A stretch of DNA of 34,983 bases from Nitratiruptor tergarcus DSM 16512. Its GTDB lineage: Bacteria > Campylobacterota > Campylobacteria > Campylobacterales > Nitratiruptoraceae. Location of the stretch: the NCBI RefSeq assembly GCF_027946175.1, contig NZ_AP026672.1, positions 1 through 34,983 on the forward strand, written 5' to 3'. Positions 1 to 34,983 of the stretch are shown here, one piece after another (positions within the stretch are counted from its first letter, which is position 1; every line of letters starts with the position of its first letter). The position numbers were made by a program, and so were the translations under genes. Below the pieces are notes generated by a model. The model did not search any database. It was not told the DNA's origin and was given only the letters and a program-made list of their open reading frames with translations.

Positions 1-614
1 ACACAATGTTGCTCGTAAAATAGCTGGGCAGTCATATAATATCAATGGATATTTTGTCTACTATGGAGATTCAAATCCAGAGAATTATGATCCTTATGCC
101 TGGATATATGTAAGTAAATATGGATCTTTTGTAGCCAAACTAGATGGATTTGATGGAACATATCTTCGCTGGGTAAGATTAAATTCTAATAAGATGCATA
201 TCAAAACATTAGAATCTGTATTGATAGAGAATGGAAAAATCACTTTTGGAAATGCTCTTGAACAAAACAGCTCTCAATCCTCTAGTGATAGCGTGAGAAC
301 ACTGCAGCTTATCCAGAAGGCACACAATGTTGCTCGTAAAATAGCTGGGCAGTCATATAATATCAATGGATATTTTGTCTACTATGGAGATTCAAATCCA
401 GAGAATTATGATCCTTATGCCTGGATATATGTAAGTAAATATGGATCTTTTGTAGCCAAACTAGATGGATTTGATGGAACATATCTTCGCTGGGTAAGAT
501 TAAATTCTAATAAGATGCATATCAAAACATTAGAATCTGTATTGATAGAGAATGGAAAAATCACTTTTGGAAATGCTCTTGAACAAAACAGCTCTCAATC
601 CTCTAGTGATAGCA
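1..614 (+). repeat. 321-bp coding tandem repeat, copies 2 and 3
   Basis: The sequence starting at base 1 recurs from base 322, a period of 321 bp or 107 codons. The copy starting at 34663 precedes these by exactly 321 bp if the ends are joined. The copies look identical by eye over their shared length and diverge only at about 614, where the Ser tract begins. Such identity points to recent duplication or ongoing homogenisation. The repeat explains why the assembly broke here. Confidence 0.9.
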
Positions 615-859
615 GCAGTTCATCAAGCAGCAGTTCATCAAGCAGCAGTTCATCAAATAGCAGTTCATCAAGCAGCAGTTCATCAAGCAGCAGTTCATCA
701 AGCAGCAGTTCATCAAGCAGCAGTTCATCAAGCAGCAGTTCATCAAGCAGCAGTTCATCAAGCAGCAGTTCATCAAGCAGCAGTTCATCAAGCAGCAGTT
801 CATCAAGCTCTGTGGAGTCATCTCAAGAGAGTGTGAACGGAGCTATACCTCATGTATAG
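1..859 (+). CDS. Giant Ser-rich exoprotein A, C-terminal part (continues from 32996-34983 across the circle)
   Basis: The reading frame is open from base 2 and closes at TAG 857-859. The frame and the sequence continue exactly from the gene that starts at 32996 and runs off the right end, giving a joined product of 948 aa. This part holds two of three copies of a 107-residue unit containing the GYFxxYG...AWIY...KLDGFDGTYLRW domain, also found in the 3908 exoprotein and the subtilisin. A tract of 13 five-Ser units follows, one of them with an Asn. The C-terminus is GAIPHV, a member of the short tail motif shared by five proteins here. No membrane anchor follows, so secretion rather than anchoring is likely. 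The exact number of 321-bp repeats may be wrong if the assembly collapsed them. Its role is unknown; a secreted, possibly glycosylated surface or matrix protein is inferred. Confidence 0.8.
   Translation, partial: HNVARKIAGQSYNINGYFVYYGDSNPENYDPYAWIYVSKYGSFVAKLDGFDGTYLRWVRLNSNKMHIKTLESVLIENGKITFGNALEQNSSQSSSDSVRTLQLIQKAHNVARKIAGQSYNINGYFVYYGDSNPENYDPYAWIYVSKYGSFVAKLDGFDGTYLRWVRLNSNKMHIKTLESVLIENGKITFGNALEQNSSQSSSDSSSSSSSSSSSSSSSNSSSSSSSSSSSSSSSSSSSSSSSSSSSSSSSSSSSSSSSSSSSSSSSSSSSVESSQESVNGAIPHV
611..805 (+). repeat. 15-bp microsatellite-like repeat encoding poly-Ser
   Basis: Thirteen tandem units of AGCAGCAGTTCATCA, each encoding five Ser. One unit carries AAT for Asn. All units stay in frame, so gain or loss of units changes tract length without frameshift. 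The same unit occurs near 34233-34260 and 34552-34580. Confidence 0.95.
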
Positions 860-945
860 TGAAGTGTCTCGATAAAAGTCATTGGAAAATTATGCTATAC
901 TATATTTCGGATTTGTAAGTACAATCTGCAGCACCAAGCGACTCA

Positions 946-966
946 GAGAGGTTTTTCTAACCTCTC
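946..966 (+). terminator. Hairpin terminator after exoprotein A
   Basis: A perfect 8-bp stem, GAGAGGTT and AACCTCTC, with a TTTCT loop, followed by a pyrimidine- and T-rich stretch. It lies about 87 bp after the exoprotein stop and before the promoter of the next cassette. Confidence 0.55.
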
Positions 967-990
967 CTTCCTTTCATGGTTAATTTATTT

Positions 991-999
991 TGCTACAAT
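991..999 (+). promoter_or_regulatory. Extended -10 promoter of cassette B
   Basis: TGCTACAAT lies 34 bp before the ATG at 1034. A TG one base before the -10 hexamer and no clear -35 fit the sigma-70 promoters usual in Campylobacterota. Confidence 0.4.
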
Positions 1000-1033
1000 A
1001 ATCTTCTAAAATCGTAGAATAAGGTAAAAAACT

Positions 1034-1783
1034 ATGCGAAAACTCTTTTTATTGAGTCTTATTGCTATCTCTCTTTTTGCTATAGATATAAAAATCTCTC
1101 CAGATAAAAATATTACTGTTTCTTATCAAGATACAAAAGCTATCAAGACTTTTTATCAAGAGGTATTTAAATTTCGCCTTGCAGATGAGGGTGCATATAA
1201 ACTGGCTGAAGAGAATCGTATATTGGCCAATGCATATATCAAAAGATATGGTCTTGATAATAACGACATTGCAAGAATTAAAGTAGAAACTGAATTATAT
1301 TTAGCAAATCATATGGTAAAAAATATTCAAAACAGTATCAAGCTTTCTGATAAAGTACTCTATTCTTATTATATAGATCACAAGGATCAATTTAAGGGTA
1401 GCGATAAAGTTGATCTTGTAATCTTCTATTTTAAAGATCCAGAAAAAGCGGTAGATTTTTATATAAAAGCAAAAGGAAAAACACTTGAAGAAGCAAAGAA
1501 AATAGCTTCAAAAGATATAGTAATTAAAGAGTATAAAAATCTAGATATAAAAAAGATGAAACCATTTTTTCAAAATATTATACAAAAATATGGCCCAAAA
1601 CACTTTTTGCCACCTATCTTTGATGAAGTGAGCTCAGTTTCTTACATTCAAGATTATCACAAAGCACAAAAATATAAAAAATTTGAAGATGTAAAAGAGG
1701 AGATTCGTAAACTTCTTTATAGTAAAACATTCTTAAGAGAAAGAAATAAGATTCTTTTGCAATATAAGTCAGGTAAAAAATGA
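1034..1783 (+). CDS. PpiC/SurA-like periplasmic chaperone, cassette B
   Basis: A 249-aa protein with a signal peptide (about residues 1-16, ending LFA). A helical N-terminal half contains ENRILANAYI and IARIKVETELYLA, and a SYYIDHKDQFK segment resembles the linker into a parvulin domain in SurA/PpiC proteins. The C-terminal FEDVKEEIRKLL helix is also typical of that family. The parvulin core is short and poorly conserved, so isomerase activity is doubtful and a chaperone role is more likely. An AAGG ribosome site precedes the ATG. The stop overlaps the next start (ATGA). The paralogue is at 30137-30901. Its place at the head of a secretion cassette suggests it holds or folds the cassette proteins in the periplasm. 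Confidence 0.6.
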   Translation: MRKLFLLSLIAISLFAIDIKISPDKNITVSYQDTKAIKTFYQEVFKFRLADEGAYKLAEENRILANAYIKRYGLDNNDIARIKVETELYLANHMVKNIQNSIKLSDKVLYSYYIDHKDQFKGSDKVDLVIFYFKDPEKAVDFYIKAKGKTLEEAKKIASKDIVIKEYKNLDIKKMKPFFQNIIQKYGPKHFLPPIFDEVSSVSYIQDYHKAQKYKKFEDVKEEIRKLLYSKTFLRERNKILLQYKSGKK

Positions 1784-2238
1784 TACGTATAATATTTCTA
1801 ACTTTATTAATATTTTTTAGTGGATGTAATCTTAAATCCCCTGCACCCTATGTCACTATCAAAAATGTTGCAGTAGGCAAAGATATCAATATTACAAAGG
1901 CAGACAGACGATTGATACGAAGATTTCGAGAGTATTGGCAGTATCGTATTAATGGTGACTATGAACACTCTTATCTTTATGAATTACCTTATCAGAAGTA
2001 TCTAATACAACTAGAAAAATATAAGATGGAACATGGTGGAAAATACAAAGCTAAAAAAATAGTGTTACGCAATATTCGTTATGATGGAGGGTGTGCTATC
2101 ATTGATCGTATAGTAGTAATTGATGATAAAAATTTCACGAAAAAAGATAAATGGTGTTTTATCAAAGATAATTGGTATCATAAGTTTTATCAGTCAATTG
2201 TACCTCCAAAAACGATAGAAGAGGCACAATATCAGTAA
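1780..2238 (+). CDS. Small lipoprotein, cassette B
   Basis: A 152-aa protein with a hydrophobic N-terminus and a lipobox-like FSGC (Cys16), so it is probably a lipoprotein. No known family is recognised. Its landmarks are FREYWQYRINGDYEHSYLYE, a KDKWCFI segment and DNWYHKFYQSIVPP, all matched in the paralogue at 30901-31353 (NYWQARIKGDYKTSFSYE, KDKWIYI, GKWYHKFYQTILPP). The fold could be a small NTF2-like or DUF4878-like alpha/beta domain, judged only from the YWQ...GDY pattern. Its start overlaps the chaperone stop by 4 bp, so translation is coupled and the two may act together. Confidence 0.6.
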   Translation: MIRIIFLTLLIFFSGCNLKSPAPYVTIKNVAVGKDINITKADRRLIRRFREYWQYRINGDYEHSYLYELPYQKYLIQLEKYKMEHGGKYKAKKIVLRNIRYDGGCAIIDRIVVIDDKNFTKKDKWCFIKDNWYHKFYQSIVPPKTIEEAQYQ

Positions 2239-2277
2239 TTTAAACCCCACTAAAGTTAAAAATTATAAAATGTGTGT

Positions 2278-2361
2278 TATAATCGCTCTGTTAAAGTAAC
2301 GATAATAGAGTAGATAGTTTTATCTATCTAAAATACATCTTACAAAAAGGAAGGAGAGACT
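2278..2361 (+). promoter_or_regulatory. Promoter and structured leader of the surface-protein gene, cassette B
   Basis: The -10 TATAAT lies at 2278-2283. The leader contains AAGTAACGATAATAGA (2294-2309), identical to the leader at 31415-31430. A hairpin follows: TAGATAG 2311-2317, loop, CTATCTA 2324-2330. A very strong ribosome site, GGAAGGAGAG, stands just before the ATG. The other copy has a hairpin at the same place with a different stem sequence, so the structure itself appears to be conserved. An mRNA-stabilising 5' hairpin for a highly made protein is the simplest reading. Confidence 0.65.
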
Positions 2362-3753
2362 ATGAGTCTTAAAAAGGTAATTGTTTCAGGTGCTGCAGCA
2401 CTTGCATTGATGGGAACAGCTGCATTGGCGAGTGGGCCAAAAGTAGAGGTAGGGTGTGATGGAACAGGTGACTATCTTTTGGCACCAGTCTATTATGCAG
2501 TAAACAACTGGAAGACGGAGCTCAAGGTTGTTAACACTAATACTGAAAAAGCTATTGTTGCAAAAGTTGTTGTAAGGGAATCTAAAGAGAGCGAAGAGAT
2601 TATGGACTTCGCAATCTATTTAACTCCTGGAGATGTGTGGACAGGAACTCTTTATGATGATAATGGTGTTATAAAACTTAAATCAACTGATGATTCTATG
2701 ATTATCAGTGGCCAACAAGCTTCTCCAAACAATCCAATTGAGGTAGGAGTACACCCAAGAAGAGAAAATGTTCAAAATGGTAAATTCCATATGGAAAATT
2801 GGCATGGTTATGTAGAAATAATTGGATTGGCAAAATATGATCCGAGATGGTTTTTTCATTCTGGATGGAGCAAACCATGTGATGCTATGAATAAAATGGT
2901 TTTCTATAATGCTGTTAAAAATGGTAACAACCTTAATTTAAATATTAATGGCCACCAAGCAGAAGATGTGGGCAATGATGACCTTATGGGTAAAGAGACT
3001 CTCTACGCAGAAGCTTCTAGTGTAGATGGTAGAAGATATATGAGTCTTAATATGCTTGCTTTAGAGAATTTTGCAACTGTAGCAAATGGTACGAATGCAA
3101 TCGGTGGAGACACAAAAGTTCAAGACATTACAGATAAAGGGTTGCTTGCAATTGCAGAATATGATCAAGCAATCGCAAAATCTAATATTTTCGTAATGTA
3201 TGAGGGTGATGGTAATGATGTATATCCAATAAGAACACATTTTACAGTTCCAACAAAAAAATATTGGTTTGATGCTGGTACGTTGCCAACTGCATATGTT
3301 TCAGACAATCTTTATGGAGAGAGTCCATTTGTACCAAACACAGGTTCAGAATGGGCATACTCTATCAATCCAAGTGGTAATGAAGTTGTTGTAAGAGATA
3401 ACAGCGAACACTGCAATAAATGTAAAAAATCTTCAGAAGTTTCTGGTGTACCAAGTGAAAGCTGTGAAATCCTGATCCATGAAGAGGTTCACTTCTTTGA
3501 ATATACAAATACTAACCCAGCAAATCTCTACGATGCGGGTAATCCATATAGAGATTTGATGTTCAAGTCTGGTGGATGGGTTGATTTTGATCTTACAAAT
3601 AACAGTTATACAAATAATGATTATGCTTATACCTTTGAAGGAATGCCAATTGTGCCTACTACTTTCTATGCAAGAAATGTACAAGGGACTATTCTTAACA
3701 ACTGGCTCTATAATCAATATAAAAATGCAGTTACAATGTACATAGTTGAATAA
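2362..3753 (+). CDS. Abundant secreted surface protein, cassette B
   Basis: A 463-aa protein with a clear signal peptide (MSLKKVIVSGAAALALMG, cut near ALA-SG). The N-terminal domain has DGTGDYLLAPVYYA, ELKVVNTNTEKAIVAKVVVR and FAIYLTPGDVWTG, a beta-rich pattern seen in uncharacterised surface proteins of vent bacteria. Cys pairs near residues 353-370 (HCNKCKK, SCEIL) may form disulfides. There is no membrane segment and no C-terminal tail motif. The paralogue at 31488-32906 is closest in the first 100 residues and in the leader. The strong leader and ribosome site imply high expression, so a structural role in a surface layer, fibre or sheath is inferred. The function is not established. Confidence 0.6.
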   Translation: MSLKKVIVSGAAALALMGTAALASGPKVEVGCDGTGDYLLAPVYYAVNNWKTELKVVNTNTEKAIVAKVVVRESKESEEIMDFAIYLTPGDVWTGTLYDDNGVIKLKSTDDSMIISGQQASPNNPIEVGVHPRRENVQNGKFHMENWHGYVEIIGLAKYDPRWFFHSGWSKPCDAMNKMVFYNAVKNGNNLNLNINGHQAEDVGNDDLMGKETLYAEASSVDGRRYMSLNMLALENFATVANGTNAIGGDTKVQDITDKGLLAIAEYDQAIAKSNIFVMYEGDGNDVYPIRTHFTVPTKKYWFDAGTLPTAYVSDNLYGESPFVPNTGSEWAYSINPSGNEVVVRDNSEHCNKCKKSSEVSGVPSESCEILIHEEVHFFEYTNTNPANLYDAGNPYRDLMFKSGGWVDFDLTNNSYTNNDYAYTFEGMPIVPTTFYARNVQGTILNNWLYNQYKNAVTMYIVE

Positions 3754-3762
3754 CTATAATAT

Positions 3763-3795
3763 AAAAAAGAGGGGGTTCCCCTCTTTTATATTTTC
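3763..3795 (+). terminator. Rho-independent terminator after the surface-protein gene
   Basis: A perfect 10-bp stem, AAAAGAGGGG (3765-3774) with CCCCTCTTTT (3778-3787), and a 3-base loop, followed by a T-rich run. It is the clearest terminator in the window. It separates the abundant surface protein from the giant exoprotein gene. Confidence 0.85.
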
Positions 3796-3864
3796 TCCCT
3801 TCTTTTTAATGGAGTCTTTAAAAATCTTTCCAATTAACAATAAATTTTCTTTTTTTCGATAATA

Positions 3865-3870
3865 TATAAT
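3865..3870 (+). promoter_or_regulatory. -10 box of exoprotein B gene
   Basis: TATAAT at 3865-3870, 38 bp before the ATG at 3908 and after the strong terminator. An AAGG ribosome site lies about 8 bases before the start codon. Confidence 0.5.
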
Positions 3871-3907
3871 AACCAAACTAATAAGCTTTCTATACAAGGT
3901 ATAAATC

Positions 3908-6778
3908 ATGAGAATTTTACTGGGACTCCTTTTTGTTATAGCTACTTTAAGTGCTGAGTATTACCCTTCTTATCATCAGCTGGCTCCTACTAAAGGCCTT
4001 GTCAATGAGCTCAAAAATTTTACTATTAAAAACTTTTCTTTTTATAATGAATCTATAAGGTTTTCTGTTTATGGAGAAGCAAAAAAATACAAAAACAAAT
4101 GGTGTGGAAATAAATTTTATAATTTGAAAGTTTATGTGCCTAAAGGGATAAAAAAAACTTATATTACGATGACTCCTATACCAAATAGTAGCTATTTTGT
4201 TCTTGCTAAATTTATTCCACAAAATGCTCGTTTACCCGAAGGTTATACTATAGACTGGACAAACCCACAGGAGACAAAAAGTACAGATCAAGCAGATTAC
4301 TTTAGTGATAGACCCTATCTTATATGGGCACGTCATGGAGGTATACTGTTTGAGTTTCCAAGGTTCAAAGATACGATCTTACATCCAGAAATTTTGGAAA
4401 ATTTTCCTGGTGGCTGGATATATTTCAAAATCATTCAAGCATCGCAATTTGTAAATTCGCAATTCGGCCATATCGATAATCCTTCAATGGGTTTTGCTGT
4501 AAAATATTATTATGATAAGAGCTATAAAGAGTCTTTGAAAGATTTTCTTAAAACCACGAAATTTGATCCTCAAACGGGTGATCCTATTGACCACTTTTTG
4601 CAGATCCAGGAGAAAGCGCCAACCTGTAATAATTATGGTGCTTTGAGTACAATAAGTGGTGTTCCTGATAGCGATATTACGGGATATGAGTTTCAGTATG
4701 GTATTACACGGGATCCAAATCTTCCTGTACTCGATGTCGGTGCAGATAAAACAGCTATAAAAACTGGCGATAGTATCAACGTTAAAGCCACTGTCAATGT
4801 TGGTAATAAACCATTGCAAGGTGTACAGAATATAATCGATGTAGAACTCAATCAAAATACTACTGTGTCTAAAACAGGAATATTGTTAACAAGTGATCTT
4901 GGTTGTGCAAAATTACAAAATATCCAAATAAGTGATGATTTACAAAAAGGAGAGATACTCTATTCTGATAACGGTAACAACTGGTATAAAGAGAAAAACA
5001 ATAGTGCTATAGCTGGAAATATTCAATATGTTGGATATTTTATAGAAAATGGTGTTGACGTTAACAAAAAGATTACAATGGATATTATAGCAAAAATAGA
5101 TGATAGCTGTACGCCAAAAAATATTTTTACTTTGCAATATAGGTTGGATAATGGAGATGTAAAAGAGCTTACAAAATCGCTCTATTTTTCTCGAGCAGAA
5201 ACTACAACAAGTGGAGGAGATTCTTATACAGGCGGTAGCGCATATACTCTATCACAGTCAATGATTTCAACAAGCAGTTCAAGTGGTACAAAATCGAGGG
5301 CACAAATATATTGCGAGAGCCATGGTGGAACGTGGGCTGATGGAACATGTTTGAGTGGTAAGAAGACCCCTGTAGAAGATACATCTCACATAGACAGCAC
5401 TCAAGATTTTCCATCTATGAATGAAAATACAAGTATTTCAAGCAGTTCAAGTGGTACAAAATCGAGGGCACAAATATATTGCGAGAGCCATGGTGGAACG
5501 TGGGCTGATGGAACATGTTTGAGTGGTAAGAAGACCCCTGTAGAAGATACATCTCACATAGACAGCACTCAAGATTTTCCATCTATGAATGAAAATACAA
5601 GTATTTCAAGCAGTTCAAGTGGTACAAAATCGAGGGCACAAATATATTGCGAGAGCCATGGTGGAACGTGGGCTGATGGAACATGTTTGAGTGGTAAGAA
5701 GACCCCTGTAGAAGATACATCTCACATAGACAGCACTCAAGATTTTCCATCTATGAATGAAAATACAAGTATTTCAAGCAGTTCAAGTGGTACAAAATCG
5801 AGGGCACAAATATATTGCGAGAGCCATGGTGGAACGTGGGCTGATGGAACATGTTTGAGTGGTAAGAAGACCCCTGTAGAAGATACATCTCACATAGACA
5901 GCACTCAAGATTTTCCATCTATGAATGAAAATACAAGTATTTCAAGCAGTTCAAGTGGTACAAAATCGAGGGCACAAATATATTGCGAGAGCCATGGTGG
6001 AACGTGGGCTGATGGAACATGTTTGAGCGATGGGAGCGATTCAAGTAGCTCTTCAAGCAGCAAACATCAAGTAGGCGATGAGATAAGTGGAGTGACTCAA
6101 GGAACCAACTCTTCAGTATCGAAAATCTTTACTATCGCTCAAAAGTTGGCAAAAAGAAGCTTGTCTATCGATGGTTATTTTGCCCATTATGGTTCTGGAT
6201 CTTTTGACTGGATGTATAGAAGTGCAAAGAGTGGAAAAGTCTATAAACTTGAAGGCATGGATAAGAACGGCTATTTTAAATGGACAAATTTAACCGATTT
6301 TTTCAGCAAATCTTATGTAAGAAATGGAAAGATCATCATAGGCTCTCTTAAATCTACAAGAGATGTCAATAATGAGAAAACTTCAGCATTTATCAAAGAT
6401 CTTGAAAATAAAGAATTCCCTATCGATGGTTATTTTGCCCATTATGGTTCTGGATCTTTTGACTGGATATATAAAAGTGCAAAGAGTGAAAAAGTTTGGA
6501 AACTTGAAGGTATGGATGAGAGCGGCTATTTTAAATGGACGAAATTAACAGACTATTTCAATGAAATTAGAGTGCAAGACGATAAAATTATAATTGGTAA
6601 TGCTTTTGAAGAGACCTCTTCTGATACAACATCTTCTTTAAGCAATTCTGTTAGATCAGAAAGCTCTATTTCTTCAAGTTTATCACAAAGTAGTAGCTCT
6701 TCAAGCTCTACTCATTCGAGCTCATCAAGTATGCAAAGTAGCTCATCAAATAGTGTAAGTACTTTTCCAAGCATTTAA
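3908..6778 (+). CDS. Giant Ser/Cys-repeat exoprotein B
   Basis: A 956-aa protein with a signal peptide (about 1-16, TLSA-EYY). Residues 17-450 form a beta-rich region matching exoprotein A (32996): GGWIYFKIIQASQ against GGWLYISFAQAD, and FDPQTGDPIDHF against FDRYGDPVENF. Residues 456-707 hold four full and one partial 56-residue repeats, each with four Ser, a C-E-S-H-GG-T-W-A-D-G-T-C motif and DFPSM. Then come two GYFAHYGSGSFDW...KLEGMD..GYFKW domains (about 757-818 and 842-903), a Ser-rich tail, and the C-terminus STFPSI. No anchor is seen. The gene runs into the subtilisin gene with an 11-bp gap, which suggests the protease acts on it or travels with it. It is inferred to be a type II secretion substrate and possible O-glycosylation target. 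Confidence 0.75.
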   Translation: MRILLGLLFVIATLSAEYYPSYHQLAPTKGLVNELKNFTIKNFSFYNESIRFSVYGEAKKYKNKWCGNKFYNLKVYVPKGIKKTYITMTPIPNSSYFVLAKFIPQNARLPEGYTIDWTNPQETKSTDQADYFSDRPYLIWARHGGILFEFPRFKDTILHPEILENFPGGWIYFKIIQASQFVNSQFGHIDNPSMGFAVKYYYDKSYKESLKDFLKTTKFDPQTGDPIDHFLQIQEKAPTCNNYGALSTISGVPDSDITGYEFQYGITRDPNLPVLDVGADKTAIKTGDSINVKATVNVGNKPLQGVQNIIDVELNQNTTVSKTGILLTSDLGCAKLQNIQISDDLQKGEILYSDNGNNWYKEKNNSAIAGNIQYVGYFIENGVDVNKKITMDIIAKIDDSCTPKNIFTLQYRLDNGDVKELTKSLYFSRAETTTSGGDSYTGGSAYTLSQSMISTSSSSGTKSRAQIYCESHGGTWADGTCLSGKKTPVEDTSHIDSTQDFPSMNENTSISSSSSGTKSRAQIYCESHGGTWADGTCLSGKKTPVEDTSHIDSTQDFPSMNENTSISSSSSGTKSRAQIYCESHGGTWADGTCLSGKKTPVEDTSHIDSTQDFPSMNENTSISSSSSGTKSRAQIYCESHGGTWADGTCLSGKKTPVEDTSHIDSTQDFPSMNENTSISSSSSGTKSRAQIYCESHGGTWADGTCLSDGSDSSSSSSSKHQVGDEISGVTQGTNSSVSKIFTIAQKLAKRSLSIDGYFAHYGSGSFDWMYRSAKSGKVYKLEGMDKNGYFKWTNLTDFFSKSYVRNGKIIIGSLKSTRDVNNEKTSAFIKDLENKEFPIDGYFAHYGSGSFDWIYKSAKSEKVWKLEGMDESGYFKWTKLTDYFNEIRVQDDKIIIGNAFEETSSDTTSSLSNSVRSESSISSSLSQSSSSSSSTHSSSSSMQSSSSNSVSTFPSI
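5273..6028 (+). repeat. 168-bp coding tandem repeats (4.5 copies)
   Basis: Units start at 5273, 5441, 5609, 5777 and 5945, a period of 168 bp or 56 codons. The copies look identical by eye. The last ends after the second Cys of the Cys motif. Each full unit contains the CxxxGGxWxxxxC motif and DFPSM. Confidence 0.95.
6166..6600 (+). repeat. 255-bp-spaced duplicated GYF/DWIY domain
   Basis: A stretch of about 50 bp starting TATCGATGGTTATTTTGC recurs nearly identically at 6421, 255 bp on. It encodes IDGYFAHYGSGSFDW in both copies. The flanks have diverged more, so the duplication is older than the 168-bp repeats or the core is under selection. Confidence 0.85.
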
Positions 6779-6789
6779 GAGAATAAAAA

Positions 6790-8607
6790 GTGAGATATTT
6801 CCTTCTTGCTTTTCTCCTTCTCCCCCTCTTTGGGTGGGAGTATTACACTCACGGATCTTTACAAACTCTCACCCCTCTACCTAACCATACTCGCTCTCTT
6901 AATATACACTATTTCAAAGATACGAAAGAGAGAACCATTGGTGCTACCAATCGCATTATTTTGAAAAAAAGAGATAAATGTGCCAACAAATGGCTTGCAA
7001 GATATCCTTACAAAGAACTTCAAAACGGTGATATACTACTTTTTACGAAAAATATAGAGGAGACTTTTACTGTAGCCAAAGAGCTCTATGAGAGTGGATG
7101 TGTCTATTTTGCTCATCCGGACTTTTTGGTTCCCATAAAGATGAGAAGTTATGATCCTCTTTTTTCTCAACAGTGGAATTTTTACAATATAGGCCAAGGC
7201 TACTCTGTGCCAAATGTTGATCTCAATGTGTATGAAGCGTGGCAGTATGCAACAGGGAGAGGTGTCAAAGTAGCCGTGATTGATAACGGCTTCGATTTAG
7301 GACACGAGGATCTTCAAGGTGCCTTTGTAGACCAAATAGATTTGGTAGATAACGACAACAATGCTTCATTTGATAACAATTTCGAACTTCACGGCACTGC
7401 ATGTGCTGGACTTATAGCGGCGAGAAAAAATGGCAGAGGAGTGCAAGGGACTGCCTATGATGCAGCTCTCATTGGTATAAAGCTTATCGGTAATTATCCA
7501 GATGGAAGTGAGAAGTCTCTTTTTGTCTCCTCTATTGTGGCAGCTTTTTGGTATGCCAAGAGTCATGGGGCGGATGTGATTAATTGTAGCTGGGGAACAT
7601 ATGATGTAGCAGATGCAGTGAGAGATGCGATAAATGATGTTGCCTATAATGGAAGAGATGGAAAAGGAACAGTTATTGTCTTTGCAAGTGGAAATGAAGG
7701 AAGGGGAGACTGGTTTTGGGGAAATGATGAATCGGCTCTTCCCTCTGTTTTGGCAATAGGTGCTGTAACCAATCTTGGAGATGTTGCGTGGTATAGTAAT
7801 TATGGCCCAGAACTTGATTTTGTTGCCCCAAGTGGCGGAGGAACCCTTCGCATAGCTACTACAGATATTAGAGGAGTTTTTGGATATGCAGATGGTTCCT
7901 TTGGTCATCCAGACTACTGTTATGCTACAGATACGACAGGATTCAATGGTACTTCTGCAGCAGCTCCTCAAATAAGTGGAGTTGTCGCTTTGATGTTGCA
8001 AAGAGATCCAGAGCTTACAAGAGATAAGATAGTAGCTATTTTGAAACAGACTGCAAGAAAAATAGGTGGTGATATTTATGACGAACAAGGACACAATGAC
8101 TATTTTGGTTATGGTCTTGTAGATGCTAAAGCAGCTGTAGAAGAGGTGATACGAAGAAAGGTGCAAAAAGATGTAGTCAACAAAACTTTTGCTCTTAGTG
8201 GCTATTTTTTCCATATAGGAGATGGAAAATTTGATTGGATATATGTAAGCAAAAATCTAAAGTTTGTTTGTAAGTTGGAAGGCATGGATGAACATGGATA
8301 CCTTCGATGGAATATTTTGCAATCTTCAAAAAAAAGAGGTTTTGATACTATCTCTTTAGATGGTCCCGTCATAACTTTTGGCAAGAGTTTGCAAACAGGA
8401 GCTTTATATCAGCAACTTGCTCATAGAAGTTTTGTTATAGATGGAGATTTTGTCCATTATAGTACAGGGGCATATGAGTGGATTTATATAGATAAAAATT
8501 CCTTGAAAAGTTTTAAGCTTGAAAGATTGAGTTATACTGGCTCATTTCTTTGGATTCCTCTAGATCTTTCATCTTATATAGAAAATGACAAAGTATCATT
8601 TAAATAG
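6790..8607 (+). CDS. Secreted subtilisin-like serine protease (S8) with two C-terminal GYF/DWIY domains
   Basis: A 605-aa protein starting at GTG 6790, with a signal peptide ending near FGW-E. Residues about 45-115 look like an inhibitory propeptide, ending CVYFAHPDF. The catalytic domain spans about 145-455. Asp165 (AVIDNGFD), His201 (HGTACAG), the oxyanion Asn302 (ASGNEG) and Ser389 (GTSAAAP) are all present, so the enzyme should be active. Two copies of the domain shared with exoproteins A and B follow at about 462-512 and 545-590, the second more divergent (EWIY, KLERLSYTG). It lacks the FPxI-type tail. It lies 11 bp after exoprotein B and is probably cotranscribed with it. Subtilisins with propeptides are common type II secretion cargo. 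Maturation of the exoproteins is a reasonable but unproven role. Confidence 0.92.
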   Translation: MRYFLLAFLLLPLFGWEYYTHGSLQTLTPLPNHTRSLNIHYFKDTKERTIGATNRIILKKRDKCANKWLARYPYKELQNGDILLFTKNIEETFTVAKELYESGCVYFAHPDFLVPIKMRSYDPLFSQQWNFYNIGQGYSVPNVDLNVYEAWQYATGRGVKVAVIDNGFDLGHEDLQGAFVDQIDLVDNDNNASFDNNFELHGTACAGLIAARKNGRGVQGTAYDAALIGIKLIGNYPDGSEKSLFVSSIVAAFWYAKSHGADVINCSWGTYDVADAVRDAINDVAYNGRDGKGTVIVFASGNEGRGDWFWGNDESALPSVLAIGAVTNLGDVAWYSNYGPELDFVAPSGGGTLRIATTDIRGVFGYADGSFGHPDYCYATDTTGFNGTSAAAPQISGVVALMLQRDPELTRDKIVAILKQTARKIGGDIYDEQGHNDYFGYGLVDAKAAVEEVIRRKVQKDVVNKTFALSGYFFHIGDGKFDWIYVSKNLKFVCKLEGMDEHGYLRWNILQSSKKRGFDTISLDGPVITFGKSLQTGALYQQLAHRSFVIDGDFVHYSTGAYEWIYIDKNSLKSFKLERLSYTGSFLWIPLDLSSYIENDKVSFK

Positions 8608-8630
8608 CAAGAAAAAAATCCCGAGTTTGC

Positions 8631-8636
8631 TATAAT
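8631..8636 (+). promoter_or_regulatory. -10 box of glycosylation cassette
   Basis: TGC followed by TATAAT (8631-8636). The expected transcript start near 8643 leaves only a short leader before ATG 8655, and no ribosome site is visible, so initiation may be nearly leaderless. Confidence 0.5.
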
Positions 8637-8654
8637 TATGCAAAAAAGTTGTTC

Positions 8655-10088
8655 ATGGAAGCATTGAAAAAAAATAGTATCTTTATTGCTTTTTTACTTC
8701 TACTTGGATTTTTCACCTACTTTTATAACTATCAAAATCCTCCTAAACAGTTTTGGGATGAAAATTATCATATTGCTTCAGCCCAAAAATATATTGATCA
8801 TGTAATGTTTATGGAACCACATCCTCCACTTGGAAAGATGCTTATAGCTTTGGGAGAAGTACTCTTGCATCCAAACAAAAATATAGACAAGAGTTCTTTT
8901 GACAAAACAGACTATATCAAACATTTCCCAAAAGGGATGAGTTATGCAGGATATCGCTTTTTCCCAGTTCTTTTTGCATGGTTTAATGTAGCTCTATTTT
9001 TTTTGATTTTATATGAGCTTACCAAGAACTCATGGATCTCATTTTTTGGTTCATTTCTTTATCTTTATGATAACGCCATTATTGTCCATAGCCGCGCTGC
9101 AATGCTTGAATCTATACAGCTCTTTTTTGTATTTGCTGCAATCTATTGGTTTGTCAAAAAATATAATGAATCAAAAGGCATTAAAGACTATCTCATTTTA
9201 GGTATTATAAGTGGCTTTGCGCTAGCTGTAAAAGCAAACAGTGCTATTTTATTTCTTTTGTGGGTATTATGGGTATTTAAAGATCTACGCTTGGGTGAAC
9301 GTATAAAACTTTTAACAAAAAGTATTAGCTATTTCGGTGGAGCAGCAGTAATATTTTTGAGCGTATTCTATCTCCATTTTGCTCTTGGGCAAAAAGTAAT
9401 AGACAATCGCTACTATGCAGCCTCGAAGGAATATAAAGAAATTATAAAAAAGGGAGAAACCGCCAATCCAAAATATTTTTGGATTATGTTAAGAGATAAT
9501 CTCAAATATATGAGTAATTACCAAAAGGGAGTACCAAGGCTGAATCTCTGTAAGCCTGGTGAAAATGGATCGCTTTTTATAGGATGGCCTCTTGGTATCA
9601 AAGCTATTAGTTATCGTTGGGAAAAGCATGGAAGTAAAGTGCGCTATATTTATTTGCAAGGAAATCCTGTAACATGGATGATAGGATTTATTGCAGTGAT
9701 TTTAAGCGGAGTACTTGTTTTAGCAGTATTTCTCTTTGGATTGCCGATAAGAAATCGCAAAATATTTGAGTATATTGTTGGATTTTTCTTTATCTATATC
9801 TCTTACATGATAGCTGTGGGGCAGATTCCAAGGGTGATGTATCTCTATCACTATTTTATACCTCTTACAATAAGCTATATCTTAGCGGTATTGCTTTTAT
9901 GGTATCTCTATGAAGAGGAGATCAGGGCAAAAAGCAAAATTGTGTGGTCAAGTATCATCATGATAGCTGCTGCTATCGTCTTTACATGGTGGTTCTTTAG
10001 TCCATTTACCTACTACAAGCCTCTTAATACGCAAGAATTCAATAAAAGGGTATGGTTTGACTACTGGAAGCTTCATGCGATTCGATAA
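8655..10088 (+). CDS. GT39-family protein mannosyltransferase-like glycosyltransferase
   Basis: A multi-spanning membrane protein (477 aa from ATG 8655; a TTG at 8649 would add two residues). The first lumenal loop has FWDENYHIASAQKYI, with the acidic Asp-Glu pair of PMT/GT39 enzymes, then EPHPPLGKMLIALGE. SRAAMLESIQLFF is also a family hallmark. Many hydrophobic segments follow. Enzymes of this family move a sugar from a polyprenyl-phosphate donor onto Ser/Thr on the outer face of the inner membrane. It heads a compact cassette with a GtrA flippase and a donor-making GtrB-like enzyme. The Ser-tract exoproteins nearby are the obvious candidate acceptors (inference). A lipid or glycan acceptor, as for ArnT-type relatives, cannot be excluded. 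Confidence 0.8.
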   Translation: MEALKKNSIFIAFLLLLGFFTYFYNYQNPPKQFWDENYHIASAQKYIDHVMFMEPHPPLGKMLIALGEVLLHPNKNIDKSSFDKTDYIKHFPKGMSYAGYRFFPVLFAWFNVALFFLILYELTKNSWISFFGSFLYLYDNAIIVHSRAAMLESIQLFFVFAAIYWFVKKYNESKGIKDYLILGIISGFALAVKANSAILFLLWVLWVFKDLRLGERIKLLTKSISYFGGAAVIFLSVFYLHFALGQKVIDNRYYAASKEYKEIIKKGETANPKYFWIMLRDNLKYMSNYQKGVPRLNLCKPGENGSLFIGWPLGIKAISYRWEKHGSKVRYIYLQGNPVTWMIGFIAVILSGVLVLAVFLFGLPIRNRKIFEYIVGFFFIYISYMIAVGQIPRVMYLYHYFIPLTISYILAVLLLWYLYEEEIRAKSKIVWSSIIMIAAAIVFTWWFFSPFTYYKPLNTQEFNKRVWFDYWKLHAIR

Positions 10089-10659
10089 GCGCTGGGGACT
10101 TTTTGCTTTTGCTTTTACTCTTTGGCTATGGATAGGCTATAGTATTTATATCCACAGCGCAAAAAAGATTTTTAAAGTAACTATAATTCACTCCTCAAAA
10201 CCTCTACATACACTCAATGATAAAATCTATCCGGATAAAAAAGAGATGATATGGGTAGAGAAGATTTTCTTTCCAAGAGGAAATGAGTTAAAACATCCAA
10301 CATATGGGTATCTTGGTTATAAAAAAAATTTTGTCATGAGAATAGATGGTGATTTTTTACTTTCCAAAGATGCACCTCTAAAATTTGTGCTTTATTCTGA
10401 CGATGGGGTGCGTCTTGTCATCGATGGAAAAAATGTGCTTGAATTTTTACAAAATAGACCTTTTGGAAAAAGCGAGGGGATCATCTATCTTAAAAAAGGG
10501 AAACACCATCTCCATATCGACTACTTTCAAGGGTACGGGCAGCTCGGTTTAGTTGGATACTATGCTGTTTTAAACGGTTTAAAACAAATAATAAGTGATA
10601 ACAACAGTTTAAAACTTCTTGGAAATAACTCTCAAATAATAAAGTTTATAGAGCAATGA
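10075..10659 (+). CDS. Membrane-anchored PA14-like domain protein
   Basis: A 194-aa protein starting at ATG 10075, preferred because GGAAG stands 6 bases upstream. It overlaps the GT39 gene by 14 bp. One N-terminal membrane segment (about residues 8-26) is followed by a periplasmic domain with FVLYSDDGVRLVIDGKNVLE and GKHHLHIDYFQGYGQLGLVGYY. This is the SDDG...L.IDG...Y.G.G pattern of PA14 beta-barrel domains, which often bind sugars. In this cassette it may present the glycan acceptor or assist the GT39 enzyme. The PA14 match is by eye. Confidence 0.65.
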   Translation: MRFDKRWGLFAFAFTLWLWIGYSIYIHSAKKIFKVTIIHSSKPLHTLNDKIYPDKKEMIWVEKIFFPRGNELKHPTYGYLGYKKNFVMRIDGDFLLSKDAPLKFVLYSDDGVRLVIDGKNVLEFLQNRPFGKSEGIIYLKKGKHHLHIDYFQGYGQLGLVGYYAVLNGLKQIISDNNSLKLLGNNSQIIKFIEQ

Positions 10660-11021
10660 TAGGAAGATTTTTTATCGTTGGAGCTATCTCCACAGCTGTA
10701 GACTATGTGTTTTACTCTTTACTGGTTTTTTTGGGTGTGCACTACGCTTTGGCAATTATCATTGGATATATGATGGGGCTTGTGGTCAATTTTTTCTTAG
10801 CAAGAAAAACTGTCTTTACCAAAGGAAGTAGATTTGAAAAAGTACATCATGAGTTTTTAGCTGTATTTGGTGTTTCAGTATTGGCTGTGGGGCTCAATAT
10901 TTTGATCGTCTGGGCTTTGGCAAAAATAGGGCTTGACTACTATAGCGGTAGAGCAGTAGCATTGGTGGTTGTATTCTTCTTTAATTACTATGCAAGAAAA
11001 GGGTTTATCTATGTTGCATAA
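10656..11021 (+). CDS. GtrA-family membrane protein (putative polyprenyl-phosphate sugar flippase)
   Basis: A 121-aa protein with four membrane segments. It has the GtrA features RFFIVGAISTAVDY at the start, MGLVVNFFLARKTVF in the middle and FFFNYYARKGFIY at the end. GtrA proteins are proposed to flip polyprenyl-phosphate-linked sugars to the periplasm. ATGA overlap with the gene before and an 11-bp overlap with the GtrB-like gene after indicate one operon. Confidence 0.85.
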   Translation: MIGRFFIVGAISTAVDYVFYSLLVFLGVHYALAIIIGYMMGLVVNFFLARKTVFTKGSRFEKVHHEFLAVFGVSVLAVGLNILIVWALAKIGLDYYSGRAVALVVVFFFNYYARKGFIYVA

Positions 11022-11961
11022 AACATTTACATTGGCTATGGTGGTACCTTGCTACAATGAAGAGGAAGTATTGCCAAAAACAAAAAAGGAGTTAGAAAAA
11101 CTTCTCCACATTCTCATCGAAAAGGGGCTCATTTCACAAGAGAGCTTCATCTGCTTTGTAGATGATGGAAGCAAAGATAAAACTTGGAATCTCATAGAAG
11201 ATTTTGCAAAAGAGTCTCATATAAAAGGACTTAAGCTCTCGCGCAATTTTGGCCATCAAAATGCCCTTCTTGCAGGACTTTTCTATGCAGAAGAGCTTTG
11301 CGATGCAGCGGTTAGCATGGATGCAGATTTGCAAGATGATATAAGTGTAGTAGAACAGATGTGCCAAAAATATTATGAAGGGTATGAAATCGTTTATGGA
11401 GTGCGTAAAAAAAGAGATACCGACACCTTTTTCAAAAGAGCTACTGCAGAAGGCTTTTACAAACTCATGCGCTGGATGGGAGTCGATATTATAGAAAATC
11501 ATGCAGATTTTCGCCTCATGAGTAAAAGAGCGCTATCTTGGCTTAAAGAGTTTGAAGAAGTTAATCTATTCCTACGAGGAATCATCCCTCTTATCGGCCT
11601 TAAAAGTGATATCGTTTATTATGATAGAAAAGAGCGCTTTGCAGGAGAAAGCAAATATCCTCTCAAAAAAATGCTAGCATTTGCATGGGATGGGATCACA
11701 TCATTTTCCGTAGTCCCTCTTCGATTTATCACGATACTCGGAATTATCGTATTACTACTTAGTTTTGCGCTTTCCGTGTGGACAGTTGGAGCGAAACTGA
11801 GTGGAGTAGCAGTGTCTGGATGGACATCGATGATGCTCATTGTCCTCTTTTTAGGGGGTGTGCAGATGCTATCTATTGGTATCATTGGAGAATATATCGG
11901 TAAAATATATAAAGAGACAAAAAGAAGACCGAGATTTTTTGTAGAGAAAATAGAGCCATAA
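11011..11961 (+). CDS. GT2-family polyprenyl-phosphate glycosyltransferase (GtrB/DPM1-like)
   Basis: A 316-aa protein from ATG 11011, chosen because AAAAGGG stands 8 bases upstream; in-frame starts further up lie inside gtrA. The GT-A domain shows VVPCYNEEEVLP, VDDGSKDKTW and the metal-binding DADLQDD. SRNFGHQNALLAG and ENHADFRLMS are typical of the GtrB/DPM1 group. Two C-terminal membrane segments (about 230-300) anchor it. It should make the polyprenyl-phosphate-hexose donor that GtrA flips and the GT39 enzyme uses. The sugar (glucose or mannose) cannot be told from sequence. Confidence 0.88.
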   Translation: MLHKTFTLAMVVPCYNEEEVLPKTKKELEKLLHILIEKGLISQESFICFVDDGSKDKTWNLIEDFAKESHIKGLKLSRNFGHQNALLAGLFYAEELCDAAVSMDADLQDDISVVEQMCQKYYEGYEIVYGVRKKRDTDTFFKRATAEGFYKLMRWMGVDIIENHADFRLMSKRALSWLKEFEEVNLFLRGIIPLIGLKSDIVYYDRKERFAGESKYPLKKMLAFAWDGITSFSVVPLRFITILGIIVLLLSFALSVWTVGAKLSGVAVSGWTSMMLIVLFLGGVQMLSIGIIGEYIGKIYKETKRRPRFFVEKIEP

Positions 11962-11972
11962 AAAAATGGTAC

Positions 11973-12587
11973 CTATATATGAGGAAGTGCTGATACTTCT
12001 CCATATTGAGGAGTACGCACCTTTGTATTTATAGTGTTTTTATTGAAATCTATTGTCACATTTAGTCTTTCACCATTTTGTACACTTGGTAAATCATCCA
12101 TAAAAGTTGCTGGGATCTCTTTTATTTCATGGGTATTTCGTTTAATGATTCTAAGCTTTATGTCAGGTTTTCCAAGAAGCTCTTTTGGAACTTTAAGATA
12201 AAAAAAGCTATTATCTATTTTACCTGTAACAGGGATATAGTGCTGAGGATTACTAGTTGGCTTAATATTTTTATCTTCCGGATTAGGATCAATTAATTCT
12301 ATATAATATTTACCTCCATGATCCCTAGATATTGCTTTAATCGTTGTATCTATAGGCTTTTTCTTTACTATATTCTTTTTCTTTTCTCTTTTTATGTCAA
12401 CTGCTTCTTTCTTTTTATTAGAGTGCAAAGTAATTTTTATAGATGGCTCCGAAGAAGATGAATTTTGAAGAAAATTATTTTGAGAATCATCTAAGGAAAC
12501 AGATGAAGATGGATTGTAAAAAAAGATAAAAAGTATTAAGAAAATACTACCAATTGCTATTCCAAAAAGAATCAAACTCTTATTCAT
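11973..12587 (-). CDS. Inner-membrane-anchored periplasmic protein with ALPHI tail (paralogue of 16728-17324)
   Basis: A 204-aa protein with one N-terminal membrane helix (about 5-25), a Ser-rich then Lys-rich linker (about 28-80), and a compact domain with ELIDPNPEDKNIK, YIPVTGKIDNSFFYLKVPKE and KPDIKLRI. The C-terminus is EVSALPHI. The paralogue beside gspG shares NPEDRNIK, EGKVSGKEFVMRVPK and KPDVKLRI, and ends PFPGIR. It is not recognised as a known family. An accessory part of the secretion machine, or a protein bearing the same tail as the cargo for competition or display, are both possible. It is convergent with the GtrB-like gene (11-bp gap) and divergent from rep1. Confidence 0.6.
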   Translation of the reverse strand: MNKSLILFGIAIGSIFLILFIFFYNPSSSVSLDDSQNNFLQNSSSSEPSIKITLHSNKKKEAVDIKREKKKNIVKKKPIDTTIKAISRDHGGKYYIELIDPNPEDKNIKPTSNPQHYIPVTGKIDNSFFYLKVPKELLGKPDIKLRIIKRNTHEIKEIPATFMDDLPSVQNGERLNVTIDFNKNTINTKVRTPQYGEVSALPHI

Positions 12588-12634
12588 ATAAGACCTTTTT
12601 TAAGAAACATTATACAAAATATATATAAAGGAAA

Positions 12635-12643
12635 TGCTATAAT
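12635..12643 (+). promoter_or_regulatory. Extended -10 promoter of rep1, predicted leaderless transcript
   Basis: TGCTATAAT ends at 12643, only 7 bases before the ATG at 12651. Transcription should start at or next to the A of the ATG, leaving no leader for a ribosome site. Confidence 0.55.
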
Positions 12644-12650
12644 AAATTTT

Positions 12651-13625
12651 ATGAAAAAAGAGATAATTCCAGCTAAAGTGATCAAAAAGCATAATAGTCT
12701 AACGGATGGATATATTCCAAAAACTCCAAAACAGGTACTTCCAGATAGACTTCTCAATGCACTTTATTATAAATATGAAAGAGAAGGAGTCACCTTTACC
12801 ATCTCCTTACCAGACCTCAAAGAACTCCTTGGTTTGCAAAACGAAAAAGATGATACAAGAATATATGAAGCAATAGGTATTTTACAAAACCCTATTCAGA
12901 TACGTGATTTTCATTTTCAAGGAAAAGCGGTCTCTTGGTTATCTGCTCCATTTTTAGCAAGAGCTATCAGGTGGAAAGAGAAAGCTAATGTGATTGAGTT
13001 TAAAATAGAGCCTATGATAGTAGAAGCTTTAAAGCAAAAAGCTGGTTACACTCCTTTAGATATAGAGATATGTAGTAGATTTCGCACTAAATATGGATTA
13101 AAGCTTTATGAAATGTATAGACGCTACTCCTCACTGCCTCACAAAGATCCATTCTCTGATAATCGCATAGGAATCATAAAAAAGAGTCTTCAAGAACTCA
13201 ATCAGATATTTGGTACCCATTACAAAACTCCATCAAAACTTCTTTCTATGAAAGAGACAAAAACAAAACCACCTATTAATAGAGGATTAGAAGAGATAAA
13301 GAAGATCACAGGAGATCTGATCTACTGCTTCTATGACAAGCAGGAGAAAAAATTTATCTTTACATGGAACAGAAAACAAAAAAAGAGATATCCCAATGAT
13401 ATATGTATTGTTCCCACCACATCCATTGAACCATTTGCTAACTGGTATATGGAACATTTTACAGAAAATATTGCAAATCCTAAATCATATCTTAAAAAAC
13501 TTCAGAGGCAAATTGTTTACAATAAATTTGATAATCTTGAAAAGTATTATCACCTTTATCTATTGGAACTTGGAAAAGACCCAAAAAAATGCTTTGATCC
13601 AGAAACAAAAAAATTTATTATATAA
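12651..13625 (+). CDS. Rep_3-family plasmid replication initiator 1
   Basis: A 324-aa protein resembling RepB/Rep_3 initiators with two winged-helix domains. Its landmarks are NALYYKYEREGVTFTISLPDLKELLGL in the first domain and CSRFRTKYGLKLYEMYRRY in the second, where family members bind iterons. About half of its residues match the second initiator (25602-26576), including KKHNSLTDGYIPK. No iterons are visible near this gene; they sit 12 kb away beside rep2. Its 3' end overlaps the RHH gene on the other strand by 8 bp. It may act on the shared origin, serve as a regulator, or be a leftover from plasmid fusion. Confidence 0.85.
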   Translation: MKKEIIPAKVIKKHNSLTDGYIPKTPKQVLPDRLLNALYYKYEREGVTFTISLPDLKELLGLQNEKDDTRIYEAIGILQNPIQIRDFHFQGKAVSWLSAPFLARAIRWKEKANVIEFKIEPMIVEALKQKAGYTPLDIEICSRFRTKYGLKLYEMYRRYSSLPHKDPFSDNRIGIIKKSLQELNQIFGTHYKTPSKLLSMKETKTKPPINRGLEEIKKITGDLIYCFYDKQEKKFIFTWNRKQKKRYPNDICIVPTTSIEPFANWYMEHFTENIANPKSYLKKLQRQIVYNKFDNLEKYYHLYLLELGKDPKKCFDPETKKFII

Positions 13626-13842
13626 CTTCTTGTTGTTTCAAAGTTTTTCGTACAAATACGCCCACAGAGAGCCCTTCTTCTTCGGCCATCTCTTCTAATT
13701 TTCTTTTTTCATCTTTTGTAAGAGCTATAGTAATCTTTTGATCCCTCTTTTCACTTTCATTCTTTTTTGGTCTTCCTCCTCTCTTTTGTATAGCTGTATG
13801 AGTTTTAATTTCTCTTGTTATTACATTTGCAAACTTATTCAT
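13618..13842 (-). CDS. Ribbon-helix-helix DNA-binding partner of ParA
   Basis: A 74-aa protein with a basic N-terminal arm (RGGRPKK) and a C-terminal RHH fold: KITIALTKDEKRKLEEMAEEEGLS followed by VGVFVRKTL. It lies downstream of parA with a 41-bp gap and has a good AAAGGAG site. Small RHH proteins commonly serve as the centromere-binding partner of such ParA ATPases and repress the par operon. The ACTGT/ACAGT boxes on both sides of parA are its likely targets. Confidence 0.7.
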   Translation of the reverse strand: MNKFANVITREIKTHTAIQKRGGRPKKNESEKRDQKITIALTKDEKRKLEEMAEEEGLSVGVFVRKTLKQQEVI

Positions 13843-13866
13843 CTTTTCTCCTTTGTAATATGTTTT

Positions 13867-13883
13867 AACTGTTAATAACAGTT
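13867..13883. promoter_or_regulatory. Palindromic operator or centromere box between parA and the RHH gene
   Basis: AACTGTTAATAACAGTT is a 17-bp palindrome, mismatched only at its central base. A further ATAACTGTAT lies at 13895-13904 within the end of parA. The same half-site recurs upstream of parA, so it is probably the RHH protein's binding site. Confidence 0.5.
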
Positions 13884-14471
13884 TTAATTAGTATATAACT
13901 GTATTAAACTATTTAAATCTTCTATTATTTTGCTAGCTTTTTTATATGCATAAGCGCGAATACCACCTTGATTTGCAAGCTCGATAATAGATTTATTCTC
14001 ATTGATAGCCGTTTGGAGTGCAATACTCAAAGGGATTGAAAAAATCTCTACTTCACTTTGTAGCACATCTGTAAAAACAAATCGTGCATCCTCTACATCT
14101 GCTGGTTTTTGCACCATATTGGCTACCATCAATATCGGTTTGTCAAAGAGTTTTACTTTATTGAGCGTATCCACAGTTCCCTGGACACTTTCTAATGTAG
14201 GAATAAATGGGATAATAACAAGTTCACTTCTTTGGATAGCAAGATCAAGTTTGATATCATCAAATCCCCCAAAATCAAATATCGCACTATCTACTTCAGG
14301 AACCGCTTTTGCATCGATATCTATTTTTTGTACATGTTGAGGAAGTCTTTGAGCAAGGCTTCCATACGGATCAATCTCTACTCCTTTGTAGCCAAAAGAG
14401 GTGATAAGCTGATGGGCTATGAGACTCTTGCCAACTCCCCCTTTAAAGTTGCAAATAGTGATATTTGCCAT
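13884..14471 (-). CDS. parA: ParA-family partition ATPase
   Basis: A 195-aa Walker-type ATPase from ATG 14471 (AAGGA site upstream). The deviant Walker A is CNFKGGVGKS, with both signature Lys. EIDPYGSLAQRLP and SAIFDFGGFDD form the following motifs; here DFGG stands where many ParA have DxPP. It lacks the N-terminal DNA-binding domain of P1-type ParA, so it belongs to the small class that relies on a separate RHH partner for repression. It pairs with the RHH gene downstream to segregate the plasmid. Confidence 0.88.
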   Translation of the reverse strand: MANITICNFKGGVGKSLIAHQLITSFGYKGVEIDPYGSLAQRLPQHVQKIDIDAKAVPEVDSAIFDFGGFDDIKLDLAIQRSELVIIPFIPTLESVQGTVDTLNKVKLFDKPILMVANMVQKPADVEDARFVFTDVLQSEVEIFSIPLSIALQTAINENKSIIELANQGGIRAYAYKKASKIIEDLNSLIQLYTN

Positions 14472-14490
14472 CAATAATCCTTATTCTATT

Positions 14491-14527
14491 AACTGTTATT
14501 TACTGTATATTTTAGTTTACAACAGTT
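14491..14527. promoter_or_regulatory. Repeated ACTGT boxes upstream of parA
   Basis: AACTGT at 14491-14496, TACTGT at 14501-14506 (10 bp on, one helix turn) and the inverted AACAGTT at 14521-14527. They lie in the parA promoter region and match the palindrome at 13867. This is a likely par operator and possibly the centromere. Confidence 0.5.
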
Positions 14528-14541
14528 TAAAACTATCTAAA

Positions 14542-15762
14542 TCACCCTTGGATATTGATAGAGAAGATTGGCAAGAGCATGGCGGTAATAATAAAACCTA
14601 TAATGCCTCCAACTATGAGCATCAGTGCTGGCTCGAGCAAGGATAAGAAGATAGCGATTTTATCTCTATTCTCTTCAAGATAGAGCTCAGAGAGGTTCTT
14701 GAGAATTACTGGTACCTGGCTTGTCTCCTCGCCAAGAGCAATCGCCTGGATAAAAGATCTATCTATAATATTGTCATGCTTAATTAAAGCATTGGAAAAT
14801 TTTGAGCCTTCTACCACTTTTTGAGCTGCTTCATCAAAAATCTTTTGAATAACAGAGTTTTTTAGTATTTTTGATGAGAGGCTGATCGCTTGCACAAAGG
14901 GTATACCAGACTGCAAAAGCACAGAGGCCATATAGGAAAATCGTGCAAGTTCTGAGACCTGAATAATTTTTCCAAGAATAGGGAGCTTGAGCATTAATAG
15001 ATCCACCATATATTTAAAGCGGCTGTTGTAGCGTAGCAGCAGTGAAAAGAGGATTGTGATAATGAGCAATCCTATACCAAGCTCCATCCAGTAGGATTTG
15101 AAAAAGTTGCCAAAATCTACAACAAACTGTGTAATTGGAGGAAGCTCTTGCTTCATCTGCACAAAAATAGAGGTAATCTTTGGCACTACATAGCTGATCA
15201 TAAATCCAACCATAAAAATGGAGACAATAATGATGAAGAGAGGATAGGCAAAGGCGCTTTGTATCTGCTTATTAATACGATCTTGTTCTTTTAAGAATGT
15301 AGCAAGCTCGTTAAGCACCTCTTCAAGGGTTCCGCTCTCTTCTGCAACCTTTATAGACTGTTTGTAGAAATTTGGTAAATCAATGATAGATTGGGCTTCC
15401 AAAGCCTGATAAAAACTCTTTCCTTCATCAAGATAGGTGATGACTGAGGAGAGAAAATTGTAGATCTTTTTGTTGCTGGCATACTGGCTTTGTGCTAGGC
15501 GCAAAGCATTTGCTATAGGAATACCTGCTTTAAGGTAGATAGAAAGATCGCGGCTCAGAGTTGCTAGCTCAAGGTTCGATAGAGAAATTTTTCTTTTAAA
15601 AGAAAAATTTCCAAAAAGAGATGGTGAGGTCTCTTTGATGGAAGTAAAAAGGATATTGCGTGATTGCAACCTCGTTTTTGCATCTGCTAAATCTGTAGCC
15701 TCTATAACGCCTTTGACCTGCTTACCACTTTTTTTATCAATACCTTTGTACTTAAAAATCAT
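14542..15762 (-). CDS. gspF: Type II secretion inner-membrane platform protein GspF
   Basis: A 406-aa protein from ATG 15762 (MIFKYKG). It has two GspF/PilC domains, each with the family's helical core. LSRDLSIYLKAGIPIANAL and IKVAEESGTLEEVL mark the first copy, ARFSYMASVLLQSGIPFVQAI and IALGEETSQVP the second. Three hydrophobic segments are visible (about 165-190, 215-240, 375-400). Length is typical of GspF. It lies 8 bp after the minor pseudopilin gene and ends a four-gene minus-strand operon. It should bridge the GspE ATPase to the pseudopilus base. Confidence 0.93.
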   Translation of the reverse strand: MIFKYKGIDKKSGKQVKGVIEATDLADAKTRLQSRNILFTSIKETSPSLFGNFSFKRKISLSNLELATLSRDLSIYLKAGIPIANALRLAQSQYASNKKIYNFLSSVITYLDEGKSFYQALEAQSIIDLPNFYKQSIKVAEESGTLEEVLNELATFLKEQDRINKQIQSAFAYPLFIIIVSIFMVGFMISYVVPKITSIFVQMKQELPPITQFVVDFGNFFKSYWMELGIGLLIITILFSLLLRYNSRFKYMVDLLMLKLPILGKIIQVSELARFSYMASVLLQSGIPFVQAISLSSKILKNSVIQKIFDEAAQKVVEGSKFSNALIKHDNIIDRSFIQAIALGEETSQVPVILKNLSELYLEENRDKIAIFLSLLEPALMLIVGGIIGFIITAMLLPIFSINIQG

Positions 15763-15770
15763 CCTCTGCC

Positions 15771-16316
15771 TTAAAAGTTGTATTGACTTGAATCTGTTGG
15801 GATCCACTCACTTGGATCAAAATATTTTTGTGCTTCACTAATAGAATCAACTACTTTTACTGGCTTCATATAGGCATAAAAGATATAAAATTTATCTTTA
15901 TACTCTACAATGTAACTGGAATTACTACCATTTGAAAAGAGTTCATAGGCAAAGCACACCTCTTGGGGATTACCATTTGCATCAAAAAGTGGAGGAAATT
16001 TTACAGGAGATAAAATACCATGAATATCAAAATCGTATACACTTACCTCTTTATCAAAAAACCCCTCTATCTTGTCTCTTCTTATTCCATCTATAAAAAT
16101 ATAGCACTCTTGACACTTATTGATGCAAGTAATTTTTGCACTTTCATTAAAATCATACTCCTCAAAAAGAGTCTTTATATCTTGCAGACCCAGTGACTTT
16201 GATAGATGCTCTTTGGTGTGAAGCTTTTGAATAAAGACACCATAAAGAATGGAGATAATAAGAATGACAATGAGAAGCTCAAAAAGTGTAAAACTACTTT
16301 TTGAGACAATCTTCAT
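15771..16316 (-). CDS. Minor pseudopilin, probably GspH-like
   Basis: A 181-aa protein with a prepilin N-terminus, SS-FTLFELLIVILIIS, with Glu at position +5. The residue before the cut would be Ser rather than the usual Gly. Beyond the helix (about 9-35) there is a globular domain with four Cys, including CINKCQEC near residues 59-66. By position next to gspG it is most likely GspH, but the globular part is not diagnostic. It overlaps gspG by 23 bp. Confidence 0.7.
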   Translation of the reverse strand: MKIVSKSSFTLFELLIVILIISILYGVFIQKLHTKEHLSKSLGLQDIKTLFEEYDFNESAKITCINKCQECYIFIDGIRRDKIEGFFDKEVSVYDFDIHGILSPVKFPPLFDANGNPQEVCFAYELFSNGSNSSYIVEYKDKFYIFYAYMKPVKVVDSISEAQKYFDPSEWIPTDSSQYNF

Positions 16317-16716
16317 AACTTATATCTTTGTTTTCATCTTTCCCGCCCTCTTTGCCATCTGCTCCAAGGGAAATGAGATTAAAGCCATCTTCTTTTTTGA
16401 CATAGATAAAAGGGTGTCCCCATGGATCTTTTGGTAGCTGGCCGTTAGAGAGGTAGCCTTTAGCAGAGTAGTTAGGGTACTTCTCTGGATCTGGATTTTT
16501 TATAAGTGCTTGGATGCCCTCTTCGGTATCTGGATAGTTTCCATTATCGAGCTTAAACATCTTGAGAGCCTGAGCAACACTCTGCATCTGTACACACACT
16601 AACTTTTGTTTTGCTTCTTCACTTTTTCCAATCAGATTTGGGAGCACAAGTGAAGCCAAAAGGCCAAGAATGATGATAACAATCATAAGTTCCATCAAAG
16701 AGAACGCTTTTTTCAT
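16294..16716 (-). CDS. gspG: Major pseudopilin GspG
   Basis: A 140-aa protein. The prepilin peptide MKKA precedes FSLMELMIVIIILGLLASLV, with Glu at +5 and Ala before the cut. The body has the GspG hallmarks NYPDTEEGIQALI, LPKDPWGHPFIYV and LISLGADGKEGGKDENKDI, the last being the calcium-binding loop region of GspG. Length is standard. It forms the main shaft of the pseudopilus. No prepilin peptidase is on the plasmid, so processing must use a host enzyme. Confidence 0.95.
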   Translation of the reverse strand: MKKAFSLMELMIVIIILGLLASLVLPNLIGKSEEAKQKLVCVQMQSVAQALKMFKLDNGNYPDTEEGIQALIKNPDPEKYPNYSAKGYLSNGQLPKDPWGHPFIYVKKEDGFNLISLGADGKEGGKDENKDISYEDCLKK

Positions 16717-16727
16717 ACTTTTTCCTT

Positions 16728-17324
16728 TTAACGTATACCAGGGAAAGGAGAGCGTTCCTCTGGCATTTTTGTTTGGGTTTGTATATTATCGGGATGATCA
16801 AAATCGATATCTACACGAAACTGGCTTCCTTGTTCTAAAGAAGCAGCTTCGGAGAGAAAAGATGCATCTAAAGTTTTAGACTCTTTTGTTTCGAGATGAG
16901 TAATGCGTAACTTCACATCAGGTTTATCAAGCACAACTTTTGGCACACGCATAACAAACTCTTTTCCACTCACTTTTCCCTCTATATAGGTATAACTGCT
17001 TGGATCTTTTTCCAATTTGATATTTCTATCTTCTGGGTTTTCATCAACAACTTGAATGAGATAGGTGTGGTAATGATCTATGGTGGCAGCTTTAATAGAA
17101 GGGTCTATCTTTCTTTGGGGCTTCGCTTTTTTTTTCTCTTTTTTGATAGAAGAGCTACTCTTTGTTTGCTTTTTTATGGTGATATCTTCTTCAACGGAAT
17201 TGGTAGATGTTTGCTTCATTGATGTCAAAGGAGATGTATCGTTCTTTGGTGAATAGAGAAAAATCCCCAGTCCTAAAATAAGGACAGCTGCACCAATACC
17301 CAGGATAACAATATTTTTACTCAT
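16728..17324 (-). CDS. Inner-membrane-anchored periplasmic protein with PFPGIR tail, first gene of the gspG operon
   Basis: A 198-aa protein with one membrane helix (about 5-24), a Ser/Lys-rich linker and a folded domain sharing DENPEDRNIKLE, EGKVSGKEFVMRVPK and KPDVKLRI with the 11973-12587 protein. The C-terminus SPFPGIR varies the tail motif by one extra Arg. It lies 11 bp before gspG and heads that operon, so it is probably a dedicated part of this secretion system. It does not match GspA, B, H or S in any way I can see. Confidence 0.6.
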   Translation of the reverse strand: MSKNIVILGIGAAVLILGLGIFLYSPKNDTSPLTSMKQTSTNSVEEDITIKKQTKSSSSIKKEKKKAKPQRKIDPSIKAATIDHYHTYLIQVVDENPEDRNIKLEKDPSSYTYIEGKVSGKEFVMRVPKVVLDKPDVKLRITHLETKESKTLDASFLSEAASLEQGSQFRVDIDFDHPDNIQTQTKMPEERSPFPGIR

Positions 17325-17338
17325 TACCTAATCTTTAG

Positions 17339-17358
17339 TATAATTTTGCGAAATTATA
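17339..17358. promoter_or_regulatory. Overlapping divergent promoters between the two gsp operons
   Basis: On the plus strand TATAAT lies at 17339-17344, toward gspK. On the minus strand TATAAT lies at 17358-17353, toward the anchored protein and gspG. The two -10 boxes are 9 bp apart, so the operons must share control and may compete for polymerase. Confidence 0.55.
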
Positions 17359-17374
17359 ACTTAAAAGCATTAAC

Positions 17375-18271
17375 TTGAAAAAATCTATCGTTTTACTCAT
17401 TACACTCGCTCTTATCGTTGCTATCTCCTCTCTTATCTACATAGGGTTCGAACTTGTAGACAAAAGTGCAAAAACAGTAGAAGGGAAGCATAATTTTCTC
17501 CAAAGCGTCTCTATGATCAACGATATCAAAAAAATCCTTGAACAAAACAAAAAAGATATTAATAGCACAGATGGTCTTGATCTACTCTTTTCTATGCCTA
17601 TCGATCTTAAGGCTGAAAATATAACAGTACATGTAGAGTTCTCTTCTGCAGCCACCGGCATAAACCCCAATAACTTTGTAAAAACCGTTAATAAAAAACA
17701 GCTTATCAATTCCCACTATATACTTTTATTCGATAGAATTTTGCAAAATGCAAATGTGCTCAACAAAGAGCTCTTTTTAGCGATGATTGAAGATACACTT
17801 GATAAAGATTTGGAAGAGCGATTTCCAGGAAGTGAGATAGCTCTCTATGACAGAAGATTTGCTCAAGGAAGTATTGAAAATTTTCAAAAGTTTCAAAAAA
17901 TCATAGAACACTATATAACATTGACACAAGATGGTAATATCAATAAAATCCCATGGGTAAAAATCTTAGGGTTTTTTAGTAAAAAAATAGATTTTAACTA
18001 TATCAATCCTATACTTTTACACTATATGCTTCCTTTCCTAGACAAGGAAGCATTGCAAAAACTTACAACAGACAAAGAAGGGGTATTTACAAAAATGAAA
18101 GAGCTGCATCTTTCAAAAGAGGATAAAGAGGAATTGAAAAAATATGATATTGCTTTTTATGTTCCTGTTATCAAAGTAGATCTTGAAATTGAAGAGAGAA
18201 GCAACAAAAGTTTTGCTCATTTCATTTATGACTTAACAACAGCAAAGGTGAAAGATATTGCAATTAGATAA
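17375..18271 (+). CDS. gspK: GspK-like minor pseudopilin
   Basis: A 298-aa protein starting at TTG 17375. It has an N-terminal hydrophobic helix (about 4-25) and then a soluble domain. GINPNNF (after SAAT), a helical LFLAMIEDTLD, and ERFPGSEIALYDRRFAQGSIENFQKF recall the GspK pattern of IN-N, a D-D pair and NG-L-S-DEL. The typical conserved prepilin cleavage motif is weak, as is common in GspK. Identity is supported by its place directly before gspL, as in canonical gsp operons. It should cap the pseudopilus tip with GspI and GspJ. Confidence 0.72.
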   Translation: MKKSIVLLITLALIVAISSLIYIGFELVDKSAKTVEGKHNFLQSVSMINDIKKILEQNKKDINSTDGLDLLFSMPIDLKAENITVHVEFSSAATGINPNNFVKTVNKKQLINSHYILLFDRILQNANVLNKELFLAMIEDTLDKDLEERFPGSEIALYDRRFAQGSIENFQKFQKIIEHYITLTQDGNINKIPWVKILGFFSKKIDFNYINPILLHYMLPFLDKEALQKLTTDKEGVFTKMKELHLSKEDKEELKKYDIAFYVPVIKVDLEIEERSNKSFAHFIYDLTTAKVKDIAIR

Positions 18272-19169
18272 CATCTTTTTTCTCGATAAAGACACAAAAA
18301 ACCTTCCCATTGCGAAAAAAGCAATTTTAATACTCTCTCCAGCCTTTTATTGGTTCCACAAAGAGAAACTTGATATCTCTTTATCTCAAGCAAAAAAAAT
18401 AGTACCATCAATCTTTGAAGGAATCATTCCTTCTGGTGAATATAGCTATTGGGTACAAAAAGTGGAAGATGAGTATTGGTTTTTTGCTTACAGCGATCAA
18501 GCAGTTCTCAATAAACTCTCTTCGCTCAATATCAAACCATCACAAATAGCAAAGATTTATCCAGCACAGCTCCTCTTTTATAACCTAAAAAATCCTGTGC
18601 AAATAGAGGATAAAGTTATTGTACAAGAAGAGGGATCTGTAATTGTATTACCCAGAAATATTTTTCAAAACGATACCACTCCTTTGGATGCAGTTTCTTT
18701 AGAGCTACCAAAGAGGTCTTTGCCTTTAAAAGCTTATGGAAGCTCATGGCTCTCTGAAGAATTTATTTATAAAGCTGTTATTGTCCTTTTCATTTTCATT
18801 TTAGCCTATACCGTTCAAGTGTTTGTTTTCAAAAAAGATTTAGCAAAGCTCTACTCCCTTGAGAATCAAATAATAGCAACCTATCACCTTCCTCAAACAT
18901 CTTTTCAGATAAAAAACATTCTTTCGTCTTTAGAGAAAGTACAAAAAGAGCAACTAAGCACCAGAAAAGAAATTGACTATATTCTACGCACTCCTTTGAA
19001 GAAAAATGAATATTTCATAAAATTCGATCTTTCAAAAAATATTCTTTTTGAAATTATGCTCTCAAATGCGAAGAGAGCACAAGAACTTAAAAACTACTTT
19101 ACAAAAGGGTTGAGAGTAAAGGATATGACACTCGATGGCAAAAAATTTATTGTAAAGTGTAGCAGATGA
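18258..19169 (+). CDS. gspL: GspL-like inner-membrane protein
   Basis: A 303-aa protein from TTG 18258, overlapping gspK by 14 bp. The N-terminal cytoplasmic region (about 1-165) would bind GspE. One membrane segment (about 170-192, YKAVIVLFIFILAYTVQVFVF) leads to a periplasmic coiled coil and a small ferredoxin-like domain. Sequence identity to known GspL is low, and the call rests on topology and gene order K-L-M-N-C-D-E. Confidence 0.68.
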   Translation: MQLDNIFFLDKDTKNLPIAKKAILILSPAFYWFHKEKLDISLSQAKKIVPSIFEGIIPSGEYSYWVQKVEDEYWFFAYSDQAVLNKLSSLNIKPSQIAKIYPAQLLFYNLKNPVQIEDKVIVQEEGSVIVLPRNIFQNDTTPLDAVSLELPKRSLPLKAYGSSWLSEEFIYKAVIVLFIFILAYTVQVFVFKKDLAKLYSLENQIIATYHLPQTSFQIKNILSSLEKVQKEQLSTRKEIDYILRTPLKKNEYFIKFDLSKNILFEIMLSNAKRAQELKNYFTKGLRVKDMTLDGKKFIVKCSR

Positions 19170-19573
19170 ATAGAATAAATCCATTCTATATACTTCTCTT
19201 TTTGCTTATTGTTTTTGGGATTACTTTGCTACAAAATTTTAAACTCAAAAAAGAGCTCTCCATACAAAATCAAAAAGTAGAAGAGATGAAAAAAGTAGCT
19301 ATAAAGATGAACACTCTTAAAAACTACTGGGGTGATAAGAAAAAACAAAAAAGCAGAGTCTTAGCGCTTCTCAAAGAACCATTTGTGGCAAAGTTTTTAA
19401 AAGATGCTCATAAAAATGTGGATCGTTACAAAGTATTTTTAGAAAATGTAGATGCTAAGAGTGCAGATCTTATCTTCAATAAAATACTCAATGAGTTTAT
19501 CAAAGTAAACAGCATACAAATAAAAAGAAAAAATCAAAAGAGTATAAATATACAGATGGAGTTTAAACTTTGA
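19166..19573 (+). CDS. gspM: GspM-like inner-membrane protein
   Basis: A 135-aa protein with one N-terminal membrane helix (about 7-22), a coiled coil (LKKELSIQNQKVEEMKKVAI) and a small C-terminal alpha/beta domain. This is the GspM layout, and it overlaps gspL by 4 bp. It should pair with GspL at the platform. The call rests on topology and position. Confidence 0.65.
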   Translation: MNRINPFYILLFLLIVFGITLLQNFKLKKELSIQNQKVEEMKKVAIKMNTLKNYWGDKKKQKSRVLALLKEPFVAKFLKDAHKNVDRYKVFLENVDAKSADLIFNKILNEFIKVNSIQIKRKNQKSINIQMEFKL

Positions 19574-20088
19574 AAAAATTGCTCAAGTGGATTGCGTACT
19601 TGCTACTTTTTGTACTCTTTTTTATCATTTTTACACCAAAAACGAGACTCTATTATGGACTTGAAAAAGCTCTCTATCCTTCACAGATTATCGTATCTGA
19701 TGAAAAAATTCGCGAGACTCCTGTCTCCTTGCATATAGAAAATGGTAAGCTCTTTTTTAAAGATATAGAGATGGGAGAGTTTGAGCACATTGCAATCTAT
19801 CCCGATATCTTTTTTAATCTTCTCAAAATCGAACATTTTCAAAAAAATAGAGAGATATCCTTGCTCCCTAATATTACACTTACTAATCTCACCATCTTCT
19901 ACACCCCTTTTTATCCAATAAAAGCATGGATCAAAGGGAAGAGTTCTTTGGGCAGCATCAAAGGGTATGTCAATCTACGCCAAAGGAGGGTACAGATAGA
20001 TCTTTTTGCTTCCAAATTGCCTGGACAGCTTCAAAGCTTGATGAAAAAAATCAAAGAGGGTCAATACCGGTATGAATATAGCTATTAA
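19570..20088 (+). CDS. gspN: GspN-like protein
   Basis: A 172-aa protein from TTG 19570, overlapping gspM by 4 bp. It has an N-terminal membrane helix (about 5-22) and a periplasmic beta-rich domain with SLHIENGKLFFKDIEMGEFEHIAI, resembling the GspN pattern. It is shorter than the roughly 250 aa of enterobacterial GspN. Its place between gspM and gspC supports the call. Confidence 0.6.
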   Translation: MKKLLKWIAYLLLFVLFFIIFTPKTRLYYGLEKALYPSQIIVSDEKIRETPVSLHIENGKLFFKDIEMGEFEHIAIYPDIFFNLLKIEHFQKNREISLLPNITLTNLTIFYTPFYPIKAWIKGKSSLGSIKGYVNLRQRRVQIDLFASKLPGQLQSLMKKIKEGQYRYEYSY

Positions 20089-20878
20089 TCAATCTCTTTT
20101 TAAATGGATTTTTGGTATCGCTCTTGTTGCACTCTTTGCAAAAATAGTATCACTTGCACTCCTTTTTATACTTCCCCATTTCGGCATCAATCAAGAACCA
20201 AAATATTCTATAAATCTCTATAGAAACTACCATGTTGCCAAAGCTTTTGGTGTAACTTTAAAAAAGAAAAAGAAAAAAGTTATTAAAAAACCTGTATACA
20301 AACTCACAAATGTAAAACTCAAGGCCCTCTACTCTGAAAATGGCAAAGGGATTATCGTAATAGAAGAGAAAGGAAAAATAATCTTTCTTTCTACTGGAGA
20401 GAGCTTTAAAGGATATAAACTTATCAGAATTTATCCGGATAAAGTGGTATTCGAAAAAAATGGAAAACATTATGAACTCAAACCAGAAGAGAAAGGTTTG
20501 CAAGGAAAATATAGCACTACTTTAGAAGAACAGATGCTTTATAATCCTGAAGAAGTAAAATTTGCCGTATTAAAAAGAGATATAGATCGCTACAAAAAAC
20601 ATTTCAATGAAATTTGGAAAAACATCTCCATCAAAGAGCAACTCGATCCTAAAACTAAAAGACTAAAAGGCTTCAAAGTAGTAGATATCAAGAAAAACTC
20701 CATTTTTGCAAAAATAGGATTGCAAAAAGGAGATATAATCATTGGAGCAAACAATAAAACTTTTACTTCCTACTCTGATGTTTTGAGACTCTATAACAAT
20801 ATCGATAAATACAATGCTATCAAGATAACTATCTTGAGAAATAACCAGAAAAAGGATTTAGAATATGAAATATATTAA
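20072..20878 (+). CDS. gspC: GspC with PDZ domain
   Basis: A 268-aa protein. A membrane helix (about 10-35) leads to a Lys-rich linker and a homology region (about 75-150), which contacts the secretin N0 domain in known systems. A PDZ domain fills about 200-268 (KGFKVVDIKKNSIFAKIGLQ, KGDIIIGANNKTF). GspC links the inner-membrane platform to the GspD secretin and contributes to cargo choice. It overlaps gspN and gspD by about 15 bp each. Confidence 0.85.
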   Translation: MNIAINQSLFKWIFGIALVALFAKIVSLALLFILPHFGINQEPKYSINLYRNYHVAKAFGVTLKKKKKKVIKKPVYKLTNVKLKALYSENGKGIIVIEEKGKIIFLSTGESFKGYKLIRIYPDKVVFEKNGKHYELKPEEKGLQGKYSTTLEEQMLYNPEEVKFAVLKRDIDRYKKHFNEIWKNISIKEQLDPKTKRLKGFKVVDIKKNSIFAKIGLQKGDIIIGANNKTFTSYSDVLRLYNNIDKYNAIKITILRNNQKKDLEYEIY

Positions 20879-22721
20879 GATTATACTGGTTGCCATGCTT
20901 CTTTTCTCTTCGTTGGCAGCAAAAGAGAAAAAGACTGTTTTTGTTACTGCAAAAGAGACCGTAAATATAAAATTTAATAATCTCAAAATAGAAGACTTTA
21001 TTAAAATGGTCTCTAAAATTATCCATAAAAACATTCTTCTTACTACACCAGTTCCAGGCAATATTAATTTTGTCTCTTCTGCTCCTGTCTATAAAGACGA
21101 ACTTTTTAATATTCTCATCGATGTACTTGATGCAAGGGGTTTTACTCTTGTAGAGGATGGAAATTATCTGAAAGTCGTAAGAAGCTCTAGAGCTGTTAAA
21201 GAGGGGCTCGATTTTGTTGCAAAAACTCCTGGTGTTATGCGTACCACAATCATTCGCATAAAAAATGCCAACGTAGATATTGTAGCTGCAAAGATTCGTC
21301 AGTTCCTTTCTATTGGAGGAAAAATCATTACACTCAGAGAATCAAACTCTATGGTTATAGCTGACTATCCAAAAAATGTAGAAATTATTAAAAAGATTGC
21401 TAGATTTATAGATCAAGATCCATCTAGTAAGATGAAGATCAAATTTATTGAACTCAAAAATGCAAAGGCAGGTCGTATCATTAATCAAGTTTCGAAAATG
21501 GCCAAAGCTACTATCAATCAAAAAATTCCAACAAATAAAATAGAACTTCTTAGTGATGATGCAACAAATTCAATTATTCTCATCGCAAGTACCGAAAACA
21601 TAGCCAAACTCACACCATATATCCAAAAATTGGATGCAAAAAATACTGCTGCAGAACAACAAATAGCCGTTATTCCTCTCAATAATGCAGAGGCAAAAGA
21701 TCTCGTTACAACGCTTGATAAACTTCTTGCAAAGAAAAAGTATCCCAAAGAGACAGAAAAACCAACAATTAGTGTAGATGAAGAGATGAACTCTTTGATA
21801 GTTTCTGCTAAAGGCGAAGATATTGAAATGATAAAAAAGATGGTAAAAATGCTTGATCGAGAGCGTCCGCAGGTCTATATTGAAGCCAAAATCGTCGAAA
21901 TTAGCGAATCTAGAGCAAAACAGGTAGGTATAAAATATGGTCTTGAAGGAGGAAAAGTTACTTCCAATGCTCTCTATACTGCTGCAATGAATCTTGGAGG
22001 CAGCTCTATTGTTTCTGGAGCCATCAACTCCATACTTAAAATGCCAGATGAAATAACAGAAGGGGTTGCTTTAGGTGCTTTTATCGACTTTTTAAGTAGC
22101 GAAGGAGCAGCAGAAATCCTATCTGAACCATCTTTGCTTTGTGTCAATAATAAGGATTCATCCATTTATGTAGGGAAAGTAGTCTCGGTTTTGACAAGTT
22201 CTGTACAAGGAAATTCTACTACAGACTTAGCAAGAAATACCTATCAAAGACAAGATATTGGTCTGACACTCAAAATAAAGCCGAGAATCTCTTCAGGTAA
22301 TAAAGTAACAATCAAAACTACTCTCATCCAAGAAGATGTTGCTGGAGGACAACCAGGACTTCCAGATACAACAAAAAGACAAATTGAAACTAACGCTATT
22401 GTTCGTAATGGGGAGAGTGTCATCTTAGGTGGCCTGATTAAAGCAAAATATGATGATAAAGAGACAAAAATTCCTCTTTTAGGAGATATTCCTGTTGCTG
22501 GAAATCTCTTTAGAGATAGACAAAAGATTAGAGATAAGGTTAATCTTGTTGTTATTCTTACCCCATTTATTGTCAAAAGCAGTGAAGATATGCAAAAACT
22601 TAAAAAGAGACTTTCCCGTCTCAATGCTCTTGAAGAACAGTATTATAAAATCCTTGTACAAAAATTAAAAGTTAAAGGAGCACAAAAAGGTGTTCGATCT
22701 CAAGCCACTTCACAATATTAA
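20865..22721 (+). CDS. gspD: Type II secretion outer-membrane secretin GspD
   Basis: A 618-aa protein with a signal peptide (about 1-19). The N0 domain (about 30-105) starts VNIKFNNLKIEDFIKMVSK. N1-N3 domains follow (about 125-345) with the repeated pattern of IKNANVDIVAAKIRQFL and LNNAEAKDLVTTLDKLL. The secretin domain runs from VYIEAKIVEISESRAKQVG to the VPLLGDIP-type motif IPLLGDIPVAGNLFR and VNLVVILTPFIV. No S-domain for a pilotin is evident, and no gspS gene is seen. It forms the outer-membrane gate. Confidence 0.95.
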   Translation: MKYIKIILVAMLLFSSLAAKEKKTVFVTAKETVNIKFNNLKIEDFIKMVSKIIHKNILLTTPVPGNINFVSSAPVYKDELFNILIDVLDARGFTLVEDGNYLKVVRSSRAVKEGLDFVAKTPGVMRTTIIRIKNANVDIVAAKIRQFLSIGGKIITLRESNSMVIADYPKNVEIIKKIARFIDQDPSSKMKIKFIELKNAKAGRIINQVSKMAKATINQKIPTNKIELLSDDATNSIILIASTENIAKLTPYIQKLDAKNTAAEQQIAVIPLNNAEAKDLVTTLDKLLAKKKYPKETEKPTISVDEEMNSLIVSAKGEDIEMIKKMVKMLDRERPQVYIEAKIVEISESRAKQVGIKYGLEGGKVTSNALYTAAMNLGGSSIVSGAINSILKMPDEITEGVALGAFIDFLSSEGAAEILSEPSLLCVNNKDSSIYVGKVVSVLTSSVQGNSTTDLARNTYQRQDIGLTLKIKPRISSGNKVTIKTTLIQEDVAGGQPGLPDTTKRQIETNAIVRNGESVILGGLIKAKYDDKETKIPLLGDIPVAGNLFRDRQKIRDKVNLVVILTPFIVKSSEDMQKLKKRLSRLNALEEQYYKILVQKLKVKGAQKGVRSQATSQY

Positions 22722-24210
22722 TCTCGAACCCTCTTTTCCAGAAGAGGTTGATCTTAAATTAGCTATTAAAAACTATGTACTTTTTACTACAATTGATGGA
22801 AAAACTCATATAGCTCTTTCCAAACAACATCTTGCAAGAGCTTTTGATTATCTTGCAAAATTTGACTTTACCTATCCTATTGTTTTTTTAGATGAAGACT
22901 CTTTTGATAGACTCTATAACAAAGCTCTTGAGTTTCGTACAGACAAAGAGCTTAGTAATCTTTCCCAAGAGACTGCTGCTCAAGAAGAGCTCGAAGAGGA
23001 TCTCTCATTAGCTGAGTTTTTACGCACATCAAGCGACTTGCTTACAAGTGAAGAGTCTGCACCTATTATCAAATTTGTCAACGCTCTTTTTTATCAGGCA
23101 ATCAAAAAGCGTGCAAGCGATATCCATATCGAAGTGCACGAACACAAAGGCGTAGTACGCTTCCGTATAGATGGGGTTCTTATTAAACATGCCGAAGTAG
23201 ACAATAAAATCATTAATCTCATAATCAGCCGTATCAAAGTCATATCCAATCTCGATATTAGTGAAAAGCGCATACCGCAAGATGGACGTACACAGGTAAA
23301 AATTGCCGGTAAAACGCTTGATATCCGTGTATCAGTTCTTCCAACATACTATGGTGAGCGTGTTGTTATGCGGATGCTTATGGAGAGTGAAGATATTCCA
23401 CATTTGACAGAATTAGGATTTAAAGAAGATCTCACAAAAGAGCTCGATTCACTCCTTAAAAACTCCCATGGCATTATCCTTGTTACAGGTCCTACAGGAA
23501 GCGGTAAATCTACCACTCTCCACTCATTTTTGCAGCGCATCGCCACGCCAGATAAAAATATCATCACTATAGAAGATCCGGTAGAATACAAAGCAGACAA
23601 TATCAACCAAATCCAGGTCAATGTCAAAGCTGGCCTCACTTTTGCTGCAGGTCTTCGCTCAATTCTTCGCCAAGATCCAGATGTCATCATGGTAGGGGAG
23701 ATCAGGGATAAAGAGACAGCACAAATAGCTACACAAGCTGCACTTACAGGACACTTAGTTTTTTCTACACTCCATACCAATACTGCTACAGCATCTATCA
23801 CAAGACTTCTTGATATGGGTATAGAACACTATCTCATAGCCTCTTCGTTGCTGGGAGTTTTAGCCCAAAGACTTGTAAGAAAACTTTGCCCTCACTGCAA
23901 GGCTGAAGACACTATCGCAGAGGAGTATGCAGAGGAGTTTAGCCTTCCAAAAGAAGCCACCATCTATAAAGCAGTAGGATGCAAAGAGTGTAACTACACT
24001 GGCTACCAAGGACGCCAAGCTATCGGAGAACTTTTCATCATGGATGATGATTTTCGCACTATGCTTAAAGGCGAAGTGAGCGATCATGAAATTAGAGAAA
24101 AGGCGATCCAAAAAGGAATGAAGACTCTCGCTGATCAGCTCAAAGAGATGCTTTTAGCTGGAGAGACATCTATGGATGAAGCCATCCGGGTAGGATTGAA
24201 AGAGAGCTAA
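22690..24210 (+). CDS. gspE: Type II secretion ATPase GspE
   Basis: A 506-aa protein from GTG 22690, overlapping gspD by 32 bp. Walker A GPTGSGKST is at residues 267-275, an Asp box (EDPVEYK) follows, and the Walker B region is QDPDVIMVGEIRD. The His box is LVFSTLHTNTA. A four-Cys zinc site has C400-P-H-C403 and C431-K-E-C434. The RASDIHIE motif of the N2 domain is present. The N-terminal domain is shorter than in well-studied GspE. It powers the pseudopilus through GspF and GspL. Confidence 0.96.
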   Translation: MFDLKPLHNINLEPSFPEEVDLKLAIKNYVLFTTIDGKTHIALSKQHLARAFDYLAKFDFTYPIVFLDEDSFDRLYNKALEFRTDKELSNLSQETAAQEELEEDLSLAEFLRTSSDLLTSEESAPIIKFVNALFYQAIKKRASDIHIEVHEHKGVVRFRIDGVLIKHAEVDNKIINLIISRIKVISNLDISEKRIPQDGRTQVKIAGKTLDIRVSVLPTYYGERVVMRMLMESEDIPHLTELGFKEDLTKELDSLLKNSHGIILVTGPTGSGKSTTLHSFLQRIATPDKNIITIEDPVEYKADNINQIQVNVKAGLTFAAGLRSILRQDPDVIMVGEIRDKETAQIATQAALTGHLVFSTLHTNTATASITRLLDMGIEHYLIASSLLGVLAQRLVRKLCPHCKAEDTIAEEYAEEFSLPKEATIYKAVGCKECNYTGYQGRQAIGELFIMDDDFRTMLKGEVSDHEIREKAIQKGMKTLADQLKEMLLAGETSMDEAIRVGLKES

Positions 24211-24342
24211 ACTCTCCGCCAATCTTTCAATATGCACAATTTAATTATCTGTTTCTTACAATTGCCATTATTTGAAAATTTTGCTTTTCAATACTTAATT
24301 CTATGATTATTTTAAGTTTCATTCTTTTTTGCATATATCTGT

Positions 24343-24348
24343 TATAAT
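24343..24348 (+). promoter_or_regulatory. -10 box of the small RHH gene
   Basis: TATAAT at 24343-24348, 47 bp before ATG 24395. It gives the RHH gene its own promoter after gspE. Confidence 0.5.
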
Positions 24349-24394
24349 TTTGTATGTATTTTTTATTTATTTTATATATACATTAAGGAAGATA

Positions 24395-24571
24395 ATGAAA
24401 AATAAAAAAGTACATAAAACAATCCGTGTAGAAAAAGATCTGTGGGACAAATTTATGAAAATTGCTAAATACAAAGATAGTGATGCCTCTAAAGAGATCC
24501 GAAAATTTATCAAAAAATATTTAGTAGAAAATAGTCAACTCTTTTTAGAGTTAGAGTCTAAAAATAGATAA
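24395..24571 (+). CDS. Small ribbon-helix-helix protein next to the origin
   Basis: A 58-aa protein from ATG 24395 (AAGGAA site 5 bases upstream). An upstream in-frame start would add a hydrophobic stretch encoded by the promoter region and is unlikely. HKTIRVEKDLWDKFMKIAKYKDSDASKEIRKFIKKYL fits the RHH fold in two parts: a basic strand, then two helices. It has no extended basic arm like the ParA partner. Its place beside the iterons suggests a copy-number or origin regulator of the CopG/RepA type. Confidence 0.65.
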   Translation: MKNKKVHKTIRVEKDLWDKFMKIAKYKDSDASKEIRKFIKKYLVENSQLFLELESKNR

Positions 24572-24711
24572 CATCATAAAAACACAATAATTCAAAAAAT
24601 TGCTTTCAACACCATTGTCTAATTAATTTAAAAAAATGAAAACTTGCCATATTGTGAGGCAAAAAATATTTATTGCATACACACTCTCACAATATGACAA
24701 ATCCTGTTCAA

Positions 24712-25198
24712 CTCCCCCAATATGAGAATTTTACATTGTTCTAGATACTATAAAATAGGAGTTTTGATCTTTTTTAAGAAAAAAGTTGAACAAATGAATT
24801 TATAAAAACTTGTCATATTGTGAGGAACATTTTTGAAATAAAGGTGTTTGCCTCACAATATGACAAGTTTTTCAAAAAAATCACCCTTAACAAATGGTAT
24901 TTGCTTTAAAAAACTTTACTCTTATTTTAATCAAAATAAAATATTTTTCAAAAATAGAGAAAAATCTCTCTAAATTCATCCTCACAATATGACAAAAACA
25001 TCAAATTTTTAGCAAAATACTACAAAATAGTAAAAAAAAAATTTAAGCAAATTTCGGTTTTCTGAATCCTCACAATATGACAAGTTCCCTCACAATATGA
25101 CAAGTTTTACTCCCCCAATATGAGATTTTTCCCCCCCAATATGAGAATTTTACACTATTCTAGATACCATAAAATGGGAATTTCGATCTCTTTCAAAT
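24712..25198 (+). repeat. Direct repeat of about 65 bp within the origin
   Basis: The 65 bp from 24712 (type 2 iteron, then GAATTTTACA, TTCTAGATAC and ATAAAAT) recur with about nine changes from 25131. Both copies end in a GATCT-containing stretch. The spacing of about 419 bp encloses most type 1 iterons, so the two copies frame the array. Confidence 0.75.
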
Positions 25199-25228
25199 AT
25201 TCAAGTATAAGAGTATATAAATAAAGTA

Positions 25229-25264
25229 CTAATAGTCTTGATATATATATTTCAAGACTATTAG
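25229..25264. repeat. 13-bp perfect inverted repeat with TA-rich loop in the origin
   Basis: CTAATAGTCTTGA (25229-25241) pairs perfectly with TCAAGACTATTAG (25252-25264) around a 10-base loop of alternating T and A. No T-run follows, so it is not an obvious terminator. A cruciform or protein-binding site at the origin is likely. Confidence 0.75.
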
Positions 25265-25601
25265 AGAAAGCCCTTAATTTTTTAAAAAAAAAAATATTTT
25301 ATAAAATTTATAAAATTTTAAGTAAGTATTTGGAAATTTTTTAGCTTTTCATATTACCATTTACTAATACTTTAAAATCACTCTAAAATCAATTCTAAAA
25401 GATTTTTTCTTCTAAACGATTCATTTATCAAATTTTTACAAAAAATCGATTTATGGCAAAGATAGATAGGTTTATGGACTATATCTATTCATTATCAATA
25501 TTATTTGAAAGAGAAAATAATTTTTGTCATGTTGTGAAGATAAAAAAATCTTTCTCTCACAATATGACAAGTTTTTTAATAAAAAATATCAAAATTTACT
25601 C

Positions 25602-26576
25602 TTAATCAAAAAGAGATGTTTTTGGTTGATAATTATTAAAATCCTTATACTTACCTGTAATCTCATCATAGTATTTTTCTATATTCAAGATGTTATATTT
25701 GTACATCATCATCCCTCTATAAAGAATATCAAGTCCATCAAATTCATCTTCTAATATAGATTTTTTTAAACTTTCTCTATATTTTTGTATATTTTTGATA
25801 TCAATTGCCTCTTTCTGATGCTCTAAATACCACTCTATAAGCTCATCAATTCTTTTATAAGGAATACGAAGTTTTGGATATCGAGTCGGTATTTTCCAAA
25901 AAAATACGAAAAACTTTTTCTTCTTATCGTAAAAACAACTAATATCTTCTCCAGTAATCTTCTTTATCTCTTTAAGTCCTCTTCGAATCCCTCTTAGCAA
26001 TCCAGATGGTGTTTTGTATTCTGAACCAAATTTTTTATTAAGCTCATCAAGATCTTTTTTAATGATTGCTAGATTTTTATCATCATTTTTGATACGATGG
26101 TAACGTTTATACATCTCGTATATTTTTAGTCCATATTTTGTTTTGAACTTGCTACATATATCAAGATCAAGTTCAGTATATCCAACTTTTTGCTTCAAAA
26201 CCTCAATCATCATATCAGATATTTCAAATTCTATAAAATTCTCTTTTTCTACCCAGCGTACCGCCTCTTTTAAAAAACTTACTGATGCCCATTTTGCTTT
26301 TTTGCCTTTATAGGTAAAATCTTTGACAGCTACAGGATGACGTAGAATTCCTATTGCTTCATATATTCTCTCAACATTGCCATCAGAGCGCAAACCCAAA
26401 AGCTGTTTTAGTTCAGATAAAGACATAACAAATTTATTCCCTTCTCGCTCATATTTGTAATACAGAGCATTGAGAAGTTTATCCGGAAGAACCTGTTTTG
26501 AAGATTTTGGGATATAGCCATCGGTGAGACTGTTATGTTTTTTGATAGCAGGTAACTTTATCTTTTCGATAGCCAT
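25602..26576 (-). CDS. Rep_3-family plasmid replication initiator 2
   Basis: A 324-aa protein with the same layout as rep1: NALYYKYEREGNKFVMSLSE and LKQLLGLRSDGN in the first winged helix, CSKFKTKYGLKIYEMYKRYH in the second. It lies directly beside the iterons, but they are downstream of its stop rather than upstream of its promoter. An AAGGGG site precedes ATG 26576. It is divergent from the gspI-like gene with a 38-bp gap. This is the likelier functional initiator of the origin, since it is adjacent. Confidence 0.88.
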   Translation of the reverse strand: MAIEKIKLPAIKKHNSLTDGYIPKSSKQVLPDKLLNALYYKYEREGNKFVMSLSELKQLLGLRSDGNVERIYEAIGILRHPVAVKDFTYKGKKAKWASVSFLKEAVRWVEKENFIEFEISDMMIEVLKQKVGYTELDLDICSKFKTKYGLKIYEMYKRYHRIKNDDKNLAIIKKDLDELNKKFGSEYKTPSGLLRGIRRGLKEIKKITGEDISCFYDKKKKFFVFFWKIPTRYPKLRIPYKRIDELIEWYLEHQKEAIDIKNIQKYRESLKKSILEDEFDGLDILYRGMMMYKYNILNIEKYYDEITGKYKDFNNYQPKTSLFD

Positions 26577-26592
26577 TATAACCCCTTTTTGC

Positions 26593-26598
26593 TATAAT
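26593..26598 (+). promoter_or_regulatory. -10 box of gspI-gspJ
   Basis: GC followed by TATAAT at 26593-26598, within the 38-bp gap to rep2. The leader is about 10 bases, with AGGA just before ATG 26615. Control of gspIJ and rep2 is therefore physically linked. Confidence 0.5.
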
Positions 26599-26614
26599 CT
26601 TACCAAAAATAGGA

Positions 26615-27058
26615 ATGATGAAAAAAGCATTTACTATCATTGAAGTAATGATTGCTGTGATGATTTTAGCTCTTGTTGGAACTGCTCTTTTAAAAAATGC
26701 AGGAGCAGGATTAGATTTCATGCAAAAAATATCAAAAAAAGAGCAAGTGATTGATAGTATAAGTGTGGTAGTTGCTCACAGAAATCCAGATTTCAATCAC
26801 CTCAAAAAATCTCTTTATGATTTTGTTGAGCAAGAATTTTTGATAGATGATATTGAACTACTCAAAATTTTAAAAGGAAAAAAATTTCTTTATCAAGAAA
26901 GCGAAGCAAAAATCTCTCTTCCAACTTTAGAAGGTTTTTCTCAACAATTTGTGGAAGAAGAGGAGAAAAATCAAGCAAATCTTTTGAATTTTACTTTTAC
27001 GAAAATCTCTATCCAAGGTAATGGTGGAGATCATCTTTTTGTAGTGGATGCGATGTGA
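26615..27058 (+). CDS. Minor pseudopilin GspI-like
   Basis: A 147-aa protein. The prepilin peptide MMKKA precedes FTIIEVMIAVMILALVGTALL, with Glu at +5 and Ala before the cut. The pattern E-VMIA-MIL-L resembles GspI. The Cys pair sometimes seen is absent. It overlaps the next pseudopilin gene by 4 bp, as gspI and gspJ usually do. It should help form the pseudopilus tip. Confidence 0.72.
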   Translation: MMKKAFTIIEVMIAVMILALVGTALLKNAGAGLDFMQKISKKEQVIDSISVVVAHRNPDFNHLKKSLYDFVEQEFLIDDIELLKILKGKKFLYQESEAKISLPTLEGFSQQFVEEEEKNQANLLNFTFTKISIQGNGGDHLFVVDAM

Positions 27059-27609
27059 AAAGAGCGTTTACTCTCATAGAACTTATGGTAGCTATTGCTT
27101 TAACAGTTATTGTCGTATTTTTTCTCTATAAAGCATTGGAGACGCAAAAAAAGTCAAATGCTATTTTAACAAAAAAATCGATAGTGATAAATAAAGAAGG
27201 TTACCTTTTTAAACTCCTCTATACTGATATCTACGAATCAAATGAAGCCCACATAGAAAAAATATTTAATAAAAATTACAATATTGTCTATCTCGCTACA
27301 AAAAATTCTTTACATCATATCCCTTTTGCTTATGTAGCTTATTATGTTCATCCAAAAGAAAAAACACTTGTACGTTTAGAATCTGCTTATCCTTTTAAAC
27401 TTCCTGTAAATCTTGAAAAAATACAATATATCTTTGCAGACATATTGGTGAAAGATATAAAAAAATTTCGCATTTTTCCTTCCTTACAAGGAAAAAAGAG
27501 AGAGTATCTCCCAGGAGAAGCAATTGCAAAAGAGAAAAAAAAGGGGGAAAAATATCTCCTTTTTCTCTCTTATAATCAAAAAAATCGTGTTTTTGAAATT
27601 TTTAAATAA
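27055..27609 (+). CDS. Minor pseudopilin GspJ-like
   Basis: A 184-aa protein from GTG 27055. MKRA precedes FTLIELMVAIALTVIVVFFLY, with Glu at +5. The ELMVAIA pattern and size fit GspJ. A Lys-rich loop (about 158-167) lies near the C-terminus. It probably binds GspI and GspK at the tip. This pair is separated from the other gsp genes by the origin and rep2. Confidence 0.72.
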   Translation: MKRAFTLIELMVAIALTVIVVFFLYKALETQKKSNAILTKKSIVINKEGYLFKLLYTDIYESNEAHIEKIFNKNYNIVYLATKNSLHHIPFAYVAYYVHPKEKTLVRLESAYPFKLPVNLEKIQYIFADILVKDIKKFRIFPSLQGKKREYLPGEAIAKEKKKGEKYLLFLSYNQKNRVFEIFK

Positions 27610-27628
27610 AATCGATAATTAAAATTAA

Positions 27629-27657
27629 TAGACAACTAACCTTTTTTTATGTATAAT
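27629..27657 (+). promoter_or_regulatory. Promoter of the Ser/Glu-repeat lipoprotein
   Basis: TAGACA (27629-27634), a 17-bp spacer and TATAAT (27652-27657). This is one of the few promoters here with a recognisable -35. The start codon lies 43 bp on, after an AAGGAA site. Confidence 0.6.
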
Positions 27658-27699
27658 TTTTAGAAATTGCATAAAATCCCCTATAAAAGGAATAAAGTT

Positions 27700-30039
27700 A
27701 TGAACAAATCCGGTATGATAAGTGTAATAACCGCATCTTTATTAACTGCAACTGCTGTATTTACAGGTTGTGGCGGTGGAGGATCTTCTACAGCTTCAGC
27801 TAGTTCATCTAGTAGCTCTGTTTCGAGTTCATCTAGTAGTGCTCTAGCTGTAAAAACTGTCAAAGTATCTGATGGTTGGGTATTGGGAGCTAATGTAACA
27901 TGTGGAAGTTTGCAAGCTGCTGCTACAAACAATCCTGGAGAATATCAATTTCCTGCAGGTCAAACTTGTACTGAAAATATGAAAGCACAAAATGGTATTA
28001 TTGATGTTAATGGAAACGGTGTTATAGATAACGGTGAACCTTATGCTCCTCCAATGGCTGCACCTGCAAACTATAATAATATTAACCCGTTTGCTACATT
28101 GATAGCAGCAGGTGCTACAGCAGCAGAAGTTGTTACATTTTTGGGCCTTCCTGCAAATACAGATCTTGATGTAGCTCTTCCAGAAGTTCAAGATGCTGCA
28201 CTTCAAAGAGCGGCGGTTTTGGTATCTGCTCTTCTATCATATCTTGAAAATAAAACAAGTGCGAATGCAAGAGCTTGTTTACCAGGGCAGCCTTGTAGCG
28301 CAGAAGGAAGCTCAAGTAGTGAAGCGAGTGGTGAAAATATAAATAGTCTACAAGATTTGATAGCAGCAATAAAAAATGGTAAAACATTTGACGAGATATT
28401 ACCTAGTGAACTAAGAGAACTTCAAAATAAACTTGAAAGTGCTACTGGAAATTTCGATGCAGTTGGTGCGCCATATATAGCCACATATGCAGGTACTTAT
28501 GGAGCTTCTTCAAGCGAAGCATCTTCAAGCAGTGAAGAAGCAAGCAGCAGTGAAGAAGTAAGCAGTTCTGAAGAAGTAAGCAGCAGTGAAGAAGTAAGCA
28601 GCAGTGCATGTTTGCCAGGGCAACCTTGTGGTACTTCTTCAAGCGAAGCATCTTCAAGCAGTGAAGAAGCAAGCAGCAGTGAAGAAGTAAGCAGTTCTGA
28701 AGAAGTAAGCAGCAGTGAAGAAGTAAGCAGCAGTGCATGTTTGCCAGGGCAACCTTGTGGTACTTCTTCAAGCGAAGCATCTTCAAGCAGTGAAGAAGCA
28801 AGCAGCAGTGAAGAAGTAAGCAGTTCTGAAGAAGCAAGTAGCTCTGAAGAAGCAAGTAGCTCTGAAGAAGCAAGTAGCTCTGAAGAAGCAAGTAGCTCTG
28901 AAGAAGCAAGCAGTAGCGAATGTTTGCCAGGGAAACCTTGTGGTACTTCTTCAAGCGAAGCATCTTCAAGCAATGAAGAAGTTAGCAGTTCTGAAGCAAG
29001 TTCTGCAGGCACAGGAGACTTTCCAAGTATAGGCGGTGGTGAATCTTCTTCAAGTCAAGAAAGCAGTTCTGAAGAAGTAAGCAGTTCTGAAGCAAGTTCT
29101 ACAGGCACAGGAGACTTTCCAAGTATAGGCGGTGGTGAATTTTCTTCAAGTCAAGAAAGCAGTTCTGAAGAAGTAAGCAGTTCTGAAGCAAGTTCTACAG
29201 GCACAGGAGACTTTCCAAGTATAGGCGGTGGTGAATCTTCTTCAGGTCAAGAAAGCAGTAGTACCTATTATAGTAGTGGTGGATATTATAACAGTTCTGA
29301 AGAAGTAAGTAGTTCTGAAGAAGTAAGTAGTTCTGAAGAAGTAAGTAGTTCTGAAGAAGTAAGTAGTTCTGAAGAAGTAAGTAGTTCTGAAGAAGTAAGT
29401 AGTTCTGAAGAAGTAAGTAGTTCTGAAGAAGTAAGTAGTTCTGAAGAAGTAAGTAGTTCTGAAGAAGTAAGTAGCTCTGAAGAAGTAAGTAGCTCTGAAG
29501 AAGTAAGTAGCTCTGAAGAAGTAAGTAGCTCTGAAGAAGTAAGTAGCTCTGAAGAAGTAAGTAGCTCTGAAGAAGTAAGTAGCTCTGAAGAAGTAAGTAG
29601 TTCTGAAGAAGTAAGTAGTTCTGAAGAAGAATGTGCGCCTGGAGAGGAATGTGGTGCTTCTTCAAGCGAAGAAGTAAGTAGTTCTGAAGAAGTAAGTAGC
29701 TCTGAAGAAGTAAGCAGTTCTGAAGAAGTAAGCAGTTCTGAAGAAGTAAGCAGTTCTGAAGAAGTAAGCAGTTCTGAAGAAGCAAGCAGTAGTGAAATGG
29801 GAGGACTACCTCATACTGGAGCAAGCAGTTCTGAAGAAGTAAGCAGTTCTGAAGAAGCAAGCAGTTCTGAAGAAGCAAGCAGTTCTGAAGAAGCAAGCAG
29901 TAGTGAAATGGGAGGACTACCTCATACTGGAGCAAGCAGTTCTGAAGAAGCAAGCAGTTCTGAAGAAGCAAGCAGCAGCTCTGAATCTTCAAGTGAAACG
30001 TCTTCTACAGGCGAAAATTCAGCTCTTCCACACCTTTAA
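27700..30039 (+). CDS. Ser/Glu-repeat lipoprotein with ALPHL tail
   Basis: A 779-aa protein from ATG 27700. Its lipoprotein signal ends VFTGC-GGGGSS, so Cys24 is probably lipidated. Residues about 50-250 form a folded domain with a calcium-loop-like DVNGNGVIDNGE. The remainder is almost all SSSEEV/SSSEEA repeats. These are broken by Cys-pair inserts (CLPGQPC, CLPGKPC, CAPGEEC) and by internal copies of the tail motif (DFPSIGGG three times, GGLPHTG twice). The C-terminus is NSALPHL. The long acidic Ser-rich region should be extended and could carry glycans or bind cations. Lipidation plus a type II system suggests display on the outer surface, as known for pullulanase-like lipoproteins (inference). 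Confidence 0.75.
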   Translation: MNKSGMISVITASLLTATAVFTGCGGGGSSTASASSSSSSVSSSSSSALAVKTVKVSDGWVLGANVTCGSLQAAATNNPGEYQFPAGQTCTENMKAQNGIIDVNGNGVIDNGEPYAPPMAAPANYNNINPFATLIAAGATAAEVVTFLGLPANTDLDVALPEVQDAALQRAAVLVSALLSYLENKTSANARACLPGQPCSAEGSSSSEASGENINSLQDLIAAIKNGKTFDEILPSELRELQNKLESATGNFDAVGAPYIATYAGTYGASSSEASSSSEEASSSEEVSSSEEVSSSEEVSSSACLPGQPCGTSSSEASSSSEEASSSEEVSSSEEVSSSEEVSSSACLPGQPCGTSSSEASSSSEEASSSEEVSSSEEASSSEEASSSEEASSSEEASSSEEASSSECLPGKPCGTSSSEASSSNEEVSSSEASSAGTGDFPSIGGGESSSSQESSSEEVSSSEASSTGTGDFPSIGGGEFSSSQESSSEEVSSSEASSTGTGDFPSIGGGESSSGQESSSTYYSSGGYYNSSEEVSSSEEVSSSEEVSSSEEVSSSEEVSSSEEVSSSEEVSSSEEVSSSEEVSSSEEVSSSEEVSSSEEVSSSEEVSSSEEVSSSEEVSSSEEVSSSEEVSSSEEVSSSEEECAPGEECGASSSEEVSSSEEVSSSEEVSSSEEVSSSEEVSSSEEVSSSEEASSSEMGGLPHTGASSSEEVSSSEEASSSEEASSSEEASSSEMGGLPHTGASSSEEASSSEEASSSSESSSETSSTGENSALPHL
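28513..29988 (+). repeat. 18-bp SSSEEV/A-coding repeats with larger superimposed repeats
   Basis: The basic unit is 18 bp encoding Ser3-Glu2-Val/Ala. The longest block (29293-29631) has about 19 units. Runs with AGTAGTTCT give way to runs with AGTAGCTCT and back, a sign of local unit duplication. Larger units of about 126 bp (ending CLPGQPC) and 90 bp (ending DFPSIGGG) are superimposed. All stay in frame. Confidence 0.93.
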
Positions 30040-30063
30040 TTTTTCTTTTCTTCAATTCTCCGA

Positions 30064-30083
30064 TGGAAGGCTCATGCCTTCCA
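30064..30083 (+). terminator. Hairpin after the Ser/Glu lipoprotein gene
   Basis: A perfect 8-bp stem, TGGAAGGC and GCCTTCCA, around TCAT. The T-run after it is weak, so termination may be partial and cassette A could also be read from upstream. Confidence 0.5.
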
Positions 30084-30136
30084 AATGTATACTTTAATAA
30101 ATTTTTAAGTTAAATCGCATCAGTGAAGGATATAAT

Positions 30137-30901
30137 ATGAAATTTTTTGTGAGCTTCTTACTTTTATTTTTGACATCATCTCTCTTTGCTATAGAAGTTG
30201 ATATAAAGCCAGATACTCCTCCTATTCGTGTATCAAAAGGGGATATATTTACTTTAAAAAATTATCTTTTCAAAAAATTTCGTTTTCGTATTAAAGAAAA
30301 AGGGGCGAGAAAAGTTGTTTTAGAAAATAGAATTTTGGCAAATGAGTATCTCAAGCAAGGACTTTTGACTCCAAGAGAGAAGAATCGTATCAAAATAGAG
30401 TTAGAAATTAAACTTGCAGATAACTTTGTGACTCATTTACAAAAGAGTATCAAAATTTCTCCAGAAATACTTAAATCTTACTACTATGATCATATTAAAG
30501 AGTATAAAAAAAGTGATAAAGTACAAATAGAAAGAATAAGATTTAAAAGCTATCAAGATGCTTTGGAGTTTTATAAAAAAGTCAATCAATATCCAAAAGA
30601 TAAAGATATACTACTTACACAATTCAAAGGAAAAGTTATCTATCAGGGGACTGTAGAAAAAGAGAGACTTAAAACAAATATTGCAAGTTTTTTACAAAAA
30701 GGTAAAGAGCATTACGCTATTCCCCCTATCGTTGTTCGATCTGATATTATAGATGTCTACTACATAGAAAAATATATACCATCTCAAGGATATAAGCCTT
30801 TTGAAGAGGTCAAAGAAGAAATTGAAAATAAACTACATAAACAGCTATTTGCTAAAAAAAGAAAAGAGATTTTAGAGAAATATTTACCGAAGGAGCAGTA
30901 A
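30137..30901 (+). CDS. PpiC/SurA-like periplasmic chaperone, cassette A
   Basis: A 254-aa protein, paralogue of 1034-1783. The signal peptide ends SLFA. Shared segments include ENRILANEYLKQGL, NRIKIELEIKLADNF and LKSYYYDHIKEYKKSDKV, and the FEEVKEEIENKL C-terminal helix. The parvulin core is degenerate in this copy too, so loss of isomerase activity probably came before the duplication. GAAGGA stands 6 bases before the ATG. It touches the lipoprotein gene start. Confidence 0.6.
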   Translation: MKFFVSFLLLFLTSSLFAIEVDIKPDTPPIRVSKGDIFTLKNYLFKKFRFRIKEKGARKVVLENRILANEYLKQGLLTPREKNRIKIELEIKLADNFVTHLQKSIKISPEILKSYYYDHIKEYKKSDKVQIERIRFKSYQDALEFYKKVNQYPKDKDILLTQFKGKVIYQGTVEKERLKTNIASFLQKGKEHYAIPPIVVRSDIIDVYYIEKYIPSQGYKPFEEVKEEIENKLHKQLFAKKRKEILEKYLPKEQ

Positions 30902-31353
30902 TGAGATATGTTACTTTTTTACTTTTTACTGCTCTTTTTTGGGGATGTGCTACAAAAATTCCGTCATATCAAAATATCAAGATAAATAAAGCTTATTTTC
31001 AAGGATCTTCTAAAGAGAAAAAATTAGTAAGCGCCTTTGCGAACTATTGGCAGGCAAGAATTAAAGGAGATTATAAAACGAGCTTTTCATATGAGCTTCC
31101 CTATCAGCAATATATAAAAGATTTTAATAAATACAAGGAACTTATTGGTGGTATCTATAAGGGGACTACCATTACATTGAAGAATATTAAATATAGTCAT
31201 CCTAATATTGCAATTGTAACAAGAGTTGTAAAGATAGGAAAAAATTTATATCCAAGAAAAGATAAATGGATCTACATTGATGGGAAGTGGTATCACAAAT
31301 TCTATCAAACAATTCTGCCTCCAAGAAATCCTGAAGATGCGGATTTTCAGTAA
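30901..31353 (+). CDS. Small lipoprotein, cassette A
   Basis: A 150-aa paralogue of 1780-2238. The lipobox-like FWGC puts the lipidated residue at Cys16. ANYWQARIKGDYKTSFSYE and GKWYHKFYQTILPPRNPEDA match the other copy. The two Cys of the cassette B protein near residues 108 and 127 are absent here, so no disulfide there is conserved. The function is unknown; it is always paired with the chaperone. Confidence 0.6.
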   Translation: MRYVTFLLFTALFWGCATKIPSYQNIKINKAYFQGSSKEKKLVSAFANYWQARIKGDYKTSFSYELPYQQYIKDFNKYKELIGGIYKGTTITLKNIKYSHPNIAIVTRVVKIGKNLYPRKDKWIYIDGKWYHKFYQTILPPRNPEDADFQ

Positions 31354-31397
31354 TAAATATTTAAATTACTTTAAAGCAAACATTATATTTTTTGTGT

Positions 31398-31487
31398 TAT
31401 AATCAATCTGTTTGAAGTAACGATAATAGACACTAGGTTTATACCTATGTTGACTAGAAACGAACTTATAAAAAGGAAGGAGAGACT
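31398..31487 (+). promoter_or_regulatory. Promoter and structured leader of the surface-protein gene, cassette A
   Basis: TATAAT at 31398-31403, the 16-base element AAGTAACGATAATAGA at 31415-31430, then a hairpin TAGGT (31434-31438), TTAT loop, ACCTA (31443-31447). The GGAAGGAGAGACTATG start region is identical to that of cassette B. Stem bases differ from the other copy but still pair. Confidence 0.65.
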
Positions 31488-32906
31488 ATGAGTCTAAAGA
31501 AAGCAATCATATCAGGTGCTGCAGCGCTTGCATTGACTGGGGGTGCGGCTATCGCTGCAAATATTGCAACAGATGGAACAGGTGATTATCTTATAGCTCC
31601 TGTATACTATGCTGTAGGTCCTTGGAAAACAGAGATTAAGGTAGTTAATACTAATACAACAAAGGCAGTAGTTGCAAAAGTTGTTGTAAGAGGTGGGAAA
31701 GACTCTAAAGAGTTGGTTGACTTTCCTATTTACTTGACTCCTGGAGATGTATGGGATGCTGTAATCTACAAAGAAAATGGAAATGTCTATATCGAATCTC
31801 ATGACGACTCTTTGATGCTTGGGCAGAAACAAGTTATTCTTACAGTAAGAGATGATAATGCGAGTGGCGATTGTGTAGAGAACAATATCACGCTCATAGA
31901 GCCAGTGCTACGAGCCGATGTAGATGGCTTCAAGAAAAATCTTAGTGAATCTGCTGCAAATGCAGATGATCAAGCTGAGAGAGGATATGTAGAGGTTCTT
32001 GGACTTGCTGCTTATGATCCTCAAGGAATTATTAACGAAATAAATTCATCTGTATTTCACTGGAGTGAAGGTTGTGAATTTAATAAAACAGTCTTCTATA
32101 CTGGAGCAAGAATATGGAATAATGCAAATGATCTCAATGATTCTAATGCATCTGATGTAAGTGGAGCAGATTTGACTGGTGAGCAAACTATCTATGCTAA
32201 TGCAACTGAAGATAAAGACAAAAGATTCATGAAGCTTCAAATGCTTGCTATTGAAGATTTAGCTACTGAACCAAAAACAGATGGAGTATTAGGACCGGAT
32301 ACAAGTGCTATTTCATCTACATATTCTGACACAACTGCGACTGGGTACAGTGCACTTTTCAATAAAAAACATGTCTATGTTCTTTATGAAGGAAATGAGG
32401 ATCAAACAGAGATTGCTCCAATGCAGGTACTCTTTACATATCCATATATGAAACCTAATATTACTGAATACAATATAAGTACAGCTGATACAATGTTTAG
32501 AGATATGACAGAGCTTGCACAAGCATGTGAACATAATCCATGTCATACAAGTATATATACAAATTTTTGCCCATCAAATGGAGGTAGTAGTACAGGAGGA
32601 ACAAATCCAGAGGATGAGATTTCTGCACAAACACCACCTGAAGAAGAACATCCAGGATGTCCTGTTATCACTGTAGATCATGAAGTTGGTACAATCTTCG
32701 ATCACGATCCATCTGGTGGCTTCAATGATCCATATGTTACACAGTATGCATTCAAAACTGGTGGATATATTGATATAGATTTGAGTACTGTTCCTACAAA
32801 CGATGGAAACAAAACAGGATTGCCTGTTATTCCAACAACACTCATGGCAAAAGATATTGGTGGATTGTATCTCAACAACCATCTTTACAACCCTTACAAT
32901 AGATAA
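31488..32906 (+). CDS. Abundant secreted surface protein, cassette A
   Basis: A 472-aa paralogue of 2362-3753. The signal peptide MSLKKAIISGAAALALTGG is nearly identical. The shared N-terminal domain reads DGTGDYLIAPVYYA, EIKVVNTNTTKAVVAKVVVR and FPIYLTPGDVWDA. The middle is divergent. Near the end FKTGGYIDIDLS, LPVIPTTLMAKDIGG and YLNNHLYN match FKSGGWVDFDLT, MPIVPTTFYARNVQG and ILNNWLYN in the other copy. It has no anchor and no tail motif. The conserved ends and variable centre suggest a structural subunit with a diversified exposed part (inference). Confidence 0.62.
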   Translation: MSLKKAIISGAAALALTGGAAIAANIATDGTGDYLIAPVYYAVGPWKTEIKVVNTNTTKAVVAKVVVRGGKDSKELVDFPIYLTPGDVWDAVIYKENGNVYIESHDDSLMLGQKQVILTVRDDNASGDCVENNITLIEPVLRADVDGFKKNLSESAANADDQAERGYVEVLGLAAYDPQGIINEINSSVFHWSEGCEFNKTVFYTGARIWNNANDLNDSNASDVSGADLTGEQTIYANATEDKDKRFMKLQMLAIEDLATEPKTDGVLGPDTSAISSTYSDTTATGYSALFNKKHVYVLYEGNEDQTEIAPMQVLFTYPYMKPNITEYNISTADTMFRDMTELAQACEHNPCHTSIYTNFCPSNGGSSTGGTNPEDEISAQTPPEEEHPGCPVITVDHEVGTIFDHDPSGGFNDPYVTQYAFKTGGYIDIDLSTVPTNDGNKTGLPVIPTTLMAKDIGGLYLNNHLYNPYNR

Positions 32907-32911
32907 TATCT

Positions 32912-32928
32912 CTCCCCTTTGGGGAGAA
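32912..32928 (+). terminator. Hairpin after cassette A surface-protein gene
   Basis: TCTCCCC and GGGGAGA pair perfectly around TTT. The bases after it are A-rich, not T-rich, so it may act as a 3'-end stabiliser rather than a strong terminator. Confidence 0.4.
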
Positions 32929-32956
32929 AATAACCCCTCTGTTACTGCCTTCTTGA

Positions 32957-32962
32957 TATAAT
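32957..32962 (+). promoter_or_regulatory. -10 box of exoprotein A gene
   Basis: TATAAT at 32957-32962, 33 bp before ATG 32996. A TAGGAT ribosome site lies 5 bases before the start. Confidence 0.5.
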
Positions 32963-32995
32963 ATCTTTAGCACCATCTTCGTTGTAGGATATAGT

Positions 32996-34983
32996 ATGAA
33001 AAAATTAACTATTTTTTTTCTTTTTATGAGTATGCTTTTTGCAAGTGAGAGATATGTTTCTTTGCATCAGATTAATACTTTGAGTTCTGGAAAAAGTTTT
33101 AAAGATCAAATTTTACACAGTGGAAATACCCTTAAATTAAAAACAGACTATCTCTCTTATGGTCCCTCCTATCGTATCCAATGCAAAGATGACAACTGCA
33201 TTGATACGGGAAATCCTCATGACAAAAAGTGGTGCAATGATACATGGTTGCGCTACCGTATCTATATTCCTCCCCATACAAAAGATTTTAAACTATTTTT
33301 TTATATAAGATATAACTCTTCACATGCAGGTATGATCTATTTTGTACCAGATGAATCTGTAGTACAAGATATAGATTTTCGTAATTTTAAGGTACTAAGA
33401 GACGAGTTTCATGAGTATTCTTATGATTTTTCTTCTAAAGAAGAGAGTACTCGTTATCTCTTTGCTGGATACAATCCCCTATTTTTTTTCTTTGAAAATG
33501 TTGAAGGGAGTTATACCTTTAAAAATATTCCAGCGTATACACAAAAAGGAGGATGGCTTTATATCTCTTTTGCTCAAGCAGATAAAATCATGCGTTCATA
33601 TATGGGATTTTTGTCTTATCCAAAAGTAAAGCTCTATGCTTATTATACATTTGATGATACAGATAAAATGAATTGGCTCAAACACATAAAGTTTGATCGC
33701 TACGGTGATCCAGTGGAAAATTTTGATAAAGTACGTGAAATCCAACAATCATGTCCCGATGGGATTGTAAAAGAGATTGTAGGAAATACGGTAGGAGAGT
33801 ATCTTTTTGATCCTGATATCCCTGATATCACTGTTACCCAAACACCACACTCTCAGAGTATAGATTACCATGTCAATATAAAAGCTGGAGATGCCCCTTT
33901 AGAAGGTTTACTAGATGGTATTGATCCAAATATTAATCACAATATAACAGTTTTAGGAACTCTTAATTCTTGTGCTAAATTCAAAGTAAATGCTACATCT
34001 AATAAAAGCTCAGGAGAGTTTCGTTTTTCATCAAATGGTCACAAGATAGAATATGAGCTTCCCTCTCCTGATAGCTCCTCTGTGGTGTTGTATCCTCATG
34101 ATTTGTTGCAATTGAATCTTCCAGCACAAAAAGTTTGTAATAGTGTTCAAGCAAATTTTGCTATTCACTATCTTTTTAAAGATGAAAATAAGACATATCA
34201 AAAAACTCTCACTTTTACGTTTCCTTCAGCAAGTAGCAGCAGTTCATCAAGCAGCAGTTCATCAAGCTCTGTAAATTCATCTCACAGTAGTTCATCTGTA
34301 GCATCACAAGATGAAAGTGCAAAAAAGGCTGCATGTGAGGCAAAAGGTGGGCAATGGCTCGATCATCTTTGCATAGAGCCTATTACTTACTCAGCAAGTA
34401 GCAGTAGTTCATCAAGCTCTGTAAATTCATCTCACAGTAGTTCATCTGTAGCATCACAAGATGAAAGTGCAAAAAAGGCTGCATGTGAGGCAAAAGGTGG
34501 GCAATGGCTCGATCATCTTTGCATAGAGCCTATTACTTACTCAGCAAGTAGCAGCAGTTCATCAAGCAGCAGTTCATCAAGCTCTGTAAATTCATCTCAC
34601 AGTAGTTCATCTGTAGCATCACAAGATGAAAGTAACAGACAGTTGCAGCTTATCCAGAAGGCACACAATGTTGCTCGTAAAATAGCTGGGCAGTCATATA
34701 ATATCAATGGATATTTTGTCTACTATGGAGATTCAAATCCAGAGAATTATGATCCTTATGCCTGGATATATGTAAGTAAATATGGATCTTTTGTAGCCAA
34801 ACTAGATGGATTTGATGGAACATATCTTCGCTGGGTAAGATTAAATTCTAATAAGATGCATATCAAAACATTAGAATCTGTATTGATAGAGAATGGAAAA
34901 ATCACTTTTGGAAATGCTCTTGAACAAAACAGCTCTCAATCCTCTAGTGATAGCGTGAGAACACTGCAGCTTATCCAGAAGGC
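32996..34983 (+). CDS. Giant Ser-rich exoprotein A, N-terminal part (continues at 1-859)
   Basis: The frame is open from ATG 32996 to the window end and continues in frame at base 2; the joined protein is 948 aa. A signal peptide (about 1-16, LFA-SER) leads to a beta-rich region of about 390 residues homologous to exoprotein B, including KKWCNDTWLRYRIYIPP and GGWLYISFAQAD. Ser tracts then alternate with two 50-residue units carrying CEAKGGQWLDHLC, the counterpart of the CESHGGTWADGTC unit of exoprotein B. The first copy of the 107-residue GYF domain unit ends this part. The order of domains matches exoprotein B closely, so the two genes are old duplicates whose repeats expanded independently. 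Confidence 0.82.
   Translation, partial: MKKLTIFFLFMSMLFASERYVSLHQINTLSSGKSFKDQILHSGNTLKLKTDYLSYGPSYRIQCKDDNCIDTGNPHDKKWCNDTWLRYRIYIPPHTKDFKLFFYIRYNSSHAGMIYFVPDESVVQDIDFRNFKVLRDEFHEYSYDFSSKEESTRYLFAGYNPLFFFFENVEGSYTFKNIPAYTQKGGWLYISFAQADKIMRSYMGFLSYPKVKLYAYYTFDDTDKMNWLKHIKFDRYGDPVENFDKVREIQQSCPDGIVKEIVGNTVGEYLFDPDIPDITVTQTPHSQSIDYHVNIKAGDAPLEGLLDGIDPNINHNITVLGTLNSCAKFKVNATSNKSSGEFRFSSNGHKIEYELPSPDSSSVVLYPHDLLQLNLPAQKVCNSVQANFAIHYLFKDENKTYQKTLTFTFPSASSSSSSSSSSSSSVNSSHSSSSVASQDESAKKAACEAKGGQWLDHLCIEPITYSASSSSSSSSVNSSHSSSSVASQDESAKKAACEAKGGQWLDHLCIEPITYSASSSSSSSSSSSSSVNSSHSSSSVASQDESNRQLQLIQKAHNVARKIAGQSYNINGYFVYYGDSNPENYDPYAWIYVSKYGSFVAKLDGFDGTYLRWVRLNSNKMHIKTLESVLIENGKITFGNALEQNSSQSSSDSVRTLQLIQK
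34229..34640 (+). repeat. 150-bp coding repeats with Ser tract and Cys motif
   Basis: The Cys-motif segment starting at 34331 recurs at 34481, 150 bp or 50 codons later. A third, partial unit retains the Ser tract and SVASQDES but goes straight into the 107-residue repeat without the Cys motif. The number of 15-bp Ser units differs between copies. Confidence 0.9.
34644..34983 (+). repeat. 321-bp coding tandem repeat, copy 1, running off the window end
   Basis: From 34644 the sequence equals that at 303 onward except at its left edge. The final 20 bases match those at 302-321, which are followed there by the same bases that open the window. This supports joining the ends. Confidence 0.9.

Follow-up and report, generated by a model that had tools for sequence, protein, structure and literature searches.

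A lineage-specific domain on exported proteins of Nitratiruptor and its phages: a possible extracytoplasmic docking module

Two exoproteins and a subtilisin-like (S8) protease encoded on a plasmid of Nitratiruptor tergarcus DSM 16512 share a small repeated domain, which raises the questions of whether it belongs to a known family, where else it occurs and what it does for the proteins that carry it. The window, i.e., the whole stretch of DNA analyzed (34,983 bases), is a complete closed circular Nitratiruptor plasmid, contig 2 of a two-contig genome of 1,940,884 bases. Besides a nearly complete type II secretion gene set, it has two paralogous cassettes of secretion substrates, one ParA-like gene and two Rep-like genes. 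The genes considered here are located as follows (window coordinates):

32996-34983, plus strand: 5' part of the gene for exoprotein A, encoding the signal sequence, the exoprotein domain, Ser-rich linkers and domain copy 1
1-859, plus strand: exoprotein A gene, 3' part (domain copies 2-3, Ser-rich tail, C-terminal tag GAIPHV)
3908-6778, plus strand: gene for exoprotein B, 956 aa, with tandem 168-bp repeats that carry C..HGGTWADGTC and with the C-terminal tag STFPSI
6790-8607, plus strand: gene for the S8 (subtilase) protease, which has two C-terminal domain copies (PF00082, E 1.4e-46)
8649-10088, plus strand: protein O-mannosyltransferase (PMT) gene, adjoining the S8 gene (PF02366, E 1.3e-32)
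1034-3753, plus strand: genes for the cassette partners, namely a SurA-like exported protein, a lipoprotein of 152 aa and a DGTGDYL-type secreted protein of 463 aa
30137-32906, plus strand: second set of cassette partner genes, preceding the exoprotein A gene
within 14542-24210, minus strand: type II secretion genes gspF, H and G
within 14542-24210, plus strand: type II secretion genes K-like, L, M, N-like, C (PDZ), D and E
26615-27609, plus strand: gspI- and gspJ-like pseudopilin genes

The exoprotein A gene wraps round the ends of the window, its frame at 32996-34981 continuing in frame into 2-859 to encode 949 residues; only the circularity of the window joins the domain copies at its two ends in one protein. 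The S8 gene and most of the type II genes have matches, mostly at 50-96% identity, on plasmids of Nitratiruptor sp. YY09-18 (24.5 kb) and YY08-26 (35.3 kb). Orthologues of the S8 protease that keep both domain copies are encoded by pNitYY0918 (79.5%) and pNitYY0826 (60.8%), and the order of the cassette partners at 1034-3753 is unchanged on both of these plasmids and on contig C60 of genome G370.

Two other features of the plasmid proteins were observed. In the exoprotein B gene (5271-6027), the 168-bp unit occurs 4.5 times at 100% identity and encodes C-ESHGGTWADGT-C; other carriers of the domain (L014, L017, L037) have related Cys motifs, and a C-LPGxP-C motif likewise recurs. Proteins of one plasmid share a short C-terminal tag, which differs from plasmid to plasmid; outside the window it was seen at loci L051, L052, and L082. 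In the window it is found at the C termini at 859, 6778, 11973, 16728, and 30039: the exoproteins end in GAIPHV and STFPSI, membrane proteins in SALPHI and PFPGIR, and a Ser-rich lipoprotein in SALPHL, with internal DFPSI and LPHTG. The corresponding tags are AFGGIA, AFEGLGG, and AFEGIQ in YY08-26, VLPAGPGA and ILPTGPGS in YY09-18, and APSRP, APARP, and PPRPGEAVR in G370. Judging by sequence, this element looks like a plasmid-specific, co-varying recognition tag.

The first-pass annotation had counted seven copies of the domain, three in exoprotein A and two each in exoprotein B and the S8 protease, and all seven are present as one class of domain of about 80 residues, termed class I:

6119-6352, plus strand: exoprotein B, copy 1 (profile match 1e-29; also matched by the held-out profile)
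6368-6604, plus strand: exoprotein B, copy 2, the copy modeled with AlphaFold2 (profile match 1e-32; pLDDT 94.2)
8143-8391, plus strand: S8 protease, copy 1 (profile match 8e-27)
8395-8604, plus strand: S8 protease, copy 2, reaching the C terminus (profile match 5e-19)
34655-34921, plus strand: exoprotein A, copy 1 (profile match 1e-21)
34976-34983, plus strand: exoprotein A, copy 2, first bases, running on across the circle ends (profile match 1e-21 on the joined gene)
1-259, plus strand: exoprotein A, copy 2, rest
314-580, plus strand: exoprotein A, copy 3 (profile match 1e-21; 321-bp identical tandem repeat)

The interval first given for the domain, 6150-8607, holds the four copies of exoprotein B and the S8 protease, while the three exoprotein A copies sit at the ends of the window. 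These three are identical in protein sequence and lie in a 321-bp direct repeat of DNA. Profiles built without the protein in question recovered the copies of each: exoprotein A with a domain E of 9e-12 three times, exoprotein B with 2e-14 and 1e-17, and the S8 protease with 3e-19 and 4e-11. Whole held-out proteins scored 98-114 bits, against 11 bits or less for 600 shuffled proteins. Because held-out profiles recover the copies and shuffled proteins score far lower, these are not chance resemblances. The alignment and the structure model place the length nearer 80-85 than the 75 residues originally estimated, since the domain also includes a helix of about 12 residues at its N terminus.

Searches of family and structure libraries did not assign the domain to a named family, as the first-pass annotation had anticipated. 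Class I gave only chance-level matches, mostly to single members, in Pfam (20 members) and NCBIfam (53 members), and identity with a known family was rejected in the absence of any match above curated cut-offs in these libraries or to any PDB chain by sequence. RAG2_PHD and EGF_alliinase matches in exoprotein B fall on its Cys/Ser-rich repeats, outside the domain, and no stretch passes alone. Scans of exoprotein B, the S8 protease and single domains against NCBIfam found no type IX secretion (T9SS) sorting-domain family; LPXTG, PEP-CTERM, and GlyGly-CTERM models matched neither exoprotein B nor the S8 protease, which ends in the domain itself. The AlphaFold2 model of class I, based on 53 aligned copies, comprises one helix and six strands with a mean pLDDT of 94.2, consistent with the compact, mostly beta fold that had been expected. 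A fold match was defined as a Foldseek E of 0.001 or less or a TM-score above 0.5 to a PDB chain. The best E against the PDB was 0.45 for class I and 0.49 for the second class described below, with listed TM-scores of 0.35 or less, small domains being hard for Foldseek, and class I had no match at E ≤ 0.001 in a viral library. The predicted fold is thus apparently novel-looking, and the domain itself is apparently undescribed, no account of it having been found in the open-access literature.

A profile built from 20 copies in the N. tergarcus genome revealed many more on the chromosome. In total, 28 exported proteins carry the domain, 19 of them class I and nine class II. Class II is a fused pair, the first half of which has a Ca-site-like loop resembling YDFNHDGTIDKSDW; its AlphaFold2 model has a pLDDT of 90.5, and in Pfam (22 members) it yielded only chance-level and weak EF-hand matches. 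The similarity of the two profiles (hhalign probability 98.4%, E 5e-15) identifies class I and class II as sister classes. A hydropathy scan detected a hydrophobic N-terminal signal sequence in 25 of the 28 carriers, and those of the S8 protease and a 789-aa protein, both with non-ATG starts, were recognized by eye; the only carrier without a visible signal sequence is a 1109-aa protein in which the start of the gene is unclear.

The cargo of these proteins is diverse, including a subtilase, DUF285 repeats, PQQ and LVIVD propellers, a beta-helix, RCC1 and a serpin, and in relatives also a CAP-like region and trypsin. The bacterial serpin (L112:1106-3262; Pfam Serpin, 1.5e-103) carries an N-terminal class II pair, and a protein of G005 (L083:1607-3859) is similar to it. 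The earlier statement that the domain always lies C-terminal to the main domain is true of the three plasmid proteins and does not extend to the genome: among the 19 class I carriers it is N-terminal in nine and C-terminal in nine, and one consists only of two domain copies. Two or three copies are present in eight of the 19, while class II always occurs as a pair.

The taxonomic range is narrow. The domain was found in 12 of 16 genomes of the genus and in none of six genomes of two other genera of the family; among 397 genomes of the class, matches were restricted to the genus and G370, one genome from another family. A narrow peptide pattern, scanned over 84,980 species, hit two loci, both in unplaced Campylobacterota MAGs. 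Distant relatives of the DGTGDYL-type protein were seen in five further genomes, with no class I or II domain. Across the genomes covered, the domain appears to be a lineage-specific, modular, extracytoplasmic one.

Copies free of any cargo are encoded by phages. Phages NrS-4 (strain YY08-13) and NrS-5 (YY08-26) encode a 115-residue protein comprising a signal or membrane helix and one domain, the gene for which is located between those for a tail fiber and for holin-like and lysozyme proteins. The same arrangement is found in a prophage of genome G007 with integrase-, holin- and lysozyme-like genes:

L104:3935-4282 and L107:5465-5845: stand-alone domain copies beside holin (phages NrS-4/NrS-5 and the G007 prophage)

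No copy is present in NrS-1 and NrS-2, which come from strains without the domain, and in INPHARED the matches were confined to Nitratiruptor phages. With few phages and few hosts, this phage-host match could be a coincidence. A viral origin of the domain was rejected, as neither the class I alignment nor the phage protein gave a match in scans of IMG/VR. The domain-only phage protein is probably exported late in infection, and because it carries no cargo, it suggests that the domain by itself acts on a component of the host envelope. A phage product acting from within is known from T5, where the protein Llp jams the receptor from the periplasmic side; this is a parallel to the phage copies of the domain by analogy only (PMC9586334). 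A second parallel, again by analogy only, is that stand-alone SH3 proteins adjoin the lysis genes of T1-like phages (PMC13164509).

The function that we favor, with a probability of about 0.5, is that of an extracytoplasmic docking module for one common partner, with tandem copies giving avidity. It is preferred because the cargo is promiscuous, either terminus is used, copies occur in tandem and the phage copies are cargo-free. Placement at the N or C terminus is as expected for a binding module, and the two or three copies of class I and the pairs of class II are as expected for avidity. The linkage of the domain to the type II cassette in complete strains and in G370, described below, speaks for docking as well. 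Against it, the conserved aromatic residues may be just the hydrophobic core, and the four MAGs that carry the domain with no type II genes detected fit less well. According to this model, the carriers would be exported to the surface, presumably via the plasmid type II system, and held there by binding to a shared partner on the Nitratiruptor envelope or extracellular matrix. This partner would be the same for all carriers, tandem copies would strengthen the attachment, and the phage protein might compete for the partner or use it during lysis. The first-pass annotation had taken the sharing of the domain by the protease and its putative substrates as a sign of a common docking, sorting or wall/matrix-binding role; docking remains plausible from the sequences, while a special protease-substrate link is too narrow for a domain present on 28 proteins.

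The main rival is that the domain serves as a portable address for type II secretion. In that case the secreton (e.g., the GspC PDZ domain, the GspD N-domains or the pseudopilus tip) would recognize the folded domain and export whatever cargo is attached. The domain would then be sufficient for export at either end of a protein, as would suit recognition of a folded patch, and the bare copy of the phages could jam or exploit secretion. Exoproteins A and B and the S8 protease, encoded beside the type II genes, all carry the domain, and the plasmid is the only site of a type II GspD in the N. tergarcus genome. The distribution among strains points the same way. N. tergarcus and the YY09-18-like G010 both possess the type II plasmid, and in each the domain occurs on plasmid as well as chromosome; YY08-26 has it as read from its plasmid and phage only. 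Neither a domain copy nor the type II plasmid is present in the SB155-2-like genome, which is plasmid-free, or in the YY08-10-like genome, where the plasmid bears iron genes. In these named complete strains the domain tracks the plasmid type II cassette. The link is kept in G370, where one contig encodes GspE (73% identical), GspD (52%), the SurA-like protein, the lipoprotein, the DGTGDYL-type protein and an exoprotein with a class II pair at its end.

Several observations argue against such an address. The 463/472-aa DGTGDYL-type proteins of the cassettes and the Ser-rich lipoprotein lack the domain, a related type II gene set occurs in genomes G018 and G013 with neither cassette nor domain, and recognition by a secreton has no need for tandem copies. 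Strict dependence on type II genes was not established, as MAGs G002, G003, G005, and G009 carry the domain while plasmid-type secretion genes and the S8 protease were not detected in them, nor was the DGTGDYL-type protein in G003, G005, and G009. In G007 the plasmid-type S8 gene is present and gspD was not found; plasmid genes can therefore drop out of bins, and absence from a MAG is weak evidence. In the four MAGs the plasmid may have remained unbinned, or the carriers may stay in the periplasm. The expectation of a domain found mainly on secreted proteins of type II-positive bacteria thus agrees with the export of the carriers and with the complete genomes, while several MAGs, as binned, do not show it. 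On balance, a role as secretion address appears unlikely.

G003 and G005 also contain a pilus-like secretion cluster (L083, L084) with GspE/F-like proteins, pseudopilins, a 644-684 aa secretin and a large exported protein. Their secretins were rejected as plasmid-type, since they belong to this pilus-like system; such a secretin was not found in the N. tergarcus genome.

In place of a protein, the partner could also be a carbohydrate, such as matrix polysaccharide, lipopolysaccharide or the O-mannosyl glycans that the Ser-rich linkers are expected to bear; this proposal is in part a special case of docking. The conserved Tyr, Phe, and Trp residues, the tandem copies, the Ser-rich linkers and the nearby O-mannosyltransferase are consistent with it. 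However, the domain has no Pfam match, carbohydrate-binding families included, and Foldseek finds no such fold; carbohydrate binding is accordingly considered quite unlikely. The PMT is a possible modifier of the Ser-rich linkers. Downstream of the S8 gene, PMT, PA14 protein, GtrA-like, and GT2 genes (8649-11961) are found on all three plasmids, and their products may glycosylate the linkers.

About as unlikely is a purely passive role in folding or stability, in which the domain, as a cap or spacer without partner, would protect the exported proteins of a thermophile: the small, confidently predicted fold, its conserved hydrophobic positions and its occurrence at either end of many cargos would fit, but other members of the genus and family manage entirely without the domain, and the exported copies of two phage lineages, being free of cargo, have nothing to protect.

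About 28 exported proteins of a 1.9-Mb genome carry the domain, which none of the curated family libraries searched contains and which close relatives lacking the secretion plasmid do not have. It thereby provides a label and a starting point for much of the unannotated exported proteome of a vent genus. The copies in phages indicate that it is worth carrying for them. If docking to one partner is true, that partner would explain how the Nitratiruptor surface is built. If the domain were instead a type II address, the question of type II substrate recognition would become testable with a single 80-residue fusion, and the finding would be the more novel because type II substrates are said to have no feature in common (PMC10128026).

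Among known systems, the closest in kind is the C-terminal domain (CTD) of T9SS substrates in Bacteroidota, which is likewise a small beta-rich module linked to a secretion system and found on many unrelated secreted proteins of one lineage (PMC4804311). The T9SS CTDs are, however, C-terminal and removed, whereas the domain described here is N- or C-terminal, often in tandem, and occurs in Campylobacterota with a type II system. Envelope-binding modules of the SH3b type resemble it in being small, present on many enzymes and also found alone beside a phage holin (PMC13164509). Nevertheless, the domain has no Pfam or fold match to SH3 or other wall-binding families. LPXTG, PEP-CTERM, and GlyGly-CTERM are short C-terminal sorting motifs with a transmembrane tail, the last of them present on some type II substrates. 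They share with the domain the character of an element common to secreted proteins, and differ in that the domain is folded. DxDxDG-type loops relate class II to EF-hand-like Ca loops and FG-GAP repeats, with weak EF-hand matches in up to eight of 22 members (best 4e-4; scores given for single members are below curated cut-offs), whereas class I has no such loop. Modular domains of secreted proteins are thus familiar as a kind; the domain described here is apparently new.

Follow-up and report, generated by a model that had tools for sequence, protein, structure and literature searches.

A GT39-PA14-GtrA-GtrB cassette on a Nitratiruptor plasmid as a candidate O-glycosylation module for Ser-tract proteins of a type II secretion system

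The plasmid, its cassette and its exported proteins

The stretch of DNA analysed here (the window) is a complete Nitratiruptor plasmid of 34,983 bp, which makes up the entire second contig of genome G000, the host being a deep-sea vent bacterium. The replicon is taken as circular because the open reading frame (ORF) of one of its cargo proteins runs through both window ends without a stop. Four genes of the forward strand were originally predicted to overlap one another, which is borne out by Pfam matches and by overlaps of 4-14 nt between neighbouring frames. They encode a GT39/PMT-type glycosyltransferase with D35-E36 and H56-P57-P58 motifs (8655..10088), a protein with an N-terminal transmembrane (TM) helix and a PA14 lectin-like beta domain (10075..10659, start at 10075 or 10081), a GtrA-family protein with four TM segments, putatively a polyprenyl-P-sugar flippase (10656..11021), and a GtrB/PgfS-type GT2 protein with two C-terminal TM helices, putatively a polyprenyl-phosphate sugar synthase (11011..11961). 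The same prediction had the PA14 protein fused into the operon, a description to be corrected, as this protein has a separate, overlapping gene and no fusion. All four genes evolve under purifying selection, with dN/dS values of 0.04-0.20 when the YY09-18 plasmid is taken as reference.

Directly upstream of the GT39 gene, on the same strand, lies an S8 subtilase gene (6790..8607), and the order S8-GT39-PA14 is common to the window, YY09-18, YY08-26 and G041. It is preceded by the gene for a Ser-tract exoprotein with a signal peptide and the C-terminus STFPSI (3908..6778, forward strand), which is likely the first gene of the cassette transcription unit; a consensus scan listed a terminator-like hairpin (3765..3787, forward strand) ahead of this unit (3908-11961) and none on that strand inside it. 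Two more cargo genes are found on the forward strand: one for a Ser-rich predicted lipoprotein ending in SALPHL (27667..30039, likely start ATG at 27703), and one for a Ser-tract exoprotein that continues through the origin (32996..34983 and 1..859), the second part of which holds a run of 51 Ser derived from a 15-bp repeat and ends in NGAIPHV. The hundreds of Ser expected in tracts of exported proteins are thus present, with 147, 254 (the lipoprotein) and 199 Ser in the three proteins and 51 as the longest run, against a chromosomal background where a run of five Ser occurs in only 1 of 391 ORFs (400-kb sample, 20 stretches of 20 kb). Counting of Ser tracts by a degenerate DNA pattern (WSN repeats) was dropped, since chance chromosomal matches swamp short and interrupted tracts.

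The plasmid carries a type II secretion system (T2SS). It comprises gspF, a pseudopilin gene and gspG on the reverse strand (14542..16716), genes for GspK/L/M-like proteins (assigned by position), a GspN-like protein, GspC with a PDZ domain, GspD and GspE on the forward strand (17375..24210), and two further prepilin-type pseudopilins on this same strand (26615..27609). GspD (387 bits, cut-off 351) and GspG (147.5 bits, cut-off 88.9) pass the NCBIfam equivalog thresholds, whereas GspE (584 against 630 bits) and GspF (293 against 424 bits) stay below theirs, with T2SS models still as the best match. Two TM-anchored accessory proteins are encoded on the reverse strand, one with a C-terminus, SALPHI, resembling the cargo C-terminus SALPHL (11973..12587), and a second one ending in SPFPGIR (16728..17324). 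In four of the six loci, a short tag in the cargo proteins agrees with the C-terminal end of a membrane accessory protein.

The glycosyltransferase and its partner proteins

To our knowledge, work on protein O-glycosylation by GT39 enzymes has been limited to eukaryotes and a small number of actinobacteria. The cassette enzyme scores 113.8 bits against the Pfam PMT model (gathering cut-off 22.7) and 58.6 bits against PMT_4TMC (cut-off 32.4), and both domains lie above their cut-offs in the six loci scanned (the window and five distant ones). Its DE (D35-E36) and HPP motifs are invariant across eight aligned proteins, the DE motif of the first extracytoplasmic loop being required for PMT activity (PMC11727336). 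In a Foldseek search with a structural model of the enzyme (pLDDT 79), the top seven matches were Pmt1, Pmt2 and Pmt4 structures with TM-scores of 0.73-0.76, followed by oligosaccharyltransferases. Sequence and model together indicate a genuine GT39/PMT-class glycosyltransferase, for which the acceptor would be a protein. The enzyme reaches just 22.8 bits against the actinobacterial Pmt equivalog (NCBIfam PrMnsylTfPmt, cut-off 800), and it has no MIR domain, as its alignment with Pmt1 and Pmt4 leaves out the part of their chains that holds it. Other GT39 proteins of the phylum (L024-L026, ~25% identity), which lack a PA14 partner, were used as the outgroup.

The PA14 protein is above the Pfam PA14 threshold (27.8 bits, cut-off 24), and its fold matches sugar-binding PA14 lectins with a Z of ~17 (the MpAFP PA14 lectin). 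Residues S106-D107-D108-G109 are invariant and would be compatible with an Asp-Asp site for putative calcium-dependent sugar binding. Among ~398 Campylobacterales genomes, nine carry the GT39 subtype, and exactly these nine also encode the PA14 protein, abutting GT39 in each of them; the PA14 search scores then drop from 235 to 60 bits. The membrane-anchored PA14 protein is, by this strict co-occurrence and adjacency, a stable and obligate partner of GT39, and it may be a lectin-fold stand-in for the eukaryotic MIR domain.

GtrA matches the Pfam GtrA_DPMS_TM model (73.4 bits, cut-off 26.1) and has four TM segments, and the GT2 domain of GtrB scores 76.1 bits, its C-terminal TM helices being at residues 239-257 and 274-292. 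When compared with solved relatives, GtrB gives 231 bits to the UndP-glucose synthase GtrB (5ekp, SynGtrB), 133 to ArnC and 35 to dolichol-P-mannose synthase (DPMS), and therefore mannose is not favoured as the donor sugar, GtrB being closest instead to UndP-glucose synthase and PgfS. Its best NCBIfam model is PgfS, at 249 bits and below the equivalog cut-off of 500. Close GtrB proteins (57-90% identity) were found in eight of the nine GT39-positive genomes, own genome counted, and best matches stayed under 95 bits in seven GT39-negative control genomes; G022, a genome 83% complete, gave no strong GtrB match.

GtrA and GtrB form the core of LPS-modifying gtr cassettes, which usually consist of these two plus a GT-C protein. 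The main rival reading is accordingly one of serotype conversion, in which UndP-glucose provided by GtrA and GtrB would serve the GT-C enzyme to modify LPS or a different surface polysaccharide, in the manner of phage- and plasmid-borne serotype conversion. It would fit the location on a plasmid and the match of GtrB to the PHROG family 'GtrB-like O-antigen conversion' (335 bits), together with its closeness to SynGtrB. The GT-C enzyme of the cassette, however, bears PMT motifs, has protein glycosyltransferases as top structural matches and gave no phage family match in the PHROG comparison; moreover, we know of no gtr cassette that includes a lectin-type PA14 partner, T2SS linkage or Ser-tract cargo. 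On balance we regard an envelope-glycan role as unlikely, although it is the strongest of the alternatives.

Linkage to type II secretion and Ser-tract cargo in relatives

A GspD-type secretin is found in 206 of 398 genomes, so its mere presence makes a weak co-occurrence test, and the informative contrast is between T2SS loci with and without GT39. Most GT39-PA14 loci also contain T2SS genes and Ser-tract exoproteins. A Ser-dense ORF is found near GT39 in 5 of 6 locus types, but at only 1 of the 18 T2SS loci that lack GT39 (Fisher p 8e-4, for a threshold picked after the data were seen and loci of unequal length). Outside Nitratiruptor, the linkage to T2SS genes is seen at several loci: 13 bp separate the GspF C-terminus from the GT39 ORF in G472; gspG-X-F, GT39, PA14, GtrB and a Ser-tract lipoprotein are all on the same strand in G039; and gsp genes and GT39-PA14 share a single 13-kb contig in G022. 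In G041, GtrB overlaps the genes of a T2SS pseudopilin and a GspK-like protein on a 109-kb contig with housekeeping genes, with a GalE epimerase shortly downstream of PA14; the near-locus Ser signal is weak there (0.38), and a 1,622-aa Ser-tract protein lies ~22 kb away. The cassette, the T2SS and the Ser tracts are all missing from a sister Nitratiruptor plasmid whose Rep/ParA belong to the same family. Searches of plasmids for GT39 plus PA14 returned three Nitratiruptor plasmids only, a scan of viral contigs found no GT39, and a scan of genome contigs with close-relative patterns, which leave room for carriers outside Campylobacterota, found three relatives.

The pairing of GT39 with type II cargo, originally proposed from the window, recurs in several Campylobacterota families, and its parts are jointly absent from the sister plasmid. 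It is strong and not absolute, because G445 keeps a GT39-PA14 locus with neither T2SS nor Ser-rich genes nearby. A chance linkage is unlikely, since the same set of genes stays linked in distant relatives.

The G445 locus can also be read as a sign that the enzyme is a protein glycosyltransferase aimed mainly at other envelope proteins, such as pseudopilins, the subtilase, the TM accessory proteins or general lipoproteins, with the Ser tracts as unmodified spacers; the subtilase gene directly upstream of GT39 in the three plasmids and G041 points the same way. Against it, Ser-dense ORFs follow GT39 and not T2SS, and the best-modified targets of actinobacterial PMTs are those with the longest Ser/Thr-rich linkers (PMC11727336), so that we give this option slightly less credit than serotype conversion. 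Simple hitch-hiking, in which cassette, T2SS and Ser-rich genes co-travel on plasmids with no joint function, would be cheap on small plasmids, and the Nitratiruptor linkage represents a single replicon lineage, but we find it very improbable given that the linkage recurs in other families with different gene orders, including the G041 contig, and that linked loci show operon-like overlaps.

A proposed mechanism and its closest known systems

The reading that we consider probable is that the cassette serves periplasmic O-glycosylation and is dedicated to the Ser-tract proteins that leave through the T2SS of the plasmid. Judging from their families, GtrB would load the sugar onto undecaprenyl phosphate at the cytoplasmic side, and GtrA would aid the lipid-linked sugar across the inner membrane. 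GT39 would then move the sugar to Ser residues of the cargo during its Sec entry to the periplasm, where PA14 probably binds the sugar or the glycosylated Ser tract beside the GT39 active site and would thereby take the place of the MIR domain, which in eukaryotic PMTs sits in the equivalent loop. The coated cargo would exit via the T2SS, and one might speculate that the coat protects very long Ser tracts against proteases of the vent fluid. More tentatively, and with somewhat less than even confidence, we suggest that GT39 and a trans-acting PA14 lectin replacing MIR make a hitherto undescribed two-subunit O-glycosyltransferase; it would accompany a T2SS subtype and coat the Ser-tract cargo of that system, which shares a tag with a membrane accessory protein.

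If true, the module would give Gram-negative bacteria a dedicated line that first glycosylates and then secretes its cargo, comparable to the Pgf and Ser-rich-repeat systems of streptococci, and it offers an explanation for the upkeep and export of proteins with tracts of dozens of Ser. Such a compact, plasmid-borne GT39 system coupled to a T2SS would provide a Gram-negative model of few genes and a candidate route to glycosylate chosen cargo, and a PA14 protein in place of MIR would hint at the function of this domain.

The cassette enzyme shares with actinobacterial and eukaryotic Pmt proteins the PMT and PMT_4TMC domains, the DE/HPP motifs and the fold (TM-scores as above), and differs from them in the missing MIR insertion of the long periplasmic loop, the failed Pmt equivalog, the separate PA14 partner and the GtrB-type donor synthase. 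Serotype-conversion cassettes of the gtrA-gtrB-gtr(type) kind likewise have GtrA and GtrB side by side, a GT-C membrane enzyme and a mobile replicon, whereas here the third enzyme is a PMT, accompanied by PA14 and linked to protein cargo. Ser-rich repeat glycoproteins are glycosylated in the cytoplasm (GtfA/GtfB) and exported by the accessory Sec system (SecA2/SecY2); they too are Ser-tract exports with a dedicated glycosylation encoded beside a dedicated export route, but for the cassette a periplasmic glycosylation and export by T2SS are predicted. In Vibrio cholerae, PglL-type O-glycosylation affects type II secretion (PMC6901666), a tie between periplasmic O-glycosylation and T2SS function also predicted for the cassette, although PglL is a broad en bloc oligosaccharyltransferase, while the enzyme here would be a PMT that adds single sugars and is linked to specific cargo. 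The closest parallel is the Pgf system of Streptococcus mutans (PgfS, PgfM1, PgfE, PgfM2), where PgfS and the PMT-family PgfM1 modify the adjacent Ser/Thr-rich surface protein Cnm (PMC5856776). Both have the same type of GT2 donor synthase and a PMT-family membrane protein that adjoins genes of Ser/Thr-rich cargo, and the GalE epimerase of the G041 locus would be comparable to pgfE; in contrast to Pgf, the cassette is Gram-negative and T2SS-linked, has GtrA and an obligate PA14, and its GtrB stays below the PgfS cut-off (249 against 500 bits). By analogy, the best reading is that the cassette would work like PgfS/PgfM1 in a Gram-negative setting.

Architecture of the plasmid and the GT39-PA14 pair

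The plasmid corresponds to the entire second contig of the Nitratiruptor genome (34,983 bp), which, with a cargo ORF showing no stop across both contig ends, is therefore complete and circular; the genome paper gives the plasmids by size and the absence of prophage and restriction genes, and nothing further (PMC9723563). Four overlapping genes (8655-11961, +) encode a GT39/PMT-type glycosyltransferase, a PA14-domain protein with a single TM helix at its N-terminus, GtrA and a GtrB-type GT2, as described in the original prediction, except that the PA14 protein is encoded by its own gene and not as a fusion. All four frames are uninterrupted, and comparison with their counterparts in the Nitratiruptor plasmid YY09-18 shows purifying selection (dN/dS of 0.04 for GT39, 0.20 for PA14, 0.11 for GtrA and 0.04 for GtrB). 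In a consensus scan, whose terminator counts were not above those of shuffled sequences, a terminator-like hairpin appeared at 3765-3787 and the + strand showed no other between there and 11961, which suggests a single transcription unit for a Ser-tract exoprotein (3908-6778), the S8 subtilase (6790-8607), GT39, PA14, GtrA and GtrB.

Computationally, the enzyme class is clear: the GT39 protein scores above both PMT Pfam cut-offs, and its DE motif, reported as necessary for actinobacterial GT39 activity (PMC11727336), is invariant across eight homologues, as is HPP. The alignment with yeast Pmt1 runs in two pieces that bypass the MIR insertion, and the predicted structure best matches Pmt4, Pmt1 and Pmt2 (TM 0.73-0.76), followed by oligosaccharyltransferases. 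Orthology with actinobacterial Pmt was ruled out (22.8 of 800 bits). The PA14 protein model (pLDDT 90) consists of a TM helix and a PA14 beta-sandwich, with Z about 17 against the sugar-binding PA14 domains 6m8m and 6xa5. Among 398 Campylobacterales genomes, the same nine, from five genera in five families, carry both the GT39 type (at least 608 bits; next 26) and the PA14 type (at least 235 bits; next 60), always as immediate neighbours, with PA14 upstream in G445 and downstream in the rest. Since the search profile was derived from these same loci, the strong result of this partnership is the absence of any orphan GT39 or PA14 of these types in the 398 genomes. We hypothesize that both proteins form a two-subunit enzyme, where PA14 would fill the role of the MIR domain.

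Linkage to type II secretion and Ser-tract proteins

The plasmid also encodes a type II secretion system (T2SS) with GspC, D, E, F, G and pseudopilins, and this gene linkage recurs in other genomes. Only 13 bp separate the end of GspF from the following GT39 ORF in G472. G039 shows the order gspG, pseudopilin, gspF, GT39, PA14, GtrB and, lastly, a Ser-tract lipoprotein. A single 13-kb contig of G022 carries GT39-PA14, T2SS genes and a Ser-rich lipoprotein; in G041, S8-GT39-PA14 is located separately, and GtrB overlaps the T2SS pseudopilin and GspK-like genes. GtrB of the cassette type was found in eight of the nine GT39-containing genomes (the exception being G022, 83% complete) and in none of seven controls. 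As most T2SS of the order lack GT39, the cassette is an optional addition to the system.

Three exported proteins of the plasmid (3908-6778, 27667-30039 and, through the origin, 32996-859) contain 147, 254 and 199 Ser, and a 51-Ser run in one of them derives from a 15-bp tandem repeat. Ser-dense ORFs, defined in 40-residue windows, occur near GT39 at five of six locus types, while among the 18 T2SS loci that have no GT39 a single one shows them (Fisher p 8e-4, only indicative because the threshold was fixed after inspecting the data and locus lengths were unequal). The two T2SS loci remote from GT39 in G039 and G041 both lack them. G001 has a 27-kb sister plasmid whose Rep and ParA are related to those described here (72% identity); cassette, T2SS and Ser-rich ORFs are jointly missing from it.

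The cargo genes show other features. Perfect tandem repeats of 168 bp (4.5 copies, 5271-6027) and 321 bp (1.9 copies, 1-613) suggest recent expansion. A repeat domain, NGYFxxY...WIYxS...KLxGM, is common to two Ser-tract proteins (3908-6778, 32996-859) and the subtilase C-terminus (6790-8607), being a candidate secretion or anchoring domain. Genes for a PPIase-like protein, a small lipoprotein and an MSLKK-type exported protein are duplicated in the same order (1034-3753 and 30137-32906), each set followed by a Ser-tract gene, and plasmid YY08-26 (L146) has a comparable double set. A 1,622-aa protein of G041 (L053 13766-18634, -), about 22 kb from GT39, has a long Ser tract and then TIPNFGG. 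A small exported protein with a PPMPP-like-rich mature start recurs near GT39 in other families (L021 6947-7408, L022 12927-13415, L023 5504-5905, L017 5373-5798), none being recognised in Nitratiruptor.

A short tag shared by accessory protein and cargo

Near T2SS or cargo genes of GT39-containing systems we find a TM-anchored accessory family (here 11973-12587 and 16728-17324, both -), which none of the 18 control loci showed, that ends in a short tag matching a motif of the same-locus cargo, either at its C-terminus or directly after Ser tracts. Accessory and cargo tags are SALPHI/SALPHL in this plasmid, GAFEGI/GAFEGL in YY08-26, LPTGPG/LPAGPG in YY09-18 (L002) and DLPNFG/NLPNFG in G041. 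The pairing by locus (permutation 5 of 720) is clear in four of six loci. One explanation would be a common receptor binding both proteins; a PDZ domain is present in the plasmid's GspC, although the hydrophobic end typical of PDZ recognition is missing from several of the tags.

Proposed route, alternatives and known systems

The cargo is probably glycosylated by the cassette and then exported by the T2SS. The computational results establish the enzyme class, the GT39-PA14 partnership and the gene linkage; the donor and the acceptor, the sequence of steps and the advantage gained are inferred. In this route, cargo would reach the periplasm via Sec, GtrB and GtrA would supply a polyprenyl-linked sugar, GT39 with PA14 would add sugars to the Ser tracts, and the T2SS would export the product. 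The sugar is likely a hexose, and mannose is not favoured, as judged from GtrB similarity to UndP-glucose synthase (231 bits) over ArnC (133) and dolichol-P-mannose synthase (35), with PgfS as its top NCBIfam model. The main rival is a gtr-type modification of LPS, whose core is precisely GtrA and GtrB; the identification of the GT-C enzyme as a PMT, its PA14 partner and the linkage to Ser-tract cargo all argue against it. The PMT may otherwise target chiefly other envelope proteins, as best hinted by G445, where T2SS and Ser genes are absent nearby.

Returning to cargo glycosylation before export, the open-access library searched gave nothing relevant combining an O-mannosyltransferase with type II secretion. 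PglL-type glycosylation influences T2SS output in V. cholerae (PMC6901666). A GalE equivalog of G041 (L022 13416-14420, 435 vs 262 bits), about 0.5 kb past PA14, parallels pgfE of the S. mutans pgf operon. In this bacterium, PgfS and PgfM1 act on Cnm, which becomes protease-sensitive upon their loss (PMC5856776), a close functional precedent for the cassette and its cargo.
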